From NCBI GenBank assembly GCA_964035545.1, contig OZ037770.1, positions 2,895,662-2,959,661 of the forward strand: DNA of 64,000 nt, given 5' to 3'. The notes under the pieces were generated by a model. It was not told where the DNA came from. It was given only the letters and a program-made list of their open reading frames with translations, and searched no databases. Each line of letters opens with the position of its first letter. The first letter of the stretch is position 1. This document shows, piece by piece, positions 1-64,000 of the stretch. This DNA is from Bugula neritina (Eukaryota; Bryozoa; Gymnolaemata; Cheilostomatida; Bugulidae). Made by a program: the position numbers and the translations under genes.

Positions 1-1143
1 ATAATACTGCAACAATCAATATAATGTATATCAATATGCTAGCAACCTAATTTTCAGCTCACTTCATTAACTTTCCGTGCAGTATTGTGAATTGTGATGA
101 AATAAATTTATTAATGGTGACCTTGACATCTTCGTCCAAATGCCTTTCACGTCAAGCCCCGAACCAATTTGTAAAAATTTTGGATTTTTTACTTTTGATT
201 ATTTTTTACGAAAAGAGCTTCAAAACAAATTTAAAAAAAAGTGAGTTGTTGTCCACATGAAAAGAAATATATGAGCTAATTTTCTAAATTCAGGAAGTTA
301 CCAGAGGGTCACAATAATTTTTTAAAAAAATCTTTATTTTCACGACAAGCTCTATATATTAATATAGAAAAAAAGAAGACAACTCTTTTTTCAGATTTTT
401 CATGTGCCACGGTCACGTCAATATCAGTGCTATTAACACATATATTTTAATTCATTTTTTCTGGTATATTGAGTTGAGATTTTTTGTATATATTTTGTGA
501 ATGCTACTAAAAAAGTATGATCTTTTAATTAACAGTAATTGATTTTATCAAAATAACCTGGATGCTTACGATGTTTAAGTATAGTCTCTGTATGTAGAGT
601 CTCACTTTATACTTTGAGTTGGTGCTTTATTAATAGAAGCTTGTGTATTAACTAAACACAGGGTTAACAAAGGGAGGAATGCTAAGAACAATTTGTTAGA
701 GCCAGGACAAAAGACTTTTATATAATAACTATCAGTGAAATCAGATCACCCTGTAAAATACTATTCAGCTGTAAATTCTCACATGCTGTCAAGCATATAT
801 TTGGAACTAAGGTAATTGTTGCTAATACAATACAGTGAAAGGAGAGTCGCAATATAAACCCAGTGTTTTGAAGTTTTTTATAAATTCCTGTCATTCAGTT
901 CAGTTTGATTAGGTGCATGTAATTAGTTTATATATCAGATCATTATTTCTCAGTACTCAAGTAGAAGCCTAGATCTGTACAGTTACTTTATGCGATTAGA
1001 TTTGTTCTCTGTTACCTTCTTGTACCAGCACCATGTTTAGTCCTCCATAGACCACACAGGTATGTATAAAGATGAATTTATTACTTTGTATTTTAATTCA
1101 AATGTTATATTGCATAAGAATATTTTTTTATATGCCTGTGCAA

Positions 1144-1148
<5 letters not shown>
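1..1148. other. AT-rich sequence without recognisable gene
   Basis: No open frame, splice pattern, RNA gene or familiar repeat stands out here. The sequence is AT-rich with short homopolymer runs. Confidence 0.5.

Positions 1149-1234
<86 letters not shown>
1149..1234. repeat. (TA)n microsatellite
   Basis: Uninterrupted TA dinucleotides. A second tract at 3067-3126 is followed by nearly the same flank, so the tract belongs to the local duplication that also copied the cassettes at 1316 and 1581 to 3605 and 3875. Confidence 0.95.
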
Positions 1235-1237
<3 letters not shown>

Positions 1238-1315
1238 AATTATGTAGCTTGTTGACTAAGACTTCACAAAATATGACTTTAAATTTATTTTCAGCAATTC
1301 TGTTGTTCATTACAG

Positions 1316-1461
1316 TCACCACTAAAGTAGAAGACACCTGTTAGCACCTGTCATCAATACATTATTACAAGACCTTGCCTGTCACAGCCTGTCACAGCCT
1401 GTCACTACGTTAGTCACCACCTGAGCTGACATAGACAATCTTCCACAACTACCTTACAGAA
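1316..1461 (+). other. Exon-like cassette 1.1 (long form)
   Basis: Acceptor TTACAG and donor GTAAGT. Three CACCTG motifs. The middle carries a short repeat of the CCTGTCACAG type. Near-identical to 3605-3740. Confidence 0.5.
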
Positions 1462-1580
1462 GTAAGTTTATATTTGAAAGAGACAATTCTAATGCCTAAT
1501 TTGAAAAGAATTTCTAGTTTACTCACTGACTTTTCTTATGAATTTCATGCTTTGTTAGTTTTTCATTTTATATTATACAG

Positions 1581-1732
1581 TCACCACTCAAGTAGAAGAC
1601 ACCTGCGAGCACCTGTTATAGGGGCATTACTACCAAAGTCTGCCTGCCACAGCCTCACCATCCAAGTACAATACTATAACAGCAAAGCACACACCTGCTA
1701 TCACCTGCCACAAAACTGAAATAGACATAGAA
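1581..1732 (+). other. Exon-like cassette 1.2 (long form)
   Basis: Acceptor TATACAG and donor GTGAGT. Four CACCTG motifs in two pairs separated by a CACAGCCTCACCAT stretch that recurs in the other long cassettes. Near-identical to 3875-4026. Confidence 0.5.
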
Positions 1733-1918
1733 GTGAGTTGTTTTATTTTACAAGTAGAAATTCTATTACCTTATGATAACATTTCACAGCATAGTCAAAC
1801 AAATTTAGCTACTACTTCCTGGCAAAAAACATAGAATTATAAAACACTTTGCTGCACTTTTTGCTTCTATGTCATTTCTCTTATTAACCAGTTGGTTTCT
1901 CTTATTAAACAAGTTATA

Positions 1919-2082
1919 GGTAATAATGGCACAAATGGAAAATTAAGTAAAATTGGCACATTTTCAAAATTAGCATTGTAGATATGAGTTGGGGGTTAGA
2001 CGTCTAGGATGAGGGGTTTGGAGGTTAGGGTTTGGGAAAATTTAACACCAGTGTGCGATTTTTACCTGTGCCATTTTTACCT
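1919..2082. mobile_element. Short MITE-like repeat with GGTAAnAATGGCACA ends
   Basis: The left end GGTAATAATGGCACA is inverted at the right end (GTGCCATTTTTACC). The interior contains a GGGTTAGGGTTTGGG-like stretch. Related copies lie at 6526-6776 and 48780-49005. No coding capacity, so I infer a non-autonomous DNA transposon family; the target duplication is not clear. Confidence 0.5.
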
Positions 2083-3061
2083 AAAATCGGAACAGGTTCT
2101 TCTTCTATCAAAGTTCATTGAGTGTAGGGAAAGACACCATGCTTTTGATAGAGATGACACCACTTTAGTGTAACCTTAAAAAAATTGCCGCTGTTATGAA
2201 AGGCAATGATATGATGATTGCACTCCCACATTTTTAGATTCAGGTTATTTAGTGTAGCAAATATATCCACTAGGTATGTAGTATAAAGTTCATAGAAATT
2301 GACGTGCATGGCTGCTAAAAGTTGGCCTGTTAGTTTTTGCATATTTTTGACTTTTATTCGAAGTAACACAGAGAGCAGTTAGGGTAGAGTAATTTTTAAA
2401 CACACATTCATGTAGAAGTAAACTGAGATTGCAGAATATGGTTTAGTTAAATAGATGAACTAAGATGAAGATTTATAGATATACATATACACTTAACTTG
2501 CAAGAGCTCAAAACCGCCAACAAATTGCGTGAACTTTTCAAAATCCAAGTCCCCCCCCCCCTAAAATGTCCAAATTCCCCCCTTTGTGTGAACAGGGGGT
2601 TAGAGTAAACAGAAATTAGTGTCAGGTTCTGTGAATAGCATGTTAGATCAATGTTTATCTAAGGAGTTGTGAAACTGATCCTTTGTATTTATCATAATGA
2701 GCCAAGTCATGCTCAATGCTGAACTTATTTATGTTCAAAACTAAACTTCTGTTTATTTATTGCTAAACTTATAACCCCCCCCCCCCCTCGTTCATACATT
2801 GCCTTCGCACATTGCCGTACCATCACAGACAAAATGTTGCTGCTGTTACGTTTTGTCAACAGGCATTGCCCAAAACTAGTATAATATAAATGACTACACC
2901 TACATAATCGAGGTTCTTCTTAATTTTGATTGATTCTCCATGTTTTTTCCTATTTATTCAGCAACTTTTGATTGCAGAGTGTTATGAAAAAACCATAACT
3001 CTCCGAAATTTGTTATCTTGTTATTTAACCATGTTTGCTAAACAAACTGTCCTCGTAATCT

Positions 3062-3066
<5 letters not shown>
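2083..3066. other. Intergenic with poly-C MITE fragments
   Basis: No gene recognised. Two C-rich blocks near 2549-2600 and 2774-2870 are fragments of the family seen complete at 50398-50630: the first keeps a TGTGTGAACAGGGGG end, the second an inner part including TTTTGTCAACAGGC. Confidence 0.4.

Positions 3067-3126
<60 letters not shown>
3067..3126. repeat. (TA)n microsatellite, second copy
   Basis: TA tract followed by the same AGCTTGTTGACTAAG flank as the tract at 1149-1234. Confidence 0.9.
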
Positions 3127-3129
<3 letters not shown>

Positions 3130-3155
3130 CACAACTCTATAGCTTGTTGACTAAG

Positions 3156-3544
3156 TGTTGACACGATGCGTTTTTTACACATTTGTGACGTCCGAGAATA
3201 CCCGCTAGTGACCTGCCAAACACAGTTCGTGTGTTGCAAGTGCAAAAATTTATTAGCTAATGATGTTAGCGTTAAATTTTACTGCTCGCCTACAAGCGTT
3301 GGTTTTTTAAAATTACGTCATCGGCAAAGTTGCTTTAGTTATTATAAAAGCGGAAATGCAAATTATATGAAACTGTTTTAATTCAGTTCGCTAAAAGCTA
3401 AAACTTGAATTGAAATAAAAAAATGTGCTCCTAAATGATAATAAGCCCAAAGGCTTGCAGCTCCTCTTGCTCAGCGTGTTAGACGCATGAAAATTCCGCT
3501 CGTGACATCCAATTTTTGGGCTAAACGTGATTTCTTGCCCTACA
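3156..3544 (+). mobile_element. Solo LTR with 5-bp target duplication
   Basis: The 389-bp block begins TGTTGACACG and ends CCCTACA, giving TG...CA ends, and is bracketed by CTAAG (3151-3155 and 3545-3549). The paralogous sequence at about 1250 reads straight through one CTAAG, so this is an insertion with a known empty site. Inside are a TATAAAAG box near 3342 and AATAAA near 3414, as expected for LTR promoter and polyadenylation signals. No internal region is present, consistent with LTR-LTR recombination. It belongs to neither of the two full elements in the window. Confidence 0.7.
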
Positions 3545-3604
3545 CTAAGACTTCACAAAATATTACTTTAAATTTATTTTCAGCAATTCTGTTGTTCATT
3601 ACAG

Positions 3605-3740
3605 TCACCACTAAAGTAGAAGACACCTGTTAGCACCTGGCATCAATAGATTATTACAAGACCTTGCCTGTCACAGCCTGTCACCACGTTAGTCACCACC
3701 TGAGCTGACATAGACAATCTTCCACAACTACCTTACAGAA
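3605..3740 (+). other. Exon-like cassette 1.3
   Basis: Duplicate of cassette 1.1, with acceptor TTACAG, donor GTAAGT and three CACCTG. The local copy is separated from its TA tract by the solo LTR. Confidence 0.5.
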
Positions 3741-3874
3741 GTAAGTTTATATTTGAAAGAGACGTTTCTAATGCCTAATTTGAAAAGAATTTCTATTTTA
3801 CTCACTGCAATGGAACCCTTAGATTTTTCTTATGAATTTCATGCTTTGTTAGTTTTTCATTTTATATTATACAG

Positions 3875-4026
3875 TCACCACTCAACTAGAAGACACTTGC
3901 TAGCACCTGTCATAGGGGCATTACTACCAAAGTCTGCCGGTCACAGCCTCACCATCCAAGTACAATACTATAACAGCAAAGCACACACCTGCTTTCACCT
4001 GCCACAAAACTGAAATAGACATAGAA
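3875..4026 (+). other. Exon-like cassette 1.4
   Basis: Duplicate of cassette 1.2, with acceptor TATACAG and donor GTAAGT. One CACCTG has decayed to CACTTG. Confidence 0.5.
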
Positions 4027-4350
4027 GTAAGTTGTTTTATTTTGTAAGTAGAAATTCTAATACCTTATATGATAACATTTCACAGCATAGTCAAATAAAT
4101 TTAACTACTGCTTCCAGGCTAAAGACATAAAAATGTATAAAAAATTTTGCTGCAATTTTTGCTTCTGTATCATTTCTTTTAATAACCAGTTGTGTTTTCA
4201 TTGCAAGTTTTTCTATAAAAATGATTGGAGAAACAAGCTATGGTGTAGTAATTGCTTTGCTTTTTACCAGATCATTTAAAGTATCTTTGGACCTAATATT
4301 ATTATTTTACAGCCACAATATTGCAATATCTAAAATTTACTGTTATTTAG

Positions 4351-4441
4351 ACACTACCACAACAGAACCCACCTGCTATCACCTGTCACAAAGTTAACTC
4401 TACCTCAGCAGACATAGGCAATTCGCCTTTAATAATTTGAA
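4351..4441 (+). other. Exon-like cassette 1.5 (short form, type A)
   Basis: 91 bp, acceptor TTATTTAG, start ACACTACCACAACAGAA, two CACCTG, donor GTAAGT. Same length and layout as 5389-5479. Confidence 0.5.
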
Positions 4442-4891
4442 GTAAGTTTCTTTAAAAAATGGAAATTCTAATATGTCTTATAGTAAGATTTCACAACTTA
4501 ATGAAATGAATGTTGCAATTGCTTAATCAAGCCAAAAAAAGAAATATCTCAAATGTCCAACTCTTTCAACAGATTATTAAAAAGGCAGCCTTGACCTTTA
4601 TTTAGTTTGAGTAAATATACTGCACATTTTGCTGCTAAGTCATTTTCCAGTAACTATTTAGGTTGTTATTACAAGTTTTTTTTATAAAACATGCTTATAT
4701 AGAAAGATCTATGGGGTTATAATCGTCTCACTTTGTAACTAATTATTTGAAGTTTCTTATAAAGAAAGAAGTTTTGCAGTGTAGCAATTATCTTGTTTTT
4801 AGCACACTATTTGAAGTGTCTCAGGTTTCTATGTGATATTTATTTATGCATTGCTGATGCTGTTAACTCTAAGCATTATCTTATTATTTAG

Positions 4892-4968
4892 ACGCAACAA
4901 AACCCACCTGCTATCACCTGTCTCAAAGTCAATTACTGCTTGAACAAACACAGCTCTTCAATTATCCA
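4892..4968 (+). other. Exon-like cassette 1.6 (short form, type B)
   Basis: 77 bp, acceptor TTATTTAG, two CACCTG, end CAGCTCTTCAATTATCCA, donor GTAAGT. The CAGCTCTTCAA end marks type B and recurs at 5892 and 51346. Confidence 0.5.
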
Positions 4969-5388
4969 GTAAGTTTCTCTCTTTTAATAGTTTAATATCC
5001 AATAATAAAACGTTACCATCTAGTTATTAGTGTGCTTAGTCCCTATTGATATGATGAAAGCAGTTAGTTGTATAAACATCAGGATTGTAGCCTAAACTTT
5101 CCATTTCCCTTGTCTATTCTGATATCAATCAAAAATTAAATTTTGATGAATGAAATATATGATTGGAAACACTTTTAACAGAGTTTTTCTTATGGGTGAA
5201 CTTTTACTTCTCAGTAATAGTCACTAAATACAGTTTCTATCATGAACAATAGACTCAGTATTGGAGAAACAAGCTATGGTGTAATAATTGTTTTGCTTTT
5301 TACCAGATCATTTGAATTATCTTTGGACTTTGTAATATTATTTTACAGTCACAATACTGCATTATCTACATATTAATTTGTTATTTAG

Positions 5389-5479
5389 ACACTACCACAA
5401 CAGAATCCACCTGCTATCACCTGTCACAAAGTTGACTCTACCTCAGCTGACATAGACCATCCTCTTTCAATAATTCAAA
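5389..5479 (+). other. Exon-like cassette 1.7 (type A)
   Basis: 91 bp, acceptor TTATTTAG, two CACCTG, donor GTAAGT. Its 3' half and the following intron-like sequence match the copy 2 cassette at 50865-51037, so the segmental duplication reaches at least this far upstream. Confidence 0.5.
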
Positions 5480-5891
5480 GTAAGTTTATTTTAAGAATGG
5501 AATTCTAATATTTAATGATAAAAATTCACAGCTCAGTCTAATAAATTTGGCATCTACTTTTAAGCAAAAAAAATGAGAAAAGCTCAAATGTAAAACTATT
5601 TTATCAGATTATTAAAAATACTGCATTGACTTTTATTTAGTTTGAGTATATATAATTTTTCTCTGCTGACCTGCTGCGCATTTTGCTACTGTGTCATTTT
5701 CTAGTATTAACCAGTTAGGTTTTTATTACAAGTTTTTTTTATATAAAATATGCTTATAAAGAAGGCTTATATGTAGTTGCAGTTGTCTTACTTTTTACCA
5801 TTTAAAGCTTCTTAGCCTCCTGTATAATTAATTATATAATCACAATGCTGCTACTCTAAGCAAATATTCTAAGCAATATTCTAAAATTTAG

Positions 5892-5978
5892 ACACTATAC
5901 CAGCAGAGAACTTACCTGCTCCCACCTGTCACAAAGTATATGACTGCCTGGCAAACAAAACAGCTCTTCAATTATTCA
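5892..5978 (+). other. Exon-like cassette 1.8 (type B)
   Basis: 87 bp, acceptor TTTAG, one CACCTG plus a TACCTG, donor GTAAGT. Nearly identical to 51346-51432 in copy 2. Confidence 0.5.
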
Positions 5979-6525
5979 GTAAGTCTCTCTCTTTTGATAG
6001 TGTAATACCTAATAATAAAATGCTACAATCCAGTTAGTAGTTTCTTTTTAAGGTGACTAAATAATTAGTTGTAAAAATATCAGGCTTGTGGCATAAAATT
6101 TTCATTTTCGCTCGTTTAAGAAATGAAGGAAGTATGATTGGAAACACAATTAACTGACAGCGTTTTTTACTCATAACATAAAAACATGACATAATAATGA
6201 CTGAGGACAGTTTTTCTTATTCACAAAGGAACATATGCTGTTAAAACACACCTGAGCCAAGTCTTCAGAAATTACTCTTTAAAATTTGAATTATTTCAGC
6301 ATAATCAGTTGTGGACATACATTAGTGCACTCAACACTATTATTATTAGAAACCTATGGTTGCTATGATTTTGTTTACAAATACTTATACATATGTAAAC
6401 AATGCAAACACCAATTATATATGAGTGACTATTTGTTTGGCATTTGTTTCCTTTATATTAAACATATTTACTGACATCTCATATTATACTGCATAGTTTG
6501 AGTTTGCTGGTACAAAATGATTTTT

Positions 6526-6776
6526 GGTAAAAATGGCAGCTAAAAATAGCGCTAGTAATGCTGGCACAAGTGAAAATGGCACAAATGGAACAGTAGGTAA
6601 AAGTGGCACATTTTAATTATTGAGGTTTGGGGTGGGTGATTAGAGATTTAGAATGAGGGTTTAGGTTTGGGGTTTTAGTTTAGGGTTTGGGTAAATTTAA
6701 CATCAGTGTGTCATTTTGACCTACTTTTTCATTAGTGCCATTATCAGTTGTGCTGTTATTACCTGTGCCATTTTTT
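6526..6776. mobile_element. MITE-like repeat, GGTAAnAATGGCACA family
   Basis: Second copy of the family at 1919-2082. The left end GGTAAAAATGGCAG and the right end ACCTGTGCCATTTTTT are inverted. It lies in the copy 1-specific segment absent from copy 2. Confidence 0.5.
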
Positions 6777-6955
6777 ATGGTTTATACTATTTTAATGGCC
6801 AGCGGAAGTATAACCCCCCCTTCCCCCCCCCCGTGTCCCCTACAAAACATAATGAAATAGTTTATAACCAGAAACGGCAACTCTCAGTCATTCTGTCTCC
6901 ACATGCAGCATCACCATTAATTAAGGCGGCCAGGAAGGCGTGATCTTATTGCCAA

Positions 6956-6984
6956 CCAATAAGGGGCAAGCTTTTGTATATAAA
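6956..6984 (+). promoter_or_regulatory. Probable core promoter (CCAAT + TATA) of TPR gene copy 1
   Basis: CCAAT at 6956-6960 and TATATAAA at 6977-6984, placing a start site near 7010. The downstream leader would splice to an acceptor (TTTGCAG) near 7153, just before the ATG at 7200. The whole segment from about 6.1 to 7.13 kb is missing from copy 2, so the two TPR paralogues must use different promoters. Prediction only. Confidence 0.45.
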
Positions 6985-7199
6985 CAGCACCTTCCACCGC
7001 CTATAGACACATTCCAATAGTACGAGTAGCTAACACTATAACCGAGTTGTTTGCTAAAAGAATGAATTTTGACAAAGTGTGTGATGGAAATGCGCAATTT
7101 AATGCACCGCTTGAATTTTGTTAAGAAGTTGAATTACTATTTATCTCTTTGCAGAGACATGTATAATAACTTACTCACTTATCTTGTAGACAGTAAGTA

Positions 7200-10100
7200 A
7201 TGGAGGGCTATAAAGACATTGGGAAGTTGGATGAGTTGACAGAGAAATACCAGAATGAGGCAAGAGATTCAAAGGGTGACTGGGTACCTTACCTTAAGGT
7301 GTGTATAGGTGACTGATTAGTGTATATACTTACTACTTGAGTCTCAAAATTGTTTGTGATAGGTATGTATAATGAATATAATGAATACTGTGGTATTTTA
7401 TTTAGGCTCATGGGTTGGCCAACAGATGTCTTGCCAGAGAATTCACAAAAGAAAGACAGCGTAAAGTCTATGATATAGAAGATAGCTGGTACAAAGGTAG
7501 GCATCCACTTACATATGAGGAACATGAGCAGCAAACAACCAAACACTTACAACTACTCAGAGATTACAGAGAAGAAAGTAAATATGAGTTTGACTCTATT
7601 GATACAAAGCATTTAAACCTTGACAGTTACCACCCAAATGATCAACTGTCTTCCTTTTCTGATACTGTATTTAAGCTAAGTCAAAAGTGTAGTAACCGAT
7701 TCATTTCAGTCTGTGCGTCCATTATGCAGTCAAGTGTTGATAATCTCAGTAAGTTAGGTTTGGAGGTTCCTTGTTCTTTTGCTGTGATTGCATTGGGTTC
7801 TGTTGCTCGTGGTACAGCCACTCCTTACTCTGACTTGGAATATGCTTTCATTGTGGAGTCTGACAGTCACATGGACTACTTTACTAAGCTAGCTGTTGAT
7901 AGTTACTTTAGGATAGGGAACATGGGAGAATCGCCCTTGAAAACCTTTGATATTACCGAAATAGACAAGCCCTACAATGACGACGTGACTGTTGGATTTC
8001 ACATTGATGGCATATCAAAGAAAGCAGGGAACATCCCTACTGGAAGAGGTGATGGTGCTAAGAACTTGATCCTGATGCCGCAGCAGTTAGCCGATGTGTA
8101 TAGGGAGGCGTTGTGTTCACCAGCTGGTGACACAGCAGATATTGGTGACATTCTCTCTTCTTCAGTGTTGGTTTATTCTCACAAAGGTGGTGATGGTCTT
8201 TATGAAACAGTGAAAGAAAGTTTTCATAATGTCTTAGCAGAAAAGAGCTCAAGCACATTGCTAATAGAGAAGCGATTGGCAGTGTTGGAATCTGATGTGA
8301 ATACGTATAACTTCCAACCTAGTTTTGAGTCATTTGGGCCTCCAGACAACACCCAGCTTGAGGTGAAGTCCAAATTATTTCGCTACCCAACACTTTTAGT
8401 TGATCATCTCCGAATGCTGTTAGGTTTCCCTGAAACAAAACCTGTTGCAGTAAATAAGAAACTGAAAGAATGTGGGTTTATAGATGATGCACAGTGTTTC
8501 AGACTAAACCTAGTGTCAGCTTTAGCTATATACATAAGAACAGCAGCTTGTATTCAGCTACAATCTCAACAAGATAAATTTTCACTGTATCCTGCAGCGA
8601 AATCAATCAGAAAAGTTTATTGCTTATCGCCTGATATTTTCATCCTGATGATCTATACAATTGTTCCTTTCAAATTGTGCATTGCCAAAAATTTGGTTTC
8701 ATTAACTGGCTTTGACACAACAGAAAAGGTTGATGTGATGAAGCATTTACTAAGCAATTTAAATGTGCAGAGTTCATCTTTTATGGTAAAAGCTGAAGCT
8801 GAGTACTTCTGTGGATCCTATGAACAGGCAATAAAAACTATTAAAACTAACTGTGGTGAAGAAATATTTGCTGAGATACCTGATTCATTTGCAAAGACTG
8901 TAAAAAAAACCGTCAACCAAAACAAATCAGAAACATCAAGGTTGTTGAGTAGGAGCTCAGAGGAAGTAAACACTTCTCAGCAACTTGTCGAACTGGCAGC
9001 CTATTTGTTATATTCTTCACAAAATTTCCAGCTTTCTTTAAAATATTTTACTTGGCTAGCAGAAAATTCTAAAGAAACTCCAATTGATGTGTTGAAGTGG
9101 AAGATTTTGGCCACAGATTGTGCTAACAAACTTCACAACTATACGGATGTATTTTCACTGCTTGGAGATGTTTACTCTACTCTAAAGACCAAGTTTAACA
9201 TGAGTAAAGGGGAAACTCTGTTCAGGTTTGTAAGAAAGATGTCTACAAGCTCTGAAGTTCCAGATGAAGACCAGCGATGGTTTGAAATCACTGCACAAGC
9301 TTTCAGAGTCCTCAGTGAAGCATGTAAAAACACAAAAAACTACGTACAAGCAGAGGAAATGGCCAATGCTGCGCTCACAGTTTTTGACAGGCTGCACTCA
9401 GTAGACAAACAGGAAAGACTTGATAGTCATTACATTGAGCTGATAGTATCATTAGCTTTAATACATTCAGAGAAAGGAGAGCATGGCAGAGGTATACAGT
9501 ATCTGAATCAGTACCTTGATGAGTTGATAGAGCTTCACACTGACTGTGTTGATCACCCAGATGTTGCAATACTACTGAGAGGGTTGGGACTAATTTATGA
9601 AAATATTGAAGACTATGAAATGTCTTTGCATTTCTATAGCAGAGCTTTGTCTATGACAGAGAACCTGTACACCACAACTCATCATGGCAGTGTTGCTCAG
9701 TGTTATAGAGATGTGGCAGCTCTGGAAGTCAAAAGGTCAAACTATGATGCAGCACTGAAGAATTATCAGACAGCTAGACACATATATGATAGCATAGAAG
9801 CAGGCAATCATGAAAAAGCTAGTCTACTGGTAGAAGTGGGACTCCTTTACAGTCTTATGGGAGATTATGACTCGGCCCTTTCAAGTCTCAAATCAGCTCT
9901 TCAGATTTCCCAGGCTACAGCAGAGACCACCCACATAGACATTGCAGACATACACTCTGCTTATGGTAGAGTATATAGTGAGATGGGAAAGGAAAAGCTT
10001 GCACTCAAATATCATGCAATGGCTTTAGAAATGACTAAAAACATATTTAATGAGATTAAGGACATCCCAATACTGGCCCAACTTCATGGAGAAATGGGGA

Positions 10101-11467
10101 AGTTTTCTATAGACTTAGGTACTAAGGCTAAACAATTGAATATAGAGAGAGCTAGTAGAGAGGTGAAAGGTGTTCATCCTGATATAGCTTCATGTTATCT
10201 CCAAGTTGGTGGAGTGTATCGAGATATGTGTCTTTATGATCAGGCTCTGCTTTATATGAACAGGTCATGTGACATGTATATTGCTGTACATGGGAAGACA
10301 AATCATGTAGATATAGCTCGTGCTTATAGTGAGCTTGGTACTGTGTATTACAGTATGGGTGAATATAGCAAGGCACTAGAATACTATACTAAGTCATTAG
10401 ATATGGAGCTAGCTATCTATGGCAGTGAGGCTACACATGCAGACATTGCTACTTCATATAACAATATTGGTCTTGTGTATAAGAGCATGGGTGAATATAG
10501 CAAGGCACTAGAATACCATACTAAGTCACTAGATATGTGCATAGCTATCTATGGCAGTGAGGCTACACATGCACACATTGCTACTTCATATAGCAATATT
10601 GGTCTTGTGTATGACAACATGGGTGAATATAGCAAGGCACTAGAATACCATACTAAGTCACTAGATATGTACATAGCTATCTATGGCAGTGAGGCTACAC
10701 ATGCAAGTATTGCTACTTCTTATAACAATATTGGTCTTGTGTATGACAACATGGGTGAATATAGCAAGGCACTAGAATACCATACTAAGTCACTAGATAT
10801 GTACATAGCTATCTATGGCAGTGAGGCTACACATGCAAGTATTGCTACTTCTTATAGCAATATTGGTAGTGTGTATAACAACATGGGTGAATATAGCAAG
10901 GCACTAGAATACCATACTAAGTCATTAGATATGGAGCTAGCTGTCTATGGCAGTGAGGCTACACATGCAGACATTGCTACTTCATATAGCAATATTGGTA
11001 GTGTGTATTACAACATGGGTGAATATAGCAAGGCACTAGAATACTATACTAAGTCATTAGATATGGAGCTAGTTGTCTATGGCAGTGAGGCTACACATTC
11101 AAGTATTGCTACTTCTTTTAACAATATTGGTAGAGTGTATGACAACATGAGTGAATATAGCAAGGCACTAGAATACCATACTAAGTCATTAGATATGATG
11201 CTAGCTGTCTATGGCAGTGAGGCTACACATGCAGACATTGCTACTTCTTATAATAATATTGGTTTTGTGTATACCCACATGAGTGAATATAGCAAGGCAC
11301 TAGAATACTATGAAAAGTGTCTAGTGATGGAGTTAGCTGTCTATGGCAGTGAGGCTACACATCCACACATTGCTAGTTCTTATAAACACATCAGTATTGC
11401 ATATAAGAAAATGGGTGAATATGGAAAAGCACAGGAGTACCAGCTGAAAGCAGATGCTATAAGCTGA
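7200..11467 (+). CDS. NTase-like / tetratricopeptide-repeat protein, copy 1
   Basis: Two exons, 7200-7298 and 7406-11467, joined in phase 0 (donor AAG/GTGTGT, acceptor TTTAG), giving 1386 residues. The start is the first ATG of a frame that is nearly identical in copy 2. Around residue 164 is a GSVARG...SDLE motif typical of the polymerase-beta-like nucleotidyltransferase fold (DUF294/GlnD type). A long helical middle follows, and from about residue 975 TPR units, ending in eight near-identical 44-residue units with the YGSEATH signature. TPRs usually bind protein partners, and the NTase-like domain could be catalytic or not; I infer a cytosolic scaffold or sensor, function unknown. No signal peptide or membrane segment seen. 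The copy 2 gene (51708-55701) has six such units and is otherwise the same length. Confidence 0.85.
10361..11420 (+). repeat. 132-bp coding tandem repeat (44-aa TPR units, eight copies)
   Basis: Eight units of 132 bp, each holding GAATATAGCAAGGCACTAGA and GGCAGTGAGGCTACACAT. Nucleotide identity between units is very high even at silent positions, pointing to recent unequal exchange or gene conversion. Copy 2 has six units. Confidence 0.95.
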
Positions 11468-12602
11468 GAAGCTGTTCTATATAAGATACCAGTATTTATA
11501 TACAGGACCTCCCACTCTGTGTGTTACTCATCTTCCTATTAACTAGACTCTAGTCTCCCTGTACAGAACTCAGACTACTCTCTGTACAGAACTCAGACTA
11601 CTCTCTCTACTATGACTCATCTCTAGAACATTCTGGTATTTTCTAGAAGCTACAGTCTCTCTGTTTCTATGCTCATGTTAATAATACACTCAGTTTACTC
11701 AGGTCAAGTCTATGACGTAGTGTTACAGTGACTCATAGTTCAAAGGTCATTTACCAGGTGTATTCCTGTATACAGTCTGTCTCAGAGGGTATATTGTGGT
11801 CTTTCTTTCTTCCTCTCCTTGTGAAATATCCAGCTCTAGTTTGTTAGTATATAAATGTTTCTTCTATAGTCAGAGTTTATTGGTTGTTTTTTCTCTCAAT
11901 TAAGTGGTCACAACTCCGGATTATCACTATAGACTCGCTATACATACATTTGTATACATTATGTTTGTATAAACTATATTTGTATATATTATATTTGTTT
12001 ATTTGATGATTGTATATTTTTTTGTTTGTGAAAACCACTTCACATCGCATTCAATAATGTGAATTCGATCATTTATATATTAGAACTTTTCACATTTTGC
12101 ATTCTTTATTTCACTATATGTTAAGCAGTAATGTGATTTAGTAGCAAATTTGTTTATTTATTACTGATTTCAATCAATTTTTGTTGAAAATTACTGTATA
12201 TTTTTCTGTAACCAATTGTTTATTTTATTGTAAATTTCTGCACATTCTATTGTAAATTGCTGTATATTTTGTATCATTTGTCATATTTGACAACAGGTTT
12301 TATTTACAATATTATACTTTTTCATTTATTCATTATTCCAGAATATATAAACTCAGAAACATATATTGACTATCATTTTCTCCCCCCCCTTATTTAATGC
12401 CCTATTCACTATTTTTATTGAAGAATATGCAAATTTAGAAACACATTTATTCTAGAGAATTCTTGCTTGAATATGCTCAGTACTAACTAGTTTTAATATA
12501 TAACTAAGGCTAGTTGTCATTGAAAGTTTGACTTTAATATTATTGGGAAACTTCATCACTACATAAGAGTAGAGAATATAAATCAGTGTAACTTCAGTAT
12601 AA
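11468..12602. other. 3' flank of TPR gene, no further gene
   Basis: T-rich 3'UTR-like and intergenic sequence. It is conserved with 55702-56792 in copy 2 but has accumulated indels and substitutions. No reading frame, RNA gene or transposon recognised. Confidence 0.5.
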
Positions 12603-12946
12603 GCCTAGGGCCACACGGCGCGTATTTTCGCATGCGAAAATTGAAATCACAAGTAGCAAAGGTGTCCACTGCGTGCGTTGAGAAAACATTCGCACTTGTC
12701 GCTCTGCATTTTCAACGCAAGTGCGAATCGTCTCTGTCGACGTCACCTAATTGGCTGGTAGTTTTTCGGCAAGCCCATTTTCTTTATTTTAGTGCTACAT
12801 TCCAGTAAATTGCGTTTTATTGAAAGCGAGTGCGATTTAAAAATGAAAGCTTTATTTATCACGCATCACTGACGCTACAGTGGACACTTTTGCTACTTGT
12901 GATTTCAATTTTCGCATGCGAAAATACGCACCGTTTGGCCCTAGGC
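12603..12946. mobile_element. MITE (PIF/Harbinger-like) shared by both copies
   Basis: 344 bp with terminal inverted repeats of about 50 bp beginning GCCTAGGGCCACACGG, including TTTTCGCATGCGAAAA, and a TAA duplication on both sides (12600-12602, 12947-12949). A 3-bp TWA target is typical of PIF/Harbinger; the family is assigned on that alone. The same insertion at the same site in copy 2 (56793-57136) shows it predates the duplication. No ORF of its own. Confidence 0.8.
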
Positions 12947-13067
12947 TAATAGTCTATACATAGCGCTGAGACAGTCAACACACACATAAAATAAGATAAT
13001 TATCCAATCAACATCTACAATATGACTATCTCAGTATAACTGTTTCTCATTCAATTCTGACATTTCT

Positions 13068-13158
13068 GTTCTCTTCCTGTTTATTTTATCTCCTCTTCCT
13101 GTTTATTTTCTCTCCTCTTCCTGTTTATTTTCTCTCCTCTTTCTGTTTATTTTCTTCC
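13068..13158. repeat. Pyrimidine-rich minisatellite (about 20 bp)
   Basis: Four to five units of CTCTTCCTGTTTATTTT. Copy 2 has a longer version at 57206-57352. It lies just upstream of the partial TPR exon. Confidence 0.8.
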
Positions 13159-13228
13159 CTTCTCCAAAGTCATTACATTATCTCACCTTGTCTCTAGATA
13201 TGGCTAAAGCAATACATGGTGACAATAC

Positions 13229-13580
13229 TGTAGTGAGTAGTGCAAGTACAAATACAGGAATCGCCCTCTCCCTACTCTTGGAATACTTAGACTCTTATGT
13301 AGCAACCAATTAGCAGCTCCGGAAGATATGCTTCCGATTCACGTGACACTTCCCGGGTTATTAACATTATATCACGTTGTTGTAAGCGGAGGCTTGTAGT
13401 AGTAACATGTGTTAGTAGTTGACTCTTGTATAGGATAATTTGATGTGATGTTTGGTTTATGCTTTATTGTGGATAATAAATATAATTACTCGACAGCTAC
13501 CTTAGTAATTGATAACAGAATAACCAGCTAACTATACGCAAGTAAATAACTCACGCTCAGTAATTGCACAAATTACTACA
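13229..13580 (+). repeat. 5' LTR of element A
   Basis: 352 bp, TGTAGTGAGT...ATTACTACA. Contains a CGGAAG-ATATG-CTTCCG inverted repeat near 13319 and an AATAAA near 13475. I find no difference from the 3' LTR at 18136-18487. Confidence 0.95.
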
Positions 13581-13581
13581 G

Positions 13582-13599
13582 TGGTGGCAGCGGTGGGAT
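13582..13599 (+). other. Primer binding site, tRNA-Leu
   Basis: TGGTGGCAGCGGTGGGAT directly follows the LTR (one-base gap) and is complementary to the 3' end (with CCA) of animal cytosolic tRNA-Leu. The same site occurs in element B. Confidence 0.8.
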
Positions 13600-13615
13600 C
13601 TTGCGTATAGCAGTC

Positions 13616-14566
13616 ATGGCAGAAGACGGCACGGAGCTACCCATTCCACTGAATGAAGGTGAGAGAGATAATGTTGATATACCTATGGAACCAGTGGTGT
13701 TAGATGAAGAAGTGAGAATTCTTAAAGAGTATGGTGAAGACAGATACCGGATGAAGGCGCCCACCTTCGCAGGCGAAGAAGCAGTGGAGCAGTTTATCCA
13801 AATATTCCAAGATGTGATGGAGATTTCAGAGTGGCCGCCAAGGGTGGCGCTGCTCAAGCTCAGGATGGCGCTGACGGGCAAAGCTAAGCCGTACGGAGCG
13901 GGACCTGACATAGACGGAATCTTTGCTTCCCTGCGGGCCCGTTTTGGCATCTCTCCCATAGATGCGCGGGCCCGTCTACAGAGGATGCGGCGTGATCCTC
14001 ACACGTCACTAGAAGAGCACGCTGCCACGGTGTACCCACTAGCGCAGATTGCATTCCGCGATCTGCCTCCGGTACACCGTGAGAGGTATACTTATGATGC
14101 CTTCGTGCAGTCCATCAACGACTTGGGGCTCCACCATCAACTCCAAGCGAGGGGAGTCACCACAGTCGAAGATGCACTTGCGGTGGGAGAAGCCTACCTC
14201 TTGGCGACTCATATGCACCGCAACCGCGTGGCCTCCCGCCAGGTGACCACGGAGCACTCTACTGCTCACGCCGACTTAGACGCGGAACCCTCCGCGGTGG
14301 CTAATGTGAACCAGATGTCACTAGCGTCAAAAATCTCACAGATGACTGACATGCTAGATAAACTGGTCACCACATTAGCTTCCCCAAGCCAGGTAGATAC
14401 TGCCCGTGAGCCTAGCGGGCCGCAGGTACAATCACCAGGCATGGGGCACCACTTCTGCTGGGAATGCGGAAGGCCAGGACATTTCCAGAGAGACTGCCCT
14501 CAGCTCCCACAAGGGTTAAACTACCACGGCCCGCAGATGTTCCCACCTCCTGCGGGCCGTCTGTGA
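13616..14566 (+). CDS. gag: Gag polyprotein, element A
   Basis: 316 residues from the ATG at 13616. A retrotransposon-gag capsid-like region (about residues 50-210) precedes one CCHC zinc knuckle, CWECGRPGHFQRDC, near residue 282. It forms the particle and binds RNA. The frame is intact and homologous along its whole length to the gag of element B. A splice donor GAAG/GTGAGA lies 43 nt into the frame (13659) and appears to feed the 3' ORF. The 3' end overlaps pol, which is reached by -1 frameshifting. Confidence 0.92.
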   Translation: MAEDGTELPIPLNEGERDNVDIPMEPVVLDEEVRILKEYGEDRYRMKAPTFAGEEAVEQFIQIFQDVMEISEWPPRVALLKLRMALTGKAKPYGAGPDIDGIFASLRARFGISPIDARARLQRMRRDPHTSLEEHAATVYPLAQIAFRDLPPVHRERYTYDAFVQSINDLGLHHQLQARGVTTVEDALAVGEAYLLATHMHRNRVASRQVTTEHSTAHADLDAEPSAVANVNQMSLASKISQMTDMLDKLVTTLASPSQVDTAREPSGPQVQSPGMGHHFCWECGRPGHFQRDCPQLPQGLNYHGPQMFPPPAGRL

Positions 14567-16620
14567 ATCACCCAGGGAGGCCCGCGCGTCTGTCGCCCCG
14601 CTGGGCGCCGCGCGGAGATGCTGTGAAGTGGCGACCCCCGCGGCAAGTAGGCTCCAGCCACTCGCCACCTGGGTCCTCTACGCCACTCCGGCACCAACAC
14701 GGAACCGGCAGACGGTTGACCACAGAGCCTGCGAGGGAAACGGTACAGGCGCCGCAAGGCGTACCGCCCCAACCTCGGCAGCTGGTCAATAGTCGCCGCC
14801 AACCGTGGACCCCTCGACCCACAGCGAGGGAGGTGCAACCACGGCACACACAATTGCAGCCACACGGAAGTAGCTACTTCCTACCAGGAAAGCTAGCCGG
14901 CAAGCCTGCCAACTTCCTCCTGGACTCAGGCTGCACCACCAACCTCCTTAGCCGTCAGTTCTTTGACACCCTCAGCGCTAAGGTCAAGGACAGGTTGGCA
15001 CCGTATGAGGGGGATCATGGCACCCTGGCAGACGGGTCATGCATTCCCTTCTACGGCATTATTGAGCTAACTGGTTACGTCCGTAACCAGGCCATCCAAG
15101 AGACGTTTATCGTCGGGCAGCTCAACGAGGATGCTATCCTCGGGATGCCATTCTTACAACGACACGGTTGTCGCATCGATTTCAGTAAATCTGCGATGAT
15201 CATGGGCGACAAGGAGCTCGCTTGTGTCGATAAGTTTGGTCGTCCTTTAGCGGGAGCAGTGCAGGTAGTACGGAGCTGTACTATACCAGGCCACTCCCGG
15301 GCTACCGTCTGCTGCAAGGTAGACGGTGGCCAAACCTCTAAGTTGGGAGTTGTCGAAAGTACGCACTCGAGAGTCCAACTTGCCCATAGCTTTAGCCGGC
15401 TTACGGGACAAGGAGAGATCTCAGTGCAGTGTGTCAACCCCTTCTCAGAGACAGTAGACCTACCACCCAGATCCATGCTGGGTCGCTTCCATCCTGTCCA
15501 GGAGGAAGCCATTGGGCCGTCGTCGGGAGCTACGACGGAAGGTCCTCAGCAGAGCCCGTCTCGAGGGCGGAGGACCGTCCCAACCCACGCCTCCCCTTCT
15601 CCAGGGACGCGTGGCTGCACAGGCAACGGGAAGCGCCAGGCTATGGCTAGGTTGCCACATGGGTACAGTGAGGCGTTCAGCCACACAGACCACGGAGCCC
15701 GCCTAAATAGAGCAGGCTGCCGTGAGGTACCACGGGCGGCGAGGACCGCCCCTGCTCAGCTACTCCAACAGAGGGCTGACACGCCCCCGGAGGCTGCCCA
15801 GAGCCTCTGCGCCAAACCTGTATGGGCTGGTAACGTTAGGGAGCTGCCGAAGCTCCAGGAATGCCTTCCTGGGGTGGTAGCCGACGTGTACCGAGCGAAA
15901 CAGGAAGGGCGACGACCCAGTAGTACACAACGGCGACAGGGATGCGCCGAGTTACGGCTGTACTGTCAACGTTGGAGCTCTCTGCGGGTCGGGCCAGATG
16001 GTCTGCTAACCATGACCTTGGCCGCCAACAGCAGACAGCCAGCCAGGAAGAGGGTTGTCTGCCCAGTTGCCATCCGCCGGAAGTTGATACAAGACACCCA
16101 CGAGGAGACTCACGGAGGAGTCCAAGGGGTGGTCACCAAGCTACAACTCCGGTGGTACTGGCCTAACATGGAACGGGATATCCGACGCAGAGTGAGACGG
16201 TGCAAAGTCTGCCAGACCAACAAGCATAGCCGTCTCCCTGGTGAAGCGGGGCGGCAGACGCATTGTGCGAGAAGGTCTCGGCAGGCGGAGACTGTCAACC
16301 TGGCCGGAAACACCTCCATGACACGTCAGGAAGACTTGGCGAGGCGAGAAAGGCTACTTCCGTCCTTGAAAGTGCGCCCACCGCCCCCAACGTCAAGCCT
16401 GCCATCATCACCACTTCCGGAACCAGAAACAGGTCCGGAAGTGCAAAAACCCCCCGTGGGAGGGGCTCCGCAAGGAGATACCAACATAGGACCAGGACCA
16501 CACACTAGGCAACTTCCAGCGTGTCTCAGAGACTGTGTACGTGACCGCGGTATAAGCGGCAGTAACGAAAGTCTAGAGGCCTCGCATGAAAAAACAGGCA
16601 AAGAGCCGTGGGAGTTGTGA
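14464..16620 (+). CDS. pol: Truncated Pol of element A: protease and integrase zinc domain only
   Basis: Open frame of 718 codons in the -1 frame relative to gag; translation would enter near 14518. It has a retropepsin with an LLDSGCT active site (about residue 153) and the integrase HHCC zinc domain (CKVCQTNKH near residue 579), plus a Pro-rich tail. Compared with element B, about 450 residues of RT and RNase H are missing near 15760, and the integrase catalytic core plus GPY/F domain near 16310. Both junctions keep the frame. The product could mature Gag but not copy or insert DNA. Confidence 0.88.
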   Translation: MRKARTFPERLPSAPTRVKLPRPADVPTSCGPSVNHPGRPARLSPRWAPRGDAVKWRPPRQVGSSHSPPGSSTPLRHQHGTGRRLTTEPARETVQAPQGVPPQPRQLVNSRRQPWTPRPTAREVQPRHTQLQPHGSSYFLPGKLAGKPANFLLDSGCTTNLLSRQFFDTLSAKVKDRLAPYEGDHGTLADGSCIPFYGIIELTGYVRNQAIQETFIVGQLNEDAILGMPFLQRHGCRIDFSKSAMIMGDKELACVDKFGRPLAGAVQVVRSCTIPGHSRATVCCKVDGGQTSKLGVVESTHSRVQLAHSFSRLTGQGEISVQCVNPFSETVDLPPRSMLGRFHPVQEEAIGPSSGATTEGPQQSPSRGRRTVPTHASPSPGTRGCTGNGKRQAMARLPHGYSEAFSHTDHGARLNRAGCREVPRAARTAPAQLLQQRADTPPEAAQSLCAKPVWAGNVRELPKLQECLPGVVADVYRAKQEGRRPSSTQRRQGCAELRLYCQRWSSLRVGPDGLLTMTLAANSRQPARKRVVCPVAIRRKLIQDTHEETHGGVQGVVTKLQLRWYWPNMERDIRRRVRRCKVCQTNKHSRLPGEAGRQTHCARRSRQAETVNLAGNTSMTRQEDLARRERLLPSLKVRPPPPTSSLPSSPLPEPETGPEVQKPPVGGAPQGDTNIGPGPHTRQLPACLRDCVRDRGISGSNESLEASHEKTGKEPWEL
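14515..14558 (+). promoter_or_regulatory. -1 ribosomal frameshift signal, gag-pol of element A
   Basis: Slippery GTTAAAC at 14515-14521 sits in the gag frame as GGG TTA AAC. After a 6-nt spacer comes a 9-bp perfect stem, GGCCCGCAG (14528-14536) with CTGCGGGCC (14550-14558). The -1 frame continues straight into pol. GUUAAAC is a known slippery heptamer in arteriviruses. Element B has the same heptamer and a 7-bp version of the stem. Confidence 0.75.
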
Positions 16621-16771
16621 TCACCACAAAAATCTCAACTTTTGCCTCGGCGGAATCTCACACGAGATTCATCCGCTGGAAGTAAAAAGCCCTAGTCACG
16701 TTTCACAACCACGCTGTCCGGTCTTTTCCTATGTTGATGCAGTCGAGAGTAGACGTGCCAGTAAACAGTAA
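16586..16771 (+). CDS. Small conserved ORF between pol and 3' ORF, element A
   Basis: 61 codons, overlapping the end of pol in another frame. The last 50 or so residues match the ORF at 24196-24444 in element B, with a shared CxHHxNxNFCxGG start and an SRRxSKQ end, and both stop at the same place. Many differences fall at silent third positions, favouring coding over a structured RNA. No known family recognised. An untranslated control element is the alternative. Confidence 0.45.
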   Translation: MKKQAKSRGSCDHHKNLNFCLGGISHEIHPLEVKSPSHVSQPRCPVFSYVDAVESRRASKQ

Positions 16772-17078
16772 TCATTTACCACTCTCATTCCAAAATGTCT
16801 TACTATTCTGGATCGAAGGGTGTTAATTATGTTTTTGGTACGATAACTAGACTGCATCAGTCAGCTTAGCTACACTAGCTAGCTGGAGATTCGATAATGA
16901 TAAACAGTGGTGGGAATACACGTCGACTTTGATTTTAAATAATCTGCCATAGCGAGTGTGTTCTCCATCAACTATTCATTAGCCTGAATCTCACGAGTGT
17001 AACTGAACAGAGTACCGGTCAGGCTGTACACGCCGACGGTGCCTCAGTGTATAATCTTTAACACTGCTACTCTTTCAG

Positions 17079-17845
17079 ATCACACTCGAGTGACCACCTC
17101 CCGGTCACGGGACCAGCCAACCTCTCTGTCTATGGAAGAAGAGCCTGTAATGGAGAATGGCATACCCGTAGTGCTCCGCCGACGACACCGTTGGGTGTCA
17201 CCCACGACAGAGAGGAGAATTGAAGAAGCCTGGGGACCCAGTGGACCACACCGAACCTGCCAGGTCTGCTTTGAGGAGTGCCCGTCACACCGCTCCCTGC
17301 GTTTACATGTAGACGCCCATTTCCTACTCCACTTCTGTCCCTGCGGGTTCCACGACGTCTACCCGTATCCCGTGACAGTACATAAGCTAAGCTGCTTCGC
17401 CGGAGAGAACCACACTGTTGATGAAGACAGTTTCCCCCTATACCTGGATGCCATCAAGCCAGTCATCAGGAAGGCTATCACCCTGGCCGCACTAACGTCA
17501 GGGTTTCACGTACTGCTACTATCTGCCCGCCATAAGTCCCCTATGGTTCAGGGCCCACCTCCTACCCCCGTCAACCCTAGCAACACCCCAGAAGTAGAAG
17601 AAACAACAATATCCCCTCTAACGGAGACCACTACAACCCCACCAAGGCCTAGCCAGCTGGCTAACGTAGAAGAGCGGCTTATGAGACTACAAGCCGAGTT
17701 CACACAACTTGCCCCTGACCTGCTGGATACGACGACAGGTCTATACCAGTTGAAGGACTCAGTGGGGCGACTGAAGAGGCGGCTACGGGCCCGACAGGCT
17801 CGACACAGAGCATGGTCGCTACAAGAATCAGAGTCCAACCAATGA
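17079..17845 (+). CDS. Spliced 3' ORF, zinc-finger/coiled-coil accessory protein, element A
   Basis: The exon starts after CTTTCAG at 17078 and would join the 43-nt leader 13616-13658, which starts at the gag ATG, in phase 1, for 269 residues. Around C74/C77/H90/H94 (numbering from 17039) is a C2H2 finger with CX2CX12HX3H spacing. A second Cys/His set follows, CPC...H-x3-C. A Pro/Thr-rich linker and a Leu-rich, then Arg-rich C-terminal helix suggest a coiled coil and nucleic-acid binding. It occupies the env position but has no signal peptide or membrane segment. Homologous to 23094-23881 in element B. Function unknown; a nuclear or RNA-binding role is inference. An ATG at 17132 offers an unspliced start here, but element B has none. 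Confidence 0.75.
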
Positions 17846-18120
17846 GAATGCCTGGGGTAGGCACCTTCGTTGAGCGATACTCGTTTGGAATGTGACGAGC
17901 GCTCCGACATTGGCCCGCGTGCTGGTAAGCACCCTCTCTCTTAATAGCTGACTAGATGTGTGTGATCGATCACCCTGTTGTCTTCTAATGTAAACGTTGT
18001 CGTGCTCAACTATTTCTTTTCTTACTCTTTGTGGGTTTACTTATGTATGTTTTTCTTTTTGGATTATTGTATGGTTTTTCATTATGTTTTTTTATTGTGT
18101 TATCAGAAAGTAGGGCTTTC

Positions 18121-18135
18121 TGCTGGGGGGGACGG
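18121..18135 (+). other. Polypurine tract, element A
   Basis: The G-rich run TGCTGGGGGGGACGG abuts the 3' LTR and is the likely plus-strand primer. Element B has the related CTGGTGGGGGCGG. Confidence 0.7.
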
Positions 18136-18487
18136 TGTAGTGAGTAGTGCAAGTACAAATACAGGAATCGCCCTCTCCCTACTCTTGGAATACTTAGACT
18201 CTTATGTAGCAACCAATTAGCAGCTCCGGAAGATATGCTTCCGATTCACGTGACACTTCCCGGGTTATTAACATTATATCACGTTGTTGTAAGCGGAGGC
18301 TTGTAGTAGTAACATGTGTTAGTAGTTGACTCTTGTATAGGATAATTTGATGTGATGTTTGGTTTATGCTTTATTGTGGATAATAAATATAATTACTCGA
18401 CAGCTACCTTAGTAATTGATAACAGAATAACCAGCTAACTATACGCAAGTAAATAACTCACGCTCAGTAATTGCACAAATTACTACA
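18136..18487 (+). repeat. 3' LTR of element A
   Basis: 352 bp, reading the same as 13229-13580. It is followed directly by the second ATAC target copy and the resumed TPR exon. Confidence 0.95.
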
Positions 18488-18780
18488 ATACCACTCACAT
18501 AGCTATAGCACACACCTACCATAGACTGGGTAGACTGTATCATAACACAGGTCAATATACACACTCAGTACACTGCTATAACATGGCCCTGGTACAGAGA
18601 GATAGGTGTAATACTGCTCATCTCCCTCTATATACAGCTGTGTTAGTCAGTTTCTCTCAGACTATGATCTCGTTGTCAGACTACAAACACGCTAAGGGTC
18701 TCCTACTACTCGCTCTCAAACATTCACCTACTGACTACTGTAAGGATACTCAGGCTGGTATCTGTCAATTCTTAGGATAG

Positions 18781-19168
18781 TGTTGTCTCCACTTACATCA
18801 GTACAGGAAGTGTTGGAAATATTTTATATGACGCCCTAAAATAACTTCAAATTGAAAACATAAATAAAAAATTAAAAAATGAAGTTATCCTCCTTTAACA
18901 AAGATAATTAAAATACAGCAAATAAAATAATTATTTAACAGATTACTGGAAATATAAAAAGTTGGTAAATTATTTTTAGTTTCCTGAAATAATTAAACTG
19001 TGAAAAAGTTTCAGTTTGAGCCAATGCAGATTAGGAGACTCAGTTGCATAGTATTTGCTTAGAAAATATCCAAGTAATATTTTAAAGTAGCACCCAACGT
19101 GTAAATGATATATTCCATTTATAAAAAACCATATTAATGCTGCAAGTTTCCATAAACCGCAGTCTCTT
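18781..19168. other. Convergent intergenic sequence
   Basis: AT-rich spacer between the partial TPR gene and the oxygenase-like gene on the other strand. Relative to copy 2 about 0.6 kb (57750-58390) is missing at about 18824, removing the rest of the TPR frame. Nothing else recognised. Confidence 0.6.
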
Positions 19169-19619
19169 CTACTGGAGTTGTCGTTCTTTAAAAGTAGAGT
19201 GTATTTTCTGTTTCAGCCATTCATGCATAGTGACAGGGGGGTACTTAGAACGCCCCACTAGACATTCTATTAGTGTGGTCTGGTCTGGAGTAGCAAAGAA
19301 TGGGATAGAAACTCTGTCAGCCTCCTGCAGGTGCATGTCATCTGACACCAACACTCGGTGCTTCTGAAAAACATAAACAGTTTTCAAGGAACAAAGAAAA
19401 TAGTTCATGAAAATACTGCATTCTACAAATTTTAAGTCAAATTTGACTTTCTTCCATCAGAGTTTTTCTACAAAAATGCAACAAAGCAAAGCATTAACTA
19501 TATTCACAGCAAAAATATTATGTTTATTACAGAGACAAGGTTACCAGTTGAGTAGCTTTTCAATAAAGTAACATAACCTGGTAGAACCTGCTTGCTGTGC
19601 TTTTTGTAACTATCAACTA

Positions 19620-20247
19620 CTTAGCGTGACATCACTAGTTAGTATGACATCACAAGTTAGCCTAGGGCCACACGGTGCGTATTTTCGCATGCGAAAATTG
19701 AAATCACAAGTAGCGTCAGTGATGCGTGATAAATAAAGCTTTCATTTTTAAATCGCACTCGCTTTCAATAAAACGCAACTTACTGGAATGTAGCACTAAA
19801 ATAAAGAAATTGGGCTCGCTGAATAACTACCAGCCAGTTAGGTGACGACGACAGAGACGATTTGCACTTGCGTTGAAAATGCTGAGCGACAAGTGCGAAG
19901 GTTTTCTCAACGCGCACAGTGGACACCTTTGCTACTTGTGATTTCAATTTTCGCATACGAAAATACGCACCGTGTGGCCCTAGGCTTAGTGTGACATCAC
20001 TAGTTAATGTGACATCACTAGTTAGTATGACATCACTAGTTAATGTGACATCACTAGTTAGTATGACATCACTAGTTAGTGTGACATCACTAGTTAGTAT
20101 GACATCACTAGTTAGTGTGACATCACTAGTTAGTGTGACATCACTAGTTAGTGTGACATCTCTAGTTAGTATGACATCACTAGTTAGTGTGACATCACTA
20201 GTTGGTATGACATCACTAGTTTGTGTGACATCACTAGTTAGTATGAC
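19620..20247. repeat. 18-bp minisatellite in oxygenase intron, interrupted by MITE
   Basis: Units of GTGACATCACTAGTTAGT, many alternating G/A at the first base, so partly 36-bp dimers. The MITE at 19660-19985 sits inside it. Copy 2 has a longer uninterrupted array at 59222-59870. Confidence 0.9.
19660..19985. mobile_element. MITE (PIF/Harbinger-like), copy 1-specific
   Basis: 326 bp, same terminal inverted repeats as 12603-12946 but the inner part is in the opposite orientation. TTA on both sides (19657-19659, 19986-19988) comes from the AGTTAGT of a minisatellite unit. Absent from copy 2, so this family moved after the duplication. Confidence 0.85.
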
Positions 20248-22221
20248 GGAGCAAAGAGCATTTTTAATGCAAAGAAAAACCTAGTCTGGAGTAAAGTTTT
20301 CCTTGTTTAATTTCTCGATATAACACATCCCAGAACTCAGTCTATAGAATACAGTTGTATGGTAGATTTGATGTGTTTGTTTTCTCAATATAACACATTG
20401 TGGAACTTACATTAGCAACCAGAGTGTCTGACGTCCAGAACTGCATTACATCACCAATATTAACAATAATACCACCAGGGGGAGCTGTCACTGCCTCATA
20501 TTCTCCAGTGGATCTATTCATCACCTGGTATAATATAATACACAGAGACTACAAGCAGCGAAGATAACTTCTAAATGTTAGTAAATTAAACTAACAAATA
20601 TGATAGAATTCAGAGCTCATTGTGTAGAGGTCAGGCACAACTAACTCATACAAGTATTATGTAATATGAACCTCTAGCCCGGGGCTATCTTGAATCAGTA
20701 AAGTAACGGAGCCGTAGTCACTGTGCTCCCCACATCTAACTTGGCCAGGTTCTAAGTCTACATTCACCGAACAAGCAATCTTGTTAGCTCATCTGATTGG
20801 TTGAATAGGAAGTGATGTCACACTTGAAACTACATTCACACATGCAATATATTGTATACAATACCATAACTAATAGATGTAACTCTTATCCTAATACTTA
20901 GTATTCAAGGAAACATCTCAAGATTCCTACATATACATGATATACTATGTTGATGTTAATATTGTACTAAAATATGGTTTACTAAAGTAACGCTGTCTGT
21001 TCTATTATATACACAGAATATACAACTATACTGTTACTCTTAGTATCTGTGAATGTGTGTTGTACATGCAACCAGTAAAATATAGCCTAGGAATCTCACC
21101 TTTGTTGAGAGTGGCTGGGTAAAAGTTAACTCGAATAGCCGACTCAGTATGAGAGGAACCAAAGCTATGAGAATTTGCTATATAAGACGGGTCTTTCAGT
21201 CTTAGACCTAGGCCTATCAGCTTCATGAACTGCAGTGAGAGGGTAGACAGTCTCCCCCACCATTCCTTGAGAATTTTCATAGAATCTGGTATTTCCTAGA
21301 GAAAGTGTAAAATGTTAATAGCAAAGACTCACTCTTTACATTCTCAGTCTGGAATTTGTTAATTTCTAAAATAATGAAACGAAATGATAAAAACTTCAAA
21401 CAATATTATGATGGACAATATGTAGAAAAATTATAGATATTCATCGCAACACAAAGTGACTATGTCATACATGAAATATTTCAATTTACACTCATATTTG
21501 CACTAATGTTTAGTACACACTATACACTATACACTTGACAATGAAACCATTTTACACTATAAACTCACTGTTTCCGCCATTACTGGTCGAAAGTTAAAAG
21601 TTTCCTTGTAGTCCCCTGCCCTCCTATCAGTAGAGAGAGTTTCTCGTCCAACATCCACCCTCCCTGTGTTACTCATCAGTCCCTTTGTGTACAAGCACTT
21701 TTCACTCTCTCCCAAACCAAAGAATTATTTTACTTCGTTCATCAATGTGTCCATCTGAAAGCATGAAGCAGACAAAATAAAGTGCACTAAAACATTCAGA
21801 TTTAAGTTTTACCTGTACACATACACTACAGAGCACCTGGGAATACCTGTATATATAAACTGAACAGCACTTGCTGACACCTGCCAGCACTTCATAAAAT
21901 TGAAAGTGACTTCTGCAAGGCTGATAGAAATATGAACAAAACTCATAAATATTGACAATAAATACAGAGTTACATACTATATGACATTCTCTCTAATCTG
22001 CTTCATATAAACACCTACACACTACTTGTATGTTACCTCGCCTTGAGTTATTCCTGTGTTCACTAGACAGATAAATCCTACAGTCTTTAATGCTGCTATT
22101 ATGTCATCAGCCAGTGATATCTGTTCAGGAGTTGTCTTCCATAGCAGTGCTGCATCTCCTGGTATTGACTGTCCAGCAGTAAAGTCTATTACAGGCACAA
22201 TTGGCTTCTCCGTGGCACTAT

Positions 22222-22501
22222 CTAAATATCAACAAAGGTAAATAAGCTAACTTGGTGGATGAGATACGAAATAAGTTGGCTGAACACAAACTTGAAACCT
22301 TTTCTAAAAAGTAACAAATACATGAATTAGAGAATTTGACTCTTGAAATTAAACAAGGTGATACTTTGCTTAGATACTTGCTTAGACCTAGTGATTAGTT
22401 GCTACCATTACGCAATAGGTATAATTGTCATGATGCCTAATGGCATTCCGCATTCATAATAATAATAATAATCAACATTATCATATTGGTAATGTGAATA
22501 T
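22222..22501. other. Spacer upstream of oxygenase-like gene
   Basis: AT-rich. Homologous to about 61981-62045 and 62944-63190 in copy 2, which flank the LINE fragment. No promoter motif or gene recognised. Confidence 0.5.
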
Positions 22502-22806
22502 TGTTAAGATTTTCAGTTTTAGGGTTGATGTGCTATCCAGAGAGTCTATTTATTTACTATAGAACTGCACCAGGATAAGTCGAGTGAACGAGTATATTTT
22601 ACACACAACTATACATTATAAAAACGATACATTATTTCCAAACAAGTTACACATCTAATCTATTTCACACTCTAGCTTCGACTGAGTTAGCAGCGGGAAA
22701 CTACAATTGCTGCTAACTATCAACTACGCTAATTGGCTATCCATTGTTCCGGGTCAATTACGCGACCCTACATGTTGTGCTGCTGGTAGTTCCACGAACC
22801 ACCACA
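22502..22806 (-). repeat. 3' LTR of element B
   Basis: 305 bp. On the plus strand TGTTAAGATT...CGAACCACCACA. No difference from 29702-30006 seen. Confidence 0.95.
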
Positions 22807-22823
22807 CCGCCCCCACCAGCAGA
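22807..22823 (-). other. Polypurine tract, element B
   Basis: On the minus strand CTGCTGGTGGGGGCGG lies directly inside the 3' LTR. It corresponds to the tract of element A. Confidence 0.7.
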
Positions 22824-23093
22824 AAGCCATCTTTCTGATATATATATATAAAAACATTCAATAGTAATTGCATACATCAGTGGACAAAATAATACATAAT
22901 ATACAGGAAGAGACATAATAATAGGCAGAGTCATTATAACGATCCGTTGCATACAATTGGCCAGCTGTAGATAGACGAGGAATACTAGCTAGCTGTAGTA
23001 TTAGACAAGGAATAACCTGTCTAGCAGTTAAACATTTGCACGATCTTGGTTCCTCACAAGATGTGAAGTTGCGGAGTATTCTGGGTAGCCTAA

Positions 23094-23881
23094 CTAGAGT
23101 CCTTGTTGGGCACGCCGGTGCTTGGCTTGGCATGTACGCAGTTTCCGTTTCATACGGCATACGGATCCCTTTAGCTGGAAGAGTCCGGTTGTAGTGTTAA
23201 GTAGATCTGGTGCCAGCTGGGTGAATTCTTCTTGTAATCGCAGGAGGCGTTCTTCTACTGTGGCTAGGCGGACTGGGTCGGGGGACGGTGTCCGTCTGTG
23301 GCGCAAGGGTGGACTGGGGGACCTGGTTCGTCTCTTCGCCGGGGTAGGGGAGATCTCTCCTTCTTCTGGATATGTAGTTTCCTCGGGGGTGTATGTAATT
23401 TGAGGGCGGTCAGACACCAACGGGGATTGTTGGCGGGCGTTGTCTAACACACGTTGGAACCCCGAGGACAGAACGGCTAATAGCATGGCCTTCTTCACCA
23501 GAGGTCGTATAAGTGTGAGGAACTCCGGGTATAGCTTAGCGTCGACCACGTAGTTTTCTCCAGGGAAACAGCCCGCCGCTCTGTGTCTGGTGACGGGGTA
23601 GGGATACACATCATTGTACCCGCAGGGGCAGAATGTCAGTAGGAGATGAGCATTGACGTGTAGTTTAAGGGAGCGGTGAGAGGCGCAATCTTCACCACAG
23701 ATCTGGCATCTCGTCCGTCCTCTGGACCCCCAGGCTGTTTCTATTTCTTCTTCTGTTTGTGGAGACACCCACCGCCAACGGCGGCGTAGTGGCTCAGGCC
23801 GGTCACCACTAGCATACTCCTCTGGATACGGAGCGGGAAGTGTTCTATCCCGTACCCTGGTTGTAGCGGGTCGAGTGTAAT
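23094..23881 (-). CDS. Spliced 3' ORF, zinc-finger/coiled-coil accessory protein, element B
   Basis: The exon begins after TTTTTCAG (23882-23884 on the plus strand) and would join the leader 29628-29670 at the gag ATG in phase 1, giving 276 residues. No ATG occurs in this frame before the zinc finger, so a spliced start is needed. It has CX2CX12HX3H (CQIC...HVNAH) and a second CPC...H...C set, a Pro-rich middle and a Leu- and Arg-rich C-terminal helix, as in element A. The two proteins look about half identical, best around the fingers. No env features. Not a family I recognise. Confidence 0.78.
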
Positions 23882-24195
23882 CTGAAAAAGTTTCAACAGT
23901 GTTAATACAGTACACTGCTGTGTTGTCAGCTTGAACAGCTTGGCAACTCCTAATTCAGTTACCTCGTAGAGATTTATGGTAGTGAATAGTCAGATAGAAC
24001 ACGTATTGCAATGAGATTATAAAAATCTCTAAGTCAAACTGAGTTCTTACTACGGTATTTCACTAACCTATCTCCAGCTCGATTGACTCAGTGAGTCAGA
24101 GCTGAGCGATGCAATCTAGTTTCGTATTAAGATATAGTTAACTCACCCCACGATCTGTTGTCGTAAGACATACTGAATGTGTGAAATGGTTTGAA

Positions 24196-24444
24196 CTACT
24201 GCTTAGAAACACGTCTACTCCTGACTGCATCAGCGTATGAAAAGATCGAGCAACGTGGTTGGGGTGCGTGATTAAGACTTTGTGCACCCGGCGGATGAAT
24301 TTTATTTCTATTTCCGCCGATGCAAAAGTTGATATTTCCGTGGTGTTGACAACTCCCACATTTGCTCGATTCTTTTCTCGTACGGTTTTCCCCTAGACTT
24401 TCATGCGTGCCGCTTTTAACGCAGTCACATACGAAGTCCTTCAA
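24196..24444 (-). CDS. Small conserved ORF between pol and 3' ORF, element B
   Basis: 82 codons overlapping the last codons of pol. The C-terminal 50 residues match 16586-16771 of element A, with the same CxHHxNxNFCxGG and SRRxSKQ ends. The N-terminal 30 residues have no counterpart in element A, where the frame opens later. Function unknown. Confidence 0.45.
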   Translation of the reverse strand: MKDFVCDCVKSGTHESLGENRTRKESSKCGSCQHHGNINFCIGGNRNKIHPPGAQSLNHAPQPRCSIFSYADAVRSRRVSKQ

Positions 24445-27400
24445 TTATGCGGGGGGTTGCCTCGTACGCTGTCCCCTTTCTAGGGGGGGGTGACACGCTT
24501 GCCGGTTCGTTAGTAGGGGCCTCTAATGGCGTCTCTACTTCGCCGTCAGCAGTCACCTCTTCTTGTTCTCCGGATGGAGCCCCTCCCTCCGTGGGGGTTT
24601 GCACTTCCGGAACCGGCTCGGTTTCTGGAAGTGATGGAATTAGACTTGGCGGTGGCGGACACGCTTCTGTTGACAAAAGCTGCCGCTCCTCTCTCACCAA
24701 GTTTTCTTCCCGCGGTATGACCACTTCGTATTCAGGTCCATGCCGCCGTCGCCCGCGCGTTGTTGTCTGCCTCCTGGGCTCTAACAACGGGGGGGCTTCT
24801 CCCACTCCGCCGGGGCTAGCCCAATACGGTTTCAAGCGAGACTCATTCTGGATAGATACCTGTCCTGAGCGCTCAATCTTGTACGTATGATTAGGCATAG
24901 CCTCGACAACCACGTAGGGGCCCACGAACTTAGGCTTCAGCTTATCAGCCTGTCCGCGGCGCCTACGGTAATTGACCATCCACACCTTATCTCCCCTCTG
25001 ATAGAGGGGTGGTTCATCGGAATCTTCGTGCCGCACCTTCCACTGCTGTTGGCGCAGTATATCGTGTGCGGCCTTCATCCGTTCCACTAGTTCACTGGCA
25101 TACTCGTGGACTGAGTTATCTTGCTCTGGAACGTGATAGGTGAGATGGTCGGGGACACGAGTCTCTCTCCCGAGCATCAAGAGGTTTGGGGTCTCGCCAG
25201 TACTGGTGTGTGGGGTGCTACGGTATGCACGCATGACTTGCGGCAACACCGTATCCCATTCCTCTTGACCTCGTCCAAGGAGGAGACTCCGGAGTGCATC
25301 ACCTAGCATCCGGTTGTTGCGCTCCACCACCCCGTTACCTTGAGGGTGGTAGGGGGTGGTCCTGCTCTGATTTACTCCCCAGAGGCGGCAAAGGTCGCTC
25401 ATCAGTTGAGACTGGAATTGAGCGCCTTGATCAGAGTGTATCTGTTCGGGGAGCCCAAAATAACAGAATACATGTTGGTCTAGCGCCCTGGCCACTGTTG
25501 GGGCTGATGCATCTGGGATAGCCAGAGCATCCGCCCACCTAGTAAAGTGGTCGGTTAGTACTAGGATCCAATTATTGCCTCTGGGGGTCAGGGGCATGGG
25601 TCCGACCAGGTCTACAGCGACTACTTGCCAGGGCCTACCAGCGTATAGCCTCCGCCGTCCTGCTTCACCAGGGGGGCGGCTATGCTTACTGGCCTGGCAG
25701 ATCTCACACTGTTTGACTCTGAGCCGGACATCACGCTCCATTTGTGGCCAATACCACCGAAGTCGTAATTTGGACATCACTCGCTTGACCCCTGCGTGGG
25801 CCTGTTTGTGAGTATCCCAAATCAACTCACGGCGGATGGCTGTGGGGCAGACCACCCTCTTCCTTTCCGGGTGTCTGCCGCTGGCAGCTAGAGAGATGGT
25901 TAGTAACCCATCCTGCCCGATCCGCAGCGAGTCCCAACGCTGACAGTATAGCCGGAACTCGGCGCATCCCTGTCGTATGCGTTCCTCGCTGGGTCGTCGC
26001 CCTTCCCTTTTGGCCTGGTATATGTCTGCCACGACTCCAGGCAGCTCTTCTTGGAGCTTCTTCAGCTCTCGAACATTACCGGCCAGTACAGGGTTGGCGC
26101 GGAGGTTTTGTACATCCTCCGGGGACTCATCAACTCTTTGCCTGAGTTGACCTTGATCCCAGTCAAACGGTGCTCCGTGATGAGCCAGCGTCTCCAACTC
26201 GCATCGTGGGGGACCTCCATCCCTCCTCTCGATGTTGAGACACTGTTTGCAACCTCCGTCAGATCGACGACTCAACCCATCCGCATTGCTGTGTCTCTTG
26301 CCCGGTCGATGTTCGATCCGGTATGAGAATTCAGCTAGGATTTCGAGCCACCTGGCGACCTGACTAGAGGGCTCTGCTCTCCTGCACAACCAGATCAGCG
26401 AGGCATGATCCGTACGCAGCCGGAACTTCCTGCCATATAGGTATGGTCTGAAGTGCTTCACTGACTTGATTACTGCCAGCAGCTCCTTGCGGGTAGTGCA
26501 GTAATTTCGTTCAGCGGGTGAGAGAGACTTGCTGTAGTAGGCTACTACTACCTCTCGGCCTTCCTGCACTTGTGACAGCACAGCGCCAACATTCTGGTCA
26601 CTGGCGTCCGTGTCTAGGATGTACTCCAGAGTGGGGTCTGGGTAGGCCAAGATGGGCGCCGTTAGTAGGCAGCCCTTGAGGCGGTCGAACGCTTCTTGTT
26701 CGACTGGAGTCCACTGCCACGTCACTCCCTTTGCGGTGAGCCGGTTTAACGGCTGGGCTATGCCCGCAAAGTCTGGTATGTATTGCCTGTAATACCCTAC
26801 CAGCCCCAAGAAAGCCCGGAGTCCGGTCAAGTCTTGGGGGGTGACCCAGTCTTCTACTGCCCGTACCTTTTCGGGATCCGTTGCCACGCCGTTTCGACCG
26901 ACAACGTGCCCCAGGTACTTGACCTCCGGCTGCAATAGAGCGCACTTGGAAGGTTTGAGCTTAAGACCGGCACCTCGGAGTCTCTCGAAAACCTCCTGCA
27001 GACGACTGACATGTGTCTCAAAGTCTGGAGAGATTACGATGACATCATCGAGGTAGACCAGCAGTGTCTTCCAATGGAGTCCGCTAAGGACTTGTTCCAT
27101 CAGCCTCTGGAAGGTGGCTGGGGCGGAGGTTAACCCGAAGGGCAGCACCTTCCACTTCCACAAACCGTCCCGTGTGATAAACGCCGCTTTCTCTTGGGCG
27201 TCGGGACTCAGAGGAACCTGCCAATAGCCGCTTAGCAAGTCTAACGTACTGAAGTACTTGCTGCCGGCTAGGGCGTCCAATGACTCGTCAATACGAGGTA
27301 GAGGGTAGGCGTCCTGTATGGTTACGCTATTGAGTTTGCGGTAGTCCACACAGAACCGCCAACTGCCGTCTTTTTTCCGGACCAGTACGACTGGCGAGCT

Positions 27401-28828
27401 CCACGCACTATGGGCGGGCTCTATCAGTCCCCGGTCCAGAAGATCCCGTACTTGTCGGCTAACCTCCTTCTCTTTCTCCGGCCCCAGCCTGCGCGTGGGC
27501 TGCCGGACAGGGACTGTCCCTGCAGTCAGCGGTATTTCGTGTCTGACAATTCCAGTCAGTCCCACGTCATGCTCTCCGCTGCTGAACACATCACCGTAGT
27601 CGCGTAGTAACTTAGCCATAGCTTGGCGTTCCCTGTTACTCGCGCAGCCGCCACTGGCTGTTTCATATAACTCCCGGAGATGTGTTGGGACTGCCCCTCG
27701 TCCCTGAATAGGGTGTCGAGGGAGTGCCTCTGTCGCATCATCCAGCGACGGGCCTACGTCTCCCTCCTGAACAGAGTGAAAACGGCCCAGCATCGACCCA
27801 GCCGGGAGCTTGATAGGCTCGGTAAAGGGGTTGACGCACTGCACTAAGATCTCCCCTTGCTCAGTCAGCTGATTCAGACTGCTGGCAAGTTGGATCTTTT
27901 CGTGCGCGCTTTCAACCACCCCGAGTCCAGAGATCCGGCTACTATTCACCCTGCAGTGAATGGTAGCCCGGGAGCGGCCTGGTATGGTACGGTTGCGTAC
28001 CACTTGCACACCTCCCACTAAAGGGCGGCCGAACTTGTCGACGCAGGCGAGTTCCCGCCCGGACATCATCATTGCAGATCTGCTAAAATCTATGTGACAT
28101 CCGTGCCGTTTAAGGAACGGCATCCCGAGGATAGCATCCTCCTTGAGCTGACTGACGATGAACGTCTCTTGGATCGTTTGATCGCGGACTCGTCCCGTCA
28201 GCTCAATTATACCATAGAAGGGAAGGCACGACCCGTCAGCTAGGGTGCCGTATTCCCCTTCGTATGCTTCCATCTCGCCCCTGACCCTAGCACTGAGGGT
28301 GTCGAAGAGTTGGCGGCTTAAGAGGTTTGTGGTACAGCCCGAATCAATGAGAAAAGTAACAGCTTTGCCTTCCAGTTTACCGGGCAAGAAATAGCTGTTC
28401 CCATGGGGCTGCACCTGAACTCTCCCTTCAGGCCTTACTCTCGCAGGGAGTACCTCCCTCGCTTTGGGTCGCGAAGGAGGTCTCTTGGGGCGGTGATAGG
28501 TAGGCCTCGGGGGTGCCGAGGCTAGATTCTCAGCTACCTTTGTGTGCTCCCATCCAGATTCTTGGACTTGTAGTCCTGTGAATCTGTTGTGAAGGGGCAT
28601 AGAAAAGGCAGCCGCGGGGCGAAGCCCCTTGCTGGTCCGTCGTGGCTGTTGCCACTGTTGGTTGCCAGTACGCGGTACCCGTCTGGGTGACCTGCGTTTC
28701 TTCTTCCCTGGAGGTTTCATCGTCGGCCCGCGGAAGGTGGGAACATCTGCGGGCCGCGGTAGTTTAACCCCTGATTTAGGAAGGGACAATATCGGCGGAA
28801 ATGTCCTTGGTTTCCGCATTCCCAGCAA
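24425..28828 (-). CDS. pol: Pol polyprotein of element B
   Basis: 1467-codon open frame; translation would enter by -1 frameshift near 28765. Domain order: retropepsin (IDSGCT near residue 160), reverse transcriptase (FCVDYRKLN; catalytic YLDD near 591), RNase H (DTDAS, then RTDH), integrase HHCC zinc domain (CEICQASKH near 1045), integrase core with D1071, D1132 and E1168 (approximate), and a GPY/F-type module (KFVGPY). This order (RNase H before integrase) defines Ty3/Gypsy. No lesion seen. It supplies all enzymes element A lacks and could mobilise it, though LTR differences make that uncertain. Confidence 0.96.
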   Translation of the reverse strand: MLGMRKPRTFPPILSLPKSGVKLPRPADVPTFRGPTMKPPGKKKRRSPRRVPRTGNQQWQQPRRTSKGLRPAAAFSMPLHNRFTGLQVQESGWEHTKVAENLASAPPRPTYHRPKRPPSRPKAREVLPARVRPEGRVQVQPHGNSYFLPGKLEGKAVTFLIDSGCTTNLLSRQLFDTLSARVRGEMEAYEGEYGTLADGSCLPFYGIIELTGRVRDQTIQETFIVSQLKEDAILGMPFLKRHGCHIDFSRSAMMMSGRELACVDKFGRPLVGGVQVVRNRTIPGRSRATIHCRVNSSRISGLGVVESAHEKIQLASSLNQLTEQGEILVQCVNPFTEPIKLPAGSMLGRFHSVQEGDVGPSLDDATEALPRHPIQGRGAVPTHLRELYETASGGCASNRERQAMAKLLRDYGDVFSSGEHDVGLTGIVRHEIPLTAGTVPVRQPTRRLGPEKEKEVSRQVRDLLDRGLIEPAHSAWSSPVVLVRKKDGSWRFCVDYRKLNSVTIQDAYPLPRIDESLDALAGSKYFSTLDLLSGYWQVPLSPDAQEKAAFITRDGLWKWKVLPFGLTSAPATFQRLMEQVLSGLHWKTLLVYLDDVIVISPDFETHVSRLQEVFERLRGAGLKLKPSKCALLQPEVKYLGHVVGRNGVATDPEKVRAVEDWVTPQDLTGLRAFLGLVGYYRQYIPDFAGIAQPLNRLTAKGVTWQWTPVEQEAFDRLKGCLLTAPILAYPDPTLEYILDTDASDQNVGAVLSQVQEGREVVVAYYSKSLSPAERNYCTTRKELLAVIKSVKHFRPYLYGRKFRLRTDHASLIWLCRRAEPSSQVARWLEILAEFSYRIEHRPGKRHSNADGLSRRSDGGCKQCLNIERRDGGPPRCELETLAHHGAPFDWDQGQLRQRVDESPEDVQNLRANPVLAGNVRELKKLQEELPGVVADIYQAKREGRRPSEERIRQGCAEFRLYCQRWDSLRIGQDGLLTISLAASGRHPERKRVVCPTAIRRELIWDTHKQAHAGVKRVMSKLRLRWYWPQMERDVRLRVKQCEICQASKHSRPPGEAGRRRLYAGRPWQVVAVDLVGPMPLTPRGNNWILVLTDHFTRWADALAIPDASAPTVARALDQHVFCYFGLPEQIHSDQGAQFQSQLMSDLCRLWGVNQSRTTPYHPQGNGVVERNNRMLGDALRSLLLGRGQEEWDTVLPQVMRAYRSTPHTSTGETPNLLMLGRETRVPDHLTYHVPEQDNSVHEYASELVERMKAAHDILRQQQWKVRHEDSDEPPLYQRGDKVWMVNYRRRRGQADKLKPKFVGPYVVVEAMPNHTYKIERSGQVSIQNESRLKPYWASPGGVGEAPPLLEPRRQTTTRGRRRHGPEYEVVIPREENLVREERQLLSTEACPPPPSLIPSLPETEPVPEVQTPTEGGAPSGEQEEVTADGEVETPLEAPTNEPASVSPPPRKGTAYEATPRIIEGLRM

Positions 28829-29670
28829 AAACTGACTGTTTCTCCCTGTGGCGGCGCCGATGGCCGCATGGGCTCAGGGGCGGTACTCACTGGGTTTTGT
28901 GGTGTCAGTGTTGCTATCAGCTTGGCTAGCATGTCCGTCAGTTGAGTGACTTTTGATGCCGTCGCCAACTGGGACACGGCAGCCGCGGCGGGGGTTTCCT
29001 CCCCTTGTCCCGCGGCCGCGTCTGCGCGGTCTATCTCCACTTGGCGGGAGCTTCCGCGGCTTTTATGCATTTGATTAGCTAGGAGGTAAGCTTCCCCCTC
29101 AGTCAGAGCATCTTCAACGGTGGTGACTCCCCTAGCTAGAAACTGGTGGTGGAGACCCAGATCGTCGACAGATGCTATGAAAGCGTCGAGGGTGTACCTC
29201 TCGCGGTTGACTGGGGGCAAGTCGCTGTACGCGATCTGTGCCAGCTTCATGACCGCGGCGGCATGCTCCCGCAGCGGGGTGCGGGGGTCACGCCGCAACC
29301 TCTGCAATCGGGCCCTGGCATCTGTAGCAGAGAGGCCAAAGCGGGCCCGCAGAGAAGCAAAGATATTATCAATGTCTACGCCCAGCCCATAGGGCTTGGC
29401 TTTGTCCATCAATGCCATTCTAAGCTTCAGCAAGGCCACCCTAGGGGGCCACTGAGCGACGTCCATTACGTCGCTAAACTCTTGGATAAATTGTTCCACC
29501 TCCTCTTCACCCGTGAAGGTGGGCGCCTTTAACCTGTAGCGGTCCTCAGCTAGTTCTCGCGGAACCCTTCGCTCTTCTACTACATGGTTAACAGGCATTG
29601 TCTCTACAGCATTGTCTCTACGCTCACCTTCGATTGCCGGTGGTTGAGTTCCAGCATTTTCAGTCTCCAT
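28717..29670 (-). CDS. gag: Gag polyprotein, element B
   Basis: 317 residues from the ATG at 29670. Capsid-like gag domain and one zinc knuckle CWECGNQGHFRRYC near residue 283. Homologous end to end with element A gag. A splice donor GAAG/GTGAGC lies 43 nt into the frame, the same distance as in element A. The 3' end overlaps pol by about 110 nt. Confidence 0.93.
   Translation of the reverse strand: METENAGTQPPAIEGERRDNAVETMPVNHVVEERRVPRELAEDRYRLKAPTFTGEEEVEQFIQEFSDVMDVAQWPPRVALLKLRMALMDKAKPYGLGVDIDNIFASLRARFGLSATDARARLQRLRRDPRTPLREHAAAVMKLAQIAYSDLPPVNRERYTLDAFIASVDDLGLHHQFLARGVTTVEDALTEGEAYLLANQMHKSRGSSRQVEIDRADAAAGQGEETPAAAAVSQLATASKVTQLTDMLAKLIATLTPQNPVSTAPEPMRPSAPPQGETVSFCWECGNQGHFRRYCPFLNQGLNYRGPQMFPPSAGRR
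28725..28768 (-). promoter_or_regulatory. -1 ribosomal frameshift signal, gag-pol of element B
   Basis: GTTAAAC (28762-28768 on the plus strand) followed after 6 nt by a stem GGCCCGC/GCGGGCC (28749-28755 with 28725-28731). Position relative to the gag stop and the frame change match element A. Confidence 0.72.
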
Positions 29671-29682
29671 CTTGGATGCACT

Positions 29683-29700
29683 ATCCCACCGCTGCCACCA
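29683..29700 (-). other. Primer binding site, tRNA-Leu, element B
   Basis: On the minus strand TGGTGGCAGCGGTGGGAT, one base inside the 5' LTR. Same site as element A. Confidence 0.8.
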
Positions 29701-29701
29701 C

Positions 29702-30006
29702 TGTTAAGATTTTCAGTTTTAGGGTTGATGTGCTATCCAGAGAGTCTATTTATTTACTATAGAACTGCACCAGGATAAGTCGAGTGAACGAGTATATTTT
29801 ACACACAACTATACATTATAAAAACGATACATTATTTCCAAACAAGTTACACATCTAATCTATTTCACACTCTAGCTTCGACTGAGTTAGCAGCGGGAAA
29901 CTACAATTGCTGCTAACTATCAACTACGCTAATTGGCTATCCATTGTTCCGGGTCAATTACGCGACCCTACATGTTGTGCTGCTGGTAGTTCCACGAACC
30001 ACCACA
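29702..30006 (-). repeat. 5' LTR of element B
   Basis: 305 bp. On the minus strand it begins TGTGGTGGTTCG and ends ATCTTAACA, and includes an AATAAA. Matches 22502-22806 base for base as far as I can read. Confidence 0.95.
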
Positions 30007-33000
30007 ATATAAAACTTAACTACACAACCCACACTCACAGGCACTTGTTTATGTTGAGATTGTCATTTTCACTGGTACACTAACACTAACAGTAACAGTA
30101 ACACTACATCCTAGTAACGGTAAGTCACTAACTGTAACACTAACAGTGTAAGTGTTACACTTAGTGATTAGCTATTAATTTAATAATTATAGCATAAGTA
30201 TTACTATTAGTTGTACTACGATCTATAGTATTAGTAATGATTATAAGTTATAGTAATGCCCAACTCAAATATCAATATGAATATCGATATTCATTTGCAC
30301 AATAATATGAAGGAAACTAGAACAAATGTTGAAAACGGAATCAATAGTTTTACCCAATACTGTAAAGTTACTATTGGAAAAGCAACCAATTGCAGCGTTA
30401 TAGTTTTTTCCAAGAAGGCACAACTCAATTTGTATACTAGCACGTGACTCCTTTGTAATAGCCTTGCGACCACCCAGTGTGATAATATTATTGTTAAATT
30501 ACCACATTCTGCCAATGGAAACTAATCACCATCAAACTAGCTAGGCTCGGATTCCTGGCTTTTATTTTTTCAATGAATGAAAATGAAAGTCGTTGTCGAA
30601 GAGTCAGACTTGTTGAACTAATGTTAACGTTTTCACAAAGGAAAAGTTCTCGCCAAATGATAGTGTAAGATGGAAGATTGCGCATAGTAAATCAGCCTAA
30701 TAAGTAGTCTATATGTATTTTTGCACTTTTAGTTAGTTAATTTTAGTATTTTTGCATTCTGGAATTAATTTACCCAATTCACAATTGAGTTCTAAATACT
30801 TATACTTATACTAGTTAATAGTTATACTCGTTGTGGTATAATTTTGTTTTATTTTAAAGGTAAATCCCAGTCTAAATAGTAAATATCAATCTGTAATCAT
30901 AATGATGTTTGATAATCATTGTGATAATCATTATACTAGATTTATCAATTTTAATTATTATATTTATAATAATCATTGTCTATCTGGGCCTGGGATGACA
31001 CCAATGATAGTTCATAGTTGTATTTATACTAATAATTATAATATATTTGGAATTAGTATAACTATAACTATAAGTTAATGTATAAGTAATAATTATAGTA
31101 GTAACACTTGTAATCAATCTCATAGTCATACTCAAACTGGTAGCCTACAGTCGTACTGACAGTGATACTCATAGTCATACTACTCATACTAATGCTATTA
31201 CTAAGTCTAGTACTAGTAGTTTAGGGTGCAGGTTATTTTGTACACAAGTCATTTCGTAAACAACCATATAAATTAACTAAAATACATGTTTTTTTTATAT
31301 GTTTTTGACATTTACTTGTTATTAAGGTTTAGGGTTGATTCATTTTTCATTTTGTGTACAGAAATTTGTGTAGGAGTCGCCAGGAACCCATACTATAATA
31401 CTAATACTAACAGTGATATTATTACTATTAGTAATACTAATAGTAATAGAAATGCTATTACTAAAGCTAATTAGTAATACACATGCTAATAACAATGGTA
31501 ATAGGAGTACATTTAGTTTTATTATGCTTATATCCAAAACTAATAGTAGTACTAATAGTAATGCTAATAGTCATAGTGGCGCTTATAACTTAAACTATAA
31601 CTATAAGTAACAAAAGTTGTAGTAGTTAGTCACAGTGAGTATGGCTGTCCTATGACTTCTCTTTTATAATTATATAATATAGGCTGTAGAGTTATGGTTT
31701 AAATTATACTCACATTCAGCTTTACTAATTAATTTTATTGAAACTTGCTCTATCAGTATTACTATGCATGCATGATAATAATTATGCTAATAGTTGTAAC
31801 ATCAACTAGTCTTCTGTAGTGATAGTAAATGTTAGTTAATTGACTAGAAGTAAAATAATAATTTTACCTTACAGTTAAAACTTCTAACTCACATTAATAT
31901 CAAATATGTTTTATGATTATTATTGTAAGTTATCAAATGTAAAGATATATTTGAAATAAAAGTGACAGGTACACCCAGTCTCATGTGATAAGTTGCATTA
32001 TTCTAAAATTAGACCTTAACTTTTTTATAGCGGCTATGCACTTGATAGTATTGTAGTGCAATAAATCTAAACTCTAGAGACATGTAAATTGTCAGTCATT
32101 TTTCATGATTGTTCAAGTTTGTATAGTAAATTTATTATTTTTAATAGTATTATTTGTTACAAATTCAATTTTTAGCCACTACTTTACTATACAAAAACTC
32201 ACGGAAATTTAAAGTCGCCATTTATGCGAGAAAGCGCTAAGGACAAGGTTTTTTGTTAAATAGGGCTAAGGACTTATTCAAATGGGGCACAGGAGCAATT
32301 ATGACTGGATACTTTTCCTAACTTCATCAATGGCCTTTGTCGGGTTTAAACCCATGACTTTTTGTTTACTAAAAAAACACTTTAATCCCTAGACCTCCTA
32401 GTTACTACTTTAATATGACGTATGATATCTCAATCAAATGATGCGCAAATTTTAATAACACTATTTGAATTACAATAACTAGCATAATGTGGCATTTAGC
32501 ATATTTATGTGTTTATTAAATAAATCATTAGGAAATTCTCAGACAGGTGGTATTAAATTACTTTCTCCTGGTAGATGTTTATCTGTTTTGAAATTTTATT
32601 CATTTTTTTACTTTTTATGTGAAATTTGATTTTTACAGTTTTAAATAACTATTTGTTGAGCTTGAAGGATATTATTTCATAGGAATAATGAGTTTTCTGA
32701 ATCAAAAATTAGTAGTTAAGTTCAACATTTACATAAGTCTAGCATTCTGACTGTATTATTTATTTTATAGTAAAAGTTGACATCAACTTGACATTGAATA
32801 GCACCACCTCAGCTAATGAGTAGAAATGATTTTCACATCAATCTATGTATTCTGTTTTTACCAGAGAGAGACTTTCTAATGTGTCTAATTTCATGGAATA
32901 AACTCTATGGACCAACGAACACCATGCTTTAACTGAAAGTTGTGAAATAGGAAGAGTATTTTTGTATGTTTGAACTTCTACCTTTTTGTAGCAGTTAGAA

Positions 33001-33133
33001 TATTATATTCTGATTTTATTGTTTAGGTTTTTCTTATAGGTGACTTTGAGCTTAAACCCTCAGGGTTAATTTTTTTTTAAAAATATGTTTGACCCAAACC
33101 TAACTTGTTTATTTTAATTATTTCTTGAACCAG
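30007..33133. other. AT-rich intergenic upstream of REV1
   Basis: No gene recognised. 30007 to about 30760 matches 63190-64000. Stretches near 30090-30240 and 31380-31600 are loose TAACAC/TAATAC-type degenerate repeats. No clear TATA or CCAAT box for REV1. Confidence 0.5.
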
Positions 33134-33141
33134 ATGATGTG

Positions 33142-35994
33142 ATGAGTGGACGAGATATTGAGAGAAACTATGAGACTGAGAGGGAAGTTAAGACGAGACG
33201 TAAACGTGAGCAGGAAGAATGGGCTCGTCACGTAAGTTGAGTTTACTTGTCAGACATGTTCTGTTTACCAGCTTAGTTTGTATTATATATTACTAGTTAT
33301 ATGTTATATTATATATTACTAGTTATATGTTTATATTATATATTACTATTTATATGTTATATTATATATTACTAGTTATATGTTTATATTATATATTACT
33401 ATTTATATGTTATATTATATATTACTAGTTATTTGTTATATTATATATTACTAGTTATATGTTTATATTATATATTACTAGTTGTATGTTATATTATATA
33501 TTACTAGTTATATGTTATATTATATATTACTAGTTATATGATTATATTATATATTACTAGTTATATGTTATATTATATATTACTAGTTATATGTTATATT
33601 ATATATTACTAGATAATACAGTGAGTTATAGTATGTATAGCTTGAGATCTAAAGTTAGTCACAGACTATGCAGGGTACTCAGGCTATATTCTGTGACACT
33701 GATTCACTGTTGTAGGGTGGCTATATGAACGCTAAGGTACAGAAACTAATCAACAAGTACGACTCTGATAAATCTCGTGAAAACCATGAATCTCAGTCTA
33801 AACTGTTTGAAAACGTTGCTATTTTTGTCAACGGTTACACAAGTTAGTCATAGAACTTTGGTATCAAAAGTAGGGGGTGTGTATTCACCTCTCGTACTGA
33901 AAAGATCTATGGAATGAGACTATTATCGGACATTATATAAAGGATTCTCACATACATACATGTATACTTTATATTCAATGATGAAATCAACTTTCTGAAC
34001 TCAAACTGGTATATAATTTACATATGAAGGAAGTAACTCTGTGTGGAAGGAATTTTTATTTAAAGAAATTTATGTAGACCATTCAGTATGCAGTATTTCT
34101 AGTCTTGTTTTGATTTAGATTTTTATATTCTAATTTTGTGGTATAATTACTGAGTTTGGAGTTAGAGTTGCACCAGAGAGGTATGATAATAGAAACTGTG
34201 ACTCAGTACAGAGTAACAGTGGTCTACAGTTAGTGTAGCCTTAGAACTTGTTTCTATACAGAATTGTAATTGAATATATAAACCTGTACTCTGTACTATG
34301 CTGTGATAATTTCAACATAGTAATTGAGAGAATAACTATTGTATTGTATCTTTTAATAACATGCTGAAATGAAAATAGATTCAAAACATTTTACTAAACT
34401 TCGAGTGGAATAGAAATTCACTGCTGATTTTTTTTCTTGTTTTATCAACATTCTGGTATATTTCTAGTTTACTATTTGCTATGATTTATTTGGATTGTCT
34501 TTAGTAACTATTGTATTTGTAGAGCCTAGTTTTGATGTGCTGAGAAATTATATGATTGAGGGTGGGGGTAGATTTGAACACTACTACTCCGCAACACGAG
34601 TCACTCACATTGTAGCCACCAGTCTAGCTCTTAGCAAACAGAAACTCTTTGCTGATAAAAAAGTGAGAAATTGAAAAGTTGTTTCTCTTTATTCACTCAT
34701 TTCCTGTTTAATCTCTCGCTATTTTTTTCTATTCAACTACTTTTACTAATCATTATTTATTCACTTTTACTCCTTCACTGAGTGCTGAGATTGAGTCAGC
34801 TGTTTTTCCAGGTGGTGCTGCCTTCTTGGATTACCGACAGCGTGAAGAAGAATTCCCTCCAGCCATACGAGAAGTATCTGCTGTTGAAAAGAAATAAAAT
34901 AACAAACTTCTTCACCAGCCGGGAGTCAGCACCCTGGACAGGAAGTGATGTCATAGATTCTTTAGGTAAGAGTCAGCGTAATACAAAATGCTGACTGTCA
35001 ATATCAGAGCTTCATGTACCTCTTTAGTCATGTGAGTTTAGTATATGTATTTCTCTACTTCCTACTACTCAGCTCTCCTATTGGACAAGTAAAGCATATT
35101 CTCTAGATTATCTGAACAAATGAGCAGCAGAATCTCACGGTTGGGTTTTGAATGAGTAGTTTTATTCTGTGGGAAGACAATTCTCAAAACCCACAGCCTC
35201 TCTTTCATGATTCATCTCTCCATACCATGTAATTATATAATATACAGTCATGTGATCTGCACATGTAACTTGTCTCATATGTATGTCTCAACGTGCTGTA
35301 GAGATCAATGATGTAGCAGAAGATGCTCCTCAGTCCTCCACTTCCAAAGAGCTCTACAGCTCCACGACTGAAAATCTGTGAGTTTATTTGTAACTACTTC
35401 ACTGATTAGTGCTGTGACGGTCTTCAATTTAGGAGATGTACTGTGAATATTGTCATTGTCTTCTGTAGCCCAGGTACCACTATTCAGGAAGAGCAGTCAA
35501 GGAAGGGTGGCAAATCTTCGACCCTCAACATGCTCAGTGCTGATCAACCTGGTTTTGTGGTTGAGTTTTACGGAAACTCCCGCCTACACCATCTCTCTGA
35601 ATGGAGGACTCAGCTGAAGGATCTGGTAGACATATGAGAGTATTCACTCTTCCTCCTAGTACTGTGATATGTTATTCTATGTCTTGTATAATACCATCTT
35701 ATCCAACACTATTCCAGTATAAAATAGGTGTGACAGTTGACTTAGCATCAAACTATACAAAACATAGCCTCTGATTCCTTCCACAGGTCAATGAGATCAG
35801 AGCAGATCCAGAACACAGGCTAACTGGAAGAGACCATCTCGTCCACAAGTACCTAGACAGTAGCAAACCTAGCTCGTCACCTCTCGCACTAGAGTTATCT
35901 TCACATAACAAGTCTACTAGTTCTGTGTACATGCACATAGACATGGATTGCTTCTTTGTCAGCGTTGTGTTGAGGCAGCATTCAGAGTTGAAAG
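33142..35994 (+). CDS. REV1: DNA repair protein REV1, 5' exons only (partial)
   Basis: Seven exons: 33142-33231, 33716-33842, 34523-34662, 34812-34965, 35302-35377, 35469-35625, 35787-35994, all with GT/AG ends and matching phases, about 317 residues. The N-terminus with WARHGGYMNAKVQKL, the BRCT domain (IFVNGYTKPS...GGGRFEHYYS...THIVA...VLPSWITDSV), the SRLHHLSEW stretch and HIDMDCFFVSV, the start of the Y-family catalytic core with its first metal-binding Asp, all fit REV1, a dCMP transferase and translesion scaffold. The last exon ends after the ELK codons in phase 1. The next conserved exon and all of the palm, little-finger, UBM and C-terminal parts are not found. Either they lie past a long intron, or this is a truncated copy or misassembly. 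Confidence 0.85.
33284..33612. repeat. 25/26-bp AT minisatellite in REV1 intron 1
   Basis: About 12 units of TATATTATATATTACTAGT plus a variable ATATGT spacer. Confidence 0.9.
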
Positions 35995-36009
35995 GTCAGG
36001 ATGAGGGGG

Positions 36010-36838
36010 TTACACATATTATAGTGTAGATATTACATGGTTACACATATTATAGTGTAGATATTACATGGTTACACATACTATAGTGTAGATATTACAT
36101 GGTTACACATATTATAGTATAGTTATTACATGGTTACACATATTATAGTGTAGTTATTACATGGTAACAGATATTATAGTGTAGTTATTACATGGTTACA
36201 CATACTATAGTGTAGATATTACATGGTTACACATATTATAGTGTAGATATTACATGGTTACATATATTATAGTGTAGTTATTACATGGTTACACATATTA
36301 TAGTGTAGATATTACATGGTTACACATAATATAGTGTAGTTATTACATGGTTACACATATTATAGTGTAGATATTACATGGTTACATATATTATAGTGTA
36401 GTTATTACATGGTTACACATATTATAGTGTAGATATTACATGGTTACACATAATATAGTGTAGTTATTACATGGTTACACATATTATAGTGTAGTTATTA
36501 CATGGTTACACATATTATAGTGTAGATATTACATGGTTACATATATTATAGTGTAGTTATTACATGGTTACACATATTATAGTGTAGATATTACATGGTT
36601 ACACATAATATAGTGTAGTTATTACATGGTTACACATATTATAGTGTAGTTATTACATGGTTACACATATTATAGTGTAGATATTACATGGTTACATATA
36701 TTATAGTGTAGTTATTACATGGTTACACATATTATAGTGTAGATATTACATGGTTACACATAATATAGTGTAGTTATTACATGGTTACACATATTATAGT
36801 GTAGTTATTACATGGTTATACATACTATAGTGTAGCTA
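36010..36838. repeat. 31-bp minisatellite with five-unit higher-order repeat
   Basis: About 26 units built on TTACACATATTATAGTGTAG plus ATATTACATGG. Variant units recur in a fixed A-B-A-C-D order, so a 155-bp higher-order unit is present about three times. It directly follows the last REV1 exon. Confidence 0.95.
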
Positions 36839-37023
36839 TTATATATTTGCACTCATTAATTCCATACTTTTCAAAATCAGCCACTACTGCTGCTGCCACT
36901 ACCACTAGTAGTTTGACTGCTATAACTGCTGCTGCTGCTACTGAAACTGTTTTGTAAATATAATGATCTTATCATCTTGAATAAGATGTTAATATATGAT
37001 AATAATGATGTTGATATTCACAG

Positions 37024-37915
37024 AATTATTACACTGACCAACCAGAGTGGAGGAAGAATGGTTATGATAAGACTCACTGTGGCAGATTCCACCAATCAGA
37101 TTCACCGAGTAAACCTTCGAGAAATCCGGTAAGTTTTATTTTTATTTTACTACATACAGTAAAAGTAAGAGTTATCTCCTCCGTACTTTAGAGTATATAC
37201 ACTACAGAGCACCTGCTAGCACCTGAGAGTACCTGTATATATACACTACAGAGCACCTGCTAGCACCTGAGAGTACCTGTATATATACACTACAGAGCAT
37301 GACGATGATGATGTCATCATTAGATTAGTTGACTTCCTGTTTTGATTCGAAGGTTTCTTTTCAATTTCCATCTTCTTTCACAGATAGATAACTTATCTTG
37401 CTACAAACTTTCGATAGATTCAAGGCTACTTAAAATCTCAGCATCTCCTCTTCACATGACTTTATTCACCATTTATCAATAGTATTCAGTCAGTTCAGTG
37501 AATTGTTTTCATCAGTTACCTAGCAACCACGTTCTCTACTCTCTCACCTATAATCTAAGAATATAAAGTGTCAATCTATCTACAGAGAGCAGTGTTCTAG
37601 TATTTCTACTCACTCCACTCTGACTCATCCACATTAAATCCTTACACTAAATTAATTCTTGTGTAGTTTTATTCTAATCCCGCAGTGAATAAAGTTAGTC
37701 ATGTGACCAGTTGGAGAAGTTCAAGGTCAGGGAAGTAGAATGATGCTACTTTCACTTTGTGTTTACAGTTGACAGATGCTGCTGTGGAGAGAATGTGTAT
37801 ATCTGTAGACCCAGGAACCTACTCTATAACTGCTGGAGAGTGGGGTGGTGTTCACACCCAGACTCATTTAGTCAAACTTTCTGGTGGACAATCGGCTAAT
37901 CTTGATTTTTTCTAG
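37024..37915 (+). CDS. AKIP1-like C-terminal exons (partial)
   Basis: Two exons, 37024-37128 (35 codons) and 37769-37912 (48 codons, then TAG), join in phase 0 with GTAAGT and TTTACAG ends. The second exon ends in a PGTYSITAG...THLVKLSGGQSANLDFF pattern resembling the C-terminus of A-kinase-interacting protein 1, a small protein that binds PKA catalytic subunit in animals. That match is from memory of the family and short. No upstream exon is recognised; 36.85-37.02 kb offers only CTG/CTACTG-type low complexity. The first exon is also open in the +1 frame, so its inclusion is less certain. Confidence 0.5.
37195..37300. repeat. CACCTG-bearing minisatellite in AKIP1-like intron
   Basis: Two and a half units of ACTACAGAGCACCTGCTAGC plus a variable tail (GAGAGTACCTGTATATAT). 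Same unit as at 61430-61650 in the oxygenase intron of copy 2. Confidence 0.8.
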
Positions 37916-38642
37916 AATTGTTTTTCAATGCATTTATTTTTAGTAGATCTATTTATCAGCCTCAATTCTTTCAAAATGATTTTAGTTCCTGTTTTTATCA
38001 TGTCACTCCGTATTTGATATATCAGTCATAGTGGATGAAATGTTTTATATATAATATATTGTATTGTCTCAGACGTTTAATATATAAGAATTTCCCAGAT
38101 TATTCATGTGATATCATACAGTACCAACAGTTCTTCAGATAGCATCCTCTTAATATAACAGTCACCATGTAAACCTAGAATTACCTGCTTAGACAATGCA
38201 AATACATGCTATAGGGTGGGACAACTTTTCGAAGGCAACCAATATTCATATTCCATATTTTGATGTTACATAACTCACCTAATTGTGGTTCTGGATATGA
38301 CTGCATAATATGATAGTAATATGTACAATACTAAAGCTGACTCCAGGCACCATGCATAGAAATCTAAAACCTGGAGGTGAATATTATTCTTACTCTTTTC
38401 TTTACTTAGTGATAAGGGGAAAAAAACTTCAAACTACCAGTTGCCTATACAGTATTATATTTAGCACAAAACTTGCCTAGCCAATAGCTGGTAGTTGTCT
38501 TTTCGTGATTGAAAGTCTAACAATTTAGTTGTAATATCAGAGTGAAGTTTCTCTTCTAACTTCCATTTTCATGTAGCTACCAGTTTCTAGAATACTCAAC
38601 TATAAAGTCTCTGTAATTCTAACTGTTAAATGATGTGCACAT

Positions 38643-38824
38643 CTCTCAGTGACAGCTATGATCAGTTGATATCAACCTAGTCGGCTGGGTGGTTTTGATT
38701 ATAAACACTGATATACATGTAATCATTGCCAGCAGCATATTTGGAATAAACTGCAATATCAGTCATACACTTGCCAAGTAACTAACCTCATCTCTAACAA
38801 TTGACATTATTGGCATTTTTCCAA
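38643..38824. repeat. Dispersed 182-bp repeat, copy a
   Basis: Over 90 percent identical by eye to 42472-42653. It begins with TCTCAGTGACAGC, holds TGATCAGTTGATATCAAC and ends CATTATTGGC plus a T run. No terminal inverted repeats seen. Confidence 0.8.
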
Positions 38825-38912
38825 CATCATAGAGTATGGAATATCATGGATATTAGATGCTGGTAGAGAATAGCTTTGAAGTCCCAGTGTCAACAGCGCT
38901 GTCACATTATAG

Positions 38913-38957
38913 ATACAGCCTCCCAACAGGACACACCTGCTAGCACCTGCCACAAAA
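38913..38957 (+). other. Stray exon-like cassette
   Basis: 45 bp, acceptor ATTATAG, two CACCTG, donor GTAAGT. Minimal form of the family, far from either TPR gene. Confidence 0.4.
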
Positions 38958-40214
38958 GTAAGTTATTTTTATTTTAAGTAAAGTTTCCAACACCTAATTT
39001 ATGAAATGTCACATATTATTAATAATTTTCAGAAAACAGCTTTTCGACTCTCAGGCTTGTTGTTAGACTTTTTTCTCATCTGGTTAGCTTTTTATGACTC
39101 GACCAGTGTATAGTGCAGAGATGCGGAAAATAAAAGTTAATTTGGCTGTACTCATTTGGTTAGATCATTTATTGTTGGTGATTATATTTACATACAGAAG
39201 TATCAATATATTTGTGCAAATCTTGTCACATATATACAGTTAGTAAGGAGCAGTAGTGAAGTTGAAATAGCCTAAGTTCTTAATTTTACTATTAAACTTT
39301 GATTTGTGGTGAGGGTTGATATTTTTGAGAGAACATAAATTCTTATGCCACATTTTTAAGCTAGAACACATGCTTTTCTCAATTTCTCTGTCACTCCATC
39401 TACCTCAGTCTATAGTACCTCAGTGTCTCCTCACTACAGCTATTATACTATATTCCCCCCAATATGAATCAAACTTTGTGTAATCAGAGGCTAATGTCTA
39501 TATTGTTTCCTTTAAAGGTACAGAATTAGAATTGAAAAAACTGGACTCTTCACCTGCTAAGAAATAACCTTGACACTGCAGGTTTGTAGGTATAATACAC
39601 ACTCTATACACGACTCAGTCTAAGACAGATACCAAAGTCTTACCTCACTATCTTTAGCCAGTGTTCAACACTGAACTGAATATTTTGAGTTCAGTAGTGT
39701 TTAACTATATTCATCCCAGGTAGACATTTCCCACCTGGATCCTTCCAGCTTATGTACACTTCCCATGCAGTTAGACGCTATTTATTAAATTGGTACCATA
39801 ATGATGTGTACTTCTATATAACTGTGGCTTGATATAAATAGCTAATATTCTAATATGGTTATGATAGCTAATATAAAGTATATGGAATAATAGTCTACTT
39901 TTCAGTTTTCAAGGATTTGTTTGGGGCAAAAAACAATAGACGTTATTTTTAATGAACACTTTTTAACGAAATATTTCCTCAAACAACAAAAATTATAGAA
40001 TATGCAAAATTAATAAGTTAATGCAGATCACGGGAATTTACTCATGTGCTAAATAACAAACAATTGATCTGAGTTTATTTAAATATACATATATTGCCAT
40101 ATTACCATTCAAATAAATTGCACATAAAATATATATTAAATACCCAAATAAATAAATAGAGTCTAACTGGGAAGCGTCTATCTGCATGGGATGACACTGT
40201 TTAACTAGTAGTAA

Positions 40215-41567
40215 TAACAGTAATTTTAGCAGTAGCAGCAGTAGTATAATATAGTAGTAGTATAGTATAATATAGTAGCAGTAGTATAATATAGTAGTAG
40301 TAGTAGTATAATATAGTAGTAGTAGTATAATATAGTAGTAGTAGTATAATATAGTAGTAGTATAATATAGTAGTATAGTATAATATAGTAGTAGTATAGT
40401 ATAATATAGTAGCAGTAGTATAATATAGTAGCAGTAGTATAATATAGTAGTAGTAGTATAATATAGTAGTAGTATAATATAGTAGTAGTGGTATAATATA
40501 GTAGTAGTAGTATAATATAGTAGTAGTATAATATAGTAGTAGTATAATATAGTAGTAGTATAATATAGTAGTAGTAGTATAATATAGTAGTAGTAGTATA
40601 ATATAGTAGTAGTATAGTATAATATAGTAGTAGTATAATATAGTAGTAGTATAATATAGTAGTAGTGGTATAATATAGTAGTAGTAGTATAATATAGTAG
40701 TAGTATAATATAGTAGTAGTAGTATAATATAGTAGTAGTATAATATAGTAGTAGTATAATATAGTAGCAGTAGTATAATATAGTAGTAGTAGTATAATAT
40801 AGTAGTAGTAGTATAATATAGTAGTAGTATAATATAGTAGTAGTGGTATAATATAGTAGTAGTATAATATAGTAGCAGTAGTATAATATAGTAGTAGTAT
40901 AATATAGTAGTAGTATAATATAGTAGTAGTATAATATAGTAGTAGTAGTAGTATAATATAGTAGTATAGTATAATATAGTAGTAGTAGTATAATATAGTA
41001 GTAGTAGTATAATATAGTAGTAGTAGTATAATATAGTAATAGTAGTATAATATAGTAGTAGTAGTATAATATAGTAGTAGTAGTATAATATAGTAGTAGT
41101 AGTATAATATAGCAGTAGTATAATATAGTAGTAGTAGTATAATATAGTAGTAGTAGTATAATATAGTAGTAGTAGTATAATATAGTAGTAGTGGTATAAT
41201 AAAGTAGTAGTATAGTATAATATAGTAGTAGTAGTATAATATAGTAGTAGTATAATATAGTAGTAGCAGTATAATATAGTAGTAGTAGTAGTATAATATA
41301 GTAGTAGTAGTATAATATAGTAGTAGTATAATATATTAGTAGTATAATATAGTAGTAGTAGTATAATATAGTAGTAGTAGTATAATATAGTAGTAGTAGT
41401 AGTATAATATAGTAGTAGTATAATATAGTAGTAGTATAATATAGTAGCAGTATAATATAGTAGTAGTAGTAGTATAATATAGTAGTAGTAGTATAATATA
41501 GTAGTAGTATAATATAGTAGCAGTAGTATAATATAGTAGCAGTAGTATAATATAGTAGCAGTAGTAG
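40215..41567. repeat. TAG-rich compound satellite
   Basis: 1.35 kb of (TAG)n runs alternating with TATAATA, units of 13-22 bp. The long minus-strand frame through it is a by-product. Confidence 0.95.
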
Positions 41568-42081
41568 TTATAGCTGTGTCAGCATAGATGCTGAGTGGCA
41601 CAAATGCCAGACACAACTCAACCTTTTGCCTAAAGCCAACAGTTTATATTTCTCACAAAAACTTTAACAATTATTTGGGCAATGAGGTCTAAATTGCCTG
41701 CAACTTTAGCAAAAGCAAACTTTCCTCTTTCAGTTCTTGAGCTTTATTTATACTCTGACTCATCAAACAAAAGCTACCAGCAAAAAGCTATTGCTAAAGC
41801 TATCACAAAAAAGCTTTCATCATTCAATATTTTACTTTAATAGTCGTGGCAGCTGATTTTGTTATAATATAGGAATTTTTGATATATGAAAATACTTCCT
41901 TGAGTTTATACACTTTATAGACACTTTATCCAGCACTAATAGAAAAAGGTTTGAAATCACTTTATTCTTAATTCTTTAAATTCAACCGTTAGATGATAAA
42001 CTACTGGTTTAAAGAGCATGTTACAGTTACAGTTTATAATCACTATATACATTTGAATCTAAACATTGATTTATTGTTTAG

Positions 42082-42163
42082 ACTCCTCCACAACAGAACT
42101 CACCTGCTACCACATGTCACCTGCCATCACTACCTGATAAACACATCTTCAGTTACCTGAGAA
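42082..42163 (+). other. Stray exon-like cassette with weak donor
   Basis: Acceptor ATTGTTTAG, start ACTCCTCCACAACAGAA, two CACCTG. The donor side (GAAGTTTGG) lacks GTAAG, so it may be decayed. Confidence 0.35.
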
Positions 42164-42471
42164 GTTTGGAAAGACTTGACAGAAAGGTTTTTGGGTTCCT
42201 GTGTTTTTCTACTTTCAATTAATCACTCAGCATATTTCATCATTTGTTATCTATGTTCATATAGGCACCAATGCTGAGAATTACTCAAACATTTGACCCT
42301 TTGAAATCTAAACCTGCTACCAACATCCCTTAGTGTTAGTTATCTTCACATAATATTTATGTTACTATAAGCACTGGTTTATCCAACTGTCTATCTCTTC
42401 TGTCAAACAAGCTTCTGTTTCACTTTGTTTCTCTTTTAAACAATCTCCAGGTCTAGTAGCCATTAACCTTT

Positions 42472-42653
42472 CTCTCAGTGACAGCTATGATCAGTTGATA
42501 TCAACCTAGTAGACTGGATGGTTTTGATTATAAACACTGATATACATGTAATCATTGCCAACAGGATATTTGGAATAAACTGTAATATCAATCATACACT
42601 TGCCAAGTAACTAACCTCATCTCTAACAATTGACATTATTGGCCTTTTTCCAA
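42472..42653. repeat. Dispersed 182-bp repeat, copy b
   Basis: Direct copy of 38643-38824 in the same orientation, 3.8 kb away. Confidence 0.8.
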
Positions 42654-42751
42654 GAACTGTAAAAGGAAGTTTTAGTTAATTGGTAACAGCTCTGTGATCA
42701 GTTGATATCAACACATGGTAGACTCTATGGTTTTGTATTGTATGTCACAGT

Positions 42752-44456
42752 GTGTGTTATAGAAATAGTATACTAGGGAATTACTAGGTTATTATAGAAA
42801 TAGTATACTAGGGAATTACTAGGTTATTATAGAAATAGTATACTAGGGAATTACTAGGTTATTATAGAAATAGTATACTAGGGAATTACTAGGTTATTAT
42901 AGAAATAATATACTAGGGAACTACTAGGTTATTATAGAAGTAGTATACTAGGGAATTATTAGGTTATTATAGAAGTAGTATACTAGGGAATTACTAGGTT
43001 ATTATAGAAATAGTATACTAGGGAATTACTAGGTTATTATAGAAATAGTATACTAGGGAATTACTAGGTTATTATAGAAATAGTATACTAGGGAATTACT
43101 AGGTTATTATAGAAATAGTATACTAGGGAATTACTAGGTTATTATAGAAATAGTATACTAGGGAATTGCTAGGTTATTATAGAAATAGTATAATAATGAA
43201 TTACTAGGTTATTATAGAAATAGTATACTAGGGAATTACTAGGTTATTATAGAAATAGTATACTAGGGAATTACTAGGTTATTATAGAAATAGTATACTA
43301 GGGAATTACTAGGTTATTATAGAAATAGTATACTAGGGAATTACTAGGTTATTATAGAAATAGTATACTAGGGAATTACTAGGTTATTATAAAAATAGTA
43401 TACTAGGGAATTACTAGGTTATTATAAAAATAGTATACTAGGGAATTACTAGGTTATTATAGAAATAGTATACTAGGGAATTACTAGATTATTATAGAAA
43501 TAGTTTACTAGGGAATTACTAGGTTATTATAGAAATAGTATACTAGGGAATTACTAGGTTATTATAGAAATAGTATACTAGGGAATTACTAGGTTATTAT
43601 AGAAATAGTATACTAGGGAATTACTAGGTTATTATAGAAATAGTATACTAGGGAATTACTAGGTTATTATAGAAATAGTATACTAGGGAATTACTAGGTT
43701 ATTATAGAAATAGTATACTAGGGAATTACTAGGTTATTATAGAAATAGTATACTAGAGAGTTACTAGGTTATTATAGAAATAGTATACTAGGGAATTACT
43801 AGGTTATTATAGAAATAGTATACTAGGGAATTACTAGGTTATTATAAAAATAGTATACTAGGGAATTACTAGGTTATTATAAAAATAGTATACTAGGGAA
43901 TTACTAGGTTATTATAGAAATAGTATACTAGGGAATTACTAGGTTATTATAGAAATAGTTTACTAGGGAATTACTAGGTTATTATAGAAATAGTATACTA
44001 GGGAATTACTAGGTTATTATAGAAATAGTATACTAGGGAATTACTAGGTTATTATAGAAATAGTATACTAGGGAATTACTAGGTTATTATAGAAATAGTA
44101 TACTAGGGAATTACTAGGTTATTATAGAAATAGTATACTAGGGAATTACTAGGTTATTATAGAAATAGTTTACTAGGGAATTACTAGGTTATTATAGAAA
44201 TAGTATACTAGGGAATTACTAGGTTATTATAGAAATAGTATACTAGGGAATTACTAGGTTATTATAGAAATAGTATACTAGGGAATTACTAGGTTATTAT
44301 AGAAATAGTATACTAGGGAATTACTAGGTTATTATAGAAATAGTATACTAGGGAATTACTAGGTTATTATAGAAATAGTATACTAGGGAATTACTAGGTT
44401 ATTATAGAAATAGTATACTAGAGAATTACTAGGTTATTATAGAAATAATAAACTAT
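42752..44456. repeat. 35-bp satellite, about 48 copies
   Basis: Unit AGGTTATTATAGAAATAGTA plus TACTAGGGAATTACT, head to tail with few scattered changes (AAAAATAG, TTTACTAG and GAATTGCT variants). Homogeneity points to recent expansion. Confidence 0.97.
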
Positions 44457-44851
44457 TAGGGAATTAAGTATAGAAACAGGTGAATGTAGTGGAAGACATG
44501 ACTCTACGACCCTCATTCTGCTATTAGTGTCTTATAACCTATTTATAGTGGCCATGAGATATACTATGAAGTGTGATTGTTACAGAGTCCACAACTCCCA
44601 ATTATTAAATGTCACTTTATTCATATAATTATAAATGACTATAAATACAAGTTAGGTTAGCTGCAGTACTCTATTAGCTAAAGGCAGCACTCGATATCAG
44701 TATGAAAGGTTTCTCTGACTATTGAGCTTCTCACAGTAGCTATGTTTTAGGAAGTTGGTTTTAGGGAAATTGATATATGCAGCGCAGAGTTGGGGGTCAA
44801 CGAGTGTAGTGTTTAAGGGTCTACAGCGTTTAGTCTAATATATGAGTTGGC
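44457..44851. other. Intergenic between satellite and candidate promoter
   Basis: Less AT-rich than its surroundings. No gene seen. Confidence 0.4.
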
Positions 44852-45030
44852 TTTATATAATAGGCTAAATCAGTGTTGCAGCTCCTGCACAACCCTGTAT
44901 GACCATCTGAGACTGCTGTCGTGACCTCACACCTCGGTAAGCTAATAGCTGACCTCTGACTCACCAGATACGCTGCCGGTTAGAAGACTGAGCCGAGGAG
45001 ACACTGCAGGCAGCAACAAGAATAATCAAG
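44852..45030 (+). promoter_or_regulatory. Candidate promoter and first exon ahead of array 2
   Basis: TTTATATA at 44852-44859, then about 30 bp on a G/C-richer stretch ending at a donor (CTCG/GTAAGC at 44937) and another (CAAG/GTAATT at 45031). It heads the second cassette array and might drive TPR gene copy 2, which lacks the promoter found before copy 1. Weak prediction. Confidence 0.3.
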
Positions 45031-45227
45031 GTAATTACTATCAACTTACAACATAATATATGCATACATGTATAACAGAGTGAATATATAGCAATTGACT
45101 GTACCATCATGTTAATTAAAATTGTACAATTGAGTTATAACAATTAACGACATCCTAATTCCTGCTATAACATAATTTACAATGTGTTTTTAAAATAACT
45201 GTGTGTAATTCTGCTGTTACTTCCAAG

Positions 45228-45443
45228 TCCCTACCAGAGAAGAGACACCTGCTAGCATTTGCCATCAGCCTGCCCTCAGCTTGCCCTCAGCCTGCCATTA
45301 GCCTGTCATTAGCCTGCCATCAGCACTTTACTATACGTAAGCTCTACCAGATAAATACTGGGACACAACACACCTGCTATCACCTGCCACAAAGTTGATC
45401 CTTCTTTAAGCTGACATACACAACCCTTCTGAACTACCTAGAA
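45228..45443 (+). other. Exon-like cassette 2.1 (long)
   Basis: Acceptor CTTCCAAG, three CACCTG, an inner GTAAGC donor at 45340 region and a final GTAAAC donor. The middle is a short CAGCCTGCC(A/C)T repeat. Confidence 0.4.
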
Positions 45444-45947
45444 GTAAACTTCCCCTTTGTAAGTTCTTAATTATACCTTCTGTGTAACTCTGTCAACTAT
45501 TACTCCAACTTCTCCAGTCATTTGGCTCAGAAAGCAAAGATTGATAGTTTGGGGAGACTTGATTGATTGTATTATATCCACCATTATTTATATAAAAGCT
45601 ATATATGTGCTGCTGCCACATGTTTACTGTACAACCTATTTCTAGTTGAATATATCAACACTATAAGCTCTCATCTACATTTACATTCCTCTCAGTGGAT
45701 CATATGGAGACTCATATAAAGTATCAAGTTGTGCTTGATGTTTGTGACAATTTTTGGTTTTGGTTTCATTTTCTACAACTGTTTCCAAAGGTCAAATAAA
45801 GAATCCATTCCCCTGAGGCTACTAATGAAAATGCAGCTATTGTTGAATAATTAGTCATACTTTCCCATTTTTAACTGAAAACTTATATATACTGTGGATT
45901 TTGAAGACAGTTTCATATAATGTGCTTCTTCTGCATGGTAATTCCAG

Positions 45948-46058
45948 ACACCACCCAAGTAAGAACACCTGCTAGCACTTGCCATTAGTACATTACCACA
46001 AAAACTTGCCTGCCACATCAGTAGCCAACCATAGACATGGTTTTCAACTACCTAAGAG
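45948..46058 (+). other. Exon-like cassette 2.2
   Basis: Acceptor AATTCCAG, start ACACCACCCAAGTA, one CACCTG. The donor AAGTGTC is weak. Confidence 0.4.
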
Positions 46059-46376
46059 CAAGTGTCTTATATCTTGAAATGAAAATATACTTAAAACAGA
46101 GATGTAGTCTCACAAATTTGCCTCCAATATTAATTCTTCTATTAAGAGATAATCATCTCTATTAAATATATATTTCACATATATTGAATGTATATAACCT
46201 ACATGTAACATATGTCATTTAAATGAACTAGTACCAGCTTAATTGTTTACTTTCAATAATTCATTTATATTTAAATCTAATTTTACAAGATAAACTAACG
46301 TACTGTTTCTATTTTTAGCGTACTGTTTCTATCTTTAGCGTTGGATATTGAAAAAAAACAACAATTTGTTCTGTAG

Positions 46377-46471
46377 GCAATATAACCACAACACAACTCA
46401 CCTGCTGCCACCTGCTACAAAGTTATTCACTACATGAGCTGACACACACAATCCTTGTTGACTAACACAAA
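46377..46471 (+). other. Exon-like cassette 2.3
   Basis: Acceptor TTCTGTAG, two CACCTG, donor GTAAGT. Confidence 0.5.
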
Positions 46472-46754
46472 GTAAGTTTATACTCTCTCTTGAAACTGAG
46501 AAGTTAAATGTTCGATACTTTGACTGTATTAACCAACAGCGTTTGATTAATCAATGCATAGAAAACTGCTAAAAGAATCCTTGACACACTTTACTTGTGC
46601 TGTATTAAAATATTCTTATATATATATTAGTTTTCATCTACATACTGTTTTAAGATTGTATGCCTAACATTTTGCTTGCGTGCAGTTGTAATTTTAATAT
46701 AATAGCAGTTGCTACAGTAGCAGCATGTCACATTTAGGTTTTATCATTATTTAG

Positions 46755-46840
46755 ACAATATACCACAACATAACACACCTGCTATCACCTGTCACAAAGT
46801 TGGTCTCTACATGAGCTGCCATAGACCCACCTACCAAAAA
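46755..46840 (+). other. Exon-like cassette 2.4
   Basis: Acceptor TTATTTAG, two CACCTG, donor GTAAGT. Confidence 0.5.
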
Positions 46841-47275
46841 GTAAGTTTCTATCTTTTAAAAGTTAATTTTATTACCTGATAATATTGCACCTATATTGTT
46901 AACGTTTTAAAGTTCACTGGGTAGCTGGCTTGGAACTTCATTTGCACTGATTGCAATAAGACTATGTTTGTAGTTAGAATTTTTACAACTTAACATACAT
47001 GTAAAATATGATACTTGGGATGAATTATAGTTGTAATTTACATAGCAGCTTATGTTATCTGGTAAGATAAAATAAAATTAATATCAAAGTTATCTTTAGA
47101 ATTAAACTAAAACATAAACTTTCTAAAGATTTCACTAATATATAATCATCAGATTTGCTTAGTGTAATATGTTATATTTGTATTGTGCTATCTATATTCA
47201 CTAAGTACAATCACTATTAGAGTCACTTTTATACTCACAACTCATGAAGAATAAAGACAATAACATGTTCTTTAG

Positions 47276-47367
47276 GCACTATCACAATATAGACTCTGCT
47301 CTTGCTACAAATTCCTCACATACACCACTGCCATCTAAACTGCACACACCTCTTCCAGCACCTCAAG
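47276..47367 (+). other. Exon-like cassette 2.5 (divergent)
   Basis: Acceptor TTCTTTAG, donor AAG/GTAAGC, no intact CACCTG (CACCTC instead). The splice-like ends outlast the core motif. Confidence 0.45.
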
Positions 47368-47450
47368 GTAAGCTTGCTTTTTCTGAATAAAGTTGGTAAT
47401 AGCAAACGTTTAGAGTTTTGCTATTCATTTTGTCTTTTTTTGTATTACAG

Positions 47451-47519
47451 CACCACAATACACCTGCTATCACCTGTCACACTACCTGAGCTGATACTGG
47501 ATATCCTTCTCAAATATCT
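47451..47519 (+). other. Exon-like cassette 2.6
   Basis: Acceptor TTGTATTACAG, two CACCTG, donor GTAATA. Its 3' part matches 49954-50113. Confidence 0.45.
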
Positions 47520-47687
47520 GTAATAAGTAGGTTTTCTATGCATTAAAAGTGAAGTTTTTAATGACATAAAATAATCCAAAGCCTTCAAAATTTCTAAGCA
47601 ATGTTGATTAGTTATAATTAGTTTCTTAACCAAAATACTGCAAAATCTCAGCATTATTTTATTCTTATTTATTATTTGTTCATTTAG

Positions 47688-47772
47688 ACACTACCACAAC
47701 AGAACTCACCTGCTAGCACCTGTCACAAAGTTACTCACTGCCTAAAATAAACAGACCATCAATTACACAGAG
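47688..47772 (+). other. Exon-like cassette 2.7
   Basis: Acceptor CATTTAG, start ACACTACCACAACAGAA, two CACCTG, donor AG/GTAAGT (full consensus). Confidence 0.5.
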
Positions 47773-48375
47773 GTAAGTTATCTCTTTTAAAACTGAAGTT
47801 TTCCTCTAATAATAATTTTCAAAATAATATAATGGTTATTATTTTATATTAAGATGAGTAAAGTATTTATCATGTTCATTTGCATTTATTTTATTATATT
47901 TACTAGTTCACTCAGTTGTCAATCAATTAAAATAAGTTTGGTGAATTTCAATCCAGTGAAGATGTTCGAAAATAATTTTAATGGACAAGTTATTTTATGT
48001 TTGAAAAAAAACATCTATAGAACTGATATTGACCTACTTTTTAACACCATTTTATGTCTTATTTGATACTTATCAGTAAATATAAATATTAGAGTTGAGT
48101 TGAAGAGGGCGTTACCAAAAATTAACTTTGTCTTCAAATTTTGCGGTGAAAATGAAATCTCTTACTTAACTTACCAGCGTTATTCAAAAATAAATTCACA
48201 CACTTGTCAACACCTGTCAAAAATCTGTAATATGCAGGTTTATTGAACAACTTTTCACTGATCGGTTTTTATTTTACCTAATATCAAATACAATACATTT
48301 CTATAGCTGTTTGACTAACATCTCACAATTTTAATTTAAATAAGACTAAATGCAAGCTTATGCTACTATTTGTAG

Positions 48376-48553
48376 ACCACACCACTCAAGCAGAAGACAT
48401 CTGCTAGCGCCTATCATACACCCTTTTCTACAAAAGACTGCCTGTCACAGCCTCACCATACACATACTTGCTAAAGCAACAAGACACACCTGCTATCACC
48501 TGTCACACAGCCTCTCACTGCCAATAAAAAGTCACTATTTATACTTTCTAAAA
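48376..48553 (+). other. Exon-like cassette 2.8 (long)
   Basis: 178 bp, acceptor TTTGTAG, CACAGCCTCACCAT middle, two CACCTG, donor GTAAGC. Confidence 0.5.
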
Positions 48554-48779
48554 GTAAGCTTCCGTTTCTTAAAAATATAACTTCTATGGTTAAAAAGTTT
48601 AAAATGCACGCAAATATTTCTAAAATCAATACCTTAGATTAGATAAACATATCCTCCATAATTGTAGTGTTTGTCAAGTGGAATATTTTGTTATCCGCAT
48701 GGCTAATCAATATTAAAATATTTTTATTATCACTTAATACTTTAGAAGTTAAACCTAGATATTAATTTATATTATTTCA

Positions 48780-49005
48780 GGTAATAATGGCACATGTAGT
48801 ATAATGGCACAAATGGAAAAGTTAGTAAAACTGGCGCACCCATATTTAATCTGTCCAACCCAAAACGCCAAAACTCTAACATTGAAAATCTGCCAATTTA
48901 TCCATGTTAACACCTATTTTACCATCACTATCTGTGCTATTACCACCTCTGGTATTTTTGCTGTTCAATTTTACTTGTGATATTGTTACCTGTGCCACTT
49001 TTGCC
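48780..49005. mobile_element. MITE-like repeat, third copy of GGTAAnAATGGCACA family
   Basis: Left end GGTAATAATGGCACA, right end GTGCCACTTTTGCC inverted. The inner part is inverted relative to the copy at 1919. Confidence 0.5.
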
Positions 49006-49133
49006 AGACACCTTTATCAGTTAATATAAATATTAGAGTTGAGATAAAGTGGGTGTTACCAGAGTTTAGACTTTGTATTAAAATTTTATGGTGACATGAG
49101 ATAAACTCTCATAGAGTTGATAGACATTATTCA

Positions 49134-49733
49134 GCTGCCATCACACACCTGCCAACACCTGCCAGCACACACCGGCTAACACCTGCCAGCACACACCTGC
49201 TAACACCTCCCAGCACACACCTGCTAACACCTCCCAACACACACCTGCTAACACCTGCCAACACACACCTGCTAACACCTGCCAACACACACCTACTAAC
49301 ACCTGCCAACACACATCTTCTACCACCTGCCAATACACACTTGCTAACACCTGCCAAGACACACTTGCTAACACCTGCCAGCACACACCTGCTAACACCT
49401 CCCAACACACACCTGCTAACACCTGCCAACACACACCTGCTAACACCTGCCAACACACACCTACTAACACCTGCCAACACACATCTTCTACCACCTGCCA
49501 ATACATACTTGCTAACACCTGCCAACACACACCTGCTATCACCTACCAAAACATACATGTTAACACCTGCTAATATCTGCCAACACAACACTTTCCAACA
49601 CACACCTGCTAATACCTGCTAATACCTGCCAACACATACCTGCTAATACCTGCCAACACATACCTGCTAACACCTGCTAACACACACCTGCTAACACCTG
49701 CCAACACACACCTGCTAACACCTGCCACAAATG
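49134..49733. repeat. Minisatellite grown from the cassette core
   Basis: About 24 units of CACACCTGCTAACACCTGCC plus AA or AG. The unit is the CACCTGCTAnCACCTG core itself. Inside is a larger repeat: two blocks near 49225-49520 carry the same succession of variants. Confidence 0.9.
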
Positions 49734-49953
49734 TTATCTCATATGTTCATACCTTCATCCTACACAACTATAATTCAAGTTATATGTTGTCAGCATATAT
49801 ATGCTATAACTTTATTAAAGCAACCGCATTGTTTATATTCAACTTGTTGGTATAGATTTAATTTTGCATGTGATTTTTAAATATGAGTTTGTTAGCTATT
49901 ATTTATAGTATTTTTGTGAAAATTACTGTATGTAATTCTACTGCTACTTTTAG

Positions 49954-50113
49954 GCACCACCCACATAGAGGACACCTGTTATCACCTGCCATCAGCACAT
50001 TGCTACAAGGTCCTGCCTGTCACAGCCTCACCATATATATACAGCACCACAATACACCTGCTATCTTCTGTCACACTACCATAGCTAATATTGGATATCC
50101 TCCTCAAATACCT
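49954..50113 (+). other. Exon-like cassette 2.9 (long)
   Basis: Acceptor CTACTTTTAG, three CACCTG, CACAGCCTCACCAT middle, donor GTAAGT. Confidence 0.5.
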
Positions 50114-50397
50114 GTAAGTAGGTTTTCTAAGTCAAGATTTTCATAATCAATACCTTCAAAAATTTCTCACCGAAGTTGAATATTTAATTAAAATGAAGCA
50201 TAGATTTATGAGGGTTTGTAGTGTTGAAATGTTTTACCCTTTAGAAAAAATTGAGTTGAAAAAGGTGACTCGCTACATTTGTTTTGAAGAAGCAATTTAA
50301 ACTGGCATACAGAATTTTCTAATTGTCCATTTGGGAATTGCCTTTTTTCGAAATAGGCGTTTTTCAATTGTCATTTGCGAAATGTCGTGTCACCTAG

Positions 50398-50630
50398 CCC
50401 CCTGTTCACACATAACAGCAAATATCCGCCATCTTTGTTAACATCGAGTACGATTCGGCGTCGATCAAGCAGGGCTTGATTCAAAATTAACTCCATTATG
50501 GTTGATCAAAACTCAACGTCATGTGTTGTGCCTTACAGCAATGTGTGAACGCCTGTTGACAAAATGTAACAGTGGCGCCATTTTGTTTGTTCTGGTACGG
50601 CGTACGGTGCGGCAATGTGTGAACAGGGGG
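50398..50630. mobile_element. MITE with CCCCCTGTTCACACAT inverted ends
   Basis: 233 bp; the left end CCCCCTGTTCACACAT is exactly inverted at the right. Clearly more GC-rich than the flanks. Fragments near 2549 and 2774. Superfamily not assigned. Confidence 0.75.
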
Positions 50631-50864
50631 TAAAAATAAATGCAGTCCTTGAACTCATTTTTCTGATGAATATTTTATTAGTTTGAAGTAACATATCCTT
50701 TGGTTGCTGGCTCTGTTAATAATACTGTAGACTAACTGGTAGCTGCTATGAAAGCATGACCTTCTTGTTTGTTGATTTAATTACTCAATCTTTACCTTGT
50801 TGGCATACTGATTTATAAAATGATTTGTAAAAATAAATTCATGTAACTCTACTGCTACTTTTAG

Positions 50865-51037
50865 ACACCACCCAACTAGAAGACACCTGTCAGCATCTGT
50901 CACCAGCACAATACTGCCAAAGTCTACCTGTCACAGCCTCACCATATATATACAGCATCACAACACACCTGCTATCACCTGCCACAAAGTTGACTCTACC
51001 TCAGTTGACATAGACCATCCTCCTTCATTAATTTGAA
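50865..51037 (+). other. Exon-like cassette 2.10 (long)
   Basis: 173 bp, acceptor CTACTTTTAG, three CACCTG, donor GTAAGT. The 3' half corresponds to 5389-5479 in copy 1. Confidence 0.5.
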
Positions 51038-51345
51038 GTAAGTTTCTGATTTTATTCTAATTATAAAATTTCACAGCTTAGTCAATTGAATTTTGCAATT
51101 ACTTTGAAGCAAAAGAAATTAGAAAAACTCAAATATAAAACTATTTTAACAGATTAATAAAATTGCAGCATTAACCTTTATTTAGTTTGAGTTTAGATAA
51201 CTTTACTTTGTGCTGCACGTTTTGCTGCTATTTTGTTTTCTAGTAACTAGTTACGTTTTTGTTGCAAGTTACTTTTATAAAGAAAGCCATCTTTTACCAA
51301 ATTATATGTAATTTCTCATAATCTAAACATCATTCTACTATTTAG

Positions 51346-51432
51346 ACACTATATCACAACAGAACCTACCTGCTCCCACCTGTCACAAAGTATATGACTG
51401 CCTGGCAAACAACACAGCTCTTCAAATATTCA
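51346..51432 (+). other. Exon-like cassette 2.11 (type B)
   Basis: 87 bp, acceptor TATTTAG, donor GTAAGT. Nearly identical to 5892-5978. Confidence 0.5.
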
Positions 51433-51707
51433 GTAAGTTTCTCTCTTTTGATAGTGTAATATCTAACAATAAAAGGTTACCATCTAGTTAGTAATGTGAT
51501 TTTCCTTTTTGAGATGACTAAAATATGCATCAGGTTTATTTAGAAACTGCACAGATCAACAATAAAATGTAAGAAAGTGAGAAAGGCTAGAAAAAAAAAT
51601 TGTTACCATTTGAATTTATTACTTTTTCTTAAGAAGTTGAAAAACTATGTATCTCTTTGCAGAAAGATGTATAATAACTTACTCGCTTATCTTGTAGAGA
51701 ATAAGTA

Positions 51708-54700
51708 ATGGAGAGCTATAGAGACATTGGGAAGTTGGATGAGTTGACAGAGAAATACCAGAATGAGGCAAGAGATTCAAAGGGTGACTGGGTACCTTAC
51801 CTTAAGGTGTGTATAGGTGACTGATTAATTTACATACTTAATACTTGCTACTTGTGATAGGCATGTATAATGAATATAATGAATACTGTGGTATTGTATT
51901 TAGGCTCATGGGTTGGCCAACAGATGTCTTGCCAGAGAATGGACCGCAGAAAGACAGCGTAAAGTCTATGATATAGAAGAAAGCTGGTACAAAGGTAGGC
52001 ATCCACTTACATATGAGGAACATGAGCAGCAAACAACCAAACACTTACAGCTACTCAGAGAGTACAGAGATGAAACTAAATATGACTTTAAATCTATTGA
52101 TACAAAGCACTTAAACCTTGACAGTTACCCTTCAAAGGATCAACTGTCTTTCTTTTCTGATACTGTATTTAAACTAAGTCAGAAATGTAGTAACCAATTG
52201 ATTTCAGTCTGTGCGTCCATTATGCAGTCAAGTGTTGATAATCTTAGTAAGTCAGGTTTGGAGGTTCCTTGTTCTTTTGCTGTGATTGCATTGGGTTCTG
52301 TTGCTCGTGGTACAGCCACTCCTTACTCTGACTTAGAATATGCCTTCATTGTGGAGTCTGACAGTCACATGGACTACTTTACTAAATTAGCTGTTGATAG
52401 TTACTTTAGGATAGGGAACATGGGGGAATCTCCCTTGAAAACCTTTGATATTACTGAGATAGACAAGTCCTACAATGATGATGTGACTGTTGGGTTTCAC
52501 ATTGATGGCATATCAAAGAAAGCAGGGAATATCCCTACTGGAAGGGGTGATGGTGCTAAGAACTTGATCTTGATGCCAGATCAGTTAACCTGTGTGTATA
52601 GGGAAGCGTTGTGTTCACCTGCTAGTGACACAGCAGATATTGGTGACATTCTCTCTTCTTCAGTGTTGGTTTATTCCCACAAAAGTGGTGATGCTCTTTT
52701 TGAAACGGTGAAAGAAAATTTTCATAAAATCTTAGCAGAAGAAAGCTCAAGCGCATTGCTAATAAAAAAGCGATTAGCAGTGTTGGGAAATGATGTGAAT
52801 ACGTATAACTTTCAACCTAGTTTTGAGTCTTTTGGGCCTCCAGACAACACCCAGCTTAAAGTAAAGTCTGAATTATTTCGCTACCCAACACTTTTAGTTG
52901 ATCATCTGCGACTGCTCTTAGCTTTCTCTGAAACAAAACCTAGGGCGGTAATTGAGAAACTGAAAGAGTGTGGGTTTATAGATGATGCACAATGTTTCAG
53001 ACTAAACTTAGTATCAGCTTTAGCGATATACATAAGGACAGCAGCTTGTATTCAGCTACAATCTCAACAAGATAAATTTTCACTGTATCCTGCAGCAAAA
53101 TCAAACAGAAAAGTTTACTGCTTATTGCCTGATATTTTCATCCTGATGATCTACACAATTATCCCCTTCAAATTATGTATTGCCAAAAATTTGGTTTCAC
53201 TAACTAGCTTTGACACAACAGATAAGGTTGATGTAATGAAGGGGTTAGTAAGCAATTTAAATGTGCAGAGTTCATCTTTTATGGTAAAAGCTGAAGCTGA
53301 GTATTTCTGTGGATCCTATGAACAGGCAATAAAAACTATTAAAACCAACTGTGGTGAAGGAATATTTGCTGAGAGACCGGATTCATTTGCAAAGACTGTA
53401 AAAAGAATTGTCAAGCAAAACAAATCAGAAACATCAAGGTTATTAAATAGTGGCTCAAAGGAAGTAAAAACTTCTCAGCAACTGGTTGAACTGGCAGCCT
53501 ATTTGTTATACTCTTCACAAAATTTCCAGCTTTCTTTAAAATATTTTACTTGGCTAGCGGAAAATTCTAAAGAAACTTCAATTGATGTGTTGAAGTGGAA
53601 GATTTTGGCCATAGATTGTGCTAACAAACTTCACAACTATACGAATGCATTTTCACTGCTTGGAGATGTTTATTCTACTCTAAAGACTCAGTTTAACATG
53701 AGTAGAGGAGAAACTCCGTTCAGGTTTGTACAAAAAATGTCTACAAGCTGGAAAATTCCAGATGAAGACAAGCGATGGTGTGAAATTACTGCACAAGCTT
53801 TCAGAGTCCTCAGTGAAGCATGTAAAAACACAAAAAACTACATACAAGCAGAGGAAATGGCTAATATTGCGCTCACAGTTTTTGACAGACTGCACTCAGT
53901 TGACAAACAGGAAAGACTTGATAGCCATTACATTGAGCTGATAGTATCATTAGCTTTAATACATTCAGAGAAAGGAGAGCATGAGAGAGGTATTCAGTAT
54001 CTGAATCACTACCTTGATGAGTTGATAAAGCTCCACACTGACTGTGTTGATCACCCAGATGTTGCAATACTACTGAGAGGGTTGGGACTAATCTATGAAA
54101 ATATTGAAGACTCTGAAATGTCCTTGCATTTCTATAGCAGAGCTTTGTCTATGACAGAGAACCTGCACACCACAACTCATCATGGCAGTGTTGCTCAGTG
54201 TTATAGAGATGTGGCAGCTCTGGAAGTCAAAAGGTCAAACTATGATGCAGCACTGAAGAATTATCAAACAGCTAGACACATATATGATAGCATAGAAGCA
54301 GGCAATCATGAAAAAGCTAGTCTACTGGTAGAAGTGGGACTCCTTTACAGTCTTATGGGGGATTATGACTCGGCCCTTTCAAGTCTCAAATCAGCTCTTC
54401 AGATTTCACAGGCTACAGCAGAGACCACCCACATAGACATTGCAGACATACACTCTGCTTATGGTAGAGTATATAGTGAGATGGGAAAGGAAAAGCTTGC
54501 ACTCAAAAATCATGCAATGGCTTTAGAAATGACTAAAAACATATTTAATGAGATAAAGGACATCCCAATACTGGCCCAACTTCATGGAGAAATGGGGAAG
54601 TTTTCTATAGACTTAGGTACTAAGGCTAGACAATTGAATATAGAAAGAGCTAGCAGAGAGGTAAAAAGTGTTCATCCTGATATAGCCTCATGTTATCTTC

Positions 54701-55701
54701 AAGTTGGTAGAGTGTATGAAGATATGTGTCTTTATGATCAGGCCCTGCTTTATATGAACAGGTCATGTGACATGTATATTGCTGTACGTGGGAAGACAAA
54801 TCATGTAGACTTAGCTACTGCTTATGGTGAGCTTGGTAGTGTGTATGACAGCATGGGTGAATATAGCAAGGCACTAGAATACCATACTAAGTCATTAGAT
54901 ATGAAGCTAGCTGTCTATGGCAGTGAGGCTACACATGCACACATTGCTACTTCATATAACAATATTGGTCTTGTGTATGACAGCATGGGTGAATATAGCA
55001 AGGCACTAGAATACCATACTAAGTCATTAGATATGAAGCTAGCTGTCTATGGCAGTGAGGCTACACATGCAGGCATTGCTATTTCATATAGCAATATTGG
55101 TAGTGTGTATGACAACATGGGTGAATATAGCAAGGCACTAGAATACCATACTAAGTCATTAGATATGAGGCTAGCTGTGTATGGCAGTGAGGCTACACAT
55201 GCACACATTGCTATTTCTTATAACAATATTGGTCTTGTGTATCACAACATGGGTGGATATAGCAAGGCACTAGAATACCATACTAAGTCATTAGATATGT
55301 ACATAGCTGTCTATGGCAGTGAGGCTACACATGCACACATTGCTACTTCATATAGCAATATTGGTATTGTGTATGACAGCATGGGTGAATATAGCAAGGC
55401 ACTAGAATACTATACTAAGTCATTAGATATGCGGCTAGCTGTCTATGGCAGTGAGGCTACACATGCACACATTGCTACTTCTTATAGCAATATTGGTATT
55501 GTGTATAACAACTTGGGTGAATATAGCAAGGCACTAGAATACTATACTAAGTCATTAGATATGAAGCTAGTGGTCTATGGCAGTGAGGCTACACATCCTC
55601 ACATTGCTAGTTCTTATAAAAACATCAGTATTGTATATAAGAAAATGGGTGAATATGGAAAAGCACAAGAGTACCAGCTGAAAGCAGATGCTATAAGCTG
55701 A
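51708..55701 (+). CDS. NTase-like / tetratricopeptide-repeat protein, copy 2
   Basis: Exons 51708-51806 and 51904-55701 join in phase 0, giving 1298 residues, with the same start and intron position as copy 1. The GSVARG...SDLE motif is unchanged. Scattered substitutions elsewhere (for example EFTKE to EWTAE early in exon 2) without any frame lesion suggest both genes are under constraint. Six 44-residue YGSEATH units instead of eight account for the whole length difference. Upstream, the TATA/CCAAT segment of copy 1 is absent and cassette 51346-51432 is the nearest exon-like element. Role unknown, as for copy 1. Confidence 0.85.
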
Positions 55702-56792
55702 GAAGCTGTTCTATATAAGATACCAGTATTTATATACAGGACCTCCCACTCTGTGTGTTACTCATCTCCCTATTAACTAGACTCTAGTCTCTCTCTACAG
55801 AACTCAGACTACTCTCTCTACTATGACTCATCTCTAGAACATTCTGGTATTTTCTAGAAGCTACAGTCTCTCTGTTTCTATACTCATGTTAATAATACAC
55901 TCAGTTTACTCAGGTCAAGTTTATGATGTAGTGTCACAGTAAGTCGTAGTTCAAAGGTCATTTACCAGGTGTATTCCTGTATACAGTCTCTCTCAGAGGG
56001 TATATTGTGGTCTTTCTAACTTCCTCTCCTTGTGAAATATCCAGCTCTGGTTTGTTTGTATATAAGTGCTTCTTCCATAGTCAGAGTTTATTGGTTGTTG
56101 TCTTCTCTCTGTTAAGTGGTCACAACTCCTGAATATCATTATAAACTATTTATAGATTCCATGTAAATATAGGTCAATATACTTTAAGAGTTTTAGCAAG
56201 TGGCCATACATTTGTATATATTATATTTGTGTATATTATGTTTTTATATTTTTCTATTTGTGAAAACCACATTGCATTGCATTCAATAATGTGAATTCTT
56301 TTATATATTAGAATTTTTCACATTTTGTTTTCTTTATTTCGCTGTATGTCAGGCAATTTATTTTATTCACAATTTACTCACCTCTTGTAAATTACTGTGT
56401 ATTTTGCTGTCACTAATTGTACATTTTATTGTATATTACTGTATATTTTGTATCATTTGTCATATTTGACAACATATTGTGTTTACAATATAAACTTTTT
56501 TATTTATTCTTTATTCAAGAATATATTATAAACTCAGAAACATACATTGCATGGCCATCATTTTCTCTTTTATGCTGTACACTCACTGTGTCATATATTT
56601 TTATTAAAGAATATGCAAATGCAGAAACACAATTATTCCAGAGAATTCTTGCTTAAATATGCTCAGTACTAGCTAGTTTTAATATATAATTAAGGCTAGT
56701 TGTTATTGATTGAAAGTTTGACTTTAATATTATTGGGAAACTCCATCATTACATAAGAGTAGAGAATATAAATCAGTGTAACTTCAGTATAA
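55702..56792. other. 3' flank of TPR gene copy 2
   Basis: Homologous to 11468-12602, AT-rich. No gene seen. Confidence 0.5.
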
Positions 56793-57136
56793 GCCTAGGG
56801 CCACACGGCGCGTATTTTCGCATGCGAAAATTGAAATCACAAGTAGCAAAGGTGTCCACTGTGTGCGTTGAGAAAACATTCGCACTTGTCGCTCTGCATT
56901 TTCAACGCAAGTGCGAATCGTCTCTGTCGACGTCACTTAATTGGCTGGTAGTTATTCGGCGAGCCCATTTTCTTTATTTTAGTGCAACATTCCAGTAAAT
57001 TGCGTTTTATTGAAAGCGAGTGCGATTTAAAAATGAAAGCTTTATTTATCACGCATCACTGACGCTACAGTGGACACATTTGCTACTTGTGATTTCAATT
57101 TTCGCATGCGAAAATACGCACCGTTTGGCCCTAGGC
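56793..57136. mobile_element. MITE (PIF/Harbinger-like), copy 2 orthologue
   Basis: 344 bp with TAA on both sides, same position and orientation as 12603-12946. Confidence 0.8.
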
Positions 57137-57205
57137 TAACAGTCTATACATAGCGCTGAGACAGTCAACACACACATAAAATAAGATAATTATCCAATCA
57201 ACATC

Positions 57206-57352
57206 TCTTCCTGTTTATTTTCTCTCCTCTTCCTGTTTATTTTCTCTCTTCTTCCTGTTTATTTTCTCCCCCTTCCTGTTTATTTTCTCCCCTTTTCCTG
57301 TTTATTTTGTCCTTGTTTATTTTCTCTCCTCTTTCTGTTTATTTTCTTCCCT
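57206..57352. repeat. Pyrimidine-rich minisatellite, copy 2
   Basis: Six to seven units of TTCCTGTTTATTTTCTC, longer than in copy 1. Confidence 0.8.
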
Positions 57353-57388
57353 TCTCCAAAGTCATTACATTATCTCACCTTGTCTCTA

Positions 57389-58024
57389 GACATGACTAAA
57401 GCTATACATGGTGACAATACCACTCACATAGCTATAGCATACACCTACCATAGACTGGGTAGACTGTATCATAACACAGGTCAATATACACACTCAGTAC
57501 ACTGCTATAACATGGCCCTGGTACAGAGAGATAGGTGTAATACTGCTCATCTCCCTCTATATACAGCTGTGTTAGTCAGTTTCTCTCAGACTATGATCTC
57601 ATTGTCAGACTACAAACACGCTAAGGGTCTCCTACTACTCGCTCTCAAACATTCACCTACTGACTACTGTAAGGATACTCAGGCTAATATCTGTCAATTC
57701 TTAGGATAGTGTTGTCTCCACTTACATCAGTACAGGAAGTGTTGGAAATATTTATATTCAGCTCTCTGTTACTATGAGTCACTTCCTTCCTCCAACTGGA
57801 AGATGAAACTTCTAGCTCAGGTTCATTTGTACATCTCCTACTTGTGCTTACATCTGGGTCATGTTTCACAGGCTATAGAACCTTCTGGGTTAGCCTTAGA
57901 TCTTGTAGAGGTCCTCTCAGTTGACAAGGAGAATGTAACTCCTGAAATTACTAGACTGTATACAGACATTACACACATGACTCTTGGTTTATATTCCACT
58001 CTCACTCTGTATGTTGATGTGTAA
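57389..58024 (+). pseudogene. Partial TPR gene, copy 2, with in-frame TAG
   Basis: The frame reads a TPR helix pair (HIAIAYTYHRLGRLYHNTGQ and on), reaches TAG at 57707-57709, then stays open in the same frame to TAA at 58022-58024 with further helical, TPR-like sequence. An acceptor-like CTCTAG precedes it, though SLDM just upstream also fits a TPR, so the exon start is uncertain. This is the undisturbed allele of the exon hit by element A. The TAG is shared with copy 1. Best read as a decayed 3' part of a TPR gene; stop readthrough is possible. Confidence 0.6.
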
Positions 58025-58752
58025 TCATACAGTTTCCTTGACTTCTCCTGCCCTAAAATCTTAGGTCAGTGTATATAGTATACCTCAGCTTTGAAGGGCT
58101 TTTGTGTTGAAAATGCGTCTTTTTGAACAATTTTGACTGCTTTTTTAATTTCACACTTTGTATATCATATTTATACTAGCACTTACTATATCTATAAAAT
58201 GTTGAATTGTTTATTTTTGTGTTTCCATTGCATCATCTTATTTTATTCTGAAATTTATATATATTCTTTGTATTCTTGAATATTATATTGATGACATTGT
58301 ATAAATTTTTTTGTAATATATTTAAACTTATGTGTTGTGTGTAACAGGAAAATAAACCAGATGTATATTATAAGAATTGAATAAGCATAATTTGACACCC
58401 TAAAATAACTTCAAATTAAAAACATAAATAAGAAAATTAAAAAAAGGAGTTATCCTCCTTTAGCAGAGAAAACTAAAATACAGCAAATAAATTATTCATT
58501 TAACAGATTACTGGAAATATAAAAAGTTGGTAAATTATTTTGAGTTCTTACAGCATATTCTTGAAATGATTGAACTGTGAAACACTTTCGTTTTGAAACA
58601 ATGCAGAATAAGAGACCCAGTTAGATAGTATTTACTTTACAAAACAAAATATATCCAAGTAATTTTTTAAATTAGCACCAGATATATAAATAATGAAATT
58701 CATTATAAAAAACCATATTAATGCTGCTACTTTCCACAAACAGCAGTCTCTT
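58025..58752. other. Convergent intergenic sequence, copy 2
   Basis: T-rich spacer; the first part is missing from copy 1. No gene seen. Confidence 0.5.
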
Positions 58753-59221
58753 CTACTGGAGTTGTCGTTCTTTAAAAGCAGAGTCTATTTTCTGTTTCAG
58801 CCATTCATGCATAGTGACAGGGGGGTACTTAGAGCGTCCCACTAGACATTCTATTAGTGTGGTCTGGTCTGGAGTAGCAAAGATGGGATAGAAACTCTGT
58901 CAGCCTCCTGCAGGTGCATGTCATCTGACACCAACACTCGGTGCTTCTGAAAAACATAAACAGTTCTCAGGGAACAAAGAGCATAGTTCATGAAAATACT
59001 GCATTCTACAAATTTTAAGTCAAACTTGACTTTCTTCCATCAGGGTTTTTCTATAAAAATGTAACAAAGCAAAGCATGAATCACATCCACAGCAGAAATA
59101 TTATGTTTATCACATAGACAAGGTTACCAGTAGAGTAGCTCTTCAATTGTGTTCAATTAAATATGCAACAAGCAACATAACCTGGTAGAACTTGCTCGCT
59201 GTGTTTTTTGTAACTATTGGT

Positions 59222-59870
59222 ATTAGTAGTTAGTGTGACATTACTAATTAGTGTGATATACCTAGTTGAGGTGACATTACTAGTTAGTGTGACATCACTA
59301 GTCAGTGTGACATCACTAGTTAGTGTGACATTGCTAGTTAGTGTGACATCACGAGTTAGTGTGACATCACTAGTTAGTGTGACATCACTAGTTAGTAATA
59401 CATCACTAATTAGTGTGACATCACTAGTTAGTATGACATCACTAGTTAGTATGACATCACTAGTCAATGTGACATCACTGGTTAGTGTGACATCACCAGT
59501 TAGTATGACATCACTAGTTAGTATTACATCACTAATTAGTATGACATCACTAGTTAGTGTGACATCACTAGTTAGTATGACATCACTAATTAGTGTGACA
59601 TCACCAGTTAGTGTGACATCACTGGTTAGTATGACATCACCAGTTAGTGTGACATCACTAGTTAGTATGACATCACTAGTTAGTGTGACATCACTAGTTG
59701 GTATGACATCACTAGTTAGTGTGACATCACTGGTTAGTATGACATCACCAGTTAGTGTGACATCACTAGTTAGTATGACATCACTAGTTAGTGTGACATT
59801 ACTAGTTAGTATGACATTACTAGGTAGTGTGTCATCATTAGTTAGTGTGACATCACTAGTTAGTATGACA
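59222..59870. repeat. 18-bp minisatellite in oxygenase intron, copy 2
   Basis: About 36 units of GTGACATCACTAGTTAGT with ATGACATCAC variants and no MITE. More units than copy 1. Confidence 0.93.
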
Positions 59871-61429
59871 GAACAAAGAGCATTTTTAATGTGAAGACAA
59901 ACCCAGTCTAGACTAAAGTTTTCTTGTTTATTTTCTCAATATAACACAACCCAGAACTCAGTCTATAGAATACAGTTGTATGGTAGATTTGATGTGTTTA
60001 TTTTCTCAATATAACACATTGCGGAACTTACATTAGCAACCAGAGTGTCTGACGTCCAGAACTGCATTACATCACCAATATTAACAATAATACCACCAGG
60101 GGGAGCTGTCACTGCCTCATATTCTCCAGTAGATCTATTCATCACCTGGTATAATATAATACACAGATACTACAAGCAGGGAAGATAACTTCTAAATGTT
60201 AGTAAATTAAACTAACAAATATGATAGAATTCAGAGCTCATTGTGTAGAGGTCAGGCACAACTAACTCATACAAGTATTATGTAATACGAACCTCTAGCC
60301 CAGGGCTATCTTGAATCAGTAAAGTAACGGAGCCGTAGTCACTGTGCTCCCAACATCTAACTTGGCCAGGTTCTAAGTCTACATTCACCGAACAAGCAAT
60401 CTTGTTAGCTCATCTGATTGGTTGAATAGGAAGTGATGTCACACTTGAAACTACATTCACACATGCAATATATTGTATACAATACCATAACTAACAGATG
60501 TAACTCTTATCCTTATACTTAGTATTCAAGGAAACATCTCAAGATTCCTACATATACATGATATACTATGTTGATGTTAATATTCTACTAAAATATGGTT
60601 TACTAAAGTAACACTGTCTGTTCTATTATATACACAGAATATACAACTATACTGTTACTCTTAGTATGTATGAATGTGCGTTGTACATACAACCAGTAAA
60701 ATATAGCCTAGGAATCTCATCTTTGCTGAGAGTGGCTGGGTAAAAGTTAACTCGAATAGCCGACTCGTTCTGAGAGGAACCAAAGCTATGAGAATTTGCT
60801 ATATAAGACGGTTCTTTCAGTCTTAGACCTAGGCCCATCAGCTTCATGAACTGCAGTGAGAGGGTAGACAGTCTCCCCCACCATTCCTTGAGAATTTTCA
60901 TAGAATATGGTATTTCCTAGAGAAAGTGTAAAATGTTATTAGCAAAGACTCACTCTTTACATTCTCAGTCTGGAATTTGTTAATTTTTAAAATAATGAAA
61001 CGAAACGATAAAAACTTCAAACAACATTATGCTGGACATTGTGTACAAAAATTATAGATATTCATCACAATACAAAGTGACTATGTCATACATGAAATAT
61101 TTCAATTTACACTCATATTTGCACTAATGTTTAGTACACACTACACACCTGACAATGAAACCATTTTACACTATAAACTCACTGTTTCTGCCATTACTGG
61201 TTGAAAGTTAAAAGTTTCCTTGTAGTCCCCTGCCTTCCTATCAGTAGAGAGAGTTTCTCGTCCAACATCCACCCACCCTGTGTTACTCATCAGTCCCTTT
61301 GTGTACAAACACTTTTCACTCTCTCCCAAACCAAAGAATTACTTTACTCCGTTCATCAATGTGTCCATCTGAAAGTGTGAAGCAGACAAAATAGAGTACA
61401 CTTAAACATTGAAACAATCTTTACCTGTA

Positions 61430-61650
61430 CACATACACTACACAGCAACAGCTAGCACCTGGGAGCATCTATACATATAAGCACTACAAAGCACCTGCTA
61501 GCACCTGAGAGTACATGTACATACACACTACAGAGCACTTGCTAGCACCTGGGAATACCTGCACATATACACACTACAGAGCACTTGCTAGCACCTGGGA
61601 GTACCTGTATATATACACTACAGAGCACTTGCTGACACCTGGAGGCATCT
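61430..61650. repeat. CACCTG-bearing minisatellite, oxygenase intron 1, copy 2
   Basis: Five units of CACTACAGAGCACCTGCTAG plus CACCTGGGAGTACCTG and a TATATA spacer. Copy 1 has only about one unit and a remnant near 21811-21885. Confidence 0.85.
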
Positions 61651-62049
61651 TCATACAGTTGAAAGTGACTTCTGCAATGCTGATAGAAATATAAACAAAA
61701 CTAATAAATATTGACAATAAATAGAGAGTTACATACTATATGACATTCTCTCTAATCTGCTTCATATAAACACCTACACAATACTTGTATATTACCTCGT
61801 CTTGAGTTATTCCTGTGTTCACTAGACAGATAAATCCTACAGTCTTTAATGCTGATATTATGTCATCAGCCAGTGATATCTGTTCAGGAGTTATCTTCCA
61901 CAGTAGTGCTGCATCTCCTGGTATTGACTGTCCAGCAGTAAAGTCTATTACAAGCACTATTGGCTTCTCCATGGCACTATCTAAATATCAACAAAGGTAA
62001 ATAAGCTGAGTTGAGTAACTTGGTGGATGAGATACGAAATAAGTTGGCT

Positions 62050-62943
62050 TGAACTTTATTAATGACATTTTAAACTGCGTTATACATAGTACAATCAGGC
62101 TTTTTGCTGACGACACTCTTGTCTATCTGCCCATTACTAATCCAAATGACAATCATTAACTACAGGAAGATCTTTCTAGACTTTATAGGTGGGCAGAAAA
62201 AAACAATATGAAGTCTAACTCAAAGAAAAGCAATGTCATCAGCTTTGGTAAAAAAACAGAAAACATGAAAAATGTCTTCACTTATAAACTAGGAGATCCC
62301 CTGAATAGAGTTGGAGTTGTAAAATACTTTAAAATATTGTTATCATCAGATTTAAAATGAAATAAGCATGTCGAAAATACAATATCAAAGGCGTACAGGG
62401 TGTTAATCAAGCTCACACCAGGAAATGTCCCAGAAAATGTTAAAATTCTTGCATATAAAACTCTTTGTAGACCTCTCCTGGAATATGCTGCTGAAGTATG
62501 GGACCTGCACAATAAACATCTAATAACAAAATTACAAGTTACTCAAAATAGGGCTGTATGGTTCATTAAAAATCTAAAGGGTAGAGAAGTATCGGTGACA
62601 GATGCCAAATTTGACCTAGGCTTGGAAACATTAAGAAAGCGCAGACAGTCACAAAGAATTTCTTTGTTGTGTCGTATTACTGCTAATGAGGATTTATTTC
62701 CAACCTTAACTAACACTCTTAAATCTATGAAATCCTCAACCCATAACATGAATACCCGTATTAACACCTTCAACGCTATAGCCTGTGATTCGAGCCTGTA
62801 CCTGCAGGATTTTCTTGCGCACTGTCCGGGAGCTCCATACAGGAGGAGATAGTGGCAGATTTCTGAGCTTGGATAGATCTGAGGGTCCCACAATTACTCT
62901 CTTGGAGAGGTCTTGGGACTTAACCTAATTAAGATCAAGAACT
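62050..62943 (+). mobile_element. 5'-truncated LINE (non-LTR retrotransposon) fragment
   Basis: The translation begins inside the reverse transcriptase (FINDILNC), includes the catalytic RLFADDTLVY, has stops near 62157 and 62357, and then runs open from 62361 to 62851 through the RT thumb-like tail (YKTLCRPLLEYAAEVWD). Copy 1 at about 22272 has no insert, so it arrived after the duplication or was lost there. No poly-A tail or clear target duplication. The RT style is Jockey/CR1-like; the clade is a guess. Confidence 0.85.
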
Positions 62944-64000
62944 CAAACATGAAATCTTTTCTAAGAAAGTAACAAATACATGAAATAGAGAATTCTTGAA
63001 ATTGAACAAGGTGGATACTCTGCTTAGATACTTGCTTAAACTTAGTGATTAGTTATCATCATTACGCAATAATTATATGCATATTTGTCGTGACACAATA
63101 ACTATAATTGTCATTATGCCTAATGGTATTCATAATACTTAATAGTAATCATCAACATTATCATAATGATAATCATAACGTGAATGTAAAACTGAACTCT
63201 ACACTCAACACTCACAGGTACTTGTTTATGTTAAGACTTTCACTGGTACACTAACAGTAATACTAATACTGCATCACAGAAACACTAACTTACTGACTAA
63301 CAGTAACGGTAACACTACATCCTAGCAACAGTAACTGAGTAAGTCACTAATCACTAATGACTAACTCTAAGTTTAACACTAACACTGTTAGTGTTACACT
63401 TAGTGATTAACTTCAACATACAATCAGTATTACGTCAAATTTAATGCTTATAGCATACGTATTACTATTAGGTATACTACGATCTATAGTATTAGCAATG
63501 ATTATAAGTTATGGTAATGCCCAACTCAAATATCAATATGAATATCGATATTCATTTGAAACATAATGTGAAGGAAACTAGAACAAATGTTGAAAACGGA
63601 ATCAATAGTTTTACCCAATACCGTGAAGTTACCAATGGAACAGCAACCAATTGCAGCGTTACAGTTTTTTCCAAGAAGGCATAACTCGTTTTGTATCCTA
63701 CCATGTGACTGTTTTGTCATAGCCTTGCGACCACTTAATGTGATAAAATTGCCTAATCATTACATTTTGCTAATCGAGACTAATCACCATCCAACTCGCT
63801 AGCCTTGGAAACCTGGCTTTTATTTTTCAATGAATGAAAATGAAAGCCGTTGTCGAAGAGTTAGACTTGTTGAACTAATGTTGAACTTAATGTATTCACA
63901 AAGGAAAAGTTCTTGACAAATGATAGTGTAATATGGAAGATTGTACTTAGTAAATTAGCGTAATAAGTAGGCAATATGTATTTTTGCACTTTTATTTAGT
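62944..64000. other. AT-rich sequence at window end
   Basis: Homologous to 22272-22501 followed by 30007-30760 of copy 1, with the LTR element B site empty near 63185. Degenerate TAACAC/TAGTAA-type repeats. No gene recognised. Confidence 0.6.

Follow-up and report, generated by a model that had tools for sequence, protein, structure and literature searches.

A zinc-finger protein spliced from the gag start codon in LTR retrotransposons of Bugula neritina, with a putative role in the export of unspliced RNA

Spliced RNA gives rise to HIV-1 Rev, a protein with a basic helix, and the RRE sits inside an intron; Rec, Rex and Rem are grouped with Rev as proteins that bind folded RNA in transcripts whose splicing is incomplete. 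Rev binds the RRE, a folded element of incompletely spliced HIV-1 RNA (PMC11599104). Among LTR retrotransposons, Cer1 of C. elegans produces CERV, a spliced protein that is needed for export of the genomic RNA and has a possible zinc finger and leucine zipper (PMC10309623). A spliced subgenomic RNA serves the third ORF of Drosophila errantiviruses of the ZAM, springer and Idefix subclades, with an upstream exon that in Idefix and its kin lies within gag (PMC12992720). The ORF3s of bdelloid rotifer LTR elements (GDSL, DEDDy, coiled coil) are non-envelope and typically expressed from spliced messages (PMC5408684).

Here we describe two LTR-flanked elements, A and B, within 64,000 nucleotides of B. 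neritina DNA (hereafter, the window), in which a zinc-finger protein is predicted to be spliced from the gag start. Like CERV, it would be an LTR-element accessory protein made from spliced RNA, with N-terminal peptides in common with Gag (PMC10309623). Compared by description, CERV differs in having 517 amino acids, five exons, a possible C4 finger and a G-like domain (PMC10309623), whereas the A/B protein comes from two exons, opens with a leader of 14 codons, carries two fingers and ends in a basic helix. Export is established for CERV only, and is putative for the A/B protein. As to homology with CERV, general searches of PDB sequences, PDB folds and viral folds came back empty, our structure model being of modest confidence (pLDDT 63). 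No homology was found with HIV-1 Rev or the Rec, Rex and Rem group, from which the A/B protein also differs by its zinc fingers; its RNA binding and export activity are putative. The env of these errantiviruses is a fusion glycoprotein with a signal peptide and a membrane helix, in contrast with the soluble zinc-finger product of A and B. The rotifer ORF3s belong to other protein families, and the word “zinc” occurs 0 times in PMC5408684.

Layout of the elements and their splice sites

Element B (22502-30006, minus strand) has the features of a Ty3/gypsy LTR retrotransposon: LTRs, a PBS, gag, a pol with protease, RT, RNase H and integrase in that order, and a short target duplication (ATAT). 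Its 5′ LTR (29702..30006) and 3′ LTR (22502..22806) are identical, 305 nt long, and enclose gag (28717..29670), pol (24425..28828) and a 3′ ORF (23094..23881, 788 nt). Element A (13229-18487, plus strand) carries LTRs of 352 nt (13229..13580 and 18136..18487) that are identical over the first 344 nt compared, the last 8 nt also reading alike, and is flanked by the 4-bp target duplication ATAC. Its gag (13616..14566) encodes a CCHC knuckle near the C-terminus. The first-pass annotation had treated A as a complete element, a view that does not hold: its pol ORF (14464..16620) gave protease-like and integrase H2C2 matches only, and neither an RT nor an RNase H nor the core of an integrase was detected in it. 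Element A is therefore a deletion derivative. A piece of its pol (16237-16617) was aligned with 16 A copies, and each of the 16 shows an indel relative to the copy in the window. Beyond the content of the first-pass annotation, the locus includes a structured RNA at the intron end, a hairpin at the acceptor and the lack of RT in element A.

In element A, exon 1 (13616..13658) consists of the gag ATG and leader, 43 nt in all, and ends at the donor GAAG|GTGAGA; the intron starts with GTGAGA at 13659, and its acceptor, CTCTTTCAG, ends at 17078. Joining exon 1 to exon 2 (17079..17845) gives 43 + 767 nt, or 270 codons with a sole stop at the end. Exon 1 of element B (29628..29670, minus strand, ATG at 29670) is likewise followed by a donor, GAAG|GTGAGC, after 29628, with the acceptor TTTTTCAG before 23881; the joined exons (43 + 788 nt) make 277 codons including the stop, in the same phase as in A. 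The sequence thus bears out the donor exactly 43 nt past the gag ATG and the in-phase acceptor that had been proposed for both. The proposal that the B ORF needs such a leader also stands, as its exon 2 has no in-frame Met before residue 132, which is already past the zinc finger; in A, a Met at residue 18 precedes the finger. A and B had been assigned to different families. They are indeed diverged but still relatives, with amino acid identities of 61% in gag and 54% in the 3′ ORF, and the common donor position is in part a matter of homology.

The recurrence of this donor goes beyond chance. Over the 128 kb that the two strands of the window make up, the motif AAGGTRAG turns up 8 times. A PBS-anchored ATG with a 43-nt exon ending in GAAG|GTGA was found at 301 genomic sites, compared with 0 for the reversed pattern; when exon length was relaxed to 29-57 nt the sites numbered 320, so that 301 of 320 lie at exactly 43 nt and the leader is kept in other copies. 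The same is true of the splice sites: among 20 fetched A copies the donor is GT in 19 and GC in one, and the acceptor is kept in all 20. Thirty further loci, read in one orientation, yielded 13 readable acceptors, all intact. Three families, A, B and a third one, C, agree in donor, acceptor and phase.

A genomic copy of a spliced RNA

A member of family C, L059, has the structure LTR, PBS, ATG plus 43 nt, exon 2, LTR, and its exon 1 runs into exon 2 precisely where splicing was predicted. Unspliced relatives of L059 carry GAAG|GTGARG and CTTRCAG|ATCAC in 10 of the 10 sequences fetched. A second fused ORF is found in the database protein P0018, whose N-terminus is the same fused peptide. Read from DNA, L059 and its unspliced relatives present an errantivirus-like spliced third ORF with a donor near the gag start. 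No spliced copy of A or B was found in the genome within 3 mismatches, the single match being L059 itself.

Random deletion was considered as the origin of L059 and rejected, as both ends fall exactly on the splice sites of the 10 relatives. The junction ends have the bases AG in common; a deletion through this microhomology is formally possible, and would need to strike by chance at these two places. A clear target duplication was not seen by eye. Judged by its sequence, L059 is an LTR-flanked genomic copy of a spliced RNA. Splicing from the gag start to the 3′ ORF can thus be regarded as close to proven in these elements from their genomic record: shown for family C and, by implication, strongly implied for A and B.

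The 3′ ORF protein and the RNA at the intron end

The spliced products, 261 to 276 residues long, start with the 14 codons of the Gag leader and go on to two zinc fingers and, at the C-terminus, a basic helix; exon 2 of A encodes the C2H2 and C2HC fingers, a helical core and the C-terminal helix. The C2H2 finger and second Cys/His cluster described earlier are upheld by an alignment of 52 sequences, in which the ligands C60, C63, H76, H80, C86, C88, H101 and C105 are at least 90% conserved; the C2H2 spacing C-x2-C-x12-H-x3-H is conserved too. The last 25 residues have a net charge of +6 to +10 in four sequences. The structure model shows a long C-terminal helix, the first half of which is of low confidence. 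No convincing known family was recovered by Pfam, NCBIfam, PDB sequence, PDB fold or viral fold searches; in IMG/VR viral contigs 14 stretches fit the peptide pattern and 0 were confirmed. Members of the two-finger family were encountered only here, in the B. neritina genome, and among unnamed database proteins.

Among 20 A copies, picked by ORF3 similarity, pN/pS in the 3′ ORF exon is 0.17 and stop codons are found in none, which indicates that this ORF is under purifying selection. No transmembrane helix was detected: in four sequences the highest 19-residue hydropathy is 0.9-1.5. An envelope or membrane protein was discarded as a candidate, since the product has neither a membrane helix nor an envelope match and its third ORF does not resemble a fusion glycoprotein. 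With L059, P0018, three families, purifying selection and the lack of a membrane helix, the central claim of the first-pass annotation, a spliced non-envelope protein that starts at the gag ATG, is well supported.

The last ~480 nt of the intron (16601..17078 in A; 23882..24370, minus strand, in B) are non-coding, with stops in all frames, and are conserved between A and B. Their identity is 65.7%, against 42% for shuffles and 34-50% at third codon positions of ORF3, gag and protease; as gag and protease reach 64.7% and 73.3% over the whole region, and third positions of a short integrase piece 55%, the intron end is distinct only with respect to ORF3 and most third positions. It folds with a z of -5.5 in both elements, and gag-pol windows go down to -7.5, so that folding energy alone does not make it special. 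Folds computed independently for A and B (160 and 151 pairs) have 57 exact pairs in common, 8 of them changed on both sides. In the core, with its stem 16736-16744/16850-16858 in A and 24231-24223/24116-24108 in B, 5 pairs are changed on both sides, a value reached by 0 of 500 shuffles; the covariation is based on essentially two independent families. For A and B, then, the comparison reveals a trait of Rev/RRE-type systems, a folded RNA that is conserved and lies within the intron alone. No Rfam family reached the gathering score in window positions 13000-30300.

Directly upstream of the acceptor of A lies a hairpin, CAGTGT-N10-ACACTG (17045..17066), which appears to contain a branch-point-like sequence. 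Hairpin plus acceptor were matched at 235 genomic sites, and the control at 0. The core stem pattern, allowing up to 3 mismatches, was found at 315 places (reversed control, 8); all 100 matches listed were exact and say nothing about family C. In a single pattern test, the A/B core was found at 0 sites at the matching distance before family C acceptors, a negative result that counts against the generality of the core.

A putative export factor and its alternatives

A regulatory role in the nucleus or in RNA selection may be proposed for the 3′ ORF protein. More specifically, we see about an even chance that it is a Rev- or CERV-like factor exporting unspliced RNA from the nucleus. The primary transcript would have two fates. 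Left unspliced, it would serve both as the genome and as the message for Gag and Gag-Pol; once the segment between the donor, 43 nt into gag, and the acceptor downstream of pol is removed, it would encode the two-finger protein. This protein would enter the nucleus and bind the folded RNA at the intron 3′ end, kept by the unspliced RNA only, and would either export that RNA or protect it from the spliceosome. The export role would parallel that of Rev for HIV-1 and CERV for Cer1, and the hairpin over the branch-point region of the acceptor may hold splicing inefficient. A bolder and more tentative proposal is an independent Rev/RRE-type system in Ty3/gypsy, in which the two-finger protein recognises the covarying folded RNA that closes the single large intron and escorts unspliced genomic RNA from the nucleus, and RT-less derivatives keep it to stay mobile.

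The conserved ligands of the tandem C2H2/C2HC fingers and their classical C2H2 spacing could also belong to a DNA- or chromatin-binding regulator that acts on the LTR or on host DNA in transcription, anti-silencing or integration guidance. The long C-terminal helix, in spite of its low-confidence first half, could dimerise, and purifying selection among A copies fits as well. We regard this as rather unlikely, because the fingers are atypical by profile (Pfam zf-C2H2, PF00096, scores 13.5 bits in B against a gathering cut-off of 25.2, E 0.1, and has no match in A), and because the conserved intronic RNA is left unexplained. That RNA has traits that would also suit a packaging signal favouring unspliced RNA, and the protein might then serve, inside the particle or alongside Gag, as a nucleic-acid chaperone or as a factor for RNA selection. 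The leader peptide common to Gag agrees with this, and so does the finding of one spliced copy versus 235 unspliced acceptor sites, which suggests that spliced RNA is rarely reverse transcribed; scarce spliced copies could, however, also reflect low levels of spliced RNA. Besides, a stretch of 14 common residues is short for an interaction with Gag, and A already possesses, in its Gag, a CCHC knuckle that passes the Pfam cut-off (that of B scores below), so that we consider this role unlikely.

The Gag start in common would also suit a factor by which the element limits its own copy number, and spliced RNA would compete with genomic RNA. Deletion derivatives should lose such a restrictor, yet the exon is open in all 20 of the ORF3-picked A copies, which makes restriction very unlikely. 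Hardly credible, finally, is the view that the ORF encodes an envelope or cell-transfer protein that has decayed or is of an unusual kind: its position and spliced expression are like those of errantivirus env (PMC12992720), but the four sequences lack any membrane-type hydrophobic stretch, their zinc ligands and basic helix taking its place, and no envelope match was obtained.

For export of unspliced RNA by LTR retrotransposons with splice sites, we found a literature account for Cer1 only. A new zinc-finger accessory protein, a genomic record of splicing and a candidate intronic target RNA allow the export question to be put to the test in a further lineage. Such factors, if the export reading is true, would have arisen repeatedly in LTR elements, outside the vertebrate retroviruses.

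Splice sites and make-up of the two elements

Reading of both sequences bore out the first-pass annotation, which had placed a splice donor 43 nt into gag, and an acceptor that yields an in-phase joined reading frame, in two LTR retrotransposons: element A (13229-18487, plus strand) and element B (22502-30006, minus strand). On the plus strand, the gag ATG of element A lies at 13616, the donor GAAG/GTGAGA is found 43 nt downstream of it, the acceptor CTCTTTCAG ends at 17078, and exon 2 extends as far as 17845. On the minus strand, the donor of element B keeps both the 43-nt distance from the gag ATG and the phase. The joined frames, here called ORF3, comprise 270 codons in A and 277 in B, each with a single, terminal stop.

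Both elements are recent insertions, as their LTR pairs are identical (352 nt in A, 344 nt compared by computation and the last 8 read in the sequence; 305 nt in B) and 4-bp target duplications are present (ATAC in A, ATAT in B). Profile searches matched the pol of B to protease, RT, RNase H and integrase, and that of A to a protease-like region and the integrase zinc-domain only. Element A has the appearance of a deletion derivative without RT, and we infer that its RT and integrase must come from another element. In 20 fetched copies of A (both LTRs listed for 19, a single LTR match for one) the LTRs lie 4.9 to 5.0 kb apart; because this spacing equals that of the window copy, the other copies probably lack RT too. 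Element A has many near-identical copies, in which gag, the protease region and the zinc-finger ORF are mostly open. Its primer-binding site (PBS), TGGTGGCAGCGGTGGGA at 13582-13598, matches a leucine tRNA at its 3' end; no tRNA genes were found within the window. Between A and B, at 19919-20291, an array in which an 18-nt unit repeats about 14 times overlaps a 121-codon ORF. A 1350-codon ORF at 7415-11467 contains many TPR repeats, ends in similar 132-nt units and matches DUF294, a putative nucleotidyltransferase, at its N-terminus.

Splice sites across the genome and a copy of spliced RNA

The 43-nt leader, whose conservation in other copies had been proposed as a check, proved widespread. 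In the 216 Mb genome, the PBS-anchored pattern ATG-N36-GAAG/GTGA occurs at 301 places, and at 320 when the gap may vary from 22 to 50; the reversed control pattern gave 0 in both cases. The donor position is fixed. Among 100 listed matches several length classes are found, including 76 nt (B), 80 nt (A) and 79 nt (found in C, a third family); 78 nt is frequent and suggests one more family. Members of the 78-nt class (e.g., C1:4070356-4070433) have the PBS of the other elements and a donor at exactly 43 nt. In the 20 copies of A, the donor reads GTGAGA in 19 and GCGAGA in one, and the acceptor is CTCTTTCAG/ATCAC in all.

With up to 3 mismatches tolerated, a 25-nt junction probe built from A had a single match in the whole genome, locus L059 (reversed control, none). 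On the minus strand, this locus consists of an LTR, PBS, ATG, 43 nt and then exon 2, with no intron between them, and closes with another LTR. Identity between its two LTRs is 98.6%, and the fused ORF runs for 261 codons up to the stop. Its exon 1 recurs elsewhere in the genome (40 of 188 candidates scored). Ten of these places, selected for a related ORF3 downstream, were fetched at the donor and acceptor: since all ten carry GAAG/GTGARG and CTTRCAG/ATCAC, L059 is a retrocopy of spliced RNA from family C. Hence, the DNA itself records that family C RNA was spliced at these positions, and the sites are conserved in A, B and C. Reverse transcription of spliced RNA is rare, as a C-type junction probe matches only L059 in the genome and a B-type probe has no genomic match. 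The same fusion opens a database protein, P0018 (MAEEGTELPIPRNE-DHTRLTN; source jgi, longest contig 5320 bases), whose contig may be genomic or RNA-derived. Of 120 listed relatives, 34 have a start that matches the search motif, and P0018 alone among these showed the fused leader.

A constrained zinc-finger protein

The protein is under constraint. A dN/dS below 1 in the 3' ORF had been proposed as a check, and exon 2 of A, open in 20/20 copies, gave a pairwise pN/pS of 0.17 in a sample that is biased towards intact ORFs because it was picked among good ORF3 matches. The value is about 0.15 for changes common to copies and about 0.44 for private ones. In the same 20 copies, gag has a pN/pS of 0.34 and is frameshifted in one copy and interrupted by a stop in another; pol ranges from 0.19 to 0.61 across four scorable pieces. 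Of A-B, B-C and A-C, dS could be estimated for A-C alone, where ORF3 shows a dN/dS of about 0.16 with dS near saturation.

Relatives numbered 134 from the A query and 165 from a profile (best 8000 candidates scored); the 120 listed each time come from jgi, ena or lgn and have neither a protein name nor a Pfam domain. In the suggested Pfam search, ORF3 of A had no match, and that of B only sub-threshold ones, zinc fingers among them. Across 52 aligned sequences, ligands C60, C63, H76, H80, C86, C88, H101 and C105 are at least 90% conserved; their spacing is C-x2-C-x12-H-x3-H in the first finger and C-x-C-x12-H-x3-C in the second. The predicted model (mean pLDDT 63) is better in the fingers (about 21-90), core helices (about 111-150) and C-terminal end (221-254); the first part of a long predicted helix (192-253) is unreliable. 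Fold searches with this model gave no match at E 0.001. In four sequences hydropathy revealed no membrane helix, in agreement with the earlier view that the product is not an envelope, and the last 25 residues have a net charge of +6 to +10. This arginine-rich end is reminiscent of the RNA-binding helices of the type found in Rev, the HIV-1 RNA export protein. Among open-licence papers, we found none describing the ORF3 protein.

Structured RNA at the intron end and a possible role in export

The stretch of ~480 nt from pol to the acceptor has stops in all frames in A and B, and its folding is conserved between them. Identity there is 310/472 aligned positions (20 shuffles: mean 42%, maximum 45.6%), clearly above ORF3 (55%; third positions 34%) and above third positions of gag (48%), protease (50%) and a 56-codon integrase piece (55%), and roughly equal to gag at all positions (65%; protease 73%, integrase piece 71%). 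Folding reaches z -5.5 in each element, with 0/100 shuffles as good. The independently computed folds have 57 exact pairs in common, including 8 with substitutions on both sides; none were common in ten shifted controls, and permuted substitutions gave p 0.012 and 0.003. In a 130-nt core, 5 pairs are changed on both sides (0/500 shuffles; slid controls 0 to 2), in a structure drawn from the same alignment and with covariation that rests on the A/B split, as five of six rows are A-type. The core pattern was not found upstream of family C acceptors. Windows of gag-pol also fold strongly (z to -7.5), and those of ORF3 do not. Most windows of gag-pol RNA (13813-16692; 24543-29582) beat dinucleotide shuffles, unlike the zinc-finger exon and 3' UTR.

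A hairpin, CAGTGT...ACACTG, lies 12-15 nt before the intron end in A, B and 9/10 C copies (one of the nine through a G-U pair; a single stem base is altered in the tenth). The hairpin plus acceptor pattern occurs at 235 genomic places (control, 0). As it overlaps a branch-point-like sequence, the hairpin may slow splicing.

Third ORFs of other kinds are known. That of Drosophila errantiviruses is spliced as here, in one subclade from an upstream exon inside gag, but encodes an envelope (PMC12992720); rotifer LTR elements have other, non-envelope third ORFs (PMC5408684), and 412-type elements a short transmembrane protein (PMC11952523). The ORF3 protein would be nuclear, would bind the folded RNA of the intron end, and might help unspliced RNA to exit the nucleus or to escape splicing. 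The precedent for such an export role is CERV, which the C. elegans element Cer1 makes from spliced RNA and requires for the export of its genomic RNA (PMC10309623).
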